Positions 1 to 64,000 of a stretch of 64,000 nucleotides of DNA are shown here, piece after piece (position 1 is the first letter of the stretch; each line of letters starts with the position of its first letter). The notes beneath the pieces are model-generated. The model did no database searches. It was not told the DNA's origin and saw nothing but the letters and a program-made list of their open reading frames with translations. Both the position numbers and the translations under genes were made by a program. The DNA is from Streptomyces sp. NBC_01268 (GTDB lineage Bacteria; Actinomycetota; Actinomycetes; Streptomycetales; Streptomycetaceae), in contig NZ_CP108454.1 of NCBI RefSeq assembly GCF_036240795.1, positions 7,066,001 through 7,130,000 on the forward strand. The letters run 5' to 3'.

Positions 1-1
1 G

Positions 2-2314
2 GGCCGGGAGCTCGACCTGGACGCGGTGCTGCGCCGCCGCCCCGAAGTCGTCCTCGTGGACGACCTCGCCCACGCCAACGCCCCCGGCTGCCGCAACGAG
101 CGCCGCTGGCAGGACGTGGACGAACTCCTCGCCGCCGGAATCGACGTCGTCACGACGCTCGACATCCAGCACCTGGAATCGCTCAGCGACGTCGTCGAGC
201 GGATCACGGAACTGCCCGGCGGGGAGACCGTCCCCGACACGGTCGTACGCGGCGCGGACCAGATCGAGCTCGTCGACGTGGCGCCCGAGGCTCTGCGCCG
301 CCGGATGGCCCACGGCGACATCCTCCCGCCCGGTGAGGTCGACGCCGCCCTCGCCCGCTACTACCGCATCGGCAACCTCACCGCTCTGCGTGAACTCGCC
401 CTGCTGTGGCTGGCAGACCGCGTGGACGACGCCTTGCGCGCCTACCGGTCGGAACACCGCATCGGCGGAGTCTGGGAGACCCGCGAGCGGGTCGTCGTGG
501 CGCTCACCGGCGGGCCCGAGGGGGAGACCCTGATCCGCCGGGCCGCTCGCATCTCCGCCCGCGCCGCCCACGGCGAACTCCTCGCCGTGTACGTGGCGCG
601 CAGCGACGCACTGAGCGCGGGCGCCTCCGCCGCCGCTCTGGGTCGTCAGCGCCGGCTCGTCGAAGACCTGGGCGGCAGCTACCACACAGTCGTCGGCGAG
701 GACGTGCCCACGGCCCTGACCGACTTCGCCCGCGCGGAGAACGCCACCCAGCTCGTCGTCGGCACCAGCCGCCGCCGGCGGCTGGAACGATTCCTCACCG
801 GGCGGGGCATCGGCGAGACGACCGTCGCGCTCTCCGGCGACATCGACGTCCACATGGTCACCCACGAGCGGGCCGGACGCGGCCGCCTGCTGCCCTCCCG
901 GCGCCGCACCCTGCCGACCTCCCGGCTCGTCGCCGGACCCGTCGCCGGACTGGTTCTGCCGGTGCTGCTGACCCTGGTGCTCGACCGCGCCCGCGGCACG
1001 CTCAACCTCACCAGTGAGGCGCTGCTCTTCCTCCTCACCGTGGTGGGCGTCGCGTGCATCGGCGGTGTCGCCTCCGCGCTCGTCGCCGCGCTCACTGCCT
1101 CCCTGCTGCTCAACTACTGGTTCATACCGCCGGTGGGTCAGTTCAGCTTCCAGGACCCGGACAACGTCCTCGCGCTCGTCGTCTTCGCCGTCGTCGCGGG
1201 TGTCGTCGCCGCGGCCGTCGACCGGTCCCTACGGCTCTCCCGCAGAGCCGCCCGCGCCACCGCCGAGGCCGAGACCCTGTCCTCGCTCGCGGGCTCCATC
1301 GTCCGTGGCGAGGAGGCCATCTCCGCCCTGCTCGGCCGGGCCAAGGAGGCCTTCGGGATGGCGTCGGCCGAGCTCATGGACTCGGCCGAACTCGGCGCCG
1401 CCCGGGAGGCGGGACCGGACGACGGCATGGACATCACCGGCGTCGTCGTCGACGACGACCTGCACCTCGTCCTGCGCGGCCGGCCCCTCTCGTCCTCCGA
1501 CCGGCGCGTCCTCGCCGCGTTCGCTGCCCACGTCTCCGCCGCCGCCGAACGTGACCGGCTCGCCGAGGCCGCCGCCGAGGTGGAACCCGTACGGGCCGCG
1601 GACCGCATGCGCACCGCGCTCCTCGCCGCCGTCAGCCACGACCTGCGCACCCCGCTCGCAAGCGGCTGGGCCGCGGTCGCCTCGCTGCGCAGCCCCGACG
1701 TCGAGTTCACCGAGGAGGAACGTCAAGAGCTCCTCGACACCGCCGACACCTCCATGGCCCGGCTCGGCCGGCTCATCGACAACCTCCTCGACATGAGCCG
1801 CCTCCAGGCCGGGGCACTCTCCCTGTCACTACGACCCACCACCCTGGAAGAGGTCATCCCCTCGGCCCTCGGCACCCTGCCACCCGGTTCCCGTCCGCCC
1901 ACGGTCGGCAGCCTGGAGAACACCCCCGCGGTCCTCGCCGACCCGCCCCTCCTCGAACGGGTCGTCGCCAATCTGGTCGCCAACGCCACCCGCTTCGCCC
2001 CGCCCGAGCACCCGGTCCTGATCACCGCCAGCAGCCTCGCGGGCCGCGTGGAGGTCCGGATCGTCGACCGCGGCCCGGGCCTCCCCGCAGGCGTCCACGA
2101 ACAGGCCTTCGAGCCCTTCCAACGCCTCGGTGACACCGACAACACCACGGGCGTCGGCCTCGGCCTCGCACTCTCCCGAGGGCTGACCGAGGCGATGGGC
2201 GGCACGCTCACCCCCGAGGACACCCCGGGCGGCGGCCTGACCATGGTCATCAGCCTGCCCTGCGCACCGCTGGAGAGGAGCGGCACCGACGGAGTCACGC
2301 GGGTGGCCCGATGA
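2..2314 (+). CDS. KdpD-family sensor histidine kinase, first copy (5' end outside window)
   Basis: The reading frame is open from the first bases of the window, so the start and the Walker A part lie upstream. What remains has the KdpD order: end of the N-terminal KdpD domain (VLVDDLAHAN, the Walker B-like stretch), a universal-stress-protein-like domain, a block of hydrophobic helices near 920-1230 (the four-TM DUF4118 part), a GAF-like region, a HisKA box AVSHDLRTPL with the phospho-acceptor His at about 1637, and a HATPase domain ending GLGLALSRGLTEAMGG. It would be a membrane sensor kinase for K+ or turgor. Unlike the second copy at 9062 it is not next to a kdpE response regulator in view, and the structural kdp genes start 1.2 kb downstream beyond two unrelated genes. 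It could serve another response regulator. Family is certain; role as the kinase for this kdp operon is not. Confidence 0.93.
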   Translation, partial: GRELDLDAVLRRRPEVVLVDDLAHANAPGCRNERRWQDVDELLAAGIDVVTTLDIQHLESLSDVVERITELPGGETVPDTVVRGADQIELVDVAPEALRRRMAHGDILPPGEVDAALARYYRIGNLTALRELALLWLADRVDDALRAYRSEHRIGGVWETRERVVVALTGGPEGETLIRRAARISARAAHGELLAVYVARSDALSAGASAAALGRQRRLVEDLGGSYHTVVGEDVPTALTDFARAENATQLVVGTSRRRRLERFLTGRGIGETTVALSGDIDVHMVTHERAGRGRLLPSRRRTLPTSRLVAGPVAGLVLPVLLTLVLDRARGTLNLTSEALLFLLTVVGVACIGGVASALVAALTASLLLNYWFIPPVGQFSFQDPDNVLALVVFAVVAGVVAAAVDRSLRLSRRAARATAEAETLSSLAGSIVRGEEAISALLGRAKEAFGMASAELMDSAELGAAREAGPDDGMDITGVVVDDDLHLVLRGRPLSSSDRRVLAAFAAHVSAAAERDRLAEAAAEVEPVRAADRMRTALLAAVSHDLRTPLASGWAAVASLRSPDVEFTEEERQELLDTADTSMARLGRLIDNLLDMSRLQAGALSLSLRPTTLEEVIPSALGTLPPGSRPPTVGSLENTPAVLADPPLLERVVANLVANATRFAPPEHPVLITASSLAGRVEVRIVDRGPGLPAGVHEQAFEPFQRLGDTDNTTGVGLGLALSRGLTEAMGGTLTPEDTPGGGLTMVISLPCAPLERSGTDGVTRVAR

Positions 2315-2347
2315 GTGAGCCGAACCCGGTGTTTCCTTTACGCCGAG

Positions 2348-3079
2348 TCATACCTTCAGACGGGTGCGGATGAGCGTGTCGAGGTGCCGCCACGCCGCGG
2401 ACTCGGCATTGACCGCGCCCTGGATGAGGGCGGGGATCTCGGAGGCCGTGTCCAGCTCGGGCAGTTCGTCGGGCCCGTAGCGCGCTCGGGTCGCCTCGAC
2501 GATCCGGCGGGCGAGGTCGTCGAGGCGGGGGTCGTCGGCGTCGAGGTCGTGCGCGTGGTCGTAGTCGAGGAACAGCTGCCGCCGCGCGGGGTCGGAAAGG
2601 ATCTCGTTCTGGTCCTCGAAGAGCGTCATCGCCTGGTCCGGGTGGGCGGCGAACACGAGGATCCACAGATCGCGTTGCAGGTCCACCCATCGGGGGGTGA
2701 AACCCCAGCGGGCCAGCCGCTCCAGAAAGCCGGCGACCTCGGTGGGCAGTGAGGACAGTTCCCCGGCGGCGAGCCTGCGCAAGCGCCCTTGCGTCGCCCG
2801 CAGGCCACGGATGCGGGCGGTGAGCTCGTCGTCGATCTCACCCAGCGCCTGCTGGAAGTCCTCGTCGGTCGCTGCTCTCAGGTCCCGGATACGGGCCAGC
2901 GGGACCCCGGCTTCCGTGAGGGTGCGGATCTTGATCAGTTCGATGGCGTCAGCAGCGCCGTACCGTCGGTAACCAGACGCGTCGCGGTCGGGCTCGGGGA
3001 GCAGTCCCTTGTCGTGGTAGACGCGAATCGTCTTCGTCGACACTCCGACGTACCTGGCCAGCTGCCCGATGGTGATCAC
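2348..3079 (-). CDS. MerR-family transcriptional regulator
   Basis: 243 residues from a GTG start at 3079. The N-terminus is a classic MerR winged helix-turn-helix: ITIGQLARYVGVSTKTIRVY, followed by HDKGLLPEPDRDASGYRRYG, then the coiled-coil dimerisation helix. The C-terminal ~120 residues carry no ligand domain I can name. I chose GTG 3079 because the HTH begins immediately after it and no in-frame ATG lies between it and the non-conserved upstream extension. It is divergent from the small gene at 3134, and a MerR-type promoter lies in the 54-bp gap, so it probably controls that gene and perhaps itself. It converges on the kdpD copy that ends at 2314. The effector is unknown. Confidence 0.9.
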   Translation of the reverse strand: MITIGQLARYVGVSTKTIRVYHDKGLLPEPDRDASGYRRYGAADAIELIKIRTLTEAGVPLARIRDLRAATDEDFQQALGEIDDELTARIRGLRATQGRLRRLAAGELSSLPTEVAGFLERLARWGFTPRWVDLQRDLWILVFAAHPDQAMTLFEDQNEILSDPARRQLFLDYDHAHDLDADDPRLDDLARRIVEATRARYGPDELPELDTASEIPALIQGAVNAESAAWRHLDTLIRTRLKV

Positions 3080-3095
3080 CTGGCCATCGTCCCAT

Positions 3096-3127
3096 TTGAC
3101 CTTTCCCCTGGGGCAGGGTTGCACCCT
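3096..3127 (+). promoter_or_regulatory. MerR-type promoter with operator between promoter elements
   Basis: TTGACC at 3096-3101 serves as the -35 box, and CACCCT at 3122-3127 as a weak -10, about 20 bp apart. The spacer carries a near-palindrome at 3099-3119 (ACCTTTCCCC, central T, GGGGCAGGGT; two mismatched pairs). An over-long spacer holding the dyad is the hallmark of promoters activated by MerR proteins through DNA untwisting. The ATG of the next gene is only 7 bp after the -10, so the transcript is probably leaderless, as is common for actinobacterial MerR targets. That the neighbouring MerR protein binds here is inferred from position. Confidence 0.7.
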
Positions 3128-3133
3128 GGCGTC

Positions 3134-3421
3134 ATGGTGAACGAGAACATCGATCGGGAGACCCTGCGGGCGCTGGCCGACGAGGGCAACGAGACGGCTC
3201 TGGACCGGCTGGCCGACCTCGCCGACGCCCACGGCGACCTGGAGGAGCTGAGCGAGCTGTTGGACGAGGGGTCCATGCGTGCCGGGCTCCTGCTCACGCG
3301 GCGCGCCGTCGCGACGGGCAACCTGCGCGAGCTGCAACGGATCTCGGACGCCGGGTACGACGACGCCGGGAACGAGCTGGACCGACTGCTGAAGGCGCCG
3401 GTCGGCGAGGAAACCGACTGA
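3134..3421 (+). CDS. Small acidic helical protein, putative MerR target
   Basis: 95 residues, beginning MVNENIDRETLRALADEGNE and ending GEETD. It is leucine- and glutamate-rich, with three consecutive helix-pair-like segments (ETALDRLADLADAHGDLEEL, MRAGLLLTRRAVATGNLREL, GYDDAGNELDRLL) that look like short tetratricopeptide/Sel1-type units. No signal peptide or membrane segment is present. There is no Shine-Dalgarno sequence, but the promoter in the upstream gap would give a leaderless mRNA starting at or next to this ATG. I do not recognise a specific family. The layout suggests it is the effector gene of the divergent MerR regulator. The helical-repeat reading is by eye only. Confidence 0.7.
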   Translation: MVNENIDRETLRALADEGNETALDRLADLADAHGDLEELSELLDEGSMRAGLLLTRRAVATGNLRELQRISDAGYDDAGNELDRLLKAPVGEETD

Positions 3422-3572
3422 TCCAGGACGCCGGCGCGTACGGGTTGTGTCAAGACGGCCGCAGTGCACGTTAGGGGGACGTCAACGTCGGCGGTGTGGT
3501 GGCTGAAATGCGCTTTCCTCTAACAGGTCCGACGGACCGCTCATCTCATCCACTCACATCCGGGAGCTCACG

Positions 3573-3656
3573 ATGGCCGACCTGGCCTTCGTCGTCACCA
3601 CGATCGCGATCTTCGCGCTGGTGGCTTTCGTCGCCAAGGGGGTGGCGAAGCTGTGA
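3573..3656 (+). CDS. 27-residue membrane peptide preceding kdpF
   Basis: ATG at 3573 with GGGAG just upstream at 3561-3565. The product is MADLAFVVTTIAIFALVAFV plus AKGVAKL: one transmembrane helix followed by a short basic tail. Its TGA overlaps the GTG of the next small gene (GTGA at 3653-3656), so the two are translationally coupled. The position at the head of the kdp operon and the single helix suggest a small accessory subunit of the Kdp potassium pump, or a duplicated KdpF-like peptide. Function is inferred from context only. Confidence 0.65.
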   Translation: MADLAFVVTTIAIFALVAFVAKGVAKL

Positions 3657-3742
3657 CTGTCGAGAACATCGTCGGTCTGGTGGTCGCCGCCGGCCTGCTG
3701 GCCTATCTCGTCCTCGCCCTCGTCAAGCCGGAGAGGTTCTGA
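3653..3742 (+). CDS. kdpF: KdpF, small subunit of the K+-transporting ATPase
   Basis: 29 residues from a GTG start that overlaps the stop of the preceding peptide. It is a single hydrophobic helix (IVGLVVAAGLLAYLVLALV) ending in KPERF, the typical KdpF C-terminus (usually YPERF or KPERF). KdpF is a lipid-like stabiliser of the KdpABC complex in the membrane. KdpA begins 8 bp downstream. The gene is too short for most ORF callers, but the C-terminal motif and location make the identity secure. Confidence 0.9.
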   Translation: MTVENIVGLVVAAGLLAYLVLALVKPERF

Positions 3743-3750
3743 GTACGGAT

Positions 3751-5411
3751 ATGAGTCCCGTCCTTGCTGGAGTCCTCCAGCTCCTCGCCCTGGTCGTCGC
3801 CCTCGGTCTGTCCTACCGGCCGCTCGGCGACCACATGGCGCGCGTCTACTCCTCGGAGAAGCACTACAAGCCCGAGAAGTGGATCTACAAGGCCATCGGC
3901 GCCAACCCGAACGTGGAGATGCGCTGGCCCGCGTACCTGCGCGGTGTGCTCGCCTTCTCCGCGGTGAGTGTGCTCTTCCTCTATCTGCTGCAGCGCGTGC
4001 AGGGCTCGCTGCCGGGCTCGCTCGGCTTCGTGTCGATCGACCCGGACCAGGCCTTCAACACGGCCGCGTCCTTCGTCGCCAACACCAACTGGCAGTCGTA
4101 CTACGGCGAGCAGGCCATGGGGCACGTCGTGCAGACCGGCGGCCTGGCGGTGCAGAACTTCGTCTCCGCCGCGGTGGGCATCGCGGTGGCGGTGGCTCTG
4201 GTCCGTGGTTTCGCCCGTTCCCGTACCGGTGAGCTGGGCAACTTCTGGGCCGACCTGGTCCGCGGCACCGTCCGCATCCTGCTGCCGATCTCGGTGATCG
4301 GCGCCCTGGTCCTGGTGGCCTGCGGTGCGATCCAGAACTTCGCCGGGATCCACGAGGTCGGCCAGTTCATGGGCGGCACGCAGCAGTGGAACGGCGGCGC
4401 GGTCGCCTCGCAGGAGGTCATCAAGGAGCTGGGCACCAACGGCGGCGGTTACTTCAACGCCAACTCGGCCCACCCCTTCGAGAACCCCAACGGGCTCTCC
4501 AACCTCTTCGAGATCTACCTGATCCTCGTCATCCCGTTCGCGCTCACCCGCACCTTCGGCCGCATGGTCGGCTCGATCAAGCAGGGCTACGCGATCCTGG
4601 CGACGATGGCCACCATCTGGCTGGCCTTCGTCGGTCTGATGATGTGGACCGAGTTCGCCCACCCCGGCCCCGCCTTCGACATCGCGGGCGGTGCCATGGA
4701 GGGCAAGGAGACCCGCTTCGGCATCGGTGGCTCGGCGATCTTCTCGGTCTCCACGACGCTGACGTCGACCGGCGCGGTGAACTCCTTCCACTCCTCGAAC
4801 ACCGGCTTCGGCGGCGGTATCAACCTGCTGGGCATGCAGCTCGGCGAGATCGCGCCCGGCGGTGTCGGCTCCGGCCTGTACGGCATGCTGATCATGGCGG
4901 TCATCGCGGTGTTCATCGCCGGCCTGATGGTCGGCCGCACGCCCGAGTACCTGGGCAAGAAGATCGGCACCCGTGAGATCAAGTTCGCCGCGCTCTACAT
5001 CCTGATCACGCCGGCGCTCGTGCTGTGCTTCACGGCGGCCTCGTTCGTCCTGGACACCCCGTCGCACTCGATGACCAACTCGGGCGCGCACGGCTTCTCC
5101 GAGATCCTCTACGCGTACACCTCGGGCGCCAACAACAACGGCTCCGCCTTCGCCGGCCTCAACGCCGACACCCAGTGGTTCAACTCGACCATCGGCATCG
5201 CGATGCTGCTCGGCCGGTTCCTGCCCATGGTGTTCGTCCTCGCACTGGCCGGCTCGCTCGCCGAGCAGAAGCCCGTCCCCGAGACCGCAGGCACCCTGCG
5301 CACCGAGAAGCCGCTGTTCACCGGCCTCCTCGTCGGCACGATCATGATCATCACCGGTCTCACCTACTTCCCGGCCCTCGCGCTGGGTCCGCTCGCCGAA
5401 GGGCTCGCAGC

Positions 5412-5415
<4 letters not shown>
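3751..5415 (+). CDS. kdpA: Potassium-transporting ATPase subunit KdpA
   Basis: 554 residues from ATG 3751. KdpA is the channel-like, K+-selecting membrane subunit of the high-affinity KdpFABC pump. The sequence shows about ten hydrophobic helices and the four-fold selectivity-filter pattern of the Trk/Ktr/HKT superfamily, including [19 protein letters not shown] at about residues 229-247 and [13 protein letters not shown] in the third repeat. Length matches the family (~555). Its TGA overlaps the kdpB ATG (ATGA, 5412-5415), which ties translation of the two subunits. The start was chosen at [15 protein letters not shown] because the frame upstream is occupied by the kdpF-encoding segment. Confidence 0.97.
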
Positions 5416-7523
<2,108 letters not shown>

Positions 7524-7525
7524 CC

Positions 7526-8203
7526 ATGACGAACAACTCCGTAGGAAACGCGGGACGTCTGCTCTGGGCCGCTCTCCGTGCCCTGCTCGTCCTGACCGTG
7601 GTGACGGGCGTGCTCTACCCCCTCGCCGTCACCGGCGTCGCCCAACTCGCCTTCCCCGGAAAGGCGAACGGTTCTGAGATCAAGGACGCGAGCGGGAAGG
7701 TCGTCGGCTCCGAGCTCATCGGCCAGACCTACAACCTCCCGCTGAAGGACGGTGAGGAGACCGCGAGCCCGGACCTCAAGTGGTTCCAGCCGCGCCCCTC
7801 CAACGGCCTCGGCGCCAACAGCGTCAACCCCCAGTACAAGATCATCCTCTCCGGCGCGACCAACCGCTCCGGCGACAACGAGGACCTGATCAATTGGGTG
7901 ACGGACGCGAAGGCCGCCGTCGTGAAGGACAACTCGACGGCCGACTTCAAGGTGAAGCCGTCCGACGTCCCCGCCGACGCCGTCACGTCCTCCGGCTCGG
8001 GTCTGGACCCGCACGTCTCTCCGGAGTACGCGAAGCTCCAGGTCCACCGGGTCGCCGAGCTGAACCACCTGGACGTCGCCGCCGTCGAGAAGTTGGTCGC
8101 CGACCACACCGACGACCGCATCCTCGGTTTCATCGGCGAGCCCCGTGTCAACGTCCTCCAGCTCAACATCGCGCTGAAGACGCTTGTGGCGGCCAAGGGC
8201 TGA
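7526..8203 (+). CDS. kdpC: Potassium-transporting ATPase subunit KdpC
   Basis: 225 residues with one N-terminal transmembrane helix (LLWAALRALLVLTVVTGVLY) and an extracytoplasmic domain. Family motifs include FQPRPSNGLGANSVNP and the C-terminal block SSGSGLDPHVSPEYAKLQ, followed by LIADHT-like VADHTDDRILGFIGEPRVNV. KdpC holds the KdpAB complex together and raises nucleotide affinity. It sits 2 bp after kdpB. A strong hairpin (8224-8263) follows the stop codon, separating the structural genes from kdpED. Confidence 0.96.
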   Translation: MTNNSVGNAGRLLWAALRALLVLTVVTGVLYPLAVTGVAQLAFPGKANGSEIKDASGKVVGSELIGQTYNLPLKDGEETASPDLKWFQPRPSNGLGANSVNPQYKIILSGATNRSGDNEDLINWVTDAKAAVVKDNSTADFKVKPSDVPADAVTSSGSGLDPHVSPEYAKLQVHRVAELNHLDVAAVEKLVADHTDDRILGFIGEPRVNVLQLNIALKTLVAAKG

Positions 8204-8223
8204 TGGCCTTACGCCCGACGCAA

Positions 8224-8263
8224 GGGAGCCGGCAGTCCGGGAACGTCCCGGCTGCCGGCTCCC
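8224..8263 (+). terminator. Strong hairpin between kdpC and kdpE (terminator or attenuator)
   Basis: Inverted repeat with arms GGGAGCCGGCAG (8224-8235) and CTGCCGGCTCCC (8252-8263), extended inward by CCGGGA/TCCCGG (8237-8242 with 8246-8251). One bulged T and a 3-nt loop complete it. No U-tract follows, as is usual in Streptomyces. It lies 20 bp after the kdpC stop and 43 bp before kdpE, so it probably ends or reduces transcription from the kdpFABC promoter. Confidence 0.8.
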
Positions 8264-8306
8264 GACGCGCATCCGACGCCATGCTCAAACGAAAGGCAGT
8301 ACGCCG

Positions 8307-9008
8307 ATGACCCGGGTCCTGGTCGTCGAGGACGACGCGCAGCTCGCGCGCGCTCTGACGATCAACCTCAAAGCACGCAAGTACGACGTGGACGCGGCCC
8401 ACGACGCCGCCGCCGCGCTCCGGCTCGCGGCCACCGAGCCACCGGACGTGATCCTCCTGGATCTCGGGTTGCCCGACATGGACGGCATCGACCTCATCCG
8501 GGCGCTGCGAGGCTGGAACCGGGCCCCGGTGCTCGTGCTCTCCGCCCGCAGCGGGTCCGAGGACAAGATCCGGGCCCTCGATGCGGGTGCGGACGACTAC
8601 ATGACCAAGCCCTTCAGCATGGACGAACTGCTCGCCCGGCTGAGGGCGGCTACCCGCCGGATCGAGGAGTCGCCCGCGCAGGCGCGGCCGAGTACCGGAG
8701 CGGCGGCCGCGCTGGTCACGACCGACGAGTTCACGGTCGATCTCGTGGCGAAGAAGGTACGCCGCGGTGACCGCGACGTCCGGCTCACCCCGACGGAGTG
8801 GCACCTGCTGGAGATCCTCATCTGTAACCCCGGCGTCCTCGTCAGCCAGCAGCGCCTCCTCAAGGAGGTGTGGGGGCCGAGCTACAGCAGCAAGACCAAC
8901 TATTTGAGGGTCTACATGGCGCAGCTGCGTCGCAAACTGGAGGCGGACCCGTCACACCCCCGCTATCTGATCACCGAGCCCGGCATGGGATACCGCTTCG
9001 AGGCGTGA
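8307..9008 (+). CDS. kdpE: KdpE-like OmpR-family response regulator
   Basis: 233 residues from ATG 8307. An N-terminal receiver domain starts MTRVLVVEDDAQLARALTIN, with the phospho-acceptor Asp in LLDLGLPDMDG and the conserved Lys in DDYMTKPFSM. A C-terminal winged-helix effector domain (LTPTEWHLLEILICNPGVLV, then SSKTNYLRVYMAQLRRKLE) is typical of KdpE. It would be phosphorylated by the KdpD kinase encoded 53 bp downstream and activate kdpFABC. The longer open frame upstream overlaps the hairpin and is not conserved-looking, hence the chosen start. Confidence 0.95.
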   Translation: MTRVLVVEDDAQLARALTINLKARKYDVDAAHDAAAALRLAATEPPDVILLDLGLPDMDGIDLIRALRGWNRAPVLVLSARSGSEDKIRALDAGADDYMTKPFSMDELLARLRAATRRIEESPAQARPSTGAAAALVTTDEFTVDLVAKKVRRGDRDVRLTPTEWHLLEILICNPGVLVSQQRLLKEVWGPSYSSKTNYLRVYMAQLRRKLEADPSHPRYLITEPGMGYRFEA

Positions 9009-9061
9009 CGTCCCGCCCGCTCGGCCACACGCTCTGTCCGACATCGACGAGAAACGAAACC

Positions 9062-11605
9062 ATGGGACGCGGAAAACTCCGTATCTACCTCGGCGCGGCA
9101 CCGGGCGTCGGCAAGACGTACTCGATGCTCTCGGAGGCCCACCGGCGGGTCGAGCGCGGCACCGACTGCGTCGTCGCCTTCGTCGAGCACCACCACAGGC
9201 CGCGCACGGAGGTGATGCTGCACGGCCTGGAGACGATGCCGCGTACGGAGATCGCCTACCGGGACACGGTGTTCACCGAGATGGACGTGGACGCGGTGCT
9301 GGCCAGGAAGCCCGCCGTCGCGCTCGTGGACGAGCTGGCCCACACCAACATCCCCGGCTCCCGCAACGCCAAGCGCTGGCAGGACGTCGAGGAGCTGCTC
9401 GCCGCCGGCATCGACGTGATCTCCACGGTCAACATCCAGCACCTGGAGTCCCTCGGCGACGTCGTCGAGTCGATCACGGGGGTGCGGCAGCGGGAGACCG
9501 TCCCCGACGAGGTGGTACGCCGCGCCGACCAGATAGAACTGGTCGACATGTCGCCCCAGGCGCTGCGGCGGCGGATGGCGCACGGCAACGTCTACAAGCC
9601 GGACAAGGTCGACGCGGCCCTGTCCAACTACTTCCGCCCCGGCAACCTCACCGCCCTGCGCGAACTGGCGCTGCTGTGGACCGCCGACCGGGTCGACGAA
9701 TACCTCCAGGAGTACCGCACCGAACACCGGGTCTCGAAGATCTGGGGCTCCCGCGAGCGGATCGTCGTCGGTCTCACCGGAGGACCCGAGGGCCGCACCC
9801 TCATCCGCCGCGCCGCCCGACTGGCCGAGAAGGGCGCCGGAGGCGAGGTCCTCGCCGTCTACATCGCGCGCAGCGACGGACTCACCTCTGCCTCGCCGAA
9901 GGAACTGGCCGTCCAGCGGACCCTCGTCGAGGACCTGGGCGGCACGTTCCACCACGTCATCGGCGACGACATCTCCACCGGACTCCTGGAGTTCGCGCGT
10001 GGGGTCAACGCCACCCAGATCGTCCTGGGCGTCAGCCGCCGCCGCTCCTGGCAGTACGCCTTCAGCCCCGGTGTCAGCGCCACGGTCGCCCGCGAGTCGG
10101 GGCCCGACCTCGACGTCCACATCGTCACCCACGACGAGGCGGCGAAGGGCCGCGGCCTGCCCGTGGCGCGTCGCGCGAAGCTGGGACGGTCCCGCACGAT
10201 CTGGGGCTGGCTCGTCGGCCTCGCAGGACCGGTGCTCCTCACCCTGCTGCTCAGCAGCACCCTCCCGGACGTAGGCCTCGCCAACGACGTCCTGCTCTTC
10301 CTCACCCTCACGGTCGCCGCGGCACTCCTCGGCGGCCTCAGGCCCGCCCTCGCCTCCGCAGCTGTCGGATCGCTGCTGCTCAACTACTACTTCACCCCTC
10401 CGATACACGAACTCACCATCGCCGACCCGAAGAACGTGGTCGCTCTGGTGATCTTCGTGGGCGTGGCGATCTCCGTCGCTTCCGTGGTCGACCTGGCCGC
10501 CCGCCGCACTCACCAGGCCGCCCGCCTGCGTGCGGAGGCGGAGACGCTCTCCTTCCTCGCCGGCAGCGTGCTGCGCGGCGAGACCGGCCTGGACGCGCTG
10601 CTCGAACGGCTCCGGGAGACCTTCGCCATGGAGTCCGTCGCGCTCCTGGAGCGCCGCCACGACACCGAGCCGTGGACGTGTGTCGCGGTCGTCGGCCCCG
10701 GCCGCCCGGTCGGCCGGCCCGAGGACGCGGACGTCGACATACCGGTCGGCGACCACCTGGCCCTCGCCCTGACGGGGCGGGTCCTGCCGGGCGAGGACCG
10801 GCGTGTGCTCGGCGCGTTCGCCGCCCAGGCGGCGGTCGTGCTCGACCGGCAGCGTCTCGTCGACGAGGCGGAGGAGGCCCGCCGGCTCGCCGAGGGCAAC
10901 AAGATCCGCACCTCGCTGCTCGCCGCCGTCAGCCACGACCTGCGCACCCCGCTCGCCGGCATCAAGGCCTCGGTCTCCTCGCTGCGGGCGGAGGACGTCG
11001 AGTGGTCGGAGGAGGACCGGGCCGACCTGCTCGCGAACGTGGAGGAGGGCGCCGACCGGCTCGACCACCTCGTCGGCAACCTGCTGGACGTCTCCCGCCT
11101 GGAGACCGGCACCGTCACCGCCGTCCTGCGGCAGACCGACCTCGACGAGGTCGTTCCGATGGCACTCGTCGGCGTGCCCGACGACAGTGTCGAGCTCGAC
11201 ATCCCCGAGACCCTGCCCATGGTCGTCGTCGACCGCGGCCTGCTCGAACGGGCCGTCGCCAACGTCGTCGAGAACGCGGTGAAGTACAGCCCTGACGGAG
11301 CACCGGTCCTCGTCGCAGCCAGCGCGATCGCCGACCGCGTCGAACTCCGGGTCGTCGACCGCGGCCCGGGCGTGCCCGACGAGGCCAAGGACCGCATCTT
11401 CGGCGCCTTCCAACGCCACGGCGACGCCCCGCGCGGCGCGGGAGTCGGCCTCGGCCTCGCCGTCGCCCGCGGCTTCGTCGAAGCCATGGGCGGCACGGTC
11501 ACGGCCGAGGACACCCCGGGCGGCGGCCTGACCATGACCATCAGCCTCCGCAGGGAGGACGGCACCCCGCCCTTCCACCCCGACGCGACGACCGAGACGA
11601 CCTGA
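9062..11605 (+). CDS. kdpD: Sensor histidine kinase KdpD, second copy
   Basis: 847 residues. From the N-terminus: KdpD domain with Walker A GAAPGVGKTYSM (about residues 10-21) and Walker B-like VALVDELAHTN; a USP-like domain (about 240-370); four transmembrane helices (about 385-480); a GAF domain; a HisKA box AVSHDLRTPLAG with His at about 625; and a HATPase domain ending GVGLGLAVARGFVEAMGG. Full length for actinobacterial KdpD. It follows kdpE and forms the regulatory pair for K+ limitation. It resembles the truncated copy at the left window edge closely along its length, pointing to duplication of this gene. Confidence 0.96.
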   Translation: MGRGKLRIYLGAAPGVGKTYSMLSEAHRRVERGTDCVVAFVEHHHRPRTEVMLHGLETMPRTEIAYRDTVFTEMDVDAVLARKPAVALVDELAHTNIPGSRNAKRWQDVEELLAAGIDVISTVNIQHLESLGDVVESITGVRQRETVPDEVVRRADQIELVDMSPQALRRRMAHGNVYKPDKVDAALSNYFRPGNLTALRELALLWTADRVDEYLQEYRTEHRVSKIWGSRERIVVGLTGGPEGRTLIRRAARLAEKGAGGEVLAVYIARSDGLTSASPKELAVQRTLVEDLGGTFHHVIGDDISTGLLEFARGVNATQIVLGVSRRRSWQYAFSPGVSATVARESGPDLDVHIVTHDEAAKGRGLPVARRAKLGRSRTIWGWLVGLAGPVLLTLLLSSTLPDVGLANDVLLFLTLTVAAALLGGLRPALASAAVGSLLLNYYFTPPIHELTIADPKNVVALVIFVGVAISVASVVDLAARRTHQAARLRAEAETLSFLAGSVLRGETGLDALLERLRETFAMESVALLERRHDTEPWTCVAVVGPGRPVGRPEDADVDIPVGDHLALALTGRVLPGEDRRVLGAFAAQAAVVLDRQRLVDEAEEARRLAEGNKIRTSLLAAVSHDLRTPLAGIKASVSSLRAEDVEWSEEDRADLLANVEEGADRLDHLVGNLLDVSRLETGTVTAVLRQTDLDEVVPMALVGVPDDSVELDIPETLPMVVVDRGLLERAVANVVENAVKYSPDGAPVLVAASAIADRVELRVVDRGPGVPDEAKDRIFGAFQRHGDAPRGAGVGLGLAVARGFVEAMGGTVTAEDTPGGGLTMTISLRREDGTPPFHPDATTETT

Positions 11606-11691
11606 CCGCTCGGAACCGTACGGCCGGATGATCAGTCATCCATCAGGGTGCCGGCAGGGCACCGAGGACGCGGACGAAGGGGGGAGTGCTG

Positions 11692-12714
11692 GTGAGCGAG
11701 ACGGAGCACTCGCGAACGAAGGCGCGCATGACCGGGGTCAAGGCACTCGCCGCCGCTCTGGCGGTGGCGGCGGCCGCCGGCGCGGTCTGGTTCGGACTCG
11801 GCGGCGGCGAGGCGTCCGGCGACGACCTGGGGGACAGCTGCCGGGGGTCGCTGGCGGTCGAGGAGGCCCGGACGTTCTTCGCCGGTGCCGACCTGGAAGC
11901 GCGCGGGCACACCGGTGAATGGGTCGGACACGACACGGAGTGGTGCTCGGTCACGGCGCGCGGACAGGACTCGGCGCCCACCCTGCGGCTGCAGATCCGC
12001 CCGGTCGCCGCACACCGGGCCAGCGGTGCGGCGGAGGAGGCCTCGGCGACGCCCATCGGATACGGGTGGAACGGTTCGTTCGTCGGCCGGAGCCGGCCTG
12101 AGGCGGCGGTGCTCGTCGACTGCGAGGCGCTGCCCGGCAAGGGCCTCCTCGTTCTGACCGAGGCCACGGCGAAGGCCGAGGACCTGACGAAGGAGCAGGT
12201 CGGCCAAGTCGCCCGGCTCGCCACGGAGACGGCCCGGAAGGCCGCCGATCGCTTCCACTGCGAGGGAGCGCTCGGCACACGTCCGTCCGGGGTGGACCTG
12301 AGCGAATGGCGCGAGGTACCGCCCGCCCGCGCGACGGGGACCTGCCGGAACGTGCTCACCGCAGCGACCGCGACCCGGCTGGGCGTCACGGCAATCTCCG
12401 AGAAGCCGGCCGGCCGCGCGCTGACCGAGGCCTGCGCGCTGAAGCGCGGGGCGAAGACGCTCGCCGAGCTGACCGCCTACTACGGCGCCTCCGCCGAGCA
12501 GGAGATGTATCTCGACGGCCGCTACCCCGGCAGCGTCAAGGGCGCCAGCACGCGCGCCCTCACCTGCAAGGGAGCCCTCGGGACCGCGTACGTCAAGCTG
12601 GTCGGTCCGTCCGGCGGCCACGGCGGGCCGGGGGAGCTCCGGCCCGCCGACGTCCAGGAGCTGCTGGGCAGCTTCGCAGCCGCGTCGACGGCCCGCCACG
12701 GCTGCCCCGCGTGA
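11692..12714 (+). CDS. Membrane-anchored extracytoplasmic protein of unknown function
   Basis: 340 residues from GTG 11692, chosen because GGGGAG sits 5 bp upstream; another GTG at 11686 has no suitable spacing. After a short basic start there is one hydrophobic helix (ALAAALAVAAAAGAVWFGLG) and then a soluble domain with paired cysteines. The protein appears to be an internal duplication: both halves open with a Cys-containing segment (DSCRGSLAVEEARTFF and GTCRNVLTAATATRLG) and carry a second Cys about 50 residues on (TEWCSV, EACALK). I do not recognise the family. It lies downstream of kdpD, but an 80-bp gap with a small inverted repeat (GGATGA/TCATCC, 11626-11641) separates them, so co-regulation is unproven. 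Confidence 0.8.
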   Translation: MSETEHSRTKARMTGVKALAAALAVAAAAGAVWFGLGGGEASGDDLGDSCRGSLAVEEARTFFAGADLEARGHTGEWVGHDTEWCSVTARGQDSAPTLRLQIRPVAAHRASGAAEEASATPIGYGWNGSFVGRSRPEAAVLVDCEALPGKGLLVLTEATAKAEDLTKEQVGQVARLATETARKAADRFHCEGALGTRPSGVDLSEWREVPPARATGTCRNVLTAATATRLGVTAISEKPAGRALTEACALKRGAKTLAELTAYYGASAEQEMYLDGRYPGSVKGASTRALTCKGALGTAYVKLVGPSGGHGGPGELRPADVQELLGSFAAASTARHGCPA

Positions 12715-12852
12715 GCCGGTACGAGGAACGGGCGTTCAGGCGTCCGAGCCCGGGCGTTTCCCCCCGGGGGCATCTGCCGCGCAGGGGCGGACCCGGCCCT
12801 GTCGGAACCGGCCACCGCCGGACCGTAGGTCGGTAGGTCCGTCGGCCGTCGA

Positions 12853-13719
<867 letters not shown>

Positions 13720-13906
13720 GGGAACGCCTCCTTCGTGAAACCGGTTCGACACTGGTCAGGACGGCCGAGCGGGACCCGCGGATGCGCCTCCGGCGTCAGG
13801 AACACGTCAAACTCGCGGGCCTGCGCGGGTGTCGGAGTGTGACGGGGGCCGGGCGCGCATGATGGAGGGAGAGCGTGTGGGTGTGGCGTATCGGTAGGAG
13901 CCCCCG

Positions 13907-13994
13907 ATGGCGCGAGGACGATTGCGGATCTACCTCGGGGCCGCCCCGGGGGTGGGGAAGACGTACGCCATGCTCGAGGAAGGGCAGCGGAGGT
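13907..13994 (+). pseudogene. 5' fragment of a third kdpD
   Basis: ATG 13907 begins MARGRLRIYLGAAPGVGKTY followed by AMLEEGQRR, the unmistakable first 29 residues of KdpD including the Walker A motif. Similarity stops at about 13994, where the DNA becomes the antisense strand of an epimerase gene. The frame then runs on as unrelated sequence to 14206. About 95% of the gene is missing, so it cannot encode a working kinase. A KdpD remnant this close to two larger copies points to recombination between copies or incoming DNA. Confidence 0.85.
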
Positions 13995-15046
13995 CGACTC
14001 GGGTGGTCGGGGCGGCGGAGTCGCCGAGCGAGCGCAACCCATGGCTCCTCGGCTCTGCGGCGTGCAGCTCGGAGGCCAGAGCCTGCATGTGGGCGTGCAT
14101 GCCGTTGCGAAGGTCGACCTGGGGCTTCCACTCCAGGACCTCCTGGGCGCGGCCCCGGTTGGCACGGGTGGTGAGGACGTCGCCGCTGCGAGGGCGCTCC
14201 TGTTGAACCTGGACCTCGAGTCCGGTGAGGCTGCGCGCAATGCTGATCACTTCGAGAAGGGAGGCGCCCGAACCGCCGCCCACGTTGATCACGCCCTGCG
14301 CCGTCGGGAACGTGGCCGCGGCAATGGTGGCCGAGACCGCGGCGTCGACGTACGTGAAGTCCCGGCGCTGGTGACCGTCACCGTACAGACGGAGCGGTTG
14401 ACCGGTAAGGGCCGCCGTGAGGGCACGGTGGGTGAACATGTCCGGCCGCTGCCGGGGGCCGTAGACGGTGAAGTACCGCAGGGCGACGACGCTGGTCGGG
14501 CAGTGGGGCCTGTGTGGAGTGCGCGAGGCAGAGCTGCTCCTCGGCGAGCTTGGTGACCGCGTACGGGGACGCCGGCTGGGGCCTGTCGGTCTCCACGCTC
14601 GCACCGCCGTCCGTGGCGCCGTAGACGCTGGAGGACGAAGCCACCACGAGTCTGGGCACGCCCATGCGGGCGACGGCGTCCATGACGCGATGGGTTGCGA
14701 GGATGTTCGAGGCGACGTAGTCGCTGAACTTCGGTCCCCAGGAAGGGCGTACCCCAGGGATACCGGCCAGGTGGAAGACGGCGTTCGCTTCCACGAGAAG
14801 CGGCTCGATCGCACAGCTGAGGAGGTCGGCGGTGACGTGCATGTATCCCGGGATCCCCTGCAGAGCGGCGAGGTTGGCGGCGGCCGTGGGGTCGGTCGCC
14901 GGGTCGCGCCGGTCGACGCCGATGACGATGGCGCCGGCCTGGACGAGGGCGCGCGCGAGGTGGGAGCCGATGAAGCCGGCGGCGCCGGTCACGACGGCCC
15001 GACGCGGGACGGTGGTGGTCAGGTGGGCGGGCGAGTTCCGTGACAC
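13930..15046 (-). pseudogene. NAD-dependent nucleotide-sugar epimerase, frameshifted and fused to foreign 3' DNA
   Basis: From a GTG at 15046 (GGAGA upstream) the frame reads a Rossmann start VVTGAAGFIGSHLARALVQA, then VFHLAGIPGVRPSWG and the active-site block SSSSVYG ... SPYAVTKLAEEQLCLAH. This is an extended short-chain dehydrogenase of the UDP-glucuronate/UDP-glucose 4-epimerase type. Between 14491 and 14520 the reading frame changes: the continuation SVVALRYFTVYGPRQRPDMF is in another frame and runs through VDAAVSATIAAA and VINVGGGSGASLLEVI. The C-terminal end then crosses into the antisense of the kdpD fragment and stops at 13930. One indel plus the chimeric end make it a pseudogene unless the frameshift is a sequencing error. 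Confidence 0.85.
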
Positions 15047-15078
15047 GGGAATCTCCAGAAGGTGGCGAAGGGATACGT

Positions 15079-15626
15079 TCAGGAGAGGCGGGCCAGCACG
15101 GTGCGGCCGTGGGCGCTGAGGGCGGGGTCGTCCTGCTCGTATCCACGCACCAGGGCGGTGACGGCTTCGATCGCGCCGAAGGACTCCAGCAGCCGCTGTT
15201 CGGTGTCGTTCAGCGGCTGTCCGTACCCGGCGAAGAACGCCGTGCGGAGGTTGGGCGCTGCCTGCCAGCGGCGGAACTCGAGCCGGGCAAGTCGCGGATG
15301 CGGGCGTCGCGGCGCATGTGCTCGAAGTCGCACAGCCCGAAGGCGTCACCGACGAGCCAGTTCCGCGGTTGGTAGTCGAGGTGGCATGCCGCGCTGTCCA
15401 TGGGTGTGTTCGCCAGGTCGTCGGCGCTGTGGCTCAGGCCGTTGCGTTCGACCGCGGAGATGAGGCCGGCCCGGTCCGCACGGGCGATCCAGTCGCGCAG
15501 TCGCTGGGCGAGTTCCGTGCCGACGGCTCCGCTGGGCGGCACCGAGTTGGCGCGGCAGCGCATCGTCCACCTCCTCGCCAGGATCAGGAGCCACTCCGCC
15601 TGACCCACCTGTACGGCGGCACGCAC
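15079..15626 (-). pseudogene. Aminoglycoside-phosphotransferase-like kinase, truncated and frameshifted
   Basis: The frame entered near 15626 contains the APH/choline-kinase catalytic signature, with ACHLDYQPRNWLV (brenner-type H-x-D, here HLDYQPRNW) and LCDFEHMRRDARIRDL (the metal-binding Asp region). Immediately after RIRDL, at about 15285-15293, the frame breaks. The expected continuation ARLEFRRW and the helical C-terminus TEQRLLESFGAIEAVTALVR appear one frame over and end at 15079. A single missing base would explain the shift. The N-terminal kinase lobe is absent, since only ~35 unrelated residues precede. Together with the broken epimerase it forms a decayed block. Confidence 0.8.
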
Positions 15627-15699
15627 CCGCCGGACGCGGGCGACGCCACCCGACCGGGCAAAGCGGCACGGGTTCGCGTCAACTCCCTCCCGACAAGGG

Positions 15700-15726
15700 T
15701 TGATCTGAGCCGGTCTGCCCTATGTT
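15700..15726 (+). promoter_or_regulatory. Possible promoter of the galactose oxidase gene
   Basis: TTGATC at 15700-15705 and TATGTT at 15721-15726 resemble sigma-70-type elements with a short 15-bp spacer, about 50 bp before the coding start. A very strong ribosome site AGGAGGT follows at 15764-15770, 4 bp before the TTG start. The promoter call rests on similarity alone. Confidence 0.3.
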
Positions 15727-15774
15727 CTAGGGGCCCACCGCGGTTCAGGTCCACGGTTCGCCCAGGAGGTCCGA

Positions 15775-18324
15775 TTGCAGCCCAGACGCGTCCACGCCCG
15801 TGCCCGAGCGTTGCGCCGCTCCCATGTGCTCATCGCCTTCGGCCTCGGCTCGCTGCTCGTCGGGGCCACGCCCTGGCTCGGCGTCGCCAGCCCGGGACCC
15901 GGCGCACACGGTCCGACCCCGCCGCCGACGCCCTTCACCCAGCGGACCGCGCAGCAGTCGCCGCACCACGGCGTGGCCCCCGCGAACGCCATGGAGCCGA
16001 TGGCTCCCGTCCTCGACCGGACCGGATGGACGGCCACGGCGAGCGACGAGGAGACCGCCAAGGAGAACGGGCGCGCGGCCAACGTCCTCGACGGCAAGAC
16101 GGCCACCCTCTGGCACAGCAGGTGGTCCGGGACCCCGGCCCCGCTGCCCCACGTCATCACCATCGACATGCACCGCACGACGGTGGTCTCGGCGCTCCTC
16201 TACCAGCCCCGCACCGACAACAAGGCCAACGGGCGCGTCGGTGAGTACAGCATCAGCGTGAGCACCGACGGCCGCGCCTGGGGCAGTCCGGTCGCCACCG
16301 GCACCCTCGCGGACGACGCGAGCACCAAGACCCTCGGATTCGCCCCGCAGGGCGCCCGGTTCGTCCGGCTCACCGCCGTCACCGAGGCCGGCAAGCGCGG
16401 CCCGTGGACCTCCGCCGCGGAACTCAACCTGCTCGGCGACCCCGGAACCCCGGCGGCCACCGTCGACCTGCCCAGGACCGGATGGACGGCCACGGCGAGC
16501 GACGAGGAGACCGCCAAGGAGAACGGGCGCGCGGCCAACGTCCTCGACGGCGACGCCGCCACCCTCTGGCACAGCAGGTGGTCCGGGACCCCGGCCCCGC
16601 TGCCGCACAGCATCACCATCGACACCCACCGCACGACGGCCGTCTCCGCCCTGGTCTACCAGCCCCGCAAGGACAGCCCCAACGGGCGAGCGGGCACCTA
16701 CACCGTCACCACCAGCACCGATGGCACCACCTTCGGCGCAGCGGTCGCCTCGGGCACCTGGCGCGACGACGACACCGTCAAGACCGCCACGTTCACCCGC
16801 ACCGTCAACGCCCGCTACGTACGCCTGACCGTGACCCGCGAGGCCGGCAACCGCGGGCCCTGGGCCTCCGCCGCCGAGATGCGCCTGAGCGGACCGGCCA
16901 ACCCGGCCGCCCACGGCTCCTGGAGCCGGATCACCGGTTTCCCCCTGGTGCCGGTGGCCACCGCCGTCCTGCCCGGCGACAAGCTCCTGGCCTGGTCGGC
17001 GTACGCGATCGACCGCTTCGGCGGCAGCAACGGCTACACCCAGACCGCGATCCTGGACCTGAAGACGGGCAAGGTCACCCAGCGCCGCATCGACAACACC
17101 GGCCACGACATGTTCTGCCCGGGCATAGCGATGCTCGCCGACGGCCGGGTCCTGGTCACCGGCGGCAGCAACGCCGACAAGGCGAGCATCTACGACCCGG
17201 CCACCGACAGCTGGTCCTCGACGACCAGCATGAACATCGCCCGCGGCTACCAGGCCATGACCCTGCTCTCCACCGGCGAGGCCTTCGTCCTCGGCGGATC
17301 CTGGAGCGGAACCGCGGGTGACAAGGCCGGCGAGGTCTGGTCCCCGGACACCCGCACCTGGCGCAGACTGCCCGGCGTCTCCGCGGTCCCGGCGATGACC
17401 GCCGACCCCGCCGGCGCCTACCGCGCCGACAACCACATGTGGCTGTACGCCACCTCGGGCGGCAAGGTGCTCCAGCTCGGCCCGAGCAAGCAGATGAACT
17501 GGATCACGACCTCCGGGAACGGCACCCTGACCCCCGCCGGCACCAGGGCCGACAGCCCGGACGCCATGACCGGCAACGCCGTCGCGTACGACATCGGCAA
17601 GCTGCTCACCCTGGGCGGCTCGCCCGGGTACCAGAGCACGCCCGCCACCCGGCGCGCGTACACCGTGAGCGTCGACGGCACGCAGGTGCGGGCCGCGCGC
17701 ACGGGCGACATGGACCACGCCCGCGCCTTCGGCAACAGCGTCGTCCTGCCCGACGGCAAGGTCGCCGTGTTCGGCGGGCAGGCGTTCCCCGTGCCGTTCA
17801 GCGACGCCACGTCCGTGCTGACCCCCGAGCTGTGGGACCCGGCGACCGGACGCTTCACCCCGCTCGCCAGCATGGCGATCCCGCGCAACTACCACAGCGT
17901 GGCCAACCTGCTGCCCGACGGCCGGATCTTCTCCGGCGGCGGCGGCCTGTGCGGCGACTGCGCCACCAACCACTCCGACGGCGCCGTGTTCACGCCGCCG
18001 TACCTGCTCAACGCGGACGGTTCGGCCAAGGCGCGTCCCGTCATCACCGGCGGCGTGCCGCCCCGGGTCGCCGCCGGCAGCTCGCTCACCGTCGGCACCG
18101 AAGGGTCGGTGGCCTCCTTCGTCCTGGTACGGGCCGCGGCCGCGACCCACTCCACGGACAACGACCAGCGGCGGGTCCCGCTGGTGTCCACGGCCACGGG
18201 ATCCGGCACGCACACGGTGTCCATCCCGGCCGACAAGGGCGTGGTCCTGCCGGGCACCTACATGCTCTTCGCCCTGGACGGCCACGGGGTGCCGAGCGTC
18301 GCCCGCCTCGTCACCGTCTTCTGA
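15775..18324 (+). CDS. Secreted galactose oxidase with two N-terminal F5/8 type C domains
   Basis: 849 residues from a TTG start, set by AGGAGGT 4 bp upstream. A signal peptide (RRSHVLIAFGLGSLLVGATP) is followed by two discoidin/CBM32-type domains (about residues 80-222 and 232-378), a seven-bladed kelch-type propeller, and a C-terminal DUF1929-type domain. The copper-radical residues of galactose oxidase can all be placed: Cys448 in HDMFCPGIAM and Tyr492 in RGYQAMT form the Cys-Tyr cofactor, Tyr706-His707 lie in RNYHSVANLLPDGR, and His792 in THSTDNDQRRVPL. The GGSWSG and GGGLCGDCATNH blocks also match. Predicted reaction: oxidation of primary alcohols such as C6 of galactose to aldehyde with release of H2O2. 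The fungal enzyme has one CBM; here there are two, almost identical in DNA. A strong terminator follows. Confidence 0.92.
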   Translation: MQPRRVHARARALRRSHVLIAFGLGSLLVGATPWLGVASPGPGAHGPTPPPTPFTQRTAQQSPHHGVAPANAMEPMAPVLDRTGWTATASDEETAKENGRAANVLDGKTATLWHSRWSGTPAPLPHVITIDMHRTTVVSALLYQPRTDNKANGRVGEYSISVSTDGRAWGSPVATGTLADDASTKTLGFAPQGARFVRLTAVTEAGKRGPWTSAAELNLLGDPGTPAATVDLPRTGWTATASDEETAKENGRAANVLDGDAATLWHSRWSGTPAPLPHSITIDTHRTTAVSALVYQPRKDSPNGRAGTYTVTTSTDGTTFGAAVASGTWRDDDTVKTATFTRTVNARYVRLTVTREAGNRGPWASAAEMRLSGPANPAAHGSWSRITGFPLVPVATAVLPGDKLLAWSAYAIDRFGGSNGYTQTAILDLKTGKVTQRRIDNTGHDMFCPGIAMLADGRVLVTGGSNADKASIYDPATDSWSSTTSMNIARGYQAMTLLSTGEAFVLGGSWSGTAGDKAGEVWSPDTRTWRRLPGVSAVPAMTADPAGAYRADNHMWLYATSGGKVLQLGPSKQMNWITTSGNGTLTPAGTRADSPDAMTGNAVAYDIGKLLTLGGSPGYQSTPATRRAYTVSVDGTQVRAARTGDMDHARAFGNSVVLPDGKVAVFGGQAFPVPFSDATSVLTPELWDPATGRFTPLASMAIPRNYHSVANLLPDGRIFSGGGGLCGDCATNHSDGAVFTPPYLLNADGSAKARPVITGGVPPRVAAGSSLTVGTEGSVASFVLVRAAAATHSTDNDQRRVPLVSTATGSGTHTVSIPADKGVVLPGTYMLFALDGHGVPSVARLVTVF
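16019..16604 (+). repeat. Direct repeat of 130 bp within the two CBM domains of the galactose oxidase
   Basis: 16019-16148 and 16475-16604 are identical except for about four substitutions in a 6-bp patch (16096-16101 versus 16552-16557). The spacing of 456 bp equals one domain length, so the repeat is in frame. Sequence outside these 130 bp diverges much more between the two domains, which suggests recent gene conversion rather than a whole-domain recent duplication. Confidence 0.9.
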
Positions 18325-18329
18325 CGGTA

Positions 18330-18386
18330 CGGCGTCGGCGTCCGCCCCCGGCCGGGTCACCCCGCCGGGGGCGGACGCCGACGCCG
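18330..18386 (+). terminator. Long perfect hairpin terminator
   Basis: Arms 18330-18352 and 18364-18386 are perfectly complementary over 23 bp (core GGCGTCGGCGTCCGCCCCCG), with an 11-nt loop, starting 5 bp after the galactose oxidase stop. There is no U-run. It ends the upstream gene and isolates it from the phosphatase gene. Confidence 0.88.
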
Positions 18387-18600
18387 GGCCCGGCCGACCG
18401 GGCCGCGTGGGCCTCCACGCTCCCCGAGAGGGGGCGAAGGGCTCCGAGGCAGCCGTCCGCATCCGGTAGGAGTCGCCGGTGTCCACCCATCCGTCCCTGC
18501 CCGGCGACCGCCCTGGAAGGCCGCACCGATGTGCTGCCGCGCGGAACCCGGGCGCATCGGCTACGAGGCGTGGCATGCTCGACTCATGGAGGGCGATTCC

Positions 18601-21018
18601 GTGACTTCAGGGTCCGGTGCGACCGCGACCCCCGAAGTGCTGGCCTTGGCCAAGGTCGTCTCCCGGTTGCGTGCCGAAGTCGTGGACCTGGAGAACCTGG
18701 CCGCGACGACGGCCGTCGTGGAACGGGCCAAAGGCGTGCTGATGGGCCGCGAAGGCGTCACACCGGACGCGGCCTACCAGCTGCTGCTCGATCACGCCGC
18801 CCGGCAGCGGCGCACCCTCCTGGAGGAGTGCTGGATCACGCTGGGTCGCACCGGCGGGCACGTGGTGTCACCACCCCCGGAGGCGGCCGACCCGACGGCT
18901 CGGGCCGCGCCGCCGGCACCGGAAGCCTCGCCCTTCCGTACGAGCCGCTACGTCGCCGCCGCCGACGGCGGCACCCGCCCGCCCGGGGATCGCGCGCTCC
19001 TCGCCGGCCTGGCCCGGGAGCTGGCCCACGTCCGCACCCCGGAGGAGATCGCCCAGCTGCTCCGGACGCTGCTGGCCGACGCCGCGGACGTCGACGCGGT
19101 GATGATCTACACCGTCGCCTCGGCCGGCAGCCTGCGCCTGATCGGGCACGCCGGAACCGGGGACGCGCTGGCCGACCAGTGGAGTCACATTCCTCCGCTC
19201 AGCGGCATCGCCGGAATGGAGGCCATCGCCGCCGGGCAGCCGGTGTGGCTCGAAGACCCGGAGTCGGACGCCGCCCGGTACCTGCTGATCGGCGATCCGC
19301 CCGAGCGGTGGCCCTCGCGCGCCTGGCTGCCCGTCCCCACCGACGGGAACGTGACCGCGGTCGTCGGGTTCTTCCGGGGGCGGCACGGGCCGTTCGACGT
19401 CCGGACCAGGGCGCTGCTGCGGCGGGCGGTCAGACTCTGCGGCGGGTCCTTGCGCGAGGACCGGGACCGCTACCGGGACGCCCTGCGGCGAGAGGACGTC
19501 GACGCGATCCAGACGGTCCTCGACGCGCTGTCCGGGCCCGCGGCCCTGCTGACGCCCCTGTTCACGGCCGAGGGCGAGGTGGAGGACTTCCGGATCGACG
19601 CGGCGGCGCCGGAGTCGCTGGACGTGACCGGACGGCGCGGCAAGGAGCTGGTGGGCCGACGGCTCCTGGAGAACTACCCGACCGTCGCGGGCACCGCGCT
19701 CTGGGAGGGGTACCTGGACACGCTGACCACGGGCGAGGTCTACGAGGGCGAGCCCTTCGTCTACGAGGAAGTGACCGCCGGGGTACCGCAGGAGTCCGTG
19801 TACTCGGTCCGGGCGTCCCGGCTGGGCGAGCGCCTGGTGGTGTCCTGGATCCGCCACGACGCCGCGGAACGGGAGACCCGTCTGCTGGACGACCTGCAGC
19901 GGCTGGGCAACCTCGGCTGGGCCCACTGGGACCTGGTCACCGACTCCATCACCTGGTCCGACCAGGTGTACGCCGTCTTCGACCGCGATCCCGCCCTGGG
20001 GCCCATGCGGCTGGAGGAGCTGCCCCGGCACCTCCTGGCGGAGGACCTGCCGCGGATGGGCGCGGCGGTGCAGCGGCTGCTCGGTGAGGGCGTCGCCGTC
20101 GACCAGTACTTCCGCATCACCACCGAGCGCGGCGTGCGGCACCTCCGGGTCGTCGCGGAGGCGCAACGCGACGCGGGCGGCAGCCCGGTGGAGGTGCACG
20201 GCTTCTTCCAGGACCTGACCGAGCTGCGGGACGCCGAGCTGGCCCTGCGCGAGAGCGAACGCGCCAACCTCGTCCAGCGCGGCATGCTGAAGGCCGAACG
20301 CGCGCTCGGCGCGCGGCTCCAGGACACCCTGCTGCCGATCCCCGAGCAGTCGCTGGAGCTGGCCGGTCTGTGCGTCGACGTGGCGTACGTCCCCGTCGAC
20401 AGCGGACTGAACGTCGGCGGCGACTGGTACTCCGCCATCGAACTCCCCGACAAGAGCGCGCTGTTCGTCGTCGGAGACGTCGCCGGACACGGTCTCGCCG
20501 CGGTGGGGACCATGGCGCAGCTTCGGTTCACCACCAAGGGCATGAGCGTGACCGGATCGCCGCTGCCCGACGTGCTCGACCGTCTCAACGCCCTTCTGCT
20601 GCACACTGCTTCGGACACGGGCGGCGCCACCGCCACGGCGGTCATGGGGCGCTACGAGCCCTGGACGCACCGCCTGACCTGGGTGAGGGCGGGCCACCTC
20701 CCGCCCTTGCTCATCCGCGATGGCGAGGCCCGCTTCCTCCCGCAGCCCGAGGGCACCCTGCTCGGTGCCGCGTCCGACTCGACGTACACGCAGGACGTCA
20801 TCGAACTGCGGCCCGGCGACCATCTGTTCTTCTACACGGACGGCCTCGTCGAGGAGCCGGGCCAGGACATCGACACCGGCCTCGTCCAACTGGCCGACAC
20901 GGCCGCCCGGCTCGTGCGGGAGGTCGAGAGCGGCATGCTCGCCAAGACCCTCGCCGACCTGCGCCCGCGGAACCGCGACGACATCTGCGTCCTGGAGATC
21001 CGCGTCCCCGAGGAGTGA
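18601..21018 (+). CDS. ANTAR-GAF-PAS-SpoIIE (PP2C-type) multidomain phosphatase
   Basis: 805 residues from GTG 18601, favoured by GGAGGG 7 bp upstream; an in-frame ATG at 18586 is the alternative. The N-terminus (about residues 20-85) is an ANTAR-like module: ATTAVVERAKGVLMGREGVT followed by PDAAYQLLLDHAARQRRTLL. A GAF domain (about 130-290), one or two PAS-like segments (about 300-540) and a C-terminal SpoIIE/PP2C phosphatase (about 580-800, with NVGGDWYSAI, GDVAGHG and FYTDGLVE) follow. Such proteins dephosphorylate anti-sigma-factor antagonists in the partner-switching control of stress sigma factors. ANTAR modules usually bind nascent RNA hairpins, so their presence on a phosphatase is notable. 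No anti-sigma or antagonist gene is adjacent. Cytoplasmic, no TM. Confidence 0.9.
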   Translation: MTSGSGATATPEVLALAKVVSRLRAEVVDLENLAATTAVVERAKGVLMGREGVTPDAAYQLLLDHAARQRRTLLEECWITLGRTGGHVVSPPPEAADPTARAAPPAPEASPFRTSRYVAAADGGTRPPGDRALLAGLARELAHVRTPEEIAQLLRTLLADAADVDAVMIYTVASAGSLRLIGHAGTGDALADQWSHIPPLSGIAGMEAIAAGQPVWLEDPESDAARYLLIGDPPERWPSRAWLPVPTDGNVTAVVGFFRGRHGPFDVRTRALLRRAVRLCGGSLREDRDRYRDALRREDVDAIQTVLDALSGPAALLTPLFTAEGEVEDFRIDAAAPESLDVTGRRGKELVGRRLLENYPTVAGTALWEGYLDTLTTGEVYEGEPFVYEEVTAGVPQESVYSVRASRLGERLVVSWIRHDAAERETRLLDDLQRLGNLGWAHWDLVTDSITWSDQVYAVFDRDPALGPMRLEELPRHLLAEDLPRMGAAVQRLLGEGVAVDQYFRITTERGVRHLRVVAEAQRDAGGSPVEVHGFFQDLTELRDAELALRESERANLVQRGMLKAERALGARLQDTLLPIPEQSLELAGLCVDVAYVPVDSGLNVGGDWYSAIELPDKSALFVVGDVAGHGLAAVGTMAQLRFTTKGMSVTGSPLPDVLDRLNALLLHTASDTGGATATAVMGRYEPWTHRLTWVRAGHLPPLLIRDGEARFLPQPEGTLLGAASDSTYTQDVIELRPGDHLFFYTDGLVEEPGQDIDTGLVQLADTAARLVREVESGMLAKTLADLRPRNRDDICVLEIRVPEE

Positions 21019-21037
21019 TCCGCCGTGCGCGCGGCCC

Positions 21038-21436
21038 TCACCCCGGATCGCGCGGGAGGAGCGGACCGAGCGGGCCGAGGTCGAGGTTGAGATCGCCCAG
21101 GCTGAAGCCGTGCTGAGCACAGAGTTCGCTCATGCGGTCGTGGAGGGCCAGCAGGGTGGCGCCGAGTTCCTCCTCCTGCTCGTCGGTGAGGTCGCCTTCG
21201 TCGACGCGGCGCAGCGCCTGGCGTTCGATGAGCTGCCTGAGGAGCTCGACCACGGTCAGGACCAGTTTGAGCAGATCCTCCTCGACGGTGTCGGCGCCGG
21301 TGCGGATCCGTCGCGCGGGTGGCCGCCAGACGGAGTCGGCACGCGCCTTCCCGTCGGGCGGGAGGGCGGGCATGACCCTGAGCACGTCCGCCATCGCCTT
21401 GCCGAGGTCGTGCACGTCGGCCCGCTCATCGGCCAT
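21038..21436 (-). CDS. gvpK: Gas vesicle protein GvpK
   Basis: 132 residues from ATG 21436 (a GTG at 21445 is also possible and would overlap the gvpS stop). The core RIRTGADTVEEDLLKLVLTV then VELLRQLIERQALRRVDEGD is the GvpK signature. The C-terminal half is helical (EEELGATLLALHDRMSELCA). Last gene of the gas vesicle operon. It ends 19 bp from the convergent phosphatase gene, with no clear terminator between them. Confidence 0.92.
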   Translation of the reverse strand: MADERADVHDLGKAMADVLRVMPALPPDGKARADSVWRPPARRIRTGADTVEEDLLKLVLTVVELLRQLIERQALRRVDEGDLTDEQEEELGATLLALHDRMSELCAQHGFSLGDLNLDLGPLGPLLPRDPG

Positions 21437-21737
21437 CGGGCTCACCGCCGTCCGCTTGCGACGGACGCGGGGACCCCGCGTCCGTGGCGGAGCCGATCGA
21501 GCCGACGGAGCCGACCGGGCTGACGGAGCCGACCGGGCTGACCGGACCGAGCGGGCCGACCGAGCTGACCGAGCTGACGAGGGCCCGGAGCGAGATCCGG
21601 ACGAGGTCGATGTCGGCGATGGACAGGACCACGTCGCCCGTGATGACGACGCCTCCCGCGAGCAGCCGGTCGAGCAGGTCGACGAGTGCGACCTGACGCC
21701 CGGGCAGGGCCGGGTCGGCCCGGCCGGGGGTGCTCAT
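21426..21737 (-). CDS. gvpS: Gas vesicle protein GvpS (GvpA/J family)
   Basis: 103 residues. The first ~60 carry the conserved GvpA-like fold: VALVDLLDRLLAGGVVITGD followed by VVLSIADIDLVRISLRALVS. The remainder is low-complexity, with repeated SVGPLGPVSPVGSV-type units encoded by degenerate 15-bp DNA repeats (about 21495-21585). Named gvpS by its place between gvpL and gvpK, matching the O-A-F-G-J-L-S-K order known in Streptomyces. ATG 21737 overlaps the gvpL stop by 4 bp. The tail is longer than usual for this family. Confidence 0.88.
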   Translation of the reverse strand: MSTPGRADPALPGRQVALVDLLDRLLAGGVVITGDVVLSIADIDLVRISLRALVSSVSSVGPLGPVSPVGSVSPVGSVGSIGSATDAGSPRPSQADGGEPDGR

Positions 21738-22648
21738 GACACCGGCCCGCGGCCCGGGGGCGGGGGTTCGGGTGGCGGCGGGGGAGCGGTGAACGAGTAC
21801 GGGGCCCAAGGGCCGTTCAGTTCGAGCAGCACTCCGGGAAGGTCGGCTGCTGCGGCCCGGACCGCCGCCCGGAAGGCGCCGGCCGCGGCGTCGGGGACGA
21901 GAAAGGCGTCGTTGACGACGTTCTCCCCGGCCCCCGCTGCGGCCTCTGCCCCGGTCTCCGCGAGCGGCCCGCTCTGCGGAGGGTGGGAGACGTGCCGGGC
22001 CGAGTGCCGACGGGCGATCGCGGCGACGCGGTCGGCGGCGATCCTCGCCTGCCGGTGGTGGTCCTCGTCGGCGTCGCGCTGAGCCCGGCGGGCCCGCAGG
22101 TACGCCCGGCCCGGGCCGGCGGACGGGCCCGTCGCGCCGTCCCTCTCCACGGCGGGTTCCGGAGCCGGGTCCGGAGCCGGAGCCGGGTCCGGGTCCGGGC
22201 CGGCGGCTCGCCCACGCACGTAGATCTTCACGCCGTATTCGGTGTGGGCGGCGAGCTGGGCCAGTCGGGCCGCGAACTGCGGGCTCTGCGCGCTCAGGGC
22301 CCGCACGGCGCGGGAACGGTCCTGGTAGAGCGTCGCCATGCGGAGGGGGAGGACGGTGGTGCGGGCGGCGAGGGCCTCGATGACGAGGTGGTGGGCGCGC
22401 GCGGTGGCCTCCAGCCAACGGAGGTCCTCGAAGCGCTCCGGGAGCACCTCCTCCGCGAACTCGGCCCGGGGAACGTCGCTGACGGCGAAGGCGACGAGGG
22501 GCGGCCCGGCGGCGTCGGGGGCGGCGCCGATGAGGGCGACCCGGCAGCCCGCGACTCCGGTCAGCGTGGACAGGACGTCGTCCAGGCCGGGAGCCGGCGG
22601 CGTGACGCCGTAGACGTAGGTGAGCGCCGCCGCGGGAGCCGCGTTCAT
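21734..22648 (-). CDS. gvpL: Gas vesicle protein GvpL (GvpL/GvpF family)
   Basis: 304 residues. It begins LTYVYGVTPPAPGLDDV, the GvpL/F start, and contains LRWLEATARAHHLVIEALAA plus TTVLPLRMATLYQDRSRAVR. It closes with VLLELNGPWAPYSFT, the conserved GvpL/F C-terminal motif. A Pro/Ala/Asp-rich linker (GPDPDPAPAPDPAPEP) is inserted in the middle. These proteins are minor, probably chaperone-like components of vesicle assembly. The ATG at 22648 overlaps the gvpJ stop (ATGA). Confidence 0.92.
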   Translation of the reverse strand: MNAAPAAALTYVYGVTPPAPGLDDVLSTLTGVAGCRVALIGAAPDAAGPPLVAFAVSDVPRAEFAEEVLPERFEDLRWLEATARAHHLVIEALAARTTVLPLRMATLYQDRSRAVRALSAQSPQFAARLAQLAAHTEYGVKIYVRGRAAGPDPDPAPAPDPAPEPAVERDGATGPSAGPGRAYLRARRAQRDADEDHHRQARIAADRVAAIARRHSARHVSHPPQSGPLAETGAEAAAGAGENVVNDAFLVPDAAAGAFRAAVRAAAADLPGVLLELNGPWAPYSFTAPPPPPEPPPPGRGPVS

Positions 22649-23103
22649 GGTCCGGTCCTCCGCTTCGGGGTGCGGCGCGTCGGACGCACCTCGTCGGCGG
22701 GCTCTTCTTCTTCTTCCTCTTCTTCCTCCTCCTCGCCGCCGGCCACGTAGGGGTCCTCGCCGGAGCCTGCCGTGAGCTCGTCATGGCGCAGCCGCGCGAT
22801 CTCGGTGCGCAGGCGCTCGTTCTCGGCGGCGAGGGAGCGGTCGTGGGGGCGTGAGGAGAGCGACGGGTCGTGCTCCCACCAGTCGATGCCCATCTCCTTG
22901 GCCTTGTCCACCGAGGCGATCAGGATGCGCAGCTTGATGGTGAGGAGCTCGATGTCGAGGAGGTTGATGCGGATGTCGCCGGCGATCACGATGCCCTTGT
23001 CCAGCACGCGCTCCAGGATGTCCGCGAGGCTGGCGGAGGAACTGGACGGATAGCCGCCCATCGCCGGATCGGTGCCGAACCTGCGGCTGACGGGGTCGCT
23101 CAC
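22645..23103 (-). CDS. gvpJ: Gas vesicle protein GvpJ (GvpA/J family)
   Basis: 152 residues from GTG 23103, with GGAGGTGA 8 bp upstream. The family core SLADILERVLDKGIVIAGDI then RINLLDIELLTIKLRILIAS is followed by the GvpJ-specific KAKEMGIDWWEHDP. A coiled-coil segment and a run of eleven consecutive Glu residues (about 22700-22735) lead to a basic tail. It is a minor structural or nucleating protein. It is coupled to gvpL through a 4-bp overlap. Confidence 0.92.
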   Translation of the reverse strand: MSDPVSRRFGTDPAMGGYPSSSSASLADILERVLDKGIVIAGDIRINLLDIELLTIKLRILIASVDKAKEMGIDWWEHDPSLSSRPHDRSLAAENERLRTEIARLRHDELTAGSGEDPYVAGGEEEEEEEEEEEPADEVRPTRRTPKRRTGP

Positions 23104-23200
23104 GAACGTTCACCTCCGTCGTACTGCGTCGTGCTCCGTCGTACTGCTTCGAACCGGCGCCGTGGTGCCGTCGGCCTGCCGCTGCCCGTGCCGCGATCGT

Positions 23201-23449
23201 TCAAGCGCCGCCCGAGCGGTATCGGTCGATCTCCTCCAGGCGGTCGAGCAGCAGGTCTTCCTCCTGCTCGAAGGCCTCCTCGTCGATCTCGCCCGCCACC
23301 AGCTGCCGTTCCAGCTCCGCGAGCCGGGCGACGACCGGCGCCGGGTCGTAGTACTCGGCCTCCGCCTGGTCCGCCACCTGCCGGGCGGCCCACAGAGCGG
23401 CGCGGACCGGGGCCAGCGGCAGCATGACCAGTTGCCCCAGGAGACCCAT
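23201..23449 (-). CDS. gvpG: Gas vesicle protein GvpG
   Basis: 82 residues from ATG 23449 with AAGGAG upstream (an in-frame GTG at 23458 sits too close to that site). The sequence MGLLGQLVMLPLAPVRAALW then AARQVADQAEAEYYDPAPVV is typical of GvpG, a small helical assembly factor. The rest is a charged helix (LERQLVAGEIDEEAFEQEED). It lies between gvpF and gvpJ, with 97 bp before gvpJ. Confidence 0.9.
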   Translation of the reverse strand: MGLLGQLVMLPLAPVRAALWAARQVADQAEAEYYDPAPVVARLAELERQLVAGEIDEEAFEQEEDLLLDRLEEIDRYRSGGA

Positions 23450-23480
23450 CTCTTCCACTCCTTCCGGCCGGGCGGCGAAA

Positions 23481-24194
23481 CTAGGACACGAAGCTGTACG
23501 GCGGGAGCGGGCCGCTGAGCCGGAACTCGACGCCGTCGTCGCCGCTCCGGACCCGCTCGTCGAGGGCCTTCGACACCTCTTCGTCGTCCTGGCGCACGAG
23601 CAGGGACAGGGCGAGGAAGTCGTCCCCCTGGGCGGGGTGGACGACGTGTTCCCGCCCCAGCGGTGCCAGGGAGCGCATCAGGCCCTCCGCCGCATGGGCA
23701 CGGCGTCGCTCGACCTCGGCCGCGACCAGGCGCCCCAGTTCCAGCGGCAGCCGTGGATCCGCGGAGCCGCCGACGATCTCGCGATTGAGTCGCCGGGCCT
23801 CGGGCAGGTCGTCGAGGATCTCCCGGAGGAGCAGGTCCTGCCCACGGGAAGCCTTCACCTGGTACTCGGCGCAGCCGTCGACCCGGGTCAGGGTCGCCCG
23901 GTAGGAGTCCGCGTTCTCGTCGAGCGCCCGCAGCACGGCGGCGTCGTCGGGGGCGGTGTAGCCGAACCTCAGCGGCAGCGGGGTGCCGTCGGACAACAGG
24001 CGCTCCTGGACCGCCTGATGGGCGGCCACGTCGCGCCGCTTCGGACGGATCTCCTCGTCGATGTCGCTGACCACGGCACGCAGCCCGTCCGTGGACACGA
24101 CCCGTACCTCCGCTCCGGTGGATCCGACGCCCGTCAGACCGTCGACCCGGCAGGGGTGGTCGCGCGATGTCACCGCGTAGACGTAGACGGCCAT
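23481..24194 (-). CDS. gvpF: Gas vesicle protein GvpF (GvpL/GvpF family)
   Basis: 237 residues from ATG 24194, with AGGGAG 5 bp upstream; a GTG at 24200 overlaps the gvpA stop. Motifs: AVYVYAVTSRDHPC at the start, LRAVVSDIDEEIRPKRRDVA, TPLPLRFGYTAPDD, and the C-terminal VEFRLSGPLPPYSFV. GvpF binds GvpA and is thought to act early in vesicle assembly. It is shorter than GvpL (no Pro/Ala insert). It starts 2 bp after the gvpA stop. Confidence 0.93.
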   Translation of the reverse strand: MAVYVYAVTSRDHPCRVDGLTGVGSTGAEVRVVSTDGLRAVVSDIDEEIRPKRRDVAAHQAVQERLLSDGTPLPLRFGYTAPDDAAVLRALDENADSYRATLTRVDGCAEYQVKASRGQDLLLREILDDLPEARRLNREIVGGSADPRLPLELGRLVAAEVERRRAHAAEGLMRSLAPLGREHVVHPAQGDDFLALSLLVRQDDEEVSKALDERVRSGDDGVEFRLSGPLPPYSFVS

Positions 24195-24196
24195 GA

Positions 24197-24712
24197 TCAC
24201 TCCCTGTCACGCCTGGCCGGGCGCCGCGCGGGCCTCCGGCGCCGGGGAGGCGGCTGCGCCTCCTCGGTCTCGTACTCGGCGTCCTCGGCGTTCTCGGCGT
24301 CCTCGTTCTCCTCGGCGTCGTCCTCGCTCTCGTCCTCGGCTTCCTCGGCCCCGCCCGACAGCGACTGCGTGACGGCATCGATCGCGCCGCCGAGCGCGCC
24401 CTTGGTCTTGCCCCGACTACCGCCCTCGACCATCTTGCCGACGACGTCGGGGAGCTGGGCGGGAGCGTTCCGGCCCGCTTCCAGGTCCAGGCGGTTGCAC
24501 GCTTCGGCGAAGCGGAGGTAGGTGTCGACGCTGGCCACCACGACCCGGACATCGATCTTGATCAGTTCGATCCCGACCACGGAGACGCGCACGAAGGCGT
24601 CGATGACCAGCCCGCGGTCGAGGATGAGCTCCAGGACGTCGTAGAGGCTGCCGGTCCCTGCCTGGCCGCCGCTTACGGGGCCTCCGCTCGTTCCTTGCGG
24701 CATCACCGTCAT
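24197..24712 (-). CDS. gvpA: Major gas vesicle structural protein GvpA with long charged tail
   Basis: 171 residues from ATG 24712 (AAGGGA upstream). The GvpA core is clear: [20 protein letters not shown] then [20 protein letters not shown] and [19 protein letters not shown]. GvpA forms the ribs of the vesicle wall. The core is followed by a linker, a strongly acidic stretch ([17 protein letters not shown]) and a basic, proline-rich end ([18 protein letters not shown]). Classical GvpA proteins of cyanobacteria and haloarchaea are about 70-80 residues. Even for Streptomyces, where tails occur, the acidic-then-basic ending is marked. Confidence 0.93.
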
Positions 24713-24740
24713 GGCGTGTCCCTTCACGGCTCGGCAGCCC

Positions 24741-25052
24741 TCAGCCGCCGTGCCGGTCGATCATGCCCCGGCTGTATCTCCGGATGCGTTCGTAGGAGAT
24801 CAGGTCGCCGGCCTCGTCCAGCTCGACGCGGTAGCTGCCCATGACGCTGGTGGTGTCGGGGATGCGTTCGAGCTCCACCACCTCCACCACCGCCTCCCAG
24901 CCGTCCTCTGTGGGCTTCAGCGACGACACCGCCTCAGGGCGCCTGCCGAGCAGTTCGGAGAGCTGATCGGCGGCGGCCCGCAGTGCGGCGGCCGCGCCGC
25001 CCTGGGGCCGACGCGGGCGGCGCCGGCGGCGCTCTGGCTCCGGTCCGGTCAT
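24741..25052 (-). CDS. gvpO: Gas vesicle protein GvpO
   Basis: 103 residues, first gene of the operon, with GAGGG before ATG 25052. A basic arginine-rich start ([14 protein letters not shown]) precedes the GvpO domain: [40 protein letters not shown], then [20 protein letters not shown]. GvpO is a small protein present in actinobacterial and haloarchaeal gvp clusters and is probably regulatory or an assembly factor. gvpA follows after 28 bp. Confidence 0.92.
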
Positions 25053-25253
25053 CTGACGCCCTCGTGAATCGGGTTTCCCTTTGACTCACGCATCTCCCCG
25101 CGGATGCGCGCTCCATTCCGGATAAGACGAACTTTCTTCTCATATGCCGCATATCTGGAGATGGGTTGAGCAGCCACCACATGAGGCCCCGAGCGTCGGG
25201 GGCGGCCTGTGATGTCGACACCGGCCACCGCTCATCCCGAAAGGACGAAGCAG
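25053..25253. promoter_or_regulatory. Divergent promoter region between gvpO and the acidic/lysine-rich gene
   Basis: 201 bp with no gene. It has an AT-richer patch (GGATAAGACGAACTTTCTTC at 25119-25138 and CATATGCCGCATATC at 25141-25155) that is rare in this GC-rich DNA. It must serve transcription in both directions. I cannot assign -35 and -10 boxes with confidence on either strand. Confidence 0.4.
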
Positions 25254-26450
25254 ATGGAGGACACGACCAAGATCGCCCTTGCGGCCGCCATCGCAGGCGG
25301 ATACGTACTGGGGCGGGCGAAGAAGGGCCGCATGGCCCTGTCTCTCGCGACCTATGTCGCGGGGCGCAGATTCGGGCTCCAGCCCGGCCAGCTCGTGGCA
25401 CAGGGGGTGCGGAAGCTGGGGGAGATGCCCCAGACCGCCGAACTCACCGAACAGCTGAGGGGTGAAGCCCTCCAAGCCGGCCGCAAGGCCCTCACGGCCG
25501 CGGCGAACCGCCAGCTCGCCGGCCTCGCTGATTCCGTGCACCAGCGCACCCTGGGCCTCACCCGTGAGGGCGATGAGTCCGACGAGGAGTACGCGGACGA
25601 CGACGGTGAGTACGAGGACGAGTACGAGGACGAGTACGAGGACCAGGACGAGGACCAGGACGAGGAAGGCGAGTACGCGGACGAGTACGAGGACGAGGAC
25701 GAGGAGGAGGAACCGTACGGAGAGGAGCCGGAGGAGCCGGAGGAGCGGACGGAGTCGGCGGACGAGGAGGACGAGCAGGGCGAGGAGGACGAGGCCGCCC
25801 AGGAGGACGAGGAGCGGGAGGCGCCGAAACGGTCGCGGCGCGAGGGATCACGGTCTTCCGCCACTGGTCGCACCCCCTCGACCCGTAAGAGTGCGGAGTC
25901 CGCAGGGTCGTCCGGATCCGGCGGCGCGTCCCGACGCGCACCGGCGAAGAGGTCGGAGACCGCGGACGCGAAGCCGACCGGGAAGACCACGAGGCCGTCG
26001 AAGTCCGCGGAGAGGACCGCCTCCACCGGAGGCCGCTCTGCCGCGAAGAAGCCCACGTCGACGGCGAAGAAGGCACCCGCGAAGAAGGCACCCGCGAAGA
26101 AGGCCACCACGTCGACCACGGCGAAGAAGGCCACGTCGACCACGGCGAAGAAGGCACCGGCGGCCACGGCGAAGAAGCCCACGTCGGCCACGGCGAAGAA
26201 GGCACCGGCGAAGAAGGCACCGGAGAGGAAGACGCCGGCGAAGAAGGCACCGGCGCGGAAGACCGCCTCGTCAGGGGGTCGTACCGCGGCGAAGAAGACC
26301 GCGTCGACGCGGCCCGCCGCCAAGAAGGCGGCGGCGAAACGGGCACCGGCGAAGAAGACCGCCGCGCGCAAGCCCGCGAGCGGCAGCACCGCCAAGAAGT
26401 CCACGCCGGCCAAGAGGACGACGGCACGCAAGCCGTCGACGCGGAGGTAG
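25254..26450 (+). CDS. Gas-vesicle-associated protein with acidic block and histone H1-like lysine-rich tail
   Basis: 398 residues from ATG 25254, with AAAGGA 8 bp upstream. The first ~100 residues form a folded-looking helical domain (KIALAAAIAGGYVLGRAKKG, VAGRRFGLQPGQLVAQGVRK). Next comes an ~85-residue block of Asp/Glu/Tyr (EYEDEYEDEYEDQDEDQDEE and similar), and finally a ~200-residue Lys/Ala/Thr/Pro region built on AKKAPAKKA-type units, much like histone H1 or HupS tails. Such genes are often auto-annotated as DNA primase or histone-like, but there is no catalytic motif. Position beside the gvp operon suggests a gvpY/Z-type accessory gene; that name is uncertain. The GC-rich tandem GCGAAGAAGGC repeats (26040-26260) make the tail prone to length change. 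Confidence 0.8.
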   Translation: MEDTTKIALAAAIAGGYVLGRAKKGRMALSLATYVAGRRFGLQPGQLVAQGVRKLGEMPQTAELTEQLRGEALQAGRKALTAAANRQLAGLADSVHQRTLGLTREGDESDEEYADDDGEYEDEYEDEYEDQDEDQDEEGEYADEYEDEDEEEEPYGEEPEEPEERTESADEEDEQGEEDEAAQEDEEREAPKRSRREGSRSSATGRTPSTRKSAESAGSSGSGGASRRAPAKRSETADAKPTGKTTRPSKSAERTASTGGRSAAKKPTSTAKKAPAKKAPAKKATTSTTAKKATSTTAKKAPAATAKKPTSATAKKAPAKKAPERKTPAKKAPARKTASSGGRTAAKKTASTRPAAKKAAAKRAPAKKTAARKPASGSTAKKSTPAKRTTARKPSTRR

Positions 26451-26454
26451 CGCC

Positions 26455-27534
26455 ATGGCCACCGATCGTGCACACAAGGAGTCCAAGGCCCGCAGCCCCA
26501 TGGACCAGCTCTTCGACGAAGTCGGCGAGTACCTGCTGGCGCGGGCGGACGACTTCACCGGCAAGGCCATCGACAAGGTGGGGGACCTCACCGACCAGCT
26601 CTCCGACGTGGCGGACAACGGCGGCTCGCTCGCCGACATCGGCGGCCGCCTCCTCCAGGGCGATTCACCGCTGAAGGCGGCGGCGGGCAGCACCTTCGAC
26701 AGTCTCAAAGGCGCGGTCAAGGACATCGGAGGCGGACTGATGGGCCGAGGCAGGTCCCGCAAGAGCGGATCCAAGCCGACGCACATCTGCGAGGCCGTCG
26801 ACATAGGCGTCCCGTTGCGTACGGCTTACGACCACTGGACGCAGTACGAGGACTTCAGCACGTTCGCCAAGGGGGTGCGGAGCGTCTCGCAGAGCGACGA
26901 GACCAGCACGGACTGGAAGGTGAAGGTCGGCCCGTCCACGCGGAGCTGGAAGGCCAGCATCCAGGAGCAGGTACCGGACGAACGGATCGTGTGGACCTCC
27001 GAAGGCGCGAAGGGCACCACGCGTGGCTGTGTCAGTTTCCACGAGCTCGCGCCGTCCCTCACGCGCGTGGTGGTGGTCGTGGAGTACTACCCCTCCGGAC
27101 TCTTCGAGAAGACGGGCAACATCTGGCGCGCCCAAGGCAGGCGGCTGCGACTCGACCTCAAGCACTTCGTCCGTCACGTGACCCTCACCGACGACGAAGC
27201 TGACGGATGGCGCGGCGAGATCCGCGACGGCGAGGTGGTCCGCACGCATGAGGAGGCCGTCGAGGAGGACGCGGACGAGCAGCCGGAGGAAGCCGAAGGG
27301 GAGGGCGCGGACGACGGCGAGGGCGAGGGCGAGGAGGAAGTGGAAGACGAAGAGGAACCGGCCGAGGAGTACGACGAGGAGGAGCCCGAGGAGGAGGGCG
27401 AGTACGAGGACGAGTACGAAGACGAGGACGAGGACGAGGAGTACGAGGCCGAACCCGAGGCCGAACCCGAGGACGATGCCGAGGCCCGGGAACCGGAGGA
27501 AGCGCGCCCGAGCCGCCGCCGCGCCAGGCGCTGA
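26455..27534 (+). CDS. SRPBCC-domain protein with acidic C-terminal tail
   Basis: 359 residues; ATG 26455 lies 4 bp after the preceding stop, and GGAGG overlaps that stop. An N-terminal amphipathic region (DQLFDEVGEYLLARADDFTG) leads into an SRPBCC/polyketide-cyclase-like START-type domain (about residues 105-250: ICEAVDIGVPLRTAYDHWTQ, YEDFSTFAKGVRSV, WTSEGAKGTTRGCVSFHEL). The last ~95 residues are acidic (EEYDEEEPEEEGEYEDEYED) and resemble the acidic block of the gene upstream. SRPBCC proteins bind hydrophobic ligands. Co-transcribed with 25254 and followed by a strong terminator, it is probably the gvpZ-type gene of Streptomyces gvp clusters, though I cannot confirm the name. Confidence 0.85.
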   Translation: MATDRAHKESKARSPMDQLFDEVGEYLLARADDFTGKAIDKVGDLTDQLSDVADNGGSLADIGGRLLQGDSPLKAAAGSTFDSLKGAVKDIGGGLMGRGRSRKSGSKPTHICEAVDIGVPLRTAYDHWTQYEDFSTFAKGVRSVSQSDETSTDWKVKVGPSTRSWKASIQEQVPDERIVWTSEGAKGTTRGCVSFHELAPSLTRVVVVVEYYPSGLFEKTGNIWRAQGRRLRLDLKHFVRHVTLTDDEADGWRGEIRDGEVVRTHEEAVEEDADEQPEEAEGEGADDGEGEGEEEVEDEEEPAEEYDEEEPEEEGEYEDEYEDEDEDEEYEAEPEAEPEDDAEAREPEEARPSRRRARR

Positions 27535-27566
27535 AGCCGGGAGCCGGGGAAGGACCCACGACCCCG

Positions 27567-27617
27567 GCGCATGCCGGAGGCTGCCGCCCACGAAGGGCGG
27601 CAGCCTCCGGCATGCGC
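27567..27617 (+). terminator. Perfect 23-bp hairpin, bidirectional terminator
   Basis: Arms 27567-27589 and 27595-27617 (core GCATGCCGGAGGCTGCCGCC) pair without mismatch around a 5-nt loop ACGAA. It starts 33 bp after the SRPBCC gene and lies just after the convergent csbD-type gene (stop at 27624), so it can terminate both. Confidence 0.92.
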
Positions 27618-27623
27618 AGGCGT

Positions 27624-27797
27624 TCAGTGCTTCATCGCGTCCTTCGCCTTCTGCCCGGCCTGCTTGGCGTCCGCCGCCGTCTGCTCGAGCTTTCCCTTGA
27701 TCTCAAGGCTCTCGTTGCCGACGGCCTTACCGGTGGTTTCCTTGGCCTTTCCCTTCGCCTTTTTTCCCATGTTCTTGGCCTTGTCTCCGGTCGCCAT
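27624..27797 (-). CDS. CsbD-family small stress protein
   Basis: 57 residues from ATG 27797, with GGAGGTG 8 bp upstream. The product runs MATGDKAKNMGKKAKGKAKE, TTGKAVGNESLEIKGKLEQT, then AADAKQAGQKAKDAMKH. This is the CsbD pattern of a lysine-rich helical protein with a KAKGKAKETTGKA repeat. CsbD-type genes belong to general-stress regulons in Bacillus (SigB) and are common in Streptomyces. The function is unknown. Upstream, the 11-bp unit CGATATGTCAT is repeated in tandem (27810-27831 on the plus strand), which may be part of its promoter. Confidence 0.9.
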   Translation of the reverse strand: MATGDKAKNMGKKAKGKAKETTGKAVGNESLEIKGKLEQTAADAKQAGQKAKDAMKH

Positions 27798-28090
27798 TGC
27801 TGTTCACCTCCGATATGTCATCGATATGTCATCCCCCCGGTTTGGGGATTCAGTAGGGACTCGGGCCGGGCAGCCACACCGCCAGCCGAAGCCATCTCGG
27901 CATCGCGGCCCGAAACGCCCTGCGCACCGTCCGGCGCGTCATCCACAGTCCGCCGCGCACGGCCATCTTCATGGTCCGCCTCGTCACGCCCGCGGAAGCC
28001 CGGCACATCACGGCGCGCGGTGTCCACCGCGTGAGCCCGTGTCGACGGGCCCAGGAACGTCGAGGCCATGCCCGGTTCACGGGGTCCTCG
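27798..28090. other. Non-coding stretch between csbD-type and glsB-type genes
   Basis: 293 bp without a convincing gene. It holds the csbD ribosome site, the CGATATGTCAT tandem repeat and a short inverted repeat (ATCCCC / GGGGAT, about 27829-27849). Open frames on both strands here have poor codon bias, start without ribosome sites, and show no recognisable motif. Confidence 0.5.
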
Positions 28091-28354
28091 CTACTGCCGT
28101 CTGCCGGCCACGAGCCGGTAGACGGTCAGGAGAAGGAGGGATCCGACGATGGCGGCGATCCACGTGGAGAGTTCGAAGAACCCGTCGACGGCGTCGACAT
28201 GGAAGATGACCTTGCCGAGCCACCCTCCCAGAAGGGCACCGGCCACACCGATCAGAATGGTCACGATGCAACCGCCCGGGTCCCGCCCCGGCATCAAGGC
28301 CTTCGCGATGATTCCGGCGAGCAGGCCCAGCAAAATCCAGGCAATGATTCCCAT
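28091..28354 (-). CDS. GlsB/YeaQ/YmgE family stress-response membrane protein
   Basis: 87 residues from ATG 28354, with AGGAGG 7 bp upstream. Three hydrophobic segments carry the family marks: MGIIAWILLGLLAGIIAKAL, the loop MPGRDPGGCIVTILIGVAGA, then LLGGWLGKVIFHV and a last helix. Often labelled transglycosylase-associated, these are small inner-membrane proteins of general stress response without proven enzyme activity. It is preceded by an AT-rich stretch (28418-28437) that may hold its promoter. The nearby csbD-type gene suggests shared stress control. Confidence 0.92.
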   Translation of the reverse strand: MGIIAWILLGLLAGIIAKALMPGRDPGGCIVTILIGVAGALLGGWLGKVIFHVDAVDGFFELSTWIAAIVGSLLLLTVYRLVAGRRQ

Positions 28355-28484
28355 CAGGTTCCTCCTGGGCAGCAATCCTCTCCCTAAGCCACCTGCACCG
28401 CCCGACGCCCTCCAAACATGAAAATCCGGAAAAATCTCCGGTGGCTGGGAGCGGCGACGAACGAACACGAAGGATCGCGCGTGA

Positions 28485-29015
28485 CTACGAGGTCTCCCGC
28501 GCCGGCCCGAGGGCCTTCTCCAGCAAGGTGAAGGACTTCGGCGCCCCTCCGGGCTGCGGCTTGCCCTCCTTGTGGCCCACGACGCGGTAACCGGCTCGCT
28601 GGTAGTAGGCGTTGAGCGGTGCGTTGCCGGCCAGGCAGTCGAGGCGTACGCGGGTGCGCCCGGCCGCCGCCACCCGGGCCTCCGCGGCCTCCAGGAGCAG
28701 ACGGCCCGTTCCCGGCGCGGCGGTGTCCCGGTCGACCATGAGCCGGTGCACGTACCCCGCCACGGGCGGCTGGGGTCCCCAGGCGGCCTCGTCCGCCCAC
28801 CACAGCTCCCAGGCGCCGACGACGAGCCCCGCGTCCTCCGCGAGCCACACCTCGTCCCGGTCCATGATCCGGCGGAAGTGGTCCTCGTCGAGCTCGCCGG
28901 GCCGCCACTGTCCTGCGACGCCCGTGGTCGGCATCCAGCGGGCCGCGTCGTCGCGCAGGCGGACGAGGGTGGTCAGGTCGGCGTCGGTGGCCGGGCGTAT
29001 GCGCAGATCACTCAC
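28485..29015 (-). CDS. GNAT-family N-acetyltransferase
   Basis: 176 residues from GTG 29015. It starts LRIRPATDADLTTLVRLRDD, the usual GNAT beta1-alpha1 opening. The central VGAWELWWADEAAW and YVHRLMVDRDTAAPGTGRLL include the acetyl-CoA-binding Q/RxxGxG/A-like motif (here degenerate, APGTGRLLLE), followed by VRLDCLAGNAPLNAYYQRAG and the terminal YRVVGHKEG. The substrate is unknown. It lies 24 bp downstream of the AraC-type gene on the same strand and may be co-transcribed with it. Confidence 0.9.
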   Translation of the reverse strand: MSDLRIRPATDADLTTLVRLRDDAARWMPTTGVAGQWRPGELDEDHFRRIMDRDEVWLAEDAGLVVGAWELWWADEAAWGPQPPVAGYVHRLMVDRDTAAPGTGRLLLEAAEARVAAAGRTRVRLDCLAGNAPLNAYYQRAGYRVVGHKEGKPQPGGAPKSFTLLEKALGPARETS

Positions 29016-29039
29016 GCGGGGATCCTCGCACGCCCCGGT

Positions 29040-30083
29040 TCACGTGGCCGGGCGTGCGGCCTGCCGGCGCAGGGCCGTGGGGGTGTGGCCGGTCCAGCGG
29101 TGGACCGCGCGGCGGAGGGCGCGGGCGTCGGCGTAGCCGTTGCGTTCGGCGACCACGTCGAGTGGCAGGTCCGTGGTGCGGAGCAGCCGGGTGATGTCCG
29201 CACGCCGTACCGCCTCGATCTCGGCGGTCCACGTCGTGCCGTGCGCTTCGAGGCGGCGCTGGAGGGTCCGGGGGCTCAGGGTCAGGCGCGCGGCCGTCGC
29301 GGGCAGCGTCGCCTCGTCACCGCGGGCCGCCTCCGCGAGGGCGAGGCGGAACAGGTCGAGCCAGTCGTGCAGGGGGATCGAGTCGGCCATGACCCGCTCG
29401 GCGTGGCTGCGCAGCACGTCCGACAGTCCCGGCTGGACGTGCGGGGTGGCGCCCCGCAGGTCGTCGGCGTGGAAGGTGATCGAGCTGACCGGGCACTCGA
29501 AGTCGACGTTCCGGGTGCCGTAGAGGTCGAGCAGGGGGCCGCGGTGCCGCGGCGCCGGCGTGGCCAGCCTGACGCGCAGCGGCACGAGCTCCTTCCGCAG
29601 GGCGAGGCAGAGGCGCCGCTGGAGCAGGCCCAGCACGTACGCGCGGATGGCGGAGGCGACCTCGTAGCTCAGGTCGGCGGCGTTCACGTGAGTGAGGGTG
29701 ACGCCCTGCTCGTCCTCGGCGATCAGCAGGGTCTCGGTGCCGATGTCGGCCACGGTGGCGAAGTACGCCGCCGCATCGCGGAGCCCCTGGAGCGGGGTGG
29801 GCGCCGAGGTGATGAGGTAGTCCCACACGCCCAGCAGGCCGAGCGTCGTCTGCTCCGTCATCAGCAGGGCGGTCTCGGTCCACGGGACGCGGGTGACCAT
29901 CAGCTCCCAGAGGCGCACGTTGGTGGCCGCCGGCGTCCGGTACCGGTCGTCGTGCAGGTGCTCGGGAGCCATGCCCAGCAGCCCGGCGTACTTCTCCGGA
30001 GCGATGCCCAGCAGGTCCGCGCTGACGGCGTTGATGCGGGTGAAGGCGGACGGCGTCGTACCGGGGTGCGTTTGCAGGGACAC
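29040..30083 (-). CDS. AraC-family transcriptional regulator (Arabinose_bd-type sensor)
   Basis: 347 residues from GTG 30083. The N-terminal ~200 residues match the ligand/dimerisation domain of OruR/ArgR-type AraC proteins (GLLGVWDYLITSAPTPLQGL, LYGTRNVDFECPVSSITFHA). The C-terminus has two helix-turn-helix motifs: ATAARLTLSPRTLQRRLEAH and LDVVAERNGYADARALRRAV followed by HRWTGHTPTALRR. It may control the acetyltransferase downstream. Divergent from the RHS gene, with 240 bp between the starts. Confidence 0.92.
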   Translation of the reverse strand: MSLQTHPGTTPSAFTRINAVSADLLGIAPEKYAGLLGMAPEHLHDDRYRTPAATNVRLWELMVTRVPWTETALLMTEQTTLGLLGVWDYLITSAPTPLQGLRDAAAYFATVADIGTETLLIAEDEQGVTLTHVNAADLSYEVASAIRAYVLGLLQRRLCLALRKELVPLRVRLATPAPRHRGPLLDLYGTRNVDFECPVSSITFHADDLRGATPHVQPGLSDVLRSHAERVMADSIPLHDWLDLFRLALAEAARGDEATLPATAARLTLSPRTLQRRLEAHGTTWTAEIEAVRRADITRLLRTTDLPLDVVAERNGYADARALRRAVHRWTGHTPTALRRQAARPAT

Positions 30084-30325
30084 GAGCGGCGAGCGTAGTT
30101 CGCCGGACCCTCCCGATCATCCCCGCTTCCGATAGTTCGTCACTGTCCCTGGCGCGAGAAGTCCCCCCGCTGGCGCGCTCGGACCTCGGCTTGGTCACAC
30201 ACGGCCATCTAGCGTCGCGTTCGGTGCCGGGGCGGGGGACCGGAGGGGCGAGGAGGCGGCGGCCTGTTCGCCGCTCCGGCCTTCGCCCCGGCACGTGAGA
30301 CATGTCCATGGGGAGGGATCTCGTA

Positions 30326-33300
30326 GTGAGTGAGCGTGTGGATCTGCCGGACAGATGGGGCAGGGGGTCGAGGTGGCTGCGCCGTGGCGCACTGCCCGGC
30401 ATAGCCCTGTCGGTGTCCGGCCTGATGGCTTTCGAGGCCGCCGTCGTCGTGGCGACGACCGGGCAGGCGGTGGCACTCGCCTCGCAGGAGGCCGCGGCCG
30501 AGCGGCCCGCGTACGCGACGGAGGCGGCGGATCTTCCGTCGGCGCGGGTCGCGGCCCGGTTGTCGGGCAAGCGGGTGGAGGCGAAGTCGGAGCGCACGGA
30601 GTCGTCGACGACGTGGGCGAACCCGGACGGGACGGTGACGACGGACAGTGCGTCCGGTCCGGTCCGTTTCCGTGACGGGGCGGACGGTCAGTGGCGGGAC
30701 ATCGACGTCGAGCTGACGAAGCAGGACGGCGTGATCGCCGCGAAGGGCCATCCGCTGGGGCTGCGGCTCGGCGGGAAGACGCCCGCCGCGCAGGCGGCGA
30801 AGGTGCGCGCGTCGGGTGCGGCCGGTGAGGCGGGCACCGCGGAGGTTCCGCTGGTGACCCTGGCCGCCGGCGAGGGCCGTGAACTCGGCCTGTCGTGGCG
30901 CGGGGTGCTGCCGGAGCCGAAGCTGTCGGGGACGACGGCACGTTACGTCGACGCGCTGACGGCGACGGACCTGATCATCGAGTCGACCCGGACCGGCTTC
31001 GAGCAGTTCCTGGAACTGAAGAACCGTTCCGCCGTCGAGGCGAACGGCTCGGTGACGCTGACGCTGAACGCGAAGGGCGTCAAGGCACGCGCGAACGCGG
31101 ACCGTTCGGTGACGTTCGTCGACGCGAAGACGGGCAAGCAGGTCGGTCTGCTGCCGGCGCCGGTGATGTGGGACGCGACCGTCGACGCGAAGTCGGGCGA
31201 GCACACCCGCCGCGCGGACGTGGGCCTGAAGGTCACCCAGCGCGGCAGCCGGGTGGACCTGACGCTGACGCCGGACGCGAAGTTCCTGGCGGACCCGGCG
31301 ACGAAGTACCCGGTGACCGTGGACCCGGCGGTCAACATCGGCGCCAGCTTCGACACCTTCGTGCAGCAGGGCTACACGACCGACATGTCGACGTCGACCG
31401 AGCTGAAGCTGGGGAACAACGGCTCGGGCCAGATCGCCCGCTCCTTCCTCACCTTCCCGATGACGGGCATCTCGGGCAAGCAGATCCTGGGCGCCAAGCT
31501 CAACCTGTTCAACTCCCACTCCTGGTCCTGCACGCCGTCCAGCTGGGAGGTGTGGGACACCCCGCACGCCACGACGGCGAGCCGGTGGACGGCGCAGCCG
31601 AACTGGAACACCAAGTGGGCCACGTCCACGGCCACGAAGGGCTTCTCGTCCGCCTGCGCCGACGGCTGGGTCTCGCAGGACATCAAGAACCTCGCCGTGG
31701 CCTGGGCCGCCAACGGCAACAGCACCAACTCGATGGGCATCAGGGCCACCACCGAGTCCGACCCGAACTCGTGGAAGCGGTTCAACTCCGGCAACGCGGC
31801 CTCCAACACGCCGTACATGTCGGTCACGTACAACACGATCCCGGTCGCCGGTAACCCGATGACCGCGACTCCGGGCCGTACGAACGCGGGCAAGAACTGG
31901 GTCACCACCACGACGCCCGACCTCTCCTACGCCGCGAGCGACGCGGAGACGTACTTCCTGCGGCAGAAGTGGGAGATCTGGGAGGGCACCACCAACCTGG
32001 AGGTGTACGACACCGGCACCGAGGACCCCGTCCTGGGCAAGACGGTCTCCCACCAGGTGCTGCCGGGCAAGCTGGTCAACGGCAAGACCTACTGGTACAA
32101 GGGCCGCATCTACGACGGCAGCTCCTGGTCGAACTGGACGCCGTCGGTGTACTTCACCGTCGACACCACCAAGCCCAACGCGAGCTCGGTCGCCTCGACG
32201 GACTTCCCGGCGAACACCTGGTCGGGCTCCCCGGACGCCAACGGCAACTTCTCCGGTTCGTTCACCCTCACCCCGCCCGCCACCGATGTGGCGGCGGTGG
32301 AGTACAAGCTGGACTCCGGCGCCTGGGCGGAGGCCACCACGACCGGCGCCGCGGTGGCCAAGACGTTGACCTTCCCCGCGGGCAAGCACACGGTGACGGT
32401 CCGTTCGAAGGACCCCGCCGGCAACGTGTCCGCCGAGGCGTCGCACGTCTTCTACGCGGGCTCCGGTGCCGCGCTGCTGACCCCGGGCCAGGGCGAGCGC
32501 CCGGCCCGCCGCGTCGGTCTGTCGGCCGAGGGCCTGACCTCGTACACCGGCGTCACGTACCAGTACCGGCGCGGTGAGACGGACGCGTGGAAGGACGTGC
32601 CGGTCGCCGACGTCCGGCAGGGTTCGAACACGGTCCCCGGCTGGCCGGTGGCCTTGACGAACGGCAAGCCGGCCGGGCTGACCTGGAACATCACCGACAC
32701 CCTCGCCGAGGACGGGCCGATCGAGGTCCGCGCCGCGTTCGCGACCGGCTCCACGCCCGTGTACTCGCCGGGCAACGACATCACCGTGGACCGCAACGCG
32801 GGCACGGCGCCGTCGGAGGAGGCCGGTCCTGGTTCGGTGAACCTGCTGACCGGTGACTACGGCCTGTCGGCCACGGACACGTCGATGTTCGGCCTGTCGG
32901 TCTCGCGTACGGCGTCCTCGCGCCGTCCCGACGCGGGCTCGAAGCAGGACGGTCAGGCGGCGATCTTCGGTCCGCAGTGGACCTCCGGCACGGCCGCGGA
33001 CCTGACCGAGTCGGACTGGACGTACCTGAAGAAGTCGACGGCGACCTCGGTGGCGCTGGTCGACATCGACGGTGAGGAGCTGGGCTTCACCGCCACGAGC
33101 GGGGGCGGCTGGAAGCCGGAGCCGGGGTCCGAGGACCTGACGCTGACCGGCTCGCTCACCGGGTCGTTCACGCTGAAGGACACCGAGGGCACCGTCACCG
33201 TCTTCACCAAGGCGGACCCGGCGGCCACGTCGTGGCAGGTCGCGTCGAGCACCGTGGACGGTCTGACGCAGTCGACGACCACGGTGATCTCCGAGGCCGT

Positions 33301-36300
33301 CACGGTGGGCGCCAACAAGCTGGCCCGCCCGAAGCTGGTCATCGCCCCGACCTCCGCTGCCTCGGCCACGACGTGCACGGCGACGCCGTCCACGAAGGGC
33401 TGCCGCGCGCTGGAGTTCGTCTACGCGACCGCGACGACGGCGACCGGCACGGTCTTCGGCGACTTCGCGGGCCAGGTGAAGGAGATCCGGGCCTGGTCCA
33501 CCGAGCCGGGTGCCGCCGCGGCGACCGCCAAGACGGTGCAGAAGTACGCGTACGACGCCTCGGGCCGCCTGCGGGAGACCTACAACCCGCAGATCAGCCC
33601 CGCGCTGACCACCGCCTACAGCTACGACTCCGTCGGTCGTGTCACCGGGCTGACCCCGCCCGGCGAGCTGCCCTGGTCGTTCACCTACGGCAAGGCGGGC
33701 AACGCCGCCACCGCCGGTGAGGGAATGCTGACGAAGGCCAGCCGCTTCGGTCTGCAGCAGGGCAGCAAGGACGTCGTGTCCGGCACCGCGGCGACGAGCA
33801 TCGTCTACGACGTGCCGCTGACCGGGACCAACGCCCCCTACAAGCTGGGCGTCTCGGACGTCGACGCCTGGGGCCAGACCGACGCCCCCACCGACGCGAC
33901 CGCCGTCTTCCCCGCGGACGCCGTTCCCGCGGCGAACTCCGGCGACGGACTGACCGCCGGTGACTACCGCCGTGCGTCGATCACGTACACCAACGCCTCC
34001 GGGCGCGAGGTGAACACGGTCGACCCGGGCGGCAACGTCACCACCACGGAGTACGACCGGTTCGGCAACACGGTGCGTGAGCTTTCGGCCGGCAACCGGG
34101 CTCTGGCTCTGGGCGGCACCGCGTCCGATCAGGCGACCCTCACCGATCTCGGCATCATCGGCCTGCCCGCCAAGGACCGTGCCGACCTGCTCTCCAGCAA
34201 GTCCGTCTACGACGCCAAGGGCATCCGCAAGGAGCAGGAGTTCGGCGCGCTGCACCGGATCACCCCGAGCGGCGGTGCCGCGTCGGTGGTGGCGCGTTCC
34301 TGGCTGGTCAACGAGTACGACGCCGGCCGACCGGCCGACGCCAAGGTCGAGAACCAGATCACCAAGGTCACCACCGGCGCCCAGGTGTACGGCACCGTGG
34401 CGATGACCGACGCCCGCGTCACCCAGACGCTCTACGACTGGGCCAAGGGCCTGCCGGTCAAGACGGTCAAGGACCCGGCCGGTCTCGCGATCACCGAGAC
34501 CACCGAGTACGACGACCAGGGCCGCATCACCAAGCAGCTCCTGCCCGACGCCACCGGCACCGACGCCGCCACCCGGGTCACCACCTACTGGTCCGCGAGC
34601 GGCACCGGCACCTGCGCCGGCCGCCCCGAGTGGGCCGACCAGGTCTGCTCCACCGGCCCGGCCGGCGCGATCACCGGCGGCGGCAGCAACCCGAACCAGC
34701 TGCCGACGACCACCACCGAGTACGACTGGTGGGGCAACCCGGCGAAGGTCACCGAGACCGCCAACGGCGTCACCCGCACCACCACCAACACCCACGACGG
34801 CGCCGGCCGCCCGATCAAGAGCGTCATGACCGGCGGAGTCGGCCAGGCCGTCCCTGAGACGACGACCGAGTACGACCCGGCGACCGGCCAGGCCGTCAAG
34901 GCGACGTCGCCGACCGGCGGCACCACCGTCAAGGAGTACGACAAGCTGGGCCGCCAGATCTCCTACACCGACGCCGACGGCGGGGTCACCCGCACCGAGT
35001 ACGACCTGCTGAACCGGCCGGTCAAGACCACCGACTCGACTCCGTCGACCGTCACGTACACGTACGACAGCACCGCCGAGCCTCGTGGCCTGGTCACCTC
35101 CACCACGGACTCGGTCGCCGGAACCTTCGCCGCCACGTACGACGCCGACGGCTCCGTCGCCACCGAGAAGCTCCCCGGCGGTTACACGCTCACGACCTCC
35201 GAGGACACCACCGGCGCCACCAGGACCCGGGTCTACACCCGCGACAGCGACAAGCAGGTCGTCTACTCCGACACGGTCGAGGAATCCGTCCACGGCCAGG
35301 TGACCGAGCACGCCGGCTGGTCCTCGCAGGACTACGCCTACGACGCCACGGGCCGTCTGACCGATGTCGACGACACCCTCGGGGACATCTGCACCAGCCG
35401 GACCTACGCCTTCGACAAGCGCACCCGCCGCACCGGGCTGACCACCGCGTCCGGCAGCGCCGGCGCCGGGTGCCCGACCACCGGAGGAACCAGCACCACC
35501 TCCACGTACGACAGCGCCGACCGGATCGTCGACACCGGCTACGTCTACGACGCCTTCGGCCGGACCACCGACATGCCGGGCAGCCAGATCGGCTACTACG
35601 CCAACGACCTGGTCCGCCAGCAGACCAGCGGCAACCAGCGTCAGACCTGGCAGCTCGACGCCAACCAGCGTCTGCGCTCCTGGACCGTCGAGGAGAACAC
35701 GGACGGCACCTGGGCCCAGACAGCGGCCAAGGTCAACCACTACGACAGCGACGGCGACAACCCTCGCTGGACCGTGGAGGACCCGGCGGACGGCACCCTC
35801 ACCCGTAACGTCGACTCGGCTTCCGGCGACCTCGCCGCCACCACCAGTGGCAACGGGAACACCGTCCTGCAGCTGACCAGCATCCACGGCGACGTCGCCC
35901 TCCAGCTCCCGCTGGACAGCAACGACGCCCCGCTGGTCCTGGACAACGACGAGTACGGCAACCCCCGCACCGGCCAGCCCGCTGTGCGCTACAACTGGCT
36001 CGGTGCCAAGCAGCGCTCCAGCGAGACCCTCACCGGCCTCGTGCTCATGGGCGTCCGCCTGTACAACCCGAGCACCGGTCGCTTCCTGTCCACCGACCCG
36101 GTGTACGGCGGCAACGCCCATGCCTACGACTACGTCAACGGCGACCCGCTCAACCGCTACGACCTCGACGGTCGCTGGGGCTGGTTCAAGAAGAAGTGGA
36201 AGCGGGCGAAGGGGTGGTGGGGCCGGACGACCCGCAACCCGCATGTCCGCCACTACTACTACGGAGTCCGATTCATCGGCAGCTTCTACAACCCGCTGCG

Positions 36301-36550
36301 GAAGTACCGCACCATCAGGCGCTGGGCTTCCAACCCCAGGCGTGCCTGGCGCACGTGCTCCCGGGGCTGGAGGGCAGCCGCAGGGTGTGGGGCGCTTGCA
36401 TGGGGTGGCGGCTCCGGCCTCTACTACGGACGCAAGTACTGGCAGAACTACCGCTATCTGCGGGAGTACAGCCAGGCGCTCACGTACCAGCGCAAGGAAG
36501 AGATCTGCCGTCAGTACACCGGATACCGTGGTGGAAGCAGCTGCCGATGA
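30326..36550 (+). CDS. Large RHS/YD-repeat protein, candidate polymorphic toxin
   Basis: 2074 residues from GTG 30326, chosen because GGAGGG lies 8 bp upstream; ATG 30302 lacks a ribosome site. An N-terminal hydrophobic export segment (ALPGIALSVSGLMAFEAAVV) is followed by a DNRLRE-type domain (about residues 370-520: RSFLTFPMTGISGKQILGAK) and a fibronectin-like region. From about 1065 onward come YD repeats (YAYDASGRL, YSYDSVGRVTGL, TEYDRFGNTVRE, TEYDDQGRITKQ). The RHS core ends at LYNPSTGRFLSTDPVYGGNA with DPLNRYDLDG, after which a 125-residue tail (1950-2074) begins. RHS shells enclose and self-cleave toxin tails. This tail is rich in Trp, Tyr and Arg, matches no toxin family I know, and is the likely variable effector. 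Confidence 0.9.
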   Translation: MSERVDLPDRWGRGSRWLRRGALPGIALSVSGLMAFEAAVVVATTGQAVALASQEAAAERPAYATEAADLPSARVAARLSGKRVEAKSERTESSTTWANPDGTVTTDSASGPVRFRDGADGQWRDIDVELTKQDGVIAAKGHPLGLRLGGKTPAAQAAKVRASGAAGEAGTAEVPLVTLAAGEGRELGLSWRGVLPEPKLSGTTARYVDALTATDLIIESTRTGFEQFLELKNRSAVEANGSVTLTLNAKGVKARANADRSVTFVDAKTGKQVGLLPAPVMWDATVDAKSGEHTRRADVGLKVTQRGSRVDLTLTPDAKFLADPATKYPVTVDPAVNIGASFDTFVQQGYTTDMSTSTELKLGNNGSGQIARSFLTFPMTGISGKQILGAKLNLFNSHSWSCTPSSWEVWDTPHATTASRWTAQPNWNTKWATSTATKGFSSACADGWVSQDIKNLAVAWAANGNSTNSMGIRATTESDPNSWKRFNSGNAASNTPYMSVTYNTIPVAGNPMTATPGRTNAGKNWVTTTTPDLSYAASDAETYFLRQKWEIWEGTTNLEVYDTGTEDPVLGKTVSHQVLPGKLVNGKTYWYKGRIYDGSSWSNWTPSVYFTVDTTKPNASSVASTDFPANTWSGSPDANGNFSGSFTLTPPATDVAAVEYKLDSGAWAEATTTGAAVAKTLTFPAGKHTVTVRSKDPAGNVSAEASHVFYAGSGAALLTPGQGERPARRVGLSAEGLTSYTGVTYQYRRGETDAWKDVPVADVRQGSNTVPGWPVALTNGKPAGLTWNITDTLAEDGPIEVRAAFATGSTPVYSPGNDITVDRNAGTAPSEEAGPGSVNLLTGDYGLSATDTSMFGLSVSRTASSRRPDAGSKQDGQAAIFGPQWTSGTAADLTESDWTYLKKSTATSVALVDIDGEELGFTATSGGGWKPEPGSEDLTLTGSLTGSFTLKDTEGTVTVFTKADPAATSWQVASSTVDGLTQSTTTVISEAVTVGANKLARPKLVIAPTSAASATTCTATPSTKGCRALEFVYATATTATGTVFGDFAGQVKEIRAWSTEPGAAAATAKTVQKYAYDASGRLRETYNPQISPALTTAYSYDSVGRVTGLTPPGELPWSFTYGKAGNAATAGEGMLTKASRFGLQQGSKDVVSGTAATSIVYDVPLTGTNAPYKLGVSDVDAWGQTDAPTDATAVFPADAVPAANSGDGLTAGDYRRASITYTNASGREVNTVDPGGNVTTTEYDRFGNTVRELSAGNRALALGGTASDQATLTDLGIIGLPAKDRADLLSSKSVYDAKGIRKEQEFGALHRITPSGGAASVVARSWLVNEYDAGRPADAKVENQITKVTTGAQVYGTVAMTDARVTQTLYDWAKGLPVKTVKDPAGLAITETTEYDDQGRITKQLLPDATGTDAATRVTTYWSASGTGTCAGRPEWADQVCSTGPAGAITGGGSNPNQLPTTTTEYDWWGNPAKVTETANGVTRTTTNTHDGAGRPIKSVMTGGVGQAVPETTTEYDPATGQAVKATSPTGGTTVKEYDKLGRQISYTDADGGVTRTEYDLLNRPVKTTDSTPSTVTYTYDSTAEPRGLVTSTTDSVAGTFAATYDADGSVATEKLPGGYTLTTSEDTTGATRTRVYTRDSDKQVVYSDTVEESVHGQVTEHAGWSSQDYAYDATGRLTDVDDTLGDICTSRTYAFDKRTRRTGLTTASGSAGAGCPTTGGTSTTSTYDSADRIVDTGYVYDAFGRTTDMPGSQIGYYANDLVRQQTSGNQRQTWQLDANQRLRSWTVEENTDGTWAQTAAKVNHYDSDGDNPRWTVEDPADGTLTRNVDSASGDLAATTSGNGNTVLQLTSIHGDVALQLPLDSNDAPLVLDNDEYGNPRTGQPAVRYNWLGAKQRSSETLTGLVLMGVRLYNPSTGRFLSTDPVYGGNAHAYDYVNGDPLNRYDLDGRWGWFKKKWKRAKGWWGRTTRNPHVRHYYYGVRFIGSFYNPLRKYRTIRRWASNPRRAWRTCSRGWRAAAGCGALAWGGGSGLYYGRKYWQNYRYLREYSQALTYQRKEEICRQYTGYRGGSSCR

Positions 36551-36578
36551 CCGGCATCGCGAGAGCGAGAAGGACACC

Positions 36579-36725
36579 ATGGAAGACCTGGCGGGGATAG
36601 CGCTCCGTGCGGTGCGATGGGCCCTCAAGGGGCTCGGCACCTTCCTCGGATTCGTCAACGCACGTGACGGCTATCGAGGGTTCAAGCACGACATGAGACA
36701 GGCCCGCAGGAAGCACGTGAAGTAG
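36579..36725 (+). CDS. 48-residue basic protein immediately downstream of the RHS tail
   Basis: ATG 36579 has GAGAAGGA about 5 bp upstream and lies 28 bp after the RHS stop. The product starts MEDLAGIALRAVRWALKGLG, continues with a hydrophobic stretch TFLGFVNARDGYRGF and ends in a basic helix. It could form an amphipathic or membrane-associated helix. In RHS loci the gene right after the toxin tail usually encodes its immunity protein. This one is unusually small for that role, so it may instead be an accessory peptide or a remnant. A terminator follows within 20 bp. Confidence 0.6.
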   Translation: MEDLAGIALRAVRWALKGLGTFLGFVNARDGYRGFKHDMRQARRKHVK

Positions 36726-36742
36726 TTCCCCTCCTGTGGGCA

Positions 36743-36779
36743 GGCCAGGCCGATCCGTCATCGACGGATCGGCCTGGCC
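36743..36779 (+). terminator. 17-bp hairpin shared by RHS locus and convergent P450
   Basis: Arms 36743-36759 (GGCCAGGCCGATCCGTC) and 36763-36779 pair perfectly around a 3-nt loop. It lies between the stop of the 48-codon gene (36725) and the stop of the P450 gene (36785, other strand), so it probably works in both directions. Confidence 0.88.
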
Positions 36780-36784
36780 GACTT

Positions 36785-38179
36785 CTACTCCGGAGATACC
36801 CGTTCGGCCGCCGCACCCCCGGTGCGCCCCTCCACCCGCATCCGCATCCGCCCGCAGGCGAGCGAGAACAGCGGCGTCGGCGTGACGGCGGCGTCGGAGA
36901 GGGGCCGCAGGCGCCAGCGGCCGGTGAGGGTGGCCAGGGCGATGGTCATCTCCGTCCACGCGAAGCCCTCGCCCAGGCAGCCGTGCTGGCCGAGCCCGAA
37001 GGGGAGGAAGGCCTCGGGCGTCACCTCCGACGTGTGTTCGGGGAGCCAGCGGTCGGGGAGGAAGCGCTCCGGTCGGGGGAAGAGGCGCGGGTCGCGGTGG
37101 AGGGAGTACGGGGAGAACAGGACCGTGGTGCCGGCCGGGACCGCGTACGGGCCGAGCGCCGTGTCCCGGACGGACGCCCGGGAGAGCAGGTAGCCGGACG
37201 GGTACAGCCGCAGGGTCTCCGTGAGCACGCGCCGGGTGTACGGGAGGTGCGGCAGGTCGTCGAAGCCGGCGGCCCGGCCGGCCAGCACCGCGTCCACCTC
37301 CGCGTGGAGGCGCTCCTCGGCCTCGGGGTGACGGGCCAGCAGGTACAGGCACCAGGCGAGGGTGCGGGAGGTCGTCTCGGTGCCCGCGGTCAGGAGGGTC
37401 ATCACCTCGTCGTGGACCTGCCCGTCGGACATCCGCTCGCCGGTCTCGGCGTCGGTCGTCCCCAGCAGCCAGGTCAGCACGTCGTCCGGGGCCTCCGCGC
37501 CCAGGCCGTGCCGGTGCGCGATGACGGCGTCCACCAGGGTGTGCAGGGTGCGCGAGCCGCGGGCGAAGCGCCGGTTGACCCGGGTGGGCAGCTTCGCCAG
37601 GAACGGCAGCGGGTCCGAGCCGCGCGCGCCGACCCACGCCATGACGTCCGTCATGGCCTCGACGACGGACGTGGCGTCCTGCCCGGTGATGCCCTGGGTG
37701 AACAGGCTGCGGACCACGATGGAGGAGGCGAGGTTTCCGAACTCCTCGTCCATCGCCACCACTCGGCCCTCGTGCAGCCCCTCCGTCCAGGTGCGGGACA
37801 GGTCGGTCATGAGCTCCGCGTAGTGGCGCACCCGGGCGTGCCGGAACGCCGGCCGGATGAGGCGGCGCTGGCGGCGGTGGAAGGCCCCCTCGGACAGCAA
37901 CAGGCCCCGGCCGGTGACCTGTTCCATCAGCCGGTACTGGGGACTGGGGCCGAAGTCGTCCGCCCGCTGCACCAGGAGTTCGCGCACCAGGTGGTGGTCG
38001 GTCGCCATCAGCATCCGCTGCGGCCCCAGGCGGAGGGCGACCAGACCCGCGTCGAGGCGCTGGACCTCCTCCAGCAGGTCGAGCCGCCGCCGCTGCATCG
38101 CCACGGCGTGGCCCAGCAGCGGCAGTCCGCCCGGAGCCTGGTGCGGAATCAGCGGGCGGGGCGGTGCGGGGAGGCTCAT
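36785..38179 (-). CDS. Cytochrome P450 of the terpenoid cluster
   Basis: 464 residues from ATG 38179, which overlaps the stop of the terpene cyclase gene (ATGA). P450 landmarks: oxygen-binding I-helix LLTAGTETTSRTLAW, K-helix ETLRLYPSGY (ExxR), the PERF-type meander RPERFLPDRWLP, and heme loop FLPFGLGQHGCLGEGFAWTE with the Cys ligand at about residue 401. The hydrophobic profile suggests a soluble bacterial enzyme of the long (CYP102/CYP4-like) type. Translational coupling to the cyclase argues that it oxidises the cyclised terpene. The redox partner is not encoded nearby. Confidence 0.95.
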   Translation of the reverse strand: MSLPAPPRPLIPHQAPGGLPLLGHAVAMQRRRLDLLEEVQRLDAGLVALRLGPQRMLMATDHHLVRELLVQRADDFGPSPQYRLMEQVTGRGLLLSEGAFHRRQRRLIRPAFRHARVRHYAELMTDLSRTWTEGLHEGRVVAMDEEFGNLASSIVVRSLFTQGITGQDATSVVEAMTDVMAWVGARGSDPLPFLAKLPTRVNRRFARGSRTLHTLVDAVIAHRHGLGAEAPDDVLTWLLGTTDAETGERMSDGQVHDEVMTLLTAGTETTSRTLAWCLYLLARHPEAEERLHAEVDAVLAGRAAGFDDLPHLPYTRRVLTETLRLYPSGYLLSRASVRDTALGPYAVPAGTTVLFSPYSLHRDPRLFPRPERFLPDRWLPEHTSEVTPEAFLPFGLGQHGCLGEGFAWTEMTIALATLTGRWRLRPLSDAAVTPTPLFSLACGRMRMRVEGRTGGAAAERVSPE

Positions 38180-39765
38180 CGGGCGCCTTCCCGCGCGCCC
38201 GGTACGGCCGTGGCGCGCACTCCCGGGACGGCCGTGGCATGCGACAACGCCAGCAGGACGAAGACGTCCGCCAGGGCCGGCACGTCGTACAGCAGGGGCC
38301 TCGGCCCCGCCTGGTCGGGGCGGCTGCGGTAGCCGCCGTCGGGGCGCTGGCGGGAGATCAGGTAGGCGAGCGCCCGGTGGAGCGTGGGGCCGTCGCGGAG
38401 GGGCCCGGCGGACGCCAGGGCGATGACGGCGTACGCCGTGCTGATCGGGTCGCTCGGCTCGGCTTCGGCATGGCCCCAGCCGCCGTCCGCGTGCTGGGTG
38501 GCCGCGAGGTGGGCGAGCGACCGCTCGGCCGCGCGCGCCCGCGCCCCGTGCTCCTCCCCGTACGCGTCGACGCCGTTCAGCGCCAGCACCGCGCGGAACA
38601 CCGCGTTCGTCGCGTTGCGGCTCCAACTGCGCTCGAACGTCCCGTCGGACCGCTGGTTCCGTACGACGTAGCGCACGGCCTCGGCCACCACGTCCCGCCG
38701 GTCGGGATTGGGGGCCAGCGCGCTCGCCGCGGCGGCGGTCATCGCGATCTCGGAGCTGGTGCCGCGGGCGAAGGTGGGGAACCCGCCGTCGGGATTGCGG
38801 ACCTCCAGCAGATAGCGCTCCGCCTCGGCGACGGCCGCCCGGTGCCGGACGGGCGCGGCGCGGCGGAGGAACTCCAGGACGTAGCAGGTGTCGTCGACGT
38901 CGCTCTGCGCCACGCCGGAGTGGAAGCCGTAACCGCCGTCCGGATTGCGGCGCAGCGCGAGGGCGTCGGCCATCGGCGTCACGCACGGCGGGGGCGCGGG
39001 CAGCAGGGACAGGGCGAGACCGGCGGCCGCGGTCGTGAAGACGGCCATGCCGTCGATGAACGGCACGCCGCCGTCCGGGCGCAGCCGGCCGGCGACGTGC
39101 TTGAGGACGTCGCCGAGCGCCGGGCGACGGCGCGGCGAGTGGCGCAGTGCGAGCAGTGCGAGCAACTGCGCCAGGTTGTTGCGCTCCCACGCGGGACCGG
39201 GTTCGAGAGCGGGCAGCAACGCGTCCCAGTCCGCCTCGCGTACGACCTCGGCGCGCCCGGTGCCATGCGCGGCGAGCACCTTCAGCGCCTTCATCTCCAT
39301 GTGCAGCCAGCTCTGTTGGGGCTGCGCGTCGTACGCCTCCCAGGGGACGTCGGGGAACGCGGTCGCGCCGAGCGCGGCGAGCACCGTCCCGAACATCAGC
39401 CGCTTGCGGCCGGCGGTGAAGTGGTCGAAGCCGTCGAGTCCGGCGTCGAGCGCCGCGCCCGCGTCGCCGTCCCGGCCGAGGACCGCCCGCGCGACGGCGC
39501 GCTGGAAGGGGTCGGGCGGACTGGTGCGCAGCGTCGTGCGGAGGTACGCGGTGAGGCGGGCGGTCGCGTCCTCCTCGGCCCGCTCCGCCGTCAACAGGGC
39601 GAGGGCCAGGGCGGATTCCAGGACCCGGCTCTCGCACGGGGCGGGCAGCAGGCCGTCGGGGCCGACCCCGGCGACGACCCGCCGGGCCAGCAGGGTCCGG
39701 CAGCGGAGGGCGGCGGGGGTGACTTCCGTGGGCCTGGTGGCGGTGGACGTCGGTGATGCGGTCAC
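38176..39765 (-). CDS. Class II terpene cyclase (squalene-hopene-cyclase-like, DXDD motif)
   Basis: 529 residues from GTG 39765 (GAGAAGGA upstream). The protein is built of alpha/alpha-barrel repeats with QW-type motifs (NPDGGYGFHSG, NPDGGFPTFARG, QRSDGTFERSW, QHADGGWGHAE, QRPDGGYRSRP). The catalytic acid motif D-V-D-D is at residues 289-292 in QSDVDDTCYVLEF. There is no class I DDxxD motif. At about 530 residues it matches bacterial class II cyclases that protonate a prenyl diphosphate (drimenyl- or copalyl-diphosphate-type synthases) rather than squalene cyclases (~650). Expected product: a bicyclic prenyl diphosphate. Substrate chain length cannot be read from the sequence. It is the first gene of a two-gene arm with the P450. 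Confidence 0.85.
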   Translation of the reverse strand: MTASPTSTATRPTEVTPAALRCRTLLARRVVAGVGPDGLLPAPCESRVLESALALALLTAERAEEDATARLTAYLRTTLRTSPPDPFQRAVARAVLGRDGDAGAALDAGLDGFDHFTAGRKRLMFGTVLAALGATAFPDVPWEAYDAQPQQSWLHMEMKALKVLAAHGTGRAEVVREADWDALLPALEPGPAWERNNLAQLLALLALRHSPRRRPALGDVLKHVAGRLRPDGGVPFIDGMAVFTTAAAGLALSLLPAPPPCVTPMADALALRRNPDGGYGFHSGVAQSDVDDTCYVLEFLRRAAPVRHRAAVAEAERYLLEVRNPDGGFPTFARGTSSEIAMTAAAASALAPNPDRRDVVAEAVRYVVRNQRSDGTFERSWSRNATNAVFRAVLALNGVDAYGEEHGARARAAERSLAHLAATQHADGGWGHAEAEPSDPISTAYAVIALASAGPLRDGPTLHRALAYLISRQRPDGGYRSRPDQAGPRPLLYDVPALADVFVLLALSHATAVPGVRATAVPGAREGAR

Positions 39766-39786
39766 GGTGTCCTTCTCACGTCGGAC

Positions 39787-39827
39787 GGGTGGTGGTGGGG
39801 GGTGGGGGAGTGTGGGGAGGCGGTGGG
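39787..39827 (+). other. G-rich tract, G-quadruplex candidate
   Basis: Between the cyclase start and the Nudix gene stop, the plus strand has five runs of three or more G within 41 bases: 39787-39789, 39797-39802, 39804-39808, 39814-39817 and 39825-39827. Short loops separate them, so four-stranded folding is possible on this strand. It lies upstream of the cyclase gene, in its promoter or leader. Confidence 0.6.
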
Positions 39828-39861
39828 TGAGGAGAAGGCGCGGGGGCTCGGAAGCCGGCCT

Positions 39862-40371
39862 TCAGGGGGACGTCAACGGGACGCCCCGGGCCAGTAGTTG
39901 GGCCAGGACCCGACGGCCCTCCGGGACGAACGGCGTCGGCGGGTGGTCGAGGAGCTCGGCCGGCGGGGCGAAGAAGTGCTCCGCGATCTCGCGCGGGTCG
40001 ACGTTCGACGGCTCCGGGACCTCCGCCACGTGGACGGCCAGCCAGCAGCGTCCGACGGGGGACGGGCGCGGCTGGTGGAGCGCCAGGCGCGGTGCGGCCA
40101 CGACGCCCAGCTCCTCGCGCAGTTCGCGGGCCGCGGCCTCCGCGTAGCCCTCGCCGGCCCGGGGGCAGCCGCCGATCAGGATGTCGTGGTGGTCCGGGTA
40201 GACCGCGGCCCAGGCCGGGCGGCGGTAGACCAGGAGGCGGCCTGCGGCGTCCGTGCAGACGGTCGCGGCCACCCGGTAGTACAGGCCCCGGGCCGCGGCC
40301 CCGCCGCGTGGTCCGCGCGTCACGGGACGGTCGTCCGCGTCGACGTAGTCCACGGTTTCGTGCGCCGTCAC
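39862..40371 (-). CDS. Nudix hydrolase of the terpenoid cluster
   Basis: 169 residues from GTG 40371, with GGAGG 6-10 bp upstream. The Nudix box is intact: G-x5-E-x7-REL-x-EE-x-G-V in GCPRAGEGYAEAAARELREE followed by LGV. The surrounding fold (YYRVAATVCTDAAGRLLVYR) resembles IDI-like Nudix enzymes that act on small diphosphates. Within a class II cyclase cluster an attractive role is removal of phosphate from the cyclised diphosphate, or control of prenyl diphosphate supply. A general house-cleaning role cannot be excluded. It is upstream of the cyclase on the same strand, 96 bp apart. Confidence 0.88.
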   Translation of the reverse strand: MTAHETVDYVDADDRPVTRGPRGGAAARGLYYRVAATVCTDAAGRLLVYRRPAWAAVYPDHHDILIGGCPRAGEGYAEAAARELREELGVVAAPRLALHQPRPSPVGRCWLAVHVAEVPEPSNVDPREIAEHFFAPPAELLDHPPTPFVPEGRRVLAQLLARGVPLTSP

Positions 40372-40513
40372 GCCGCCCCTCCAGTGCCGGTGATCGTTCC
40401 GGCGGCGAACACTACCGTATGTGATCAAGTGAGTTCGCACGGTAATATCCGCCGGGTTCGAACCGCGGTGCCGCGCGTGCGGCACCGGCCCGGCCGCACG
40501 ATCCAGGAGCGCC
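40372..40513. promoter_or_regulatory. Divergent control region of the terpenoid/acyl cluster
   Basis: 142 bp between the Nudix and acyl-carrier genes, with an AT-richer core. It contains two interleaved inverted repeats: GCGAAC (40405-40410) with GTTCGC (40433-40438), and TACCGT (40413-40418) with ACGGTA (40439-40444). A possible plus-strand -10, TAATAT, lies at 40443-40448. The arms are 20-22 bp apart, as for a dimeric regulator spanning two helical turns. No regulator gene is present in the cluster itself. Confidence 0.45.
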
Positions 40514-40759
40514 ATGACCTTCGACGAGCTCAAGAGCACCCTCATCGGCATGGGAATGCCACCGGAGCAGTTGAACCCGGACGCCCTGCGCGACGAGGCG
40601 GGCCTCGACTCGCTGTTCGCGGCCGAACTCGCCCTGATCCTGCGCCAGGAGAAGGGCATCAGGATCCCCGAGAAGGAGATCCTCGCCGCGGCGACGCTCG
40701 CCGACGTGGCCGCGGCCGTGGCGCACCGCGCGGGTGCGGGAGCGGGGGCGGAGCGGTGA
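40514..40759 (+). CDS. Acyl carrier protein
   Basis: 81 residues, with AGGAGCG upstream of ATG 40514. The phosphopantetheine site is Ser33 in AGLDSLFAAELALILRQEKG, a slightly divergent D-S-L motif. The remaining helices (IRIPEKEILAAATLADVAAA) follow the ACP fold. It overlaps the ketosynthase gene by 4 bp (GTGA, 40756-40759). A dedicated carrier protein implies an acyl chain built or held outside primary fatty-acid synthesis. Confidence 0.92.
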   Translation: MTFDELKSTLIGMGMPPEQLNPDALRDEAGLDSLFAAELALILRQEKGIRIPEKEILAAATLADVAAAVAHRAGAGAGAER

Positions 40760-41958
40760 CGGACGCCGCCATCACCGGTGTCGGGCTGCTGACGCCCGCG
40801 GGGGACGGCCGGGCGGAGAGCTGGCGCCGGGTGTGCGCGGGCGAGCCCGCGGCGGCCCTCCACCGGAGCCCGCACGGCACGTTCGTGGTGGGCCGGGTGC
40901 CGGAGTTCGACGCCGGGCGGCTGGGCGAGGCCCGCCGCTGGAAGCCCGACCGGGCCGGGCAGTTCGCCCTGCTGGCCGCGCGGGAGGCGCTGGACGACGC
41001 GGGCCTCGACCCGGCGGAGTGGGACGGCGACCGGGTCGCCGTCCTCGTCGGCTCCGGGACGGCCGGCGCGGAGACGTACGAGCACTACCTGCCGCTGCTG
41101 GACACCGCGCCCGAGGACGTCCCGCCGTTGGCGCTGCCCAGCAGTCTCGCCAACTCGCCCGCCGCGCTGGTGTCGATGGCCTTCGGCGCGCGCGGCACCA
41201 GCGCGGTCGTCAACACCGCCTGCGCCTCCGGGGCGACCGCCCTGGCCGTCGCGTGCGACATGCTGGCGCTCGGACGCTGCGACGTCGTCCTCGTCGGGGG
41301 CACGGAGGCCGGCCTCACCCCGTACCACCTGCGCGGCTTCGACCGGCTGGGCGCCCTGTCCCGCCGGTACGAGGACCCGCTGGGCGCCTCCCGCCCGTTC
41401 GACGCGCAGCGGGACGGCTTCCTCATCGCCGAGGGGGCCGGATTCCTCGTCCTGGAGCGGCCGGAGCACGCCGCCGCCCGGGGTGCCAGGGTCAGGGCGC
41501 GGATCGTCGGGCACGGGTCCGCCTCCGACGCGCACCACGCCGTCGCACCGCACCCGCGGGGCACCGGCATCGCCGCCGCCGTGGACGACGCGCTGCGCGA
41601 CGCCGGTCTGCAGCGGCGCGACATCCAGCACGTCAACGCGCACGGCACCAGTACACCCCGCGGTGATGCGATCGAAAGCGCCGCGCTGGCCCGCGCGTTC
41701 ACCCATCGGCCCTCCGTCACGTCCACCAAGGGGGTCACCGGGCATCTGATGGGGGCGGCCGGAGCGGTGGAGGCCGCGCTCACCACGCTCTCCCTCCAGA
41801 AGGGCGTCGTCCCGCCGACCGCCAACCTCACCACGCCCGGCCCGGGCATCGAGGTCGACGTGTCCGGCACCCGCCGCACCGCGCGCATCGACGCCGCGCT
41901 GTCGCTGTCGGTCGGTTTCGGCGGCCACAACGTGGCCCTCGTCCTCGCCGCCGCGTGA
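40756..41958 (+). CDS. Beta-ketoacyl-ACP synthase (KAS II / FabF-like)
   Basis: 400 residues from GTG 40756. The thiolase-fold condensing enzyme is complete: nucleophile Cys156 in VVNTACASGATALAVA, His296 in VNAHGTSTPRGDAIE and His330 in TKGVTGHLMGAAGAVE, with the C-terminal GFGGHNVALVL. An intact Cys-His-His triad means it should condense rather than act as a chain-length factor. No ketoreductase, dehydratase or enoylreductase is in the cluster, so full reduction would need enzymes of primary metabolism. Coupled by 4-bp overlaps to the ACP before it and the acyltransferase after it. Confidence 0.94.
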   Translation: MTDAAITGVGLLTPAGDGRAESWRRVCAGEPAAALHRSPHGTFVVGRVPEFDAGRLGEARRWKPDRAGQFALLAAREALDDAGLDPAEWDGDRVAVLVGSGTAGAETYEHYLPLLDTAPEDVPPLALPSSLANSPAALVSMAFGARGTSAVVNTACASGATALAVACDMLALGRCDVVLVGGTEAGLTPYHLRGFDRLGALSRRYEDPLGASRPFDAQRDGFLIAEGAGFLVLERPEHAAARGARVRARIVGHGSASDAHHAVAPHPRGTGIAAAVDDALRDAGLQRRDIQHVNAHGTSTPRGDAIESAALARAFTHRPSVTSTKGVTGHLMGAAGAVEAALTTLSLQKGVVPPTANLTTPGPGIEVDVSGTRRTARIDAALSLSVGFGGHNVALVLAAA

Positions 41959-43187
41959 CCGCCCGCACCGGCGCGACGAGCGCCCGCATCCCCGCCCCGC
42001 GCGGCGGTGTTCCCGCGCTGCCCCGGGTCGCGCTGTCCGACCGGGACCGCGTCACCCTCGAACTGGCCCGCCACGGCGGCGACATGATCCTCGGCGCCGT
42101 GCTGCTCCTGGACGGGCCGCCGCCCGCGACCGGCGAGCTGGCGGACCACCTGCGCGCGCGGATCCGGGACGTGCCGGAGCTGACGTACCGCCCGTACGGG
42201 CTGACGGGCAAGCGCCCGTACTGGGCCCAGGACCCGGAGTTCGACATCGCCCGGCACGTGTACGAGGCCGAGCGGCCCGAGGGTCCCGCCGGGGCCGCCG
42301 ACGCCGCCCTGGCGGCCGTCCTCGACCGGCCGCTCCCCGAGGACCGGCCGCTCTGGGGGGTGTGGCTGGTCAGGCCGCGCGAGCCCGGGGCGGAGGGGTA
42401 CGCGCTCTGCTACCGCGTCCACCACGCCTTCCAGGACGGCCTCGCCGCGATGGCCGCCGTCGAGGCGCTGTTCGGACCGGCGCCGGGGACCGCCCCCGTG
42501 CCGCTCGCCGCCGAAGCCCCCGAGGACGCGGCTGCGCCGGCGGCCCCCGGCCCGGGGAGGGTCGTCACCGCCCGCCTCGACACCGCCGTCCTGTTCCGGG
42601 CCGCCCGCGCCGCCGGGGTCTCGCTGCACCAGCTGTGCCTCGCCCTGGCGACCGCCACGGCCCGGCAGTGGCCGTCGCTCGCCGGGACCACGCCGCTCCG
42701 GGCCAACCTCGGCATCAGCCTCCGGCCGCCCGCGACACCCGTCCGCCCGATCGGCAACCAGGTCGGCGTACTGAGCGTCGAACTCCCCGTCGACGAGCCC
42801 GATCCGCTCGCGCGGCTGCGGCGGCTGGCCCAGGGAGTGCCGGGGGAACGGCTGGTCGGCCGCGCGCGCCGGGCGCACCGGCTCCGCGCGCGCTGGCCCG
42901 TCCTCGACCGGCTCGCCCTGCGCCGCGCCATCGACCCGCGCACGGCGGCACTGAGCGTCGCCGACGTCCGGCTCCGGCGAGCCCTGGAGTTCGCCGGAAC
43001 GCCCGTGCGCCACGTGTACCCGATCCCGGTGCTCGTGCCGGGCCAGCGCCTCTTCATCGCGTGGACGTCCTACCGGGGGCAGCTGCACGTCAGCTTCCGC
43101 ACCGACCGGCCGACGCCGGAGCTCGACCTGCTGCCGCGGCTGTGGCGGTCCGCCGTCGACGACCTGCGGCGCGCCCTCGACAGCTGA
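41955..43187 (+). CDS. WS/DGAT-type wax ester synthase / acyltransferase
   Basis: 410 residues from GTG 41955, overlapping the ketosynthase stop. The catalytic motif HHxxxDG is present as HHAFQDG at residues 156-162. The N-terminal part (GAVLLLDGPPPATGELADHL, YWAQDPEFDIARHVYEAERP) and the C-terminal part (PIPVLVPGQRLFIAWTSYRG) follow the WS/DGAT pattern. Length is a little below the usual 450-470. These enzymes esterify an alcohol or diacylglycerol with an acyl thioester. In this cluster the alcohol could be a dephosphorylated or hydroxylated terpenoid and the donor the acyl-ACP; that is inference. Confidence 0.88.
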   Translation: MTARTGATSARIPAPRGGVPALPRVALSDRDRVTLELARHGGDMILGAVLLLDGPPPATGELADHLRARIRDVPELTYRPYGLTGKRPYWAQDPEFDIARHVYEAERPEGPAGAADAALAAVLDRPLPEDRPLWGVWLVRPREPGAEGYALCYRVHHAFQDGLAAMAAVEALFGPAPGTAPVPLAAEAPEDAAAPAAPGPGRVVTARLDTAVLFRAARAAGVSLHQLCLALATATARQWPSLAGTTPLRANLGISLRPPATPVRPIGNQVGVLSVELPVDEPDPLARLRRLAQGVPGERLVGRARRAHRLRARWPVLDRLALRRAIDPRTAALSVADVRLRRALEFAGTPVRHVYPIPVLVPGQRLFIAWTSYRGQLHVSFRTDRPTPELDLLPRLWRSAVDDLRRALDS

Positions 43188-43238
43188 CCGGCGGGGTGCC
43201 CGTGGGGCACGCCGCACCAGGAAACCAGTAAGGAAGCC

Positions 43239-44564
43239 ATGTCCCCCTCCGCGCACGTGTCCACCGACGTGTCCGCCGCCCCCGTTCCCGGCCCCGGCTC
43301 GCCGCCCACCCCACCCCCGGCCGCGGGCGGCGTCGTCGAGCTCCTGCGGGAGGCCGCGCAGGCCGGGCCGCTGACCGCCCTCCGCATCGGCGAGCGGCCC
43401 TTCGTCCTGGCGACGGGCCCCGACCAGACGCAGGAGATCCTGGCCAAGCGCCCGGAGGTCTACGTCAAGCACGGGCACCGCGCCCGTCCCCTTCTGGGTG
43501 ACGGACTCATCTCCGCCTCGGGTGACGCCTGGAAGCGCCAGCGCAAGCTGCTCCAGGGCCGGTTCACCGTCGCCGGGACCCGGCGCTGGGCCCACCACAT
43601 CACGGCGGCGGCCGAGCGGATCGCGGCCCGCTGGGAGGCGGCCGCCGGTGCCGGCGGGCAGGTCGACATCGGGCGGGACATGCGTTTCTTCGCACTCGAC
43701 ACCATCTGGCGCACCCTGACCGGCACCCCCCTCGACGAGACGACCGAGCGCGAACTGGAGGCCGTCGACACGGTGGTCGCCTCCCTGCCCACGCTCGCCG
43801 GCGCCCGGCCCGACCCCGCGCTCGCCGTCGACGAGGCACTGGCGCAGATCGACACCACCGCCCACCGCGTCATCGGCCTGGCCCGTGCCCGGCGCGCCGA
43901 CGCGCGGCCCGGCGGCCCGCCGCACCTCCTCGACCTGCTCCTGGACACCGCCGAGACCCGGCCCGAGTACACCGACGGGCTCATCCGCGACGAACTCGTG
44001 ACGCTGCTCGTCGCGGGACACGAGACGACCGCCCAGACCCTGTGCTGGCTCTTCGTCCTCCTCGACCGGCACCCCCACGTCCACGACCGGTTCCTCACCG
44101 CGTACGCGGCGGCCGACGGGCCCGCCGCCCGCGACACCCTGCTGGGCGCCCTCGTCCAGGAGACCCTCCGGCTCTACCCGGCCGTCTGGCTCGTCCCCCG
44201 GCACGCGGCCCGCGACGACGTCCTCGACGGCCTGCCGATCGACGCCGGCACCAGCGTCCTGGCCTGCCCGTACCTCACCCACCGCATCCCGGAGCTCTGG
44301 CCCGACCCGGAGCGCTTCGACCCCGCCCGCTTCCTCCCGGGCGGGCACCGCCCCCACCACCCGGCCGCGTTCCAGCCCTTCGGCGTCGGGGCGCGCGCCT
44401 GCCTCGGGCAGCACTTCGCGCTCCAGGAGATGCTCACCCTGCTGCGGCTCCTGCTCCCCGCCCACCGGCCACGGCTCACCACCCCGCCCCGGGGCGCCGT
44501 CTTCGGCGCCAACCTGCGGCCCGACGGACCCGTACGGGGGACCCTCACCGCGGTCCGGGCGTAG
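43239..44564 (+). CDS. Cytochrome P450, second of the cluster
   Basis: 441 residues, ATG 43239, 51 bp after the acyltransferase. I-helix VTLLVAGHETTAQTLCWLF, ExxR in VQETLRLYPAVWL, PERF region DPERFDPARFLPGG, heme loop FQPFGVGARACLGQHFALQE with Cys388. A Pro-rich N-terminus (VPGPGSPPTPPPAAG) precedes the fold. Like the first P450, it is a bacterial enzyme related to fatty-acid/terpene hydroxylases. Its place after the ketosynthase and acyltransferase genes allows a role on either the acyl chain or the terpenoid. Confidence 0.95.
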   Translation: MSPSAHVSTDVSAAPVPGPGSPPTPPPAAGGVVELLREAAQAGPLTALRIGERPFVLATGPDQTQEILAKRPEVYVKHGHRARPLLGDGLISASGDAWKRQRKLLQGRFTVAGTRRWAHHITAAAERIAARWEAAAGAGGQVDIGRDMRFFALDTIWRTLTGTPLDETTERELEAVDTVVASLPTLAGARPDPALAVDEALAQIDTTAHRVIGLARARRADARPGGPPHLLDLLLDTAETRPEYTDGLIRDELVTLLVAGHETTAQTLCWLFVLLDRHPHVHDRFLTAYAAADGPAARDTLLGALVQETLRLYPAVWLVPRHAARDDVLDGLPIDAGTSVLACPYLTHRIPELWPDPERFDPARFLPGGHRPHHPAAFQPFGVGARACLGQHFALQEMLTLLRLLLPAHRPRLTTPPRGAVFGANLRPDGPVRGTLTAVRA

Positions 44565-44706
44565 CTCCTGGTACTCCCGCGGTAGCACCCTCCCTCGGTC
44601 GCTCGGCGGAGCCGGTTCGGTCCGCCGGGCGATCCACCGGACCCTCCCGCGCGCGATCGTCGAGGCGTACGGGCCGACCGGGCCCGTCGCGACGGAGGGA
44701 ACCCCG

Positions 44707-45294
44707 ATGCGTCCGCCCGCACCCACCCGAGAAGCCCGCCCCGGACGGTTCCGCGCCGCGTGGCGGGCGGCGCACGAGCCCGTCGCGGGGGTGTCCCGGC
44801 GCACCCGGCTGGCCGCCTACGGGGTGGTGCTCGCGGTCCTGCCGTCGAGCCTGTGGCGGCTGCCCGCCGCCTTCGACCGGGACATCGGCGCCGGTGAACG
44901 CCTGTACGTCGTGCTCCTGTCGGTCCTGTCGGAGGCGCTCGCCTTCACCGCGTTCGGCCTGATCGCGCGCTGGGGCGAGGTGGTCCCGGGCTGGATCCCG
45001 GTCCTGCGCGGCCTGCGGGTCCCGACGGGCGCGGCGGTCGTCCCGGCGGCGGTCGGCGCGGCGCTCCTCACCTTCCTGTGGACGCTGCTGACCCCCGTCA
45101 CCCAGCTCCTGGGGAGGACCGTCCGGGGCGACGCCCTGCCCGGGGACTTCCCGAGCGAGGCCGGCGGCTGGGAGGCGGCCTCCTTCTATGTCTGCTACTC
45201 GCCACTGGTCCTGTGGGGACCCCTGCTGGCCGTGTTGACGGTGGCGTACGCGCGGCGCCGACATGCGGCGGGAAAGACGCCCGTGAGCGTCTGA
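44707..45294 (+). CDS. Multi-pass membrane protein of unknown function
   Basis: 195 residues from ATG 44707 with GGAGG upstream (44695-44699). Four hydrophobic segments: AYGVVLAVLPSSLWRLP, LYVVLLSVLSEALAFTAFGL, AAVVPAAVGAALLTFLWTLL and YSPLVLWGPLLAVLTVAYAR. No transporter or enzyme motif is visible. It is separated from the P450 by 142 bp and may be outside the terpenoid cluster. I do not recognise a named family. Confidence 0.8.
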   Translation: MRPPAPTREARPGRFRAAWRAAHEPVAGVSRRTRLAAYGVVLAVLPSSLWRLPAAFDRDIGAGERLYVVLLSVLSEALAFTAFGLIARWGEVVPGWIPVLRGLRVPTGAAVVPAAVGAALLTFLWTLLTPVTQLLGRTVRGDALPGDFPSEAGGWEAASFYVCYSPLVLWGPLLAVLTVAYARRRHAAGKTPVSV

Positions 45295-45309
45295 TGTCCT
45301 GTCAAGTCC

Positions 45310-45328
45310 TTTTCCGTGCACCGGAAAA
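45310..45328. promoter_or_regulatory. Inverted repeat upstream of the ABC exporter (possible operator)
   Basis: TTTTCCG (45310-45316), 5-bp centre, CGGAAAA (45322-45328). A perfect 7-bp dyad with A/T-rich ends is rare in this GC-rich DNA. It sits 75 bp before the exporter start and 16 bp after the preceding stop. Either an operator or a weak terminator; the A/T outer ends favour protein binding. Confidence 0.45.
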
Positions 45329-45402
45329 CCCTTGGACGGCGAAGGGGCCCGCGCGGAACACTCCCCATCCTGTCCCGTCAGGTCCGACAAAGCAGGGTTG
45401 GT

Positions 45403-47250
45403 ATGGGTACGTCTGAATCACCCGGAGGTCCGCCAGCGCAGGCGCCCGAGGGTCCGTCCGCCAGGGGCCCGGTGCTCCTCGCACTTCGCTTCTACACGAA
45501 AGAGCTGGTCAGGCTGAGACGTCTGACCGTGCCCGCCCTGCTGCTCCCGGCGCTGGGCAACATCGGCATCTACTACGTCGCGCCCCTGCTCGTCGCGAAG
45601 CTGGTCGGCCGGCTCGCCGGGGGCTCCGGTGGCGGGCCGGGTCCCGTGCTGCCCTACGTCCTGGGCTTCGCCGGCGTGCTGCTGCTCGCCGAGACGCTGT
45701 GGCGCCTCGGGCTGCACTGTCTGAACCGCCTCGACGCCCTCGGCATCGAGCAGCTGTACGTCCTCGGCATGGACGAGCTGTTCGCCAAGGACTCCGCCTT
45801 CTTCCACGACAACTTCGCGGGGTCGCTCACCAAGCGGGTGCTGAGCTTCGCCTCCCGCTTCGAGGAGTTCGTCGACACCCTCACCTTCTCGGTCTTCGGC
45901 AGCTTCGTGCCGCTGCTCTTCGCCTCGGTGGTGCTGTGGACGTACGAGCCGCTGCTCGTCGTCGGACTCCTGGTGATGATCACCCTCACGGGTGTCGTCG
46001 TACGGCCGCTCATCCGCCGCCGCCAGGTCCTGGTCCGGCACCGGGAGGAGGCGATCGCCCGGGTGTCGGGGCACGTCGCCGACAGCCTGATGAACATGGA
46101 CACGGTGCGGGCCTTCGCCGCCGAGGGGCGCGAGGCCGCCGAGCACCGGTCCCGCGTCGCCGAGTCGCGCCGGCTCACCCTGCGCTCCTGGGACTTCGGC
46201 AACCTGCGCATCGACACGCTCGTCGCACCGCTGTCGGTGCTGACCAACGTGCTCGGGCTGGTGCTCGCCCTGTCGCTCGGCGCCGGCGACCACGGTGTGG
46301 AGGCGCTCGTCGTCGCCTTCACGTACTACTCCAACGCGACGCGGATCATGTTCGAGTTCAACCAGATCTACCGCCGCCTGGAAAGCTCGATGACGGAGGC
46401 CGCGCAGTTCACCGAGTTGCTCCTGGTCCCGTCGACCGTGCGCGACCCGGAGGTCCCGGAGCCGCTCCGCTCCCGGGACGCCGACGTGCGCTTCGAGCGG
46501 GTCACCTTCGCCCACGCGGGTGGCGACCCGCTCTTCCAGGGGCTCGACCTCGACGTGCCGGGCGGGGCGAAGATCGGGCTCGTCGGGCGGTCCGGGGGCG
46601 GCAAGACCACGCTCACCCGGCTGCTGCTGCGGATGACCGACATCGACGCCGGGCGGATCCTCGTCGGCGGCCAGGACATCAGCCGCATGCGCCAGTCCGA
46701 CCTGCGCGGCCTGATGGCGTACGTGCCGCAGGACCCGGCGATGTTCCACCGCACCCTGCGGGACAACATCGCCTTCGCCCGGCCGGACGCCACCGAGGCC
46801 GAGATCCGGCGGGCCGCCGAGGCCGCGCACGTCACGGAGTTCGCCGACGCGCTGCCGGACGGCTTCGACACCATGGTGGGCGAGCGCGGGGTGAAGCTCT
46901 CCGGCGGGCAGCGCCAGCGGGTCGCCCTCGCCCGCGCGATCCTGCGGGACGCGCCGATCCTGCTCCTCGACGAGGCGACCAGCGCGCTGGACTCGGAGAG
47001 CGAGGTCCTCGTCCAGGACGCCCTGTGGAGCCTGATGGAGGGGCGTACGGCCTTCGTGGTGGCCCACCGGCTCAGCACGGTCGCGCACATGGACCGGCTC
47101 GTCGTCCTGGACCGCGGCCGGATCGTCGAGCAGGGCTCGCACCACGAGCTCCTCGCGGCGGACGGCTCCTACGCCAAGCTGTGGCAGCACCAGTCGGGCG
47201 GTTTCCTGGAGGAGCCGCCAGAGCCGGCGGAGCGGACGGGGGTGCGCTGA
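45403..47250 (+). CDS. ABC exporter, fused membrane and ATPase domains
   Basis: 615 residues from ATG 45403. The N-terminal half is a type I exporter membrane domain of six helices (LTVPALLLPALGNIGIYYVA through PLSVLTNVLGLVLALSLGAG). The C-terminal half has Walker A GRSGGGKTTLTRL, Q-loop AYVPQDPAMF, signature LSGGQRQRVALARA, Walker B ILLLDEATSALDS and the H-loop VAHRLST. It should work as a homodimer, or with a partner not seen here. Lipid, peptide or natural-product export are all possible. Closeness to the terpenoid/acyl cluster makes product export plausible but unproven. Confidence 0.93.
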   Translation: MGTSESPGGPPAQAPEGPSARGPVLLALRFYTKELVRLRRLTVPALLLPALGNIGIYYVAPLLVAKLVGRLAGGSGGGPGPVLPYVLGFAGVLLLAETLWRLGLHCLNRLDALGIEQLYVLGMDELFAKDSAFFHDNFAGSLTKRVLSFASRFEEFVDTLTFSVFGSFVPLLFASVVLWTYEPLLVVGLLVMITLTGVVVRPLIRRRQVLVRHREEAIARVSGHVADSLMNMDTVRAFAAEGREAAEHRSRVAESRRLTLRSWDFGNLRIDTLVAPLSVLTNVLGLVLALSLGAGDHGVEALVVAFTYYSNATRIMFEFNQIYRRLESSMTEAAQFTELLLVPSTVRDPEVPEPLRSRDADVRFERVTFAHAGGDPLFQGLDLDVPGGAKIGLVGRSGGGKTTLTRLLLRMTDIDAGRILVGGQDISRMRQSDLRGLMAYVPQDPAMFHRTLRDNIAFARPDATEAEIRRAAEAAHVTEFADALPDGFDTMVGERGVKLSGGQRQRVALARAILRDAPILLLDEATSALDSESEVLVQDALWSLMEGRTAFVVAHRLSTVAHMDRLVVLDRGRIVEQGSHHELLAADGSYAKLWQHQSGGFLEEPPEPAERTGVR

Positions 47251-47274
47251 GCACGTCCCCGGACTGCGCACGGG

Positions 47275-47301
47275 TCCGGGCCCGGCTACGCTGGGCCCGG
47301 A
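47275..47301 (+). terminator. Hairpin between the ABC exporter and the DyP peroxidase gene
   Basis: TCCGGGCCC (47275-47283) and GGGCCCGGA (47293-47301) form a perfect 9-bp stem with a 9-nt loop, 24 bp after the exporter stop. Probable terminator separating the two transcription units. Confidence 0.65.
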
Positions 47302-47352
47302 TCTTGTGCCCGCTTTGCGGCCTTTGTCGCTTCTCGTCCGTCCGGGAGTCAC

Positions 47353-48405
47353 GTGGTCACCCCGCAGCCCGTCCTCGCCCCTCCCTCGAAGGCCGCCGTG
47401 TACCTCGTGGCCACCGTGAACCCCGGCGGCGAGGCCGTGGCACGGGACGCGCTCGCGGGCCTCGCCGGGCTGGTCCGCACCGTGGGCTTCCGCGAGCCCG
47501 AGGGGGCGCTCAGTTGCGTGCTCGGGATCGGTGCCACGGCCTGGGGCCGCCTCTTCGACGGGCCCGTCCCGCGTGAGCTGCACCCCTTCGTCCCCCTGGA
47601 GGGGCTCCGGCACCGCGCCCCCGCCACACCCGGGGACCTGCTCTTCCACGTACGCGCCCAGCGCATGGACCTCTGCTTCGAGCTGGCCCGGCTGATCGCA
47701 CGGAGCCTCGCGGGCGCCGCGACCGTCGTCGACGAGGTGCACGGCTTCCGCTACTTCGACGAGCGCGACCTGTTGGGCTTCGTCGACGGCAGCGAGAACC
47801 CCGAGGGCCAAGTGGCGGCCGACGCCGTCTTCGTCGGCGACGAGGACCCCGGGTTCCGGGGCGGCAGCTACGTCATCGTGCAGAAGTACCTGCACGACAT
47901 GACGGCCTGGCAGGGACTCACCGTCGACGAGCAGGAACGCGTCATCGGCCGCCACAAGGCGGACAACGTGGAGCTCGCCGACGACGTCAAGCCGCCGGAC
48001 TCGCACGTCGCGCTCAACACGCTCACCGACGAGGACGGCACCGAGCGGCAGATCCTGCGCGCCAACATGCCCTTCGGGAACGTCGGCAGCGGTGAGTTCG
48101 GCACGTACTTCATCGGCTACGCCCGCACCCCGGCCGTGACCGAGCTGATGCTCTCCCACATGTTCCTGGGCGACCCGCCCGGCACCACCGACCGCATCCT
48201 CGACTTCTCCACGGCCGTGACGGGCTGTCTCTTCCACGTGCCGAGCGCCGACTTCCTCGACGACCTGCCGGACCCGCCGGCCACCACGGCCGCCACGGCC
48301 GCGCCCGCGGTCGGCGCAGTGACCACCGCGACCGCCGGGAGCGCCACCCCCGTCCGTACGCACGGGGCCGGCGGTCTCGGCATCGGCAGCATGAAAGGAG
48401 CGTGA
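47353..48405 (+). CDS. DyP-type peroxidase, encapsulin cargo
   Basis: 350 residues from GTG 47353 (GGGAG upstream). Family marks: GFVDGSENPEGQ (the GxxDG motif with catalytic Asp), GGSYVIVQKYLHDM, DSHVALNTLTDED (proximal heme His) and LRANMPFGNVGSGEFGTYF (distal Arg). DyP enzymes are heme peroxidases acting on dyes, lignin-like phenols and other bulky substrates. After an Ala/Thr-rich linker the protein ends in GGLGIGSMKGA, the cargo-loading peptide type that docks inside family 1 encapsulins. The shell gene starts 6 bp after the stop. Confidence 0.96.
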   Translation: MVTPQPVLAPPSKAAVYLVATVNPGGEAVARDALAGLAGLVRTVGFREPEGALSCVLGIGATAWGRLFDGPVPRELHPFVPLEGLRHRAPATPGDLLFHVRAQRMDLCFELARLIARSLAGAATVVDEVHGFRYFDERDLLGFVDGSENPEGQVAADAVFVGDEDPGFRGGSYVIVQKYLHDMTAWQGLTVDEQERVIGRHKADNVELADDVKPPDSHVALNTLTDEDGTERQILRANMPFGNVGSGEFGTYFIGYARTPAVTELMLSHMFLGDPPGTTDRILDFSTAVTGCLFHVPSADFLDDLPDPPATTAATAAPAVGAVTTATAGSATPVRTHGAGGLGIGSMKGA

Positions 48406-48411
48406 CCTGCC

Positions 48412-49236
48412 ATGACGCCTCCCGGTGACCCGGCCGGCACCACCAACCTGCACCGCGAACTCGCCCCCGTCACCCAGGCCGCCTGGGAACAGATCGAGGA
48501 GGAGGCCCGCCGCACCTTCCGGCGCCATGTCGCGGGCCGCCGCGTCGTCGACGTGCCGGACCCCGGCGGCCTGGGCCTGGCCTCGGTCGGCACCGGACAC
48601 CTCTCCGAGATCGCCCCGCCCGCTCCCGGGGTGACGGCCCGGCTGCGCGAGGCGAAGCCGCTGGTGGAACTGCGCGTGCCGTTCACCGTCAGCAGGGCCG
48701 CCGTGGACGACGTCGAACGCGGCTCCAGCGACTCCGACTGGCAGCCGGTGAAGGACGCGGCGCGTGCCATGGCCTTCGCCGAGGACCGGGCGATCTTCGA
48801 CGGCTACCCGGCGGCGGGCGTCGACGGCCTGCGCGACCGCAGCTCCAACCCGGTGCTCGCGCTGCCCGCCGAGCCGCGCGACTACCCGGACGCCGTCAGC
48901 CGCGCCCTGACCTCCCTGCGACTCGCCGGAGTCGACGGCCCGTACGCACTGCTGCTCGGCGCCGACGACTACCGCGCGGTCAGCGAGACCTCCGACCACG
49001 GCTACCCGATCGCCGCACACCTGGCCCGGATGCTGGACGGCCCGCCGCTGTGGGCGCCGGCGCTGAGCGGCGCGTTCGTCCTGTCCACCCGGGGCGGCGA
49101 CTTCGAGCTGCGGCTCGGCCAGGACGTGGCCATCGGCTACACGTCGCACGACGCCCACGGCGTCGAGCTGTACTTCCAGGAGACGCTCACGTTCCTGACC
49201 TACACGGACGAAGCAGTCGTCGTGCTCAGCCACTGA
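48412..49236 (+). CDS. Family 1 encapsulin shell protein
   Basis: 274 residues from ATG 48412. The HK97-like fold is recognisable from [40 protein letters not shown], the E-loop region [29 protein letters not shown] and the C-terminal [20 protein letters not shown] with [18 protein letters not shown]. It should self-assemble into a protein nanocompartment that packages the DyP peroxidase encoded just upstream. Length is slightly above the ~265 typical of the family. Confidence 0.96.
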
Positions 49237-49244
49237 GCCGCGCG

Positions 49245-49880
49245 ATGCGTCGGCTGCTGCCGCTGTCCGCGGTGCCCCGTCTGGTGGGCTCGACCCTCGT
49301 CGGCGTGGGCGTCGGCCTGGCCGTCGCCCTGCTGACCGGGAGGGCACTGGGCACGCTGTCCGGGATCGCCACCGCCGAGACGGTCTTCGTCGTCACCGGC
49401 TGGGCGGTGCTCTGGCCCATGGACGCCGCCGCCACCCGCCGCAACGTGGGCCGCGAGGACTTCCGGCCGCTCCTCGCGGAGCTCGCGGTGGTGTCGGCCG
49501 CGCTGAGCGGCCTGGTCGCCACCGTGCTGCTGCTCCTGGGCGCCGACCCCGGCACCGGTCACGCCGCCGCGGCGGTCGCCCTCGCCGGCGTCTTCATGGC
49601 CTGGGCCGCACTGCACCTGATGTACGCCACCCGCTACGCGGACATGTACTACGGGGAGCCCGGCGGCGGGATCGACTTCCACTCCGAGGAGCCGCCGCGG
49701 TTCAGCGACTTCCTCTACTTCAGCTACAACCTCGGCATGACGTACCAGGTGTCCGACAACGACGTCTCCAGCTCGACGGTCCGCGCGGTCGTGCTGCGCC
49801 ACTGCCTGCTGTCCTACGTGTTCGGCGCGAGCATCCTCGCGACGACGATCAACCTGGTGGCCACCCTCGTCACCCGCTGA
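49245..49880 (+). CDS. DUF1345-type multi-pass membrane protein
   Basis: 211 residues from ATG 49245, 8 bp after the encapsulin stop, so likely in the same operon. Five to six hydrophobic segments and the family motif [20 protein letters not shown] near the C-terminus, followed by [22 protein letters not shown]1345 proteins are of unknown function. Linkage to an encapsulin operon is worth noting. The gene ends 2 bp before the convergent GreA-like gene. Confidence 0.88.
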
Positions 49881-49882
49881 GG

Positions 49883-50347
49883 CTAGGGAGTCCCGAGGGA
49901 CACCACCGTCGCCGTCGTGGTGCCCTCCGGCGTCCGGTACGTGACGGTGTCGCCCGCGCCCCGCCCCAGCAGGGCGCGGCCCAGCGGGCTGTCGGTGGTC
50001 ACCAGGTTCAGGTCGGGGGCCTCGGCGAGCTCGCCGACGGTGACGGTCGCCTCCGAGCCGTCCGCGAAGCGCACGGTGACCGTGCTGCCCAGCCCCACCG
50101 CGTCCGCCGGAGGCGGTCCCGCGACGGACGCCGTGCGCAGCCGCGCCTCGATCTCCTCGATGCGCCGGTCGACACGGGCGACGTCCGTGGCCCGGTCCAG
50201 CTCCTCGGCCGTGTCCGCCTGGTCGCCCACCATGTCGTCGTCCGGCAGCGTCGCCGCCACCTTGCCGCGTTCGGCGCGGAGCTCGGCGAGTTCCCGCTCC
50301 AGCTCGCGCAGGTCGTCGGGGCTGAGGGGCTGGGGGCCGTCGGTCAT
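49883..50347 (-). CDS. GreA/GreB-family protein
   Basis: 154 residues from ATG 50347. An N-terminal coiled coil (LRELERELAELRAERGKVAA, VDRRIEEIEARLRTASV) precedes a C-terminal FKBP-like domain (GLGSTVTVRFADGSEATVTV, NLVTTDSPLGRALLGRGAGD). Transcript-cleavage factors need two acidic residues at the coiled-coil tip. The tip here contains DDDMVGDQADTAEE, so activity is possible. Many actinobacteria carry such paralogues besides the housekeeping GreA. Convergent with the DUF1345 gene. Confidence 0.87.
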   Translation of the reverse strand: MTDGPQPLSPDDLRELERELAELRAERGKVAATLPDDDMVGDQADTAEELDRATDVARVDRRIEEIEARLRTASVAGPPPADAVGLGSTVTVRFADGSEATVTVGELAEAPDLNLVTTDSPLGRALLGRGAGDTVTYRTPEGTTTATVVSLGTP

Positions 50348-50491
50348 GGCTGCTCCCGCGTCACTGGTGGGGCGGATGGGGATACGGCGTTCCCATTACC
50401 GCATCAGCGAGTGAACCCGGCAAACCGGGCCCTCGCACCGGTGATCCGCCCCCCCCGGCGCACCCTCGCACCGGGCTCGCCACCGGCACGA

Positions 50492-50519
50492 GGGGCCCGC
50501 ACCGGCAGGTGCGGGCCCC
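50492..50519 (-). terminator. Hairpin terminator of the alpha-galactosidase/lacI operon
   Basis: GGGGCCCGCACC (50492-50503) and GGTGCGGGCCCC (50508-50519) form a perfect 12-bp stem with a 4-nt loop, 13 bp beyond the stop of the minus-strand lacI-type gene. Confidence 0.85.
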
Positions 50520-50532
50520 GGTCCGTCCCCGG

Positions 50533-51528
50533 TCAGGCGGGGGCGGGTCCCGTGGAGGCCCGGATCACGAGCTCCGGGTCGAAGAGGAGCTCGCCCGTGG
50601 GGACCTCCCGGTTGCTGACCAGGGCCAGCACGCTGCGGCCCACCTCCAGGGCGAGCCGGTCGGCGGGCTGGCGGACCGTGGTGAGGGCCGGGTCGGTGAA
50701 CTCGGTGACCGTCGATCCGTCGTAGCCCACCACCGACACGTCGCCCGGCACCGACAGGCCCTGTCGGCGGATTCCCCGGACGGCGCCGAGCGCCATGAAG
50801 TCGCTGGCCGCGACGATCCCGGTGGCGCCCAGGCCGACCAGCGAGGAGGCCGCGGACTGGCCGCCCTCCACGCTGTAGGACTGGCGGACCACCCAGCGCT
50901 GCGCGTCGTCGATGCCCCGGCGGGCCATGGCCGCCACGAAGCCCCGTACCCGCCGGTCCGCCGGACGGTTGCCCGCCGGGCCCGAGGCCATGCCGATCCG
51001 CCGGTGTCCGAGGCGGTGCAGGTGGTCCACGGCCAGTTCGGCCGCGAGGGCGTCGTCGGTGGAGAAGACCGGGGCGGCCACGCCGTCCGCGAACTCGCCG
51101 TTGATGCCGACGTACGGCACGCGCCGCTGGCGCAGCAGCTCGTAGCCGTCGGTCTCCGCGCCCTCCACGGTGTTGGACGCGGAGAGGAAGACGACGGCCG
51201 CGATGCCCTTGTCGACGAGCGAGCTGAGGAAGTCGAGCTCCTGCACGCCGCCGGGGAAGACCGGGCAGAGCACCGTCTTCAGGCCGTGCGGGGCGAGCGC
51301 CGACTCGATCCGTTCGGCGACGTCCGCGAAGAACGGGTTGGAGACGAACTCGGTGACCACGGCCACCAGTTGCCCCTGGGTCTGCCGCTCGTAGCCGAGC
51401 TCGGCCATGGCCTGCTCGACGGCTTCGCGGGTCTTCTTCGACACCCCTTGCCGCCGGTTGATCACCCGGCTGACGGTGGCCTCGCTGACCTGTGCCCGGG
51501 CTGCGACGTCGGTGATGCCGACCTTCAT
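50533..51528 (-). CDS. LacI-family transcriptional regulator
   Basis: 331 residues from ATG 51528, overlapping the upstream alpha-galactosidase stop by 4 bp. The N-terminal HTH reads ITDVAARAQVSEATVSRVIN, followed by the hinge region and a periplasmic-binding-protein-like sensor domain (LVAVVTEFVSNPFFADVAER, RIGMASGPAGNRPADRRVRG, DVSVVGYDGSTVTEFTDPAL). It is encoded last in the sugar operon and most likely represses it in the absence of the transported galactoside. The dyad at 56500-56511 before the first gene is a plausible operator. Confidence 0.95.
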   Translation of the reverse strand: MKVGITDVAARAQVSEATVSRVINRRQGVSKKTREAVEQAMAELGYERQTQGQLVAVVTEFVSNPFFADVAERIESALAPHGLKTVLCPVFPGGVQELDFLSSLVDKGIAAVVFLSASNTVEGAETDGYELLRQRRVPYVGINGEFADGVAAPVFSTDDALAAELAVDHLHRLGHRRIGMASGPAGNRPADRRVRGFVAAMARRGIDDAQRWVVRQSYSVEGGQSAASSLVGLGATGIVAASDFMALGAVRGIRRQGLSVPGDVSVVGYDGSTVTEFTDPALTTVRQPADRLALEVGRSVLALVSNREVPTGELLFDPELVIRASTGPAPA

Positions 51529-53333
51529 CGCGGTCCTTCCGTGAGTACGAGCGAAACCAGACCGCCGCGCGGTACGGCCAGGGAGCGGGGCCCCTCCGGC
51601 GGGACCGACAGCGGATCATTCATCATAAGGCCGTCCGGCCCGTGGACCAGGGCGGTCACGCCGGTCCCGCCGCCCCGGACCTCCACCATCAGCCGGTCCC
51701 GGTCCGAGCCGTTGACCAGGTGGTAGCTCCGGTACGCGGTGAAGTCGAGCTCGGCCACCCGGTCGCCGTGCACGCTCACCAGGCATTCGTCGCCCCGGGC
51801 CGCGGTCACCACCGGATACAGCTCGTCCGGCCGTCCCGGCTCGACCAGACCGTCCAGGAGCAGCTCGCGGTGGCGCAGCCAGCGCCCGAGCCAGAACCGT
51901 ACGGCCGCCAGCTGCGCGTCCGGCAGTTGGTCCAGGAGCACCGAGATCTGCGGCACCGAGTGCAGCGCGCCGATCAGCTGGCGGGCCACCGCCTCGACCG
52001 GCGCGGTGCGCGACCACATGACCATGTCGGAGTGGACCGCGCCGCCGATCGCGAGGAGCGCGGTGTCCAGCGTGCGCACCCGGTTGGCGGTGGCGTCCGC
52101 GGGGCAGTCGAAGGAACGCAGCATGTTCCCGTACGGCGCCATGCCGGGACCGGCGTACGGCTGGCGCAGTTCGAGCAGCACCCCGGGCCGTACGGATTCC
52201 AGCGCGGCCCGCAGCTCGGCGAGGAGTCCGGTCATCGCGCGGCCCACGTCCTCACCGCCGTCGCCCGCGTACACGGCGGCCTCGTCGAGGAAGTCCAGCT
52301 TGAGGCCGTCGAGTTCGTACTCGGTCACGAGGGAGACGCACAGGTCGACGACGTGCCGGCGCACCTCGGGCAGCCGGGGGTCGAGGACCCGGGCGCCCGG
52401 CACGGTGGCCGGGGCGGGCGCCGCCTCGGCCCACCGCCCGAAGCAGTCCGCCTCGGGTCCGACGAGCAGCGGCGCGACCCACAGCAGGTACGCGAGGCCG
52501 GCGGCGCGGACCCGGGCCACGTGCTCGCCCAGGTCGGGGAACTTCGCCGGGTCGGGGAGCCAGTCCCCGCAGCCGGCGTAGCCGCGCCCGTTGCCGTACT
52601 TCTGCCAGCCGTCGTCGAGGATCAGCACCCCGCAGCCGAGCCCGGCGGCGATTTCGGCCTGGGTCTCGACGGCGGCGGCGGAGACGTCCTGGTTGAAGGC
52701 GTACCAGGTGGAGTAGACGGGCAGCCGCGCGGTGTCCGGTACGGGCATGGGCGGGCGGTCGGCGGCGAACCAGGCGCGCAGCGGGCGCAGGGCGGCGGCC
52801 ACCGAGGGGGCGCGCGGCACGAGGAGCAGCCGGTGCGGCGCGGCGGAGGCGGGCAGGCCGAGGTGGACGACGTGGGTGTCGTTCTCCTCCGACACCCCGA
52901 AGCGCAGGGTGGCCTCGGGGACCGGGTCGGCGGCGGCGAAGGCGAGCAGGGTGGCGCCCGAGTGCTCGTACAGGCACCCGACGGCGGCCCCGTCGACCAG
53001 GCTGACCCGGGCCTCTCCCTCCCAGTCGGCCACCAGGGTGCGCCGCCAGGCGCCCTGCGGATGCCAGTAGCCGGCGGCGTCGCCGAGCGGCACCGAGAGC
53101 CGGATCTCCACGGGGCCGCCGTCGGTGGCCACTTCGAGGATCCGCAGGCCGTCGGTGAGCGGGCCCAGCGTCCAGCGGGGGCGCGGGCCGTCCTGGCCGG
53201 GGGTGAGGACGGCGATCGACACGTCGTCGAGCAGCGGCTCGGCGGGCGCGGGCGCCAGGTGGGCGGTGGTCACCGCCGGGGCGGGCGGGGGAACGGTGGG
53301 GCTGAGCTGGCTCATGTCGCTTGTCCGGTTCAT
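51525..53333 (-). CDS. Alpha-galactosidase-like glycoside hydrolase (GH36, clan GH-D)
   Basis: 602 residues from ATG 53333, which overlaps the permease stop (ATGA); ATG 53315 is also possible. After a beta-rich N-terminal domain the catalytic barrel shows STWYAFNQDVSAAAVE, LILDDGWQKYGNGRGYAGCG, and ELDGLKLDFLDEA with the nucleophile Asp in the KLDF motif. LLELRQPYAGPGMAPYG and SDMVMWSRTAPVEAVARQLI follow. No signal peptide is present, so it hydrolyses imported oligosaccharide in the cytoplasm. It is encoded between the transporter permeases and the LacI regulator. Exact sugar specificity cannot be read from the sequence. Confidence 0.9.
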   Translation of the reverse strand: MNRTSDMSQLSPTVPPPAPAVTTAHLAPAPAEPLLDDVSIAVLTPGQDGPRPRWTLGPLTDGLRILEVATDGGPVEIRLSVPLGDAAGYWHPQGAWRRTLVADWEGEARVSLVDGAAVGCLYEHSGATLLAFAAADPVPEATLRFGVSEENDTHVVHLGLPASAAPHRLLLVPRAPSVAAALRPLRAWFAADRPPMPVPDTARLPVYSTWYAFNQDVSAAAVETQAEIAAGLGCGVLILDDGWQKYGNGRGYAGCGDWLPDPAKFPDLGEHVARVRAAGLAYLLWVAPLLVGPEADCFGRWAEAAPAPATVPGARVLDPRLPEVRRHVVDLCVSLVTEYELDGLKLDFLDEAAVYAGDGGEDVGRAMTGLLAELRAALESVRPGVLLELRQPYAGPGMAPYGNMLRSFDCPADATANRVRTLDTALLAIGGAVHSDMVMWSRTAPVEAVARQLIGALHSVPQISVLLDQLPDAQLAAVRFWLGRWLRHRELLLDGLVEPGRPDELYPVVTAARGDECLVSVHGDRVAELDFTAYRSYHLVNGSDRDRLMVEVRGGGTGVTALVHGPDGLMMNDPLSVPPEGPRSLAVPRGGLVSLVLTEGPR

Positions 53334-54166
53334 TCCTTCACGGCACCCGCGAGGAGGCCGGAGACGAAGTGCCGCTGGAGGGCGAGGAAGACCACCGCCA
53401 TGGGGACGGCGGCGATGGAGGTGCCGGCCAGGATGGCGCCGTAGTCGGTCTCGTCCAGGCCCTGGAGCGAGGCGAGTGCGACCGGGATGGTGAAGGCGCT
53501 CTCGTCGCGGAGCACGATCAGCGGCCAGACGAAGTCGTTCCACTGGTAGAGGAAGAGGAACAGCGCGAGGGCCGCGAGCGCCGGGCGCATGGGCGGCAGG
53601 GCGACCCGCCAGAACAGCCGCAGTTCGCCGCAGCCGTCCATCCGCCCCGAGTCGAGGAGTTCCTGCGGCAGCGTGCCCATCGACTGGCGCATCAGGAAGA
53701 TGCCGAAGGGGAGCGCCAGGTTGGGGGCGACGACGGCCTGGTAGGTGTTCAGCCAGTGGAGCTCGGCCATCATCTTGAACAGCGGCACGAGGGTGATCTG
53801 CGCGGGCACGACGAGCCCGAGCATCAGCAGTCCGAACAGGGGCTCGCGGCCGCGGAAGCGGTAGACGGCGAAGCCGTATCCGGCGAGGGTGCACACGGCG
53901 CCCGCGAGGAGCGTGTAGACCACCGCGATGCCGAGGGAGTTGAGCACCACCCGGCCGAAGTCGGCGGTGTCCTGGAGGGTGGCGAGGTTCTCCCCGAGAT
54001 GGCCGCCGGGCAGCAGCGGCGGCGGGCTGTCGAAGATCTCCGCCGAGCTGTGGGTGGCGCCGACGGCCAGCCAGTAGAACGGGACCACGACGACGGCGAG
54101 CGCGAGGGCGAGCGCGGAGGTGAGCAGGATGCTCCGCCCGGGGTTGCGGGCGCGGCGGGCGGTCAC
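53330..54166 (-). CDS. Carbohydrate ABC transporter permease (MalG-type)
   Basis: 278 residues from GTG 54166, overlapping the other permease stop by 4 bp. Six membrane helices. The EAA loop, which contacts the ATPase, is near MDGCGELRLFWRVALPPMRP. Other marks are LVVPAQITLVPLFKMMAELH and FLYQWNDFVWPLIVLRDESA. It pairs with the MalF-type permease. The ATPase subunit is not encoded in this operon, so a shared MsiK-type ATPase, as known in Streptomyces, is likely. Confidence 0.94.
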   Translation of the reverse strand: MTARRARNPGRSILLTSALALALAVVVVPFYWLAVGATHSSAEIFDSPPPLLPGGHLGENLATLQDTADFGRVVLNSLGIAVVYTLLAGAVCTLAGYGFAVYRFRGREPLFGLLMLGLVVPAQITLVPLFKMMAELHWLNTYQAVVAPNLALPFGIFLMRQSMGTLPQELLDSGRMDGCGELRLFWRVALPPMRPALAALALFLFLYQWNDFVWPLIVLRDESAFTIPVALASLQGLDETDYGAILAGTSIAAVPMAVVFLALQRHFVSGLLAGAVKE

Positions 54167-55092
54167 GGCTTCTCCCCGAGGAGGCGGAACTGGATCAGGC
54201 CGAGCAGCCCGACGAGGACGGTGAGGGCGTACGCGATCGCGGAGGCGTAGCCGAAGTCGAAGTACTTGAAGGCGTTCTGGTACAGGTACACGCCGATGGT
54301 CAGGGTGGCGTTGTCGGGGCCGCCGCCGGTCAGCACGTACGGCTCGTCGAAGAGCTGGAGGGTGCCGATCGTGGACAGCACCGTGGTGAGCAGCAGCGCG
54401 GGGCGGATTCCCGGCAGGGTGACGTGGCGGAAGGCGGAGAACGCCCCGCCGCCGTCCACGGCGACCGCGTCGTAGAGCTCGCGCGGCACCGTCTGCAGTC
54501 GGGCCAGCAGGATGACGGCGTTGTAGCCGGTGTAGTGCCAGGTCAGCGCCAGGCCCAGGGAGATCCGTGCCCACATGGGATCGGTCAGCCACGGCACGGG
54601 GTCGGCGCCGAACTGTCCGAACACCCAGTTGACCAGGCCGTAGTCCTTGTTGAGCAGGACGGAGAAGACGATGCCGTACGCGACGAGGCCGGTGACCATC
54701 GGAAGGAAGAAGCCGAGCCGGAAGACCGGCCGGCCGCGCAGCAGCGTGGAGTCGAGGGCGACGGCGAGTCCGGTCGCGAGCGCCAGCATGAGCGGCACCT
54801 GGACGGCGAGGATCAGGAGGGTGTTGCGCAGCGCGGTCCACAGCAGCGGGTCCTCGGCCAGCCGCAGGTAGTTGTCGGCGCCGACGAAGGTCTCGACGCC
54901 GCCCACCGTGCGGTGCAGGCTGATCAGGAAGGACCAGGCGATGGGGTAGAGCTTGAACCCGGCGAAGAGCAGCAGGGCCGGCAGCACGAAGAGGTACGGG
55001 GCGGCCCGGCCGCGCCGCCGGGGGCGGGGCGCGGCGGGCCGGGGTGCGGCGGCGGCCGGCGTGGTGCCGGCCGCCGTGGTGACCTGCGTCAT
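54163..55092 (-). CDS. Carbohydrate ABC transporter permease (MalF-type)
   Basis: 309 residues from ATG 55092, which overlaps the binding-protein stop (ATGA). An Ala/Pro/Arg-rich N-terminus is followed by six helices, beginning APYLFVLPALLLFAGFKLYP. The EAA loop is in VDGGGAFSAFRHVTLPGIRP, and QLFDEPYVLTGGGPDNATLT is a typical MalF segment. Forms the membrane channel with the MalG-type protein. Confidence 0.94.
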   Translation of the reverse strand: MTQVTTAAGTTPAAAAPRPAAPRPRRRGRAAPYLFVLPALLLFAGFKLYPIAWSFLISLHRTVGGVETFVGADNYLRLAEDPLLWTALRNTLLILAVQVPLMLALATGLAVALDSTLLRGRPVFRLGFFLPMVTGLVAYGIVFSVLLNKDYGLVNWVFGQFGADPVPWLTDPMWARISLGLALTWHYTGYNAVILLARLQTVPRELYDAVAVDGGGAFSAFRHVTLPGIRPALLLTTVLSTIGTLQLFDEPYVLTGGGPDNATLTIGVYLYQNAFKYFDFGYASAIAYALTVLVGLLGLIQFRLLGEKP

Positions 55093-56453
55093 CGGACGGC
55101 CTTCCGCCCCGTCTGACGGGCCAGCTCACCGGCTGCCTCGGCGAGCACCTTCGCCGGGTCGGCGCCCTTGAGGAGCACCTGGGACTGGGCGTCGGTCACC
55201 AGCTTGAGGGCGCGGGCGTAGTCCCCGGTGTAGTTCACCGCGGGGCTGGGGGCCTTGAGGGCGGAGAGGAAGACCTCGCCCTTGCGCTGCCCGCTGAAGA
55301 ACGCCGACGGCTCGTGGAAGACCGGGTCGTCGTACGCCTTGATCAGGGCGGGCGCGATGCCCTTGCCGCGGTAGATGCTCACCTGGGAGGCGGGCCGGGT
55401 CAGCGCGAACTCGATGAAGGTCCAGGCGGCGGCCTGCTGCTTGCTGCTGCCCGCGACGGCGAGGTGGGTGGAGTTCACCGTCGCCGCGGTGGGGCCGCCG
55501 CGGCGGACGGCCGGGGGCAGCCGCACCTTCCACTTGCCGGCCTCGGCGGGCACCTGCTCCTGGATGATCCCGCCGAACCAGGTGGGCCAGGGCAGCACGG
55601 CGGCGGTGCCCCGCTTCAGGGAGCTCATCAGGGCGTTCCAGCCGCCGGCGAGGTCGCTGACCAGACCGGCGTCGTTCATGGTCTTGATGAGCGTCATGGC
55701 CCGGACGGCCTCGGGGGACTCCAGGGTGATGCGGCCCTCCAGGTCGAAGTAGAAGGCGCCCTGGAGCTGGAGGAGCATCTGGAAGAAGTTGGCGGCGTCG
55801 GGCTGCGAGGCGGGCTTGTCGATGCCGAGGAGGTGGACGCCGGTGCGGGCCTTGAGCCGCTTGCCCGCCTCGATGGTCTCGTCCCAGGTCTGCAGCGCGC
55901 CGACGTCGATACCGGCCCGCTCGAACAGGTCGGCCCGGTAGTAGAAGCCCGCCGAGTTGGCCTCCCAGGGGAGGGCGTTGACGCGCTTGCCGTCGGGGCT
56001 GACGGTCTGCCACAGCCCCGCGGCGAAGGCGTCCTTGTGGGCGGTGGCACCCAGCGGCGCGAGGTCGGCGAGGCCCCCGGGGAAGCGCTCGACGTAACCC
56101 GGCAGGTAGTCCACGCCGATGTGCAGGACGTCGGCCAGGCCCTGGCCGCCGGCGGCCAGACCCGCCGTGATCTTGTCCCAGATCGCCGGGTTGCCGATGT
56201 CCTCGACGGTGACCTGGATGTCCGGGAACTCCTTGTTGAACTTCGGTATCAGGGCCTTGAGCTCGGCCGCCGGTCCCTGCCAGGACCAGACCGTGATCTT
56301 TCCCTTGCGGGGGTCGCCCGCGGTGCCCGAGCCGCCCGCGTCGGCGGCGCCGCTGCCGGTGCAGCCGGCGAGCGCGAGGGCCAGGGCCCCGCCGCCTCCC
56401 ATCTGCAGGAGGTGGCGCCGGGAGGGGATTCTTGCCGAGTCTCTGTCTGTCAT
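55089..56453 (-). CDS. Extracellular sugar-binding lipoprotein of an ABC transporter
   Basis: 454 residues from ATG 56453. The start SRRHLLQMGGGGALALALAG then C is a lipoprotein signal with a twin-arginine-like RR and a lipobox LAGC. The mature part is a family 1 solute-binding protein (KITVWSWQGPAAELKALIPK, FNKEFPDIQVTVEDI, WEANSAGFYYRADLFERAGI). First gene of the five-gene uptake operon SBP-permease-permease-hydrolase-LacI. The following alpha-galactosidase suggests a galactose-containing oligosaccharide as substrate. Confidence 0.94.
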   Translation of the reverse strand: MTDRDSARIPSRRHLLQMGGGGALALALAGCTGSGAADAGGSGTAGDPRKGKITVWSWQGPAAELKALIPKFNKEFPDIQVTVEDIGNPAIWDKITAGLAAGGQGLADVLHIGVDYLPGYVERFPGGLADLAPLGATAHKDAFAAGLWQTVSPDGKRVNALPWEANSAGFYYRADLFERAGIDVGALQTWDETIEAGKRLKARTGVHLLGIDKPASQPDAANFFQMLLQLQGAFYFDLEGRITLESPEAVRAMTLIKTMNDAGLVSDLAGGWNALMSSLKRGTAAVLPWPTWFGGIIQEQVPAEAGKWKVRLPPAVRRGGPTAATVNSTHLAVAGSSKQQAAAWTFIEFALTRPASQVSIYRGKGIAPALIKAYDDPVFHEPSAFFSGQRKGEVFLSALKAPSPAVNYTGDYARALKLVTDAQSQVLLKGADPAKVLAEAAGELARQTGRKAVR

Positions 56454-56499
56454 GGGGCGGGACGCTACAAGCCGACCTGCCAGAGTTGCAAGCCCTCAA

Positions 56500-56538
56500 T
56501 GAAAACTTTCAGTTTGATCCGGCAGGGAATGTTGCCGG
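56500..56538. promoter_or_regulatory. Candidate operator sites in the divergent sugar-operon promoter
   Basis: The 170-bp gap between the binding-protein gene and the secreted glycosidase contains the dyad TGAAAACTTTCA (56500-56511, TGAAA/TTTCA arms) and, 7 bp on, CCGGCA (56519-56524) with TGCCGG (56533-56538). LacI-type repressors bind short dyads, so these are candidates for the LacI protein encoded at the end of the operon, possibly controlling both directions. Confidence 0.5.
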
Positions 56539-56585
56539 AATCCATTGCGATCCGTCGGGACCGATTGCTAGCGTGCCGCGCGCCG

Positions 56586-56605
56586 ACCCGACCCGACCCG
56601 ACCCG
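56586..56605 (+). repeat. ACCCG tandem repeat, four copies
   Basis: Four exact copies of ACCCG followed by a variant ATCCG lie 18 bp before the secreted glycosidase start, in its leader. The ribosome site GGGAGA comes after it. Such short repeats can change copy number. Confidence 0.8.
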
Positions 56606-56623
56606 ATCCGGGAGACCACCCTC

Positions 56624-58606
56624 ATGACGCGCACCCGCCTGACGCTGCTCTCAGCCGTCGCGCTGCTCACCACCCTCGCCCCGCTCACCACCGCGCACGC
56701 CACCCCCTCGCGTCCCACTCCGCCGACCGCCCCCGCCCTGCTGGCCGTCACCGACCCCGGCTTCGAACAGGGCGGCCAGGGCTGGGAGTTCACCTCCGGC
56801 ACGGGCGTCGCGAGCAACAACCCGCACGCCGGTGGACGCCTCGCCTACCTCGACGCCGGCAGCGGCATGAAGGTCTCCCAGACGGTGACCGCCACCGGCC
56901 ACGGCGGCTACCTCGTCTCCGCCTGGGTCGCCACCGGCGGCCCCGGCGGCCGCTACCTCCTGCGCGTCAACGGCACCACCGTCGCCGAGCAGCCCCTCCC
57001 GGACGGCGCCAACTACCGCCGCCACACCCTCGGCAGGATCACCCTCGCCCCCGGCGACCGGCTGGAGATCGCCTTCGAGTCGGGCCAGGGCTGGATCAAC
57101 GTCGACGACGTGATGGTCTCCCCGGCGGCCCCCGCCGACCCCCGGGTCACCTCCAGCGACCCCCAGGTCGTCGAGATGTTCGACTGGGCCAAGCACAAGG
57201 CCAACAGCTGGGTCCACCTCCCCGGCACCGAGGGCCCCCTCGACGCCGACGAACGCCAGACCGGCGGCACCGGCAACGGCGTCTACGGCCCCTCCTACTG
57301 GGCCGGCTACGCCAACCGCAGCGGCTACTACTCCCGCGACATGGCCCACCAGCTCGCCGGCGCCGGCGTCCTCGGCCTGCACGGCGAGAACAAGGAGATG
57401 CTCCGCGCCTTCGCCGCCACGGCCACTCCCGAGCACGCCTACTACCCGGTGTGGGCGCTCAACTTCGACAACCGCAGCCCGCTCTCCATCGACTACCGCG
57501 GTCCCTCCCTCTTCGTCCGCGAGGTGCCCGCCCCCTTCGAACTCGTCCAGAAGGCCGAGGAGGCCTACCGCTGGAGCGGCGACCGCGCCTACCTCGACGA
57601 CCCCGCCCTGTGGGACTTCTACCGGCACGCCACCGAGGAGTTCGTCACCCTCCACGACGGCCAGAAGGACAACGGCCCGGTGCGGGTCGCCGAAGGCACC
57701 GGCCGCGGCATCTTCCGGGGCACCGCCAGCTACAACGAGCAGAGCGACGAGCCGCTCGCCGAGGCCGGCGACGCCATCGGCTCCCAGTACCAGGCCTACC
57801 GCGCCATGGCCTCCCTCGCCCGCGCCAAGGGCGACACCGCGACCGCCGCCCGCTTCGACCTGCGCGCCCGCGAGCTCAGGACCTACTTCAACACCACCTG
57901 GAGCGGCACCGGTTCGGGCGCCGACATGGTTCGCGGCTACACCACCGACGGGCGCGCGCTCACCGGCTGGGGCAAGGAGAACAGCTGGTTCATGCCGATG
58001 AAGCGGATCATGGACCCCGGCGCCCGCCGCGAGGCCTACCTCGACTACATCGACGCCCAGGCCGAGGGCGACGGACGCCCCGACAACATCGAGGCCCTGA
58101 CCTACCTCCCCGACACCTTCCTCACCGACAACCGCGCCGACACCGCCTGGAAGTGGATGCGCCGCATCTACGCCGAGAAGGACGTCCAGCACGTCAACAC
58201 CCGCCAGGGCACCAACGGCGACTACCCCGAGGTCTCCTTCACCCTCGTCGCCCAGACCGTCCAGGGCCTCATGGGCGTCACCCCCGACGCCCCCGCCCGC
58301 ACCCTCACCACCCAGCCGCGCCTGCCCTCCGGCATGGACTGGCTGAGCGTCTCTGACCTGCGCGTCGGCGACTCCGCCTTCACCCTGCGGCACGACACGG
58401 CACCGGCGTCCCGTCGCTCCACCCTCACCCACACCTCCGGCACCCGCCCCTACACCTGGGTGGCGCGCTTCCCCGGCGCCCACGCCTCCGTCCGGGTCGA
58501 CGGCACTTCGCGCCCGGCCCGTACCGAGGTCGTCGACGGCGTCACGTACACGACGGTCCGCACCCGCGTGGCCCCCGGCCGCACCGTCACCGTGGAGGTC
58601 CGATGA
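56624..58606 (+). CDS. Secreted six-hairpin glycosidase-like protein with N-terminal carbohydrate-binding domain
   Basis: 660 residues from ATG 56624 (GGGAGA upstream). A signal peptide (RLTLLSAVALLTTLAPLTTA then HA) is followed by a CBM4/9-like beta-sandwich (about residues 45-165: DPGFEQGGQGWEFTSG, INVDDVMVSPA). A long alpha/alpha-barrel region (about 170-580) comes next: YWAGYANRSGYYSRDMAHQL, HAYYPVWALNFDNRSPLSID, GTASYNEQSDEPLAEAGDAI, WGKENSWFMPMKRIMDP. It ends in a beta domain. The fold resembles (alpha/alpha)6 glycosidases. I cannot assign a GH family or substrate. It is divergent from the galactoside uptake operon and could supply oligosaccharides to it. Its TGA overlaps the aminotransferase start. 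Confidence 0.78.
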   Translation: MTRTRLTLLSAVALLTTLAPLTTAHATPSRPTPPTAPALLAVTDPGFEQGGQGWEFTSGTGVASNNPHAGGRLAYLDAGSGMKVSQTVTATGHGGYLVSAWVATGGPGGRYLLRVNGTTVAEQPLPDGANYRRHTLGRITLAPGDRLEIAFESGQGWINVDDVMVSPAAPADPRVTSSDPQVVEMFDWAKHKANSWVHLPGTEGPLDADERQTGGTGNGVYGPSYWAGYANRSGYYSRDMAHQLAGAGVLGLHGENKEMLRAFAATATPEHAYYPVWALNFDNRSPLSIDYRGPSLFVREVPAPFELVQKAEEAYRWSGDRAYLDDPALWDFYRHATEEFVTLHDGQKDNGPVRVAEGTGRGIFRGTASYNEQSDEPLAEAGDAIGSQYQAYRAMASLARAKGDTATAARFDLRARELRTYFNTTWSGTGSGADMVRGYTTDGRALTGWGKENSWFMPMKRIMDPGARREAYLDYIDAQAEGDGRPDNIEALTYLPDTFLTDNRADTAWKWMRRIYAEKDVQHVNTRQGTNGDYPEVSFTLVAQTVQGLMGVTPDAPARTLTTQPRLPSGMDWLSVSDLRVGDSAFTLRHDTAPASRRSTLTHTSGTRPYTWVARFPGAHASVRVDGTSRPARTEVVDGVTYTTVRTRVAPGRTVTVEVR

Positions 58607-59841
58607 CGGCGCGGGACAGCTCCGGCCAGGCGCCGGAGTCCCCGGCGCCCGCCGGATCCACCGCGCCCGCCGGATCCACGGCGCGCGCCGGGTCCGGCTG
58701 GCCCGAGGTCCCCGGCGCGTTCCCCGGCGGCGCCTCCCTGTTCCGGCTCGACCCGTCGGTGGCCCACCTCAACCACGGCTCGTACGGCGCCGTCCCGATC
58801 CCCGTCGCGCGGGTCCGGACCCGGGTCGAGGAGGAGGCCGCCGCCGACCCCGACCGCTTCTTCCGCGACGTGCCCGACCGGCTCGCGCAGGCACGGGCCC
58901 GGATCGCCGCTCACCTGGGCACGGAGTCCGAGGGCCTCGCCTTCGTCGCCAACGCCACCGAGGCGGCCAACCTCGCCCTCGACGCCCTGCGCCTTGACCC
59001 CGACGACGAGATTCTGGTCACCGACCACGGCTACGGCACGGTCGTCACGGCCGCCGCCCGGCGCGCCCCGCTCACCACCGTCGCCCTCGACCCGGCGCTG
59101 CCGGACGAGGACGCGCTGGTCGCCGCGGTGCTCGCCGGGATCACCCCGCGGACCCGGGTGGCGCTCCTCGACCAGATCAGCTCGCCCACCGCGCGCCACC
59201 TCGGCACGCCCCGGCTGCTCGCCGAGCTCCGCGCCCGCGGGATCACCACCGTCGTCGACGGCGCCCACGCGCCGGGGATGCTCGGCGACCCCCTCGCCGG
59301 GGGGCCCGACCTCTGGTTCGGCAACCTGCACAAGTGGGCCTACGCCCCGTCGGGCACCGCCGTCCTGGTGGCCGCCCCCGGTCACCGGGACCGGGTCCCC
59401 GCCCCGGTGCCCTCCTGGGAGCACGCCCGCGGCTTCCCGGGCGCGGTCGAGTTCCGGGCCACCGCCGACTACACCGGCTGGCTGGCCGCGCCCGAGGGCC
59501 TCGACCTGATCGAGCGCCTCGGCGCCGCGACCGTACGCGCCCACAACAGCGCCCTCGTGGCCCACGGCGCCGAGCTGCTGGCCCGCCTCCCCGGCGTGAC
59601 CCCCCTCCCGTACGACGAGGGGCTCGCGATGCGGTCCCTGCGGCTGCCCCGGAGCCTGGCCCGGACGCAGCCCGAGGCGGCCGCGCTGCGCGAGGAGATC
59701 GCGGCCCGCCTCGGCTGCCGGACCCTCGTCTGGGCCTGGCCGGACGGCGGGGGCATCCGGATCAGCGGGCAGATCTACAACCGGCCCGAGGAGTACGAGC
59801 GGCTGGCCGCCGGACTGGGCGCACTGCTGGACGGGCGCTAG
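58603..59841 (+). CDS. Class V aminotransferase (isopenicillin N epimerase-like, PLP enzyme)
   Basis: 412 residues from ATG 58603, overlapping the glycosidase stop by 4 bp. The N-terminus has Ala/Gly/Pro repeats (SPAPAGSTAPAGSTARAGSG). The fold then shows VAHLNHGSYGAVPIPVARVR, FVANATEAANLALDALRL, VVDGAHAPGMLGDPL and the PLP lysine in LWFGNLHKWAYAPSGTAVLV. Related enzymes are cysteine desulfurases, kynureninases and amino-acid epimerases; the NHGSYG and LHKW motifs fit the isopenicillin-N-epimerase-like branch, whose members mostly lack a known substrate. Coupling to a secreted glycosidase is unusual. Confidence 0.9.
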   Translation: MTARDSSGQAPESPAPAGSTAPAGSTARAGSGWPEVPGAFPGGASLFRLDPSVAHLNHGSYGAVPIPVARVRTRVEEEAAADPDRFFRDVPDRLAQARARIAAHLGTESEGLAFVANATEAANLALDALRLDPDDEILVTDHGYGTVVTAAARRAPLTTVALDPALPDEDALVAAVLAGITPRTRVALLDQISSPTARHLGTPRLLAELRARGITTVVDGAHAPGMLGDPLAGGPDLWFGNLHKWAYAPSGTAVLVAAPGHRDRVPAPVPSWEHARGFPGAVEFRATADYTGWLAAPEGLDLIERLGAATVRAHNSALVAHGAELLARLPGVTPLPYDEGLAMRSLRLPRSLARTQPEAAALREEIAARLGCRTLVWAWPDGGGIRISGQIYNRPEEYERLAAGLGALLDGR

Positions 59842-59942
59842 GGAGTGTCCCAGGCGGCGCCCGGCCCGGACCGCACCCAGGCCGTGTCCGGAACACCCGC
59901 CTGGCTCGTGGCGGGCGGACGGCGCTGCCTTCCGGACGCGAC

Positions 59943-60905
59943 CTAGACCCCGACGCCCACGCCGCTGCCCCGGAACGTGCGCCGGTACGCGAGGGGCGTG
60001 ACCCCGATGGCGGCGTGCAGGTGCTGCCGCAGGGACGTGCCGGTGGCGAAGCCGACCTGGCCCGCGATGTCGTCCACGGCCAGGTCGGTGGACTCCAGGA
60101 GGTCGCGGGCCCGGGACACCCGCTGCTGGATCAGCCAGCGGCCCGGGCTCAGGCCGACCTCCTCGTTGAACCGGCGCGCGAAGGTGCGCAGGCTCATCCG
60201 GGCGTGTCCGGCGAGGTCGGCGAGGGCCAGCGGCTCGTGCAGGTTCTCCAGCGCCCACTGACGGGTGGCGGAGGTGCCGTTCGCGTCGGGTTCGGGCACC
60301 GGCTGCTCGATGTACTGGGCCTGGCCGCCGTCCCGCCACGGCGGGACGACGCACAGGCGCGCGACCCGGTTGGCGAACGCGGTGCCGTGGTCGCGCCGCA
60401 GCAGATGCAGGCAGACGTCGACGCCCGAGGCGGCACCCGCCGAGGTCAGCACGTCGCCGTCGTCGATGAACAGCAGGTCGGGGTCGAGCGCCACCTGCGG
60501 GTACCACTCCCGGAACCGGTCCGCGAGCCCCCAGTGGGTGGTGGCCGGCCGGCCGTCGAGCAGACCGGCGGCGGCCAGCAGGAAGGCCCCCGTGCAGATG
60601 GACACGATCCGCGCGCCCTCGGGCACGGCCGCGAGGGCGGCGCGGATCCCCTCCGGCAGCTCGCGGGTCAGGTTGGCGATGTCGCAGGGCGGCAGGATCA
60701 CGGTGTCGGCCGTGCGCAGCACCTCGGGCCCGTGCTCGACGGTGACCGAGAAGTCGGAGTTGGTCCGGACCGGCCCGCCGTCGACCGAGCAGGTCAGGAC
60801 CTCGTAGCGGCCCCCGGTCGTGCCGAAGACCCGGTTGGCGATGCCCAGCTCGAAGGGGTACACCCCGTCCAGGGCGAGAACGACGACACGGTGGGCGTTT
60901 CCCAT
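59943..60905 (-). CDS. GlxA-type regulator: DJ-1/PfpI domain plus AraC HTH
   Basis: 320 residues from ATG 60905. The N-terminal DJ-1/PfpI (GATase1-like) domain includes HRVVVLALDGVYPFELGIAN and ARIVSICTGAFLLAAAGLLD, with the nucleophile-elbow Cys in SICTGAF. The C-terminus is an AraC-type double HTH: LALADLAGHARMSLRTFARR and VDDIAGQVGFATGTSLRQHL followed by GVTPLAYRRTFRG. Divergent from the oxidoreductase gene at 60976, with a perfect dyad in the 70-bp gap. It probably controls that gene and itself in response to an unknown small molecule. Confidence 0.94.
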   Translation of the reverse strand: MGNAHRVVVLALDGVYPFELGIANRVFGTTGGRYEVLTCSVDGGPVRTNSDFSVTVEHGPEVLRTADTVILPPCDIANLTRELPEGIRAALAAVPEGARIVSICTGAFLLAAAGLLDGRPATTHWGLADRFREWYPQVALDPDLLFIDDGDVLTSAGAASGVDVCLHLLRRDHGTAFANRVARLCVVPPWRDGGQAQYIEQPVPEPDANGTSATRQWALENLHEPLALADLAGHARMSLRTFARRFNEEVGLSPGRWLIQQRVSRARDLLESTDLAVDDIAGQVGFATGTSLRQHLHAAIGVTPLAYRRTFRGSGVGVGV

Positions 60906-60924
60906 GGCACGATCCTGTCGAAAG

Positions 60925-60940
60925 ATGGCATTCATGCCAT
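60925..60940. promoter_or_regulatory. Dyad in the GlxA-type regulator / oxidoreductase intergenic gap
   Basis: ATGGCA (60925-60930), TTCA, TGCCAT (60935-60940): a perfect 6-bp inverted repeat roughly midway in the 70-bp divergent gap, overlapping where promoters for both genes must lie. Probable binding site of the neighbouring regulator. Confidence 0.5.
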
Positions 60941-60975
60941 GGTACGGGGTGGGGGTGCCCGGCGAGGCTTGCGTC

Positions 60976-61941
60976 ATGACGAACACCGCCACCATGCGCG
61001 CCATCACCCAGCACACCCACGGATCCCCCGAGGTCCTCCAGGAGACCGAGGTCCCGCGCCCCGTGCCCGGCCCCAGCGAGATCCTGGTCGCCGTCCGCGC
61101 CTCCGGTCTCAACCCGACCGACTGGAAGCACCGCGCCACGGACAGCCTCTTCCTGCGCGCACTGCCCCAGGTCCTCGGCTGGGACGTCTCCGGCGTCGTC
61201 GAGGCCGTCGGCTTCGGCGTCACCCTCTTCGAGCCCGGCGACGAGGTCTTCGGCATGCTGCCGTACCCGCACGGCGTCGGCGCCCACGCCGAGTACGTCA
61301 CCGCCCCGGCCCGCGCCTTCGCCCGCAAGCCCGCCGAGGTCGACCACGTCCAGGCCGGCGCCCTGCCGCTGGCCGCCCTCACCGCGTACCAGGCGCTCGT
61401 CGACACCGCCGACCTGCGGGCGGGTCAGCGCGTGCTGATCCACGCCGCCGCCGGCGGCGTCGGCCACCTCGCCGTACAGATCGCCAAGGCGCGGGGCGCG
61501 CACGTGATCGCCACCGCGAGCGCCCCCAAGCACGACTTCCTGCGCTCGCTCGGCGCGGACGAGGTGATCGACTACCGCTCGGTCGACTTCCGCGAGGTGG
61601 CCAAGGACATCGACGTGGTCCTCGACCCCGTCTCCGGCGACACCCGCACCCGCTCCCTCGACGTGCTGCGCCCCGGCGGCATCGTCGTCTCGATCCTGCC
61701 GCCCTCCGACCCCGACGACGCCGCGAAGGCCGCCGAGCGCGGCGTCCGCGCGGTCACGATGCTGGTCGAGGCCGACCACGGCGGCATGGCCGCCATCGCC
61801 GACCTCGTCGCCACGGGCGCCCTGCGCGCCCACGTCGCCTCCGTCTTCCCGCTCTCCGCCGCGGCCGAGGCCCACGCCCTCGGCGAGACGGACCGCACGA
61901 GCGGGAAGATCGTGCTGGTCGTGGACGGTGCCGGGGCCTGA
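60976..61941 (+). CDS. NADPH:quinone-oxidoreductase-like medium-chain dehydrogenase
   Basis: 321 residues from ATG 60976. Zinc-independent MDR family: GroES-like N-terminus (VPRPVPGPSEILVAVRASGL, NPTDWKHRA, GWDVSGVVEAVG), nucleotide-binding motif AAAGGVGHLAVQIAKARGAH and a C-terminal AHVASVFPLSAAAEAHALGE. The zinc-ligating cysteines of alcohol dehydrogenases are absent. Probably reduces quinones or enones with NADPH. Divergent from the GlxA-type regulator that likely controls it. Its stop abuts the stop of the convergent hydrolase. Confidence 0.93.
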   Translation: MTNTATMRAITQHTHGSPEVLQETEVPRPVPGPSEILVAVRASGLNPTDWKHRATDSLFLRALPQVLGWDVSGVVEAVGFGVTLFEPGDEVFGMLPYPHGVGAHAEYVTAPARAFARKPAEVDHVQAGALPLAALTAYQALVDTADLRAGQRVLIHAAAGGVGHLAVQIAKARGAHVIATASAPKHDFLRSLGADEVIDYRSVDFREVAKDIDVVLDPVSGDTRTRSLDVLRPGGIVVSILPPSDPDDAAKAAERGVRAVTMLVEADHGGMAAIADLVATGALRAHVASVFPLSAAAEAHALGETDRTSGKIVLVVDGAGA

Positions 61942-62757
61942 CTACCGGGCCGTGGCGAAGAAGGCGGTCAACTCCTCCACGTACCGCTCGGGGTGGGTGA
62001 CGTGGGGGATGTGGCCCGCGCCCTCGAAGACACGGGTGCGGGCCCCGGGGAGCGTCCCGGCGATCCGCTCGAACACCGCCCGGAACCATCGCGGGCTCTC
62101 GGAGCCCCGCGTGAGCAGCGCGGGGGCGGCGCAGTCGCGCAGCCCTTCGAGGTCGAGGGCGGCCCAGTGCGGGTCGCCCTGCTCGTCGAGGAAGGTGGGC
62201 GCGTCGGCGACGAAGGTGTCCTGAAGCTCCCGTGGGAACCGCTCCCACGAACCGGGCCCGAAGGCCACCGTGTCGACGAAGGCCCGGGCACCGGCGAGGG
62301 CGTCGCCCGCCCGCAGCAGGTCGCTGACGCCGTCGATCCGGTCGCGCGTCGCGGCCACCTCCTCCCGGTACTCGGGCACGTCGGCCACCACGTCGAGCAG
62401 GGGCGGCTCGTGCACGGCGATCGCCCGGAACAGTTCGGGGCGGCGGGCGGCGAGCCCGAGGGCGGTGGACGCGCCGAAGGAGTTCCCCACGACGAAGGCG
62501 GGCGCGAAGCCCAGCGTCTCCATCAGCGCGGCCAGGTCCTCCTCGTCCTCGAAGCGCGAACCCGGCCCGGCCGGCCGGTCGCTCTCGCTGTGCCCGCGCC
62601 GGTCGTAGACGAGCACCCGGTGCCGCAGGGCCAGGGCGTGGACGACGGCGTCCCAGTCGTGGTGGTCGCCCCAGGAGCCGTGCACCAGGACCAGGGGGTC
62701 ACCGTCACCGCCGGTCTCGTAGAACAGTCCGACGCCGTTGACCTCGACCCTTGCCAT
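61942..62757 (-). CDS. Alpha/beta-fold hydrolase
   Basis: 271 residues from ATG 62757. The fold is clear: oxyanion motif LVLVHGSWGDHHDWDAVV, YDRRGHSESDRPAG, nucleophile elbow VVGNSFGASTALGLA with Ser, the acid region in ALLTRGSES, and the catalytic His in GAGHIPHVTHPERYV. Close to non-heme haloperoxidase/esterase-like members. Substrate unknown. Its TAG directly follows the convergent oxidoreductase TGA, leaving no space for a terminator. Confidence 0.93.
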   Translation of the reverse strand: MARVEVNGVGLFYETGGDGDPLVLVHGSWGDHHDWDAVVHALALRHRVLVYDRRGHSESDRPAGPGSRFEDEEDLAALMETLGFAPAFVVGNSFGASTALGLAARRPELFRAIAVHEPPLLDVVADVPEYREEVAATRDRIDGVSDLLRAGDALAGARAFVDTVAFGPGSWERFPRELQDTFVADAPTFLDEQGDPHWAALDLEGLRDCAAPALLTRGSESPRWFRAVFERIAGTLPGARTRVFEGAGHIPHVTHPERYVEELTAFFATAR

Positions 62758-62912
62758 GCGCGCTCCCTGCGACGTTCCGGCACAGGGGTTCATTGTCCGG
62801 TCGCCGTACGGCCCGGGGGTGGGAGAACACGCGGGCCGTGCGGGTGTCGGGGGCACCGCTCACACCCGTGGCCGCGGCGTCGGCCCGGCCGGACGGGTGG
62901 CAGACTCGGCCC

Positions 62913-63530
62913 ATGGTGTTCGAACTCCTCGCGGCGACGGGCGTGCTCGCGCTGCTGACGATGGTGCCGGGGCCGGACATGGCGGTCGTCACGCGCAGGG
63001 CCGTGACCGCCGGCCGGCGGGACGGGCTGCTGACCGTCGGCGGGATCGCCAGCGGGCTGCTGGTCTGGGGCGTGCTGTCGGTGGCCGGGCTGGCCGCCGT
63101 CCTGGCGGCGTCGGCCGTCGCGTACACCGTGGTGAAGCTGGTCGGCGCCGCCTACCTGGTGTTCCTCGGGGTGCAGGCACTGTGGCGGACCAGGCGTGGT
63201 GGGGCGGCGGCGTCCGTGGACGCGCCGCCGCCCGCCGGGAACCCGTGGCGGACCGGTCTGGTGGGCAACGTGCTCAACCCGAAGATCGCGGTCTTCTACA
63301 CCGGACTGCTGCCGACCCTCGCGCCGTCCGGGCTCTCCCCGCACACCGGGATGGCCCTGCTGGTGCTGATCCACGCGGCGCTCACGGTCGTGTGGCTCTC
63401 CGGCTACGTGCTGCTGCTCGCCGGAGCCCGCTCCTTCTTCGCCCGGCCCGCGGTGCGGGGGGCCATGGAGCGGGTCACCGGTGTGGTGCTCATCGGCTTC
63501 GGGGTGAAGGTCGCGACGGCGACCTCCTAG
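62913..63530 (+). CDS. LysE/RhtB-family exporter
   Basis: 205 residues from ATG 62913. Six hydrophobic segments with the family signature at the start: LLAATGVLALLTMVPGPDMA, then VVTRRAVTAGRRDGLLTVGG. The mid-protein motif GNVLNPKIAVFYTGLLPTLA is also typical. Members export amino acids such as lysine, homoserine or threonine; the substrate here is unknown. Only a short gap separates it from the convergent gene at 63543. Confidence 0.94.
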   Translation: MVFELLAATGVLALLTMVPGPDMAVVTRRAVTAGRRDGLLTVGGIASGLLVWGVLSVAGLAAVLAASAVAYTVVKLVGAAYLVFLGVQALWRTRRGGAAASVDAPPPAGNPWRTGLVGNVLNPKIAVFYTGLLPTLAPSGLSPHTGMALLVLIHAALTVVWLSGYVLLLAGARSFFARPAVRGAMERVTGVVLIGFGVKVATATS

Positions 63531-63542
63531 GGCGTCAGGCGC

Positions 63543-64000
63543 TCAGGAGCCCCAGGCCTCGAACTCGTAGATCCGGGCCGCCGGATCGGTCGTCTGCGTC
63601 GGCGCGGTGACCACCAGGCGGACGTACCGGGCGGTCAGCGCGACGGGGTGCGTCGTGGTCGCCGCGGTGTTGCCGGTGACGGTGACGGCGGTGGTCCAGG
63701 CGGCCGTGGTGCTGTCGCGGACCTCCACCCGGAAGTCCCGGGTGTTCCAGGCCGCGCTCTCGCCGCCCGCCGCCGCGTGCTTCACCACGAAGCGGTTCAG
63801 GGGCCGGGCCGAACCGAGGTCCACCTCCAGCCACTTGGCGGAGGTCGTGGTGCACCACTTGTCGGTGTTGCCGCCCGAGACGCTGCCGTTGACCGCCTTG
63901 GCGGGGGTCTCCGCCGTGTTGCACTGCCCCGAGGCCGTCGCGGGCCGGTTCAGCGCCAGGTTGCCCTCGGTCGTCCCGGACCAGGTGACCGTGGTGCTCG
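63543..64000 (-). CDS. C-terminal part of a protein ending in an F5/8 type C (CBM32-like) domain
   Basis: Minus-strand frame open from the right window edge to a stop at 63543. The visible ~150 residues are one discoidin-type domain: NLALNRPATASGQCN, ETPAKAVNGSVSGGNTDKWC, SAKWLEVDLGSARPLNRFVV, then RYVRLVVTAP and the closing RIYEFEAWGS. This domain normally ends secreted polysaccharide-acting enzymes and binds galactose-type sugars. The catalytic part lies beyond the window. Confidence 0.85.
   Translation of the reverse strand, partial: STTVTWSGTTEGNLALNRPATASGQCNTAETPAKAVNGSVSGGNTDKWCTTTSAKWLEVDLGSARPLNRFVVKHAAAGGESAAWNTRDFRVEVRDSTTAAWTTAVTVTGNTAATTTHPVALTARYVRLVVTAPTQTTDPAARIYEFEAWGS

Follow-up and report, generated by a model that had tools for sequence, protein, structure and literature searches.

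A recurrent Streptomyces gene set joining an orthologue of drimenyl-diphosphate synthase to an acyl carrier protein, a ketosynthase and an acyltransferase: a candidate cluster for acylated drimane sesquiterpenoids

The present study analyzes a group of seven neighbouring genes in Streptomyces sp. NBC_01268, located in a 64,000-nucleotide stretch of contig NZ_CP108454.1 (hereafter the window; positions are counted from its first letter). We consider it probable, if well short of settled, that these genes form one biosynthetic cluster for an acylated, oxidised drimane sesquiterpenoid, with a route from FPP through drimenyl diphosphate, drimenol and hydroxydrimenol to an ester whose acyl group is borne by an acyl carrier protein (ACP), and that cav-like clusters are reduced versions of it. 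The terpene half is known chemistry, its cyclase being orthologous to the crystallised drimenyl-diphosphate synthase SsDMS, and the acyl half, consisting of the ACP, a ketosynthase (KS) and a WS/DGAT-like acyltransferase, is the new part of the cluster. The full set behaves as one unit: it was found in 16 loci, window included (10 Streptomyces, 4 Kitasatospora and 2 in other genera), in all of which the ACP, KS and acyltransferase genes adjoin those for the cyclase and the Nudix hydrolase, and recurrence of this core in 16 loci indicates that the gene set is more than a chance assembly.

The gene set and its two halves

The seven genes described in the initial annotation between positions 36,785 and 44,564 are all present with their motifs (DXDD at cyclase residues 289-292, Cys-His-His of the KS, HHxxxDG of the acyltransferase) and overlaps (Table 1). 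An ATGA overlap translationally couples the cyclase and P450a genes, and GTGA overlaps occur at the ACP/KS and KS/acyltransferase junctions. A P450, a Nudix and a class II cyclase gene stand side by side, as in the cav-type drimane cluster. The 38 ORF entries of the window scanned with Pfam, which are its main high-GC3 ORFs, included no prenyl-diphosphate synthase and no class I cyclase, in line with the initial annotation. An ABC exporter downstream is a possible but unproven pathway partner; a 91% identical copy occurs in L033, the other full-set loci having weak ABC matches only (about 30%) or none.

Table 1. Features of the candidate cluster and its surroundings, with positions in the window
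Feature	Position	Strand	Evidence or remark
Cytochrome P450 a	36785..38179	-	PF00067, 280 bits; inside longer ORF 36785-39637
Class II terpene cyclase, SsDMS orthologue	38176..39765	-	DVDD at residues 289-292
Nudix hydrolase	39862..40371	-	PF00293, 46.9 bits; inside longer ORF 39862-41928; canonical Nudix box
Nudix/ACP divergent intergenic region, 142 bp	40372..40513	.	Putative bidirectional promoter region, from sequence
Acyl carrier protein (ACP), 81 aa	40514..40759	+	PF00550, 34.8 bits; motif EAGLDSL
FabF-like ketosynthase (KS)	40756..41958	+	PF00109/PF02801; TACAS / HGTST / KGVTGH
WS/DGAT-like O-acyltransferase	41955..43187	+	HHAFQDG; PF03007, 60.8 bits; PF06974, 44.0 bits
Cytochrome P450 b	43239..44564	+	PF00067, 206 bits
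ABC exporter, MsbA-like	45316..47250	+	PF00005/PF00664

The window cyclase aligns nearly end to end with PDB entries 7xq4 and 8zg1 (phmmer E 1e-270 or lower), the former of which we take to be SsDMS of S. showdoensis. It shares 86% identity with the cyclase encoded at locus L033 in genome G310, which in turn matches 8zg1 over its full length except at two residues; one of these belongs to the DxDD motif, and both were presumably engineered. This match, together with an L033 acyltransferase identical at 414 of 414 residues to a protein named S. showdoensis, is our ground for equating L033 with the SsDMS locus, and L033 holds the same seven genes as the window. The difference from the published system is that the enzyme has been described, whereas the ACP-KS-acyltransferase half has no description in the literature searched, a search outside which the 2022 JACS paper lies. 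PMC12453296 and PMC12365925 mention the type II cyclase of S. showdoensis, its clustered hydrolase and its binding mode.

The closest described pathway is that of the cav cluster of S. clavuligerus, which yields hydroxydrimenols by means of the cyclase CavC, the Nudix enzyme CavB and the P450 CavA; CavC forms drimenol in E. coli and CavA hydroxylates the A ring (PMC11035983). The P450-Nudix-cyclase trio is shared with the window (cyclase 52%, Nudix 56% and P450b 48% identical), but the examined 25 kb of the cav locus have no ACP, KS or WS/DGAT match, and cav includes the class I cyclase CavF, whereas the window region has no class I cyclase. The fungal calidoustene pathway, with the cyclase-hydrolase DrtB, the P450s DrtC and DrtD and the acyltransferase DrtE (PMC11035983), is alike in logic only, combining a drimane, P450 oxidation and an acyltransferase, but its cyclase is fungal and HAD-fused. 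The earlier assertion that no described pathway has this combination thus needs qualification, as the P450-Nudix-cyclase half is that of the cav cluster (PMC11035983), while the full combination was not found described in the literature searched; the original SsDMS paper and a class II cyclase review, which fell outside that search, may show the neighbouring genes.

In a tree of 21 cyclases of the SsDMS/CavC clade and one distant outgroup, SsDMS (L033) is sister to the window cyclase with support 1.0, and CavC belongs to the same clade (0.966). A grouping with squalene-hopene cyclases, which the initial annotation had named as counting against its proposal, was not found. The window cyclase falls with SsDMS and CavC, and a squalene-hopene cyclase identity is rejected, the scores lying far under the cut-offs of TIGR01507 (54.1 against 431.1 bits) and TIGR01787 (70.2 against 322.7 bits). 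The DxDD motif is kept in the cyclases of 16/16 full-set loci. Of the two scaffolds first considered, drimane (C15, from FPP) is retained, and labdane is unlikely.

The Nudix enzyme is expected to dephosphorylate drimenyl diphosphate; its gene lies within the cluster in 16/16 full-set loci and the Nudix box is intact in the window and in all 15 others. P450a is terpene-P450-like, with the haem loop FGLGQHGCLG, and its best PDB match is 3dbg (E 1.6e-72), which we take to be the albaflavenone P450 CYP170A1; the NCBIfam models for albaflavenone and pentalenene P450s match it below their cut-offs. A homologue of P450a at 50% identity or more is present in 8 of the 16 full-set loci, window counted, and P450b in 14; at least one of the two occurs in every locus. 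P450b is 48% identical to the P450 adjoining the Nudix gene in the cav locus L032, which is called CavA by gene order as the record has no annotation there, and from this resemblance P450b is a probable drimane A-ring hydroxylase. No CavA-like P450 was found at E <=1e-60, in a search run without a positive control, in genomes G494 and G589, whose loci L139 and L146 are the two without P450b.

In the acyl half, the DSL motif of the ACP and the catalytic residues of the KS are kept in 16/16 full-set loci, the Cys-His-His being intact in the window. The KS scores 383 bits against a cut-off of 493.75 in the fabF equivalog model TIGR03150, and would be best described as FabF-like and outside the housekeeping FabF model. 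Cluster KSs form one clade (support 0.997) with one outsider, from L053, nested among them. A type II PKS was considered and rejected: the region has a single KS, the scanned ORFs contain no other KS domain, and no CLF was seen. HH and DG of the acyltransferase are invariant in 26 of 26 sequences. Its Pfam scores exceed the gathering thresholds (PF03007 60.8 against 23.6 bits, PF06974 44.0 against 20.7) and its score with NCBIfam TIGR02946 (wax ester/triacylglycerol synthase) falls under the cut-off (157.1 against 309.95 bits), so we call it WS/DGAT-like by sequence and do not class it as a storage-lipid synthase. It has the wax ester synthase fold, the closest folds being the WS/DGAT wax ester synthases 6chj and 7nxg, with which it shares HHxxxDG but only 18-20% identity over the aligned parts, and unlike them it is paired with a dedicated ACP. 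PapA5 (1q9j) is 17% identical and is not a terpene enzyme. No KR, DH, ER or thioesterase was seen to be conserved at the full-set loci, the flanks of which are partly annotated.

Distribution, gene order and history

Presence of genes was taken from tblastn; the ORF caller sometimes picked antisense frames. Among 392 Streptomyces genomes, 49 had a cyclase match at E <= 1e-20 and 16, the window's own included, had one of at least 50% identity, spanning most of the protein in every case but G373, where it covers 340 residues (178-517) only. A seventeenth genome, G224, has cyclase fragments of 41-60% identity. The Nudix, cyclase, P450b, ACP, KS and acyltransferase genes occur together in 10 of the 16. 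Neighbourhoods first fetched were those of the 15 genomes at 50% cyclase identity or above besides the window and of five at about 40%, and in these five loci no Nudix, ACP, KS or acyltransferase match was found at E 1e-5. A wider draw of 150 relatives gave one weak match more, G425. Altogether, the 17 Streptomyces genomes with a cyclase of the clade divide into 10 with both arms, one (G224) with broken remnants, one (G185) lacking the acyltransferase and five without an acyl arm. The suspicion that the arms might occur separately in most relatives was therefore not borne out, both being kept in 10/17.

A similar pattern emerges from the side of the acyltransferase. Matches at E <= 1e-30 occurred in 12/392 Streptomyces genomes, namely those of the 10 full-set loci, G370, in which the match adjoins a distant class II cyclase, and G070, in which it lies on a 5.2-kb contig. 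Genus g46 had a match at E <= 1e-20 in 1 of 14 genomes, g57 (judged to be Kitasatospora by identical proteins) had matches in 9 of 70, of which four reached at least 44% identity, and g50 had two, both weak, in 35. Across the 392 Streptomyces, 14 g46 and 70 g57 genomes, 15 had an acyltransferase match with E 1e-35 or better and at least 44% identity, and cyclase, Nudix, ACP and KS adjoin the acyltransferase in 15/15, which agrees with the co-occurrence that the initial annotation had suggested looking for. The sixteenth full set, in G455 (S. cattleyicolor-like, encoding the S. cattleyicolor acyltransferase), was found through its cyclase in a 61-genome family draw. No close relative of the acyltransferase was found away from a cyclase in the genomes searched, with the best few candidates scored per genome so that distant copies may be missed. 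Among 10 loci with weaker acyltransferase matches (E worse than 1e-35), a class II cyclase relative lies no more than 20 kb away in four (L141, L154, L148, L149), none was detected in five (L150, L151, L152, L153, L155), and L142 is a 5.2-kb fragment. Eight of 24 close acyltransferase proteins from databases were matched to loci of examined context.

Four gene orders occur among the 16 full-set loci. The divergent order of the window is shared by L033 and, without P450b, by L139 and L146; in L140, L145 and L147, P450b is opposed to a single-strand run of the six others (Nudix-cyclase-P450a-ACP-KS-acyltransferase); in L144, P450b precedes the ACP; and in eight other Streptomyces loci the acyltransferase is opposed to P450b-Nudix-cyclase-ACP-KS. 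Flanking genes differ between these locus groups, which marks the borders of the cluster. Distances of the five core proteins are correlated (r 0.93-0.97, Mantel p 0.001), and the cyclase tree shares 11 of 13 splits with that of the acyltransferase and 9 with that of the KS, the short ACP sharing 5-7 with the others.

Several loci hold only part of the set. In G185 (L035) the Nudix, P450b, ACP and KS genes are kept, no acyltransferase occurs in 20 kb and the DSL motif of the ACP is lost or degenerate. Of the genes sought, G143 and G015 have the Nudix gene only beside the cyclase, and G268 has Nudix and P450b and no acyl arm; decay of the cyclase was considered for G143 and G268 and rejected, a single open frame covering the matched cyclase in both. 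There is likewise no acyl arm in G375, where the cyclase is split over two frames, or in G373 with its partial cyclase. G224, with fragments of cyclase, Nudix, KS and acyltransferase together with P450b, is a broken remnant of both arms and illustrates the cluster in decay. Loci whose acyl arm is missing or incomplete, cav among them, branch within the full-set clade of the cyclase tree, which makes loss of the acyl arm the simpler history; support for the nesting is 0.966 and 0.891 at the cav nodes, 0.999 at that of G268 and down to 0.52 at others, with rooting on one distant outgroup. Judged in this way, cav-like clusters making free hydroxydrimenols look like reduced descendants of the full set.

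Related pairings of an ACP with a KS occur elsewhere. In a sister family, another class II cyclase accompanies a class I synthase, the acyltransferase is fused to the ACP, and the KS is of the KAS III type in place of the FabF type. ACP-KS pairs stand with other enzymes in L053, L054 and L161, and in L053 and L161 these are a protein we named by eye as alpha-oxoamine-synthase-like, distant WS/DGATs and a P450, with no class II cyclase match. Among 80 loci listed from contigs of named genomes, a list from which the drimane loci are absent, a WS/DGAT match was found only in L053 and a cyclase match in none.

Proposed pathway and alternative explanations

In the pathway we favour, FPP from primary metabolism would be converted to drimenyl diphosphate by the SsDMS orthologue, as the literature shows for relatives, and the Nudix enzyme, from its context and the literature, would strip the diphosphate to leave drimenol. 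One or two P450s may then hydroxylate it, with P450b probably acting on the A ring like CavA given their 48% identity. The small ACP would carry an acyl chain, to be lengthened or chosen by the dedicated FabF-like KS, with the malonyl loading and any reductions possibly borrowed from primary fatty-acid synthesis, and the WS/DGAT-like enzyme would then acylate a drimane hydroxyl from the loaded ACP. The likeliest ester site would be the C-11 primary alcohol since, with two loci (L139, L146) lacking a CavA-like P450, no other hydroxyl is to be expected in all 16 cases. We infer the acyl chain, the ester site, the dependence on the ACP and the ester itself. The idea of a single pathway to an oxidised, acylated terpenoid ester came through the two tests described above, on separate occurrence of the arms and on squalene-hopene cyclase grouping, and the acyltransferase would by this reading make a terpene ester rather than another lipid. 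Weighing against it are the acyltransferase score below the NCBIfam cut-off, the ability of the terpene arm to stand alone and the KS-ACP pairs elsewhere without a class II cyclase.

FabF-type KS and KAS III both yield beta-ketoacyl-ACP. An alternative, unlikely though deserving of attention, is that the KS builds a short beta-ketoacyl or polyketide unit from malonyl-ACP and that this unit serves as the acyl group, the product being a polyketide-terpene hybrid ester in place of a fatty acid ester. This would be consistent with a KS that has all its catalytic residues, with loci at which no conserved reductive enzyme was seen, and with the KAS III of the sister family; however, the WS/DGAT family is known to use long acyl chains, primary fatty-acid synthesis could lend the reductive steps, and there is no KS/CLF pair.

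It is improbable, in our estimate, that the acyltransferase instead uses acyl-CoA while KS and ACP extend an ACP-loaded oxidised terpenoid acid to a chain-extended meroterpenoid. The acid could arise through oxidation of a drimane carbon by the two P450s, the KS and ACP genes accompany those for the P450s and the cyclase, and the nearest structural relatives of the acyltransferase are presumably CoA-dependent, but no conserved ligase or adenylation enzyme to load such an acid was seen at the loci and the acyltransferase-ACP fusion of the sister family points to acyl delivery.

Equally little credence is given to an ACP-KS-acyltransferase arm making a separate lipid, a wax ester or other membrane lipid, and merely accompanying the terpene pathway. 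The terpene arm does occur alone in cav, G143, G015 and G268, and the pairs in L053, L054 and L161 show that ACP and KS can keep other company, but against this the genomes searched gave no close acyltransferase relative apart from a cyclase, and the set stays together although its order is reshuffled. Two unrelated clusters that happen to abut, as the opposite strands of the two arms in the window might suggest, are rejected as extremely improbable, being contradicted by a core set conserved in 16 loci with four orders, differing flanks and correlated protein distances, and by the single-strand arrangement in L140.

Beyond the acylated drimane cluster itself, we tentatively suggest, at somewhat short of an even chance, that Streptomycetaceae have a carrier-protein-dependent system of terpene acylation in which a WS/DGAT-type transferase acts on class II terpene alcohols, drawing its acyl group from a dedicated ACP after shaping by a dedicated KS. 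At least two versions would exist, a drimane version whose ACP and FabF-type KS are separate and another with fused ACP and KAS III beside a class II and class I cyclase pair, and the known bacterial hydroxydrimenols would come from a cluster that lost the system. The findings predict an overlooked class of bacterial acyl-drimanes and would give a role to the genes beside the crystallised model enzyme SsDMS. They lead us to propose that acyl groups bound to an ACP can serve a WS/DGAT-type enzyme as donors for terpene acylation, and they would recast the cav pathway as the reduced form of a larger ancestral one.

Genes around the cluster in the window

Two genes that adjoin the cluster, encoding a DyP peroxidase (PF20628/PF04261) followed by an encapsulin shell protein (PF04454), have the arrangement typical of an encapsulin cargo pair and would be predicted to form one. 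An RHS-repeat protein of 2082 aa also adjoins the cluster and has a counterpart in the SsDMS locus of S. showdoensis. Elsewhere in the window, the Kdp potassium region includes two KdpD sensor kinases, the first truncated by the window edge and the second further on; KdpA, a P-type ATPase and a response regulator are encoded in the interval. The gas vesicle genes encode two PF00741 proteins and one GvpL/GvpF protein, and the galactose-oxidase-like protein carries F5/8 type C domains.

Positions of features in the window and in fetched loci
Feature	Location	Coordinates
Kdp potassium region	window	2-11605
Galactose-oxidase-like protein	window	15709-18324
Gas vesicle genes	window	22645-24760
RHS-repeat protein	window	30302-36550
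DyP peroxidase and encapsulin	window	47353-49236
Third cluster type	L053, Kitasatospora sp. GAS204B	8306-14904
Third cluster type	L161, Streptomyces G108	6719-14984
Remnants of drimane acyl cluster	L156, Streptomyces G224	6820-10938
Grouping seen by tblastn	L149, Kitasatospora	2539-12421

Sister family, related groupings and remnants

Sister family loci (L141, L154, L157, L158 and L142/L143) contain a class I terpene synthase, a class II cyclase, an ACP-fused WS/DGAT and a KAS III. In L149, tblastn matches mark another grouping, in which a class II cyclase relative, a class I synthase relative, a FabF-type KS and a distantly related WS/DGAT lie within 10 kb. The drimane acyl cluster of G224 is in broken remnants, recovered by tblastn as separate pieces.

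A third cluster type

The third cluster type comprises an alpha-oxoamine-synthase-like gene, an ACP, a KS, a P450 and a distant WS/DGAT, the last of these present twice in L161. In the KS tree, the clade of KSs from drimane clusters encloses the KS of L053. Judged by this nesting, it is as if the acyl module had been re-used without the terpene.
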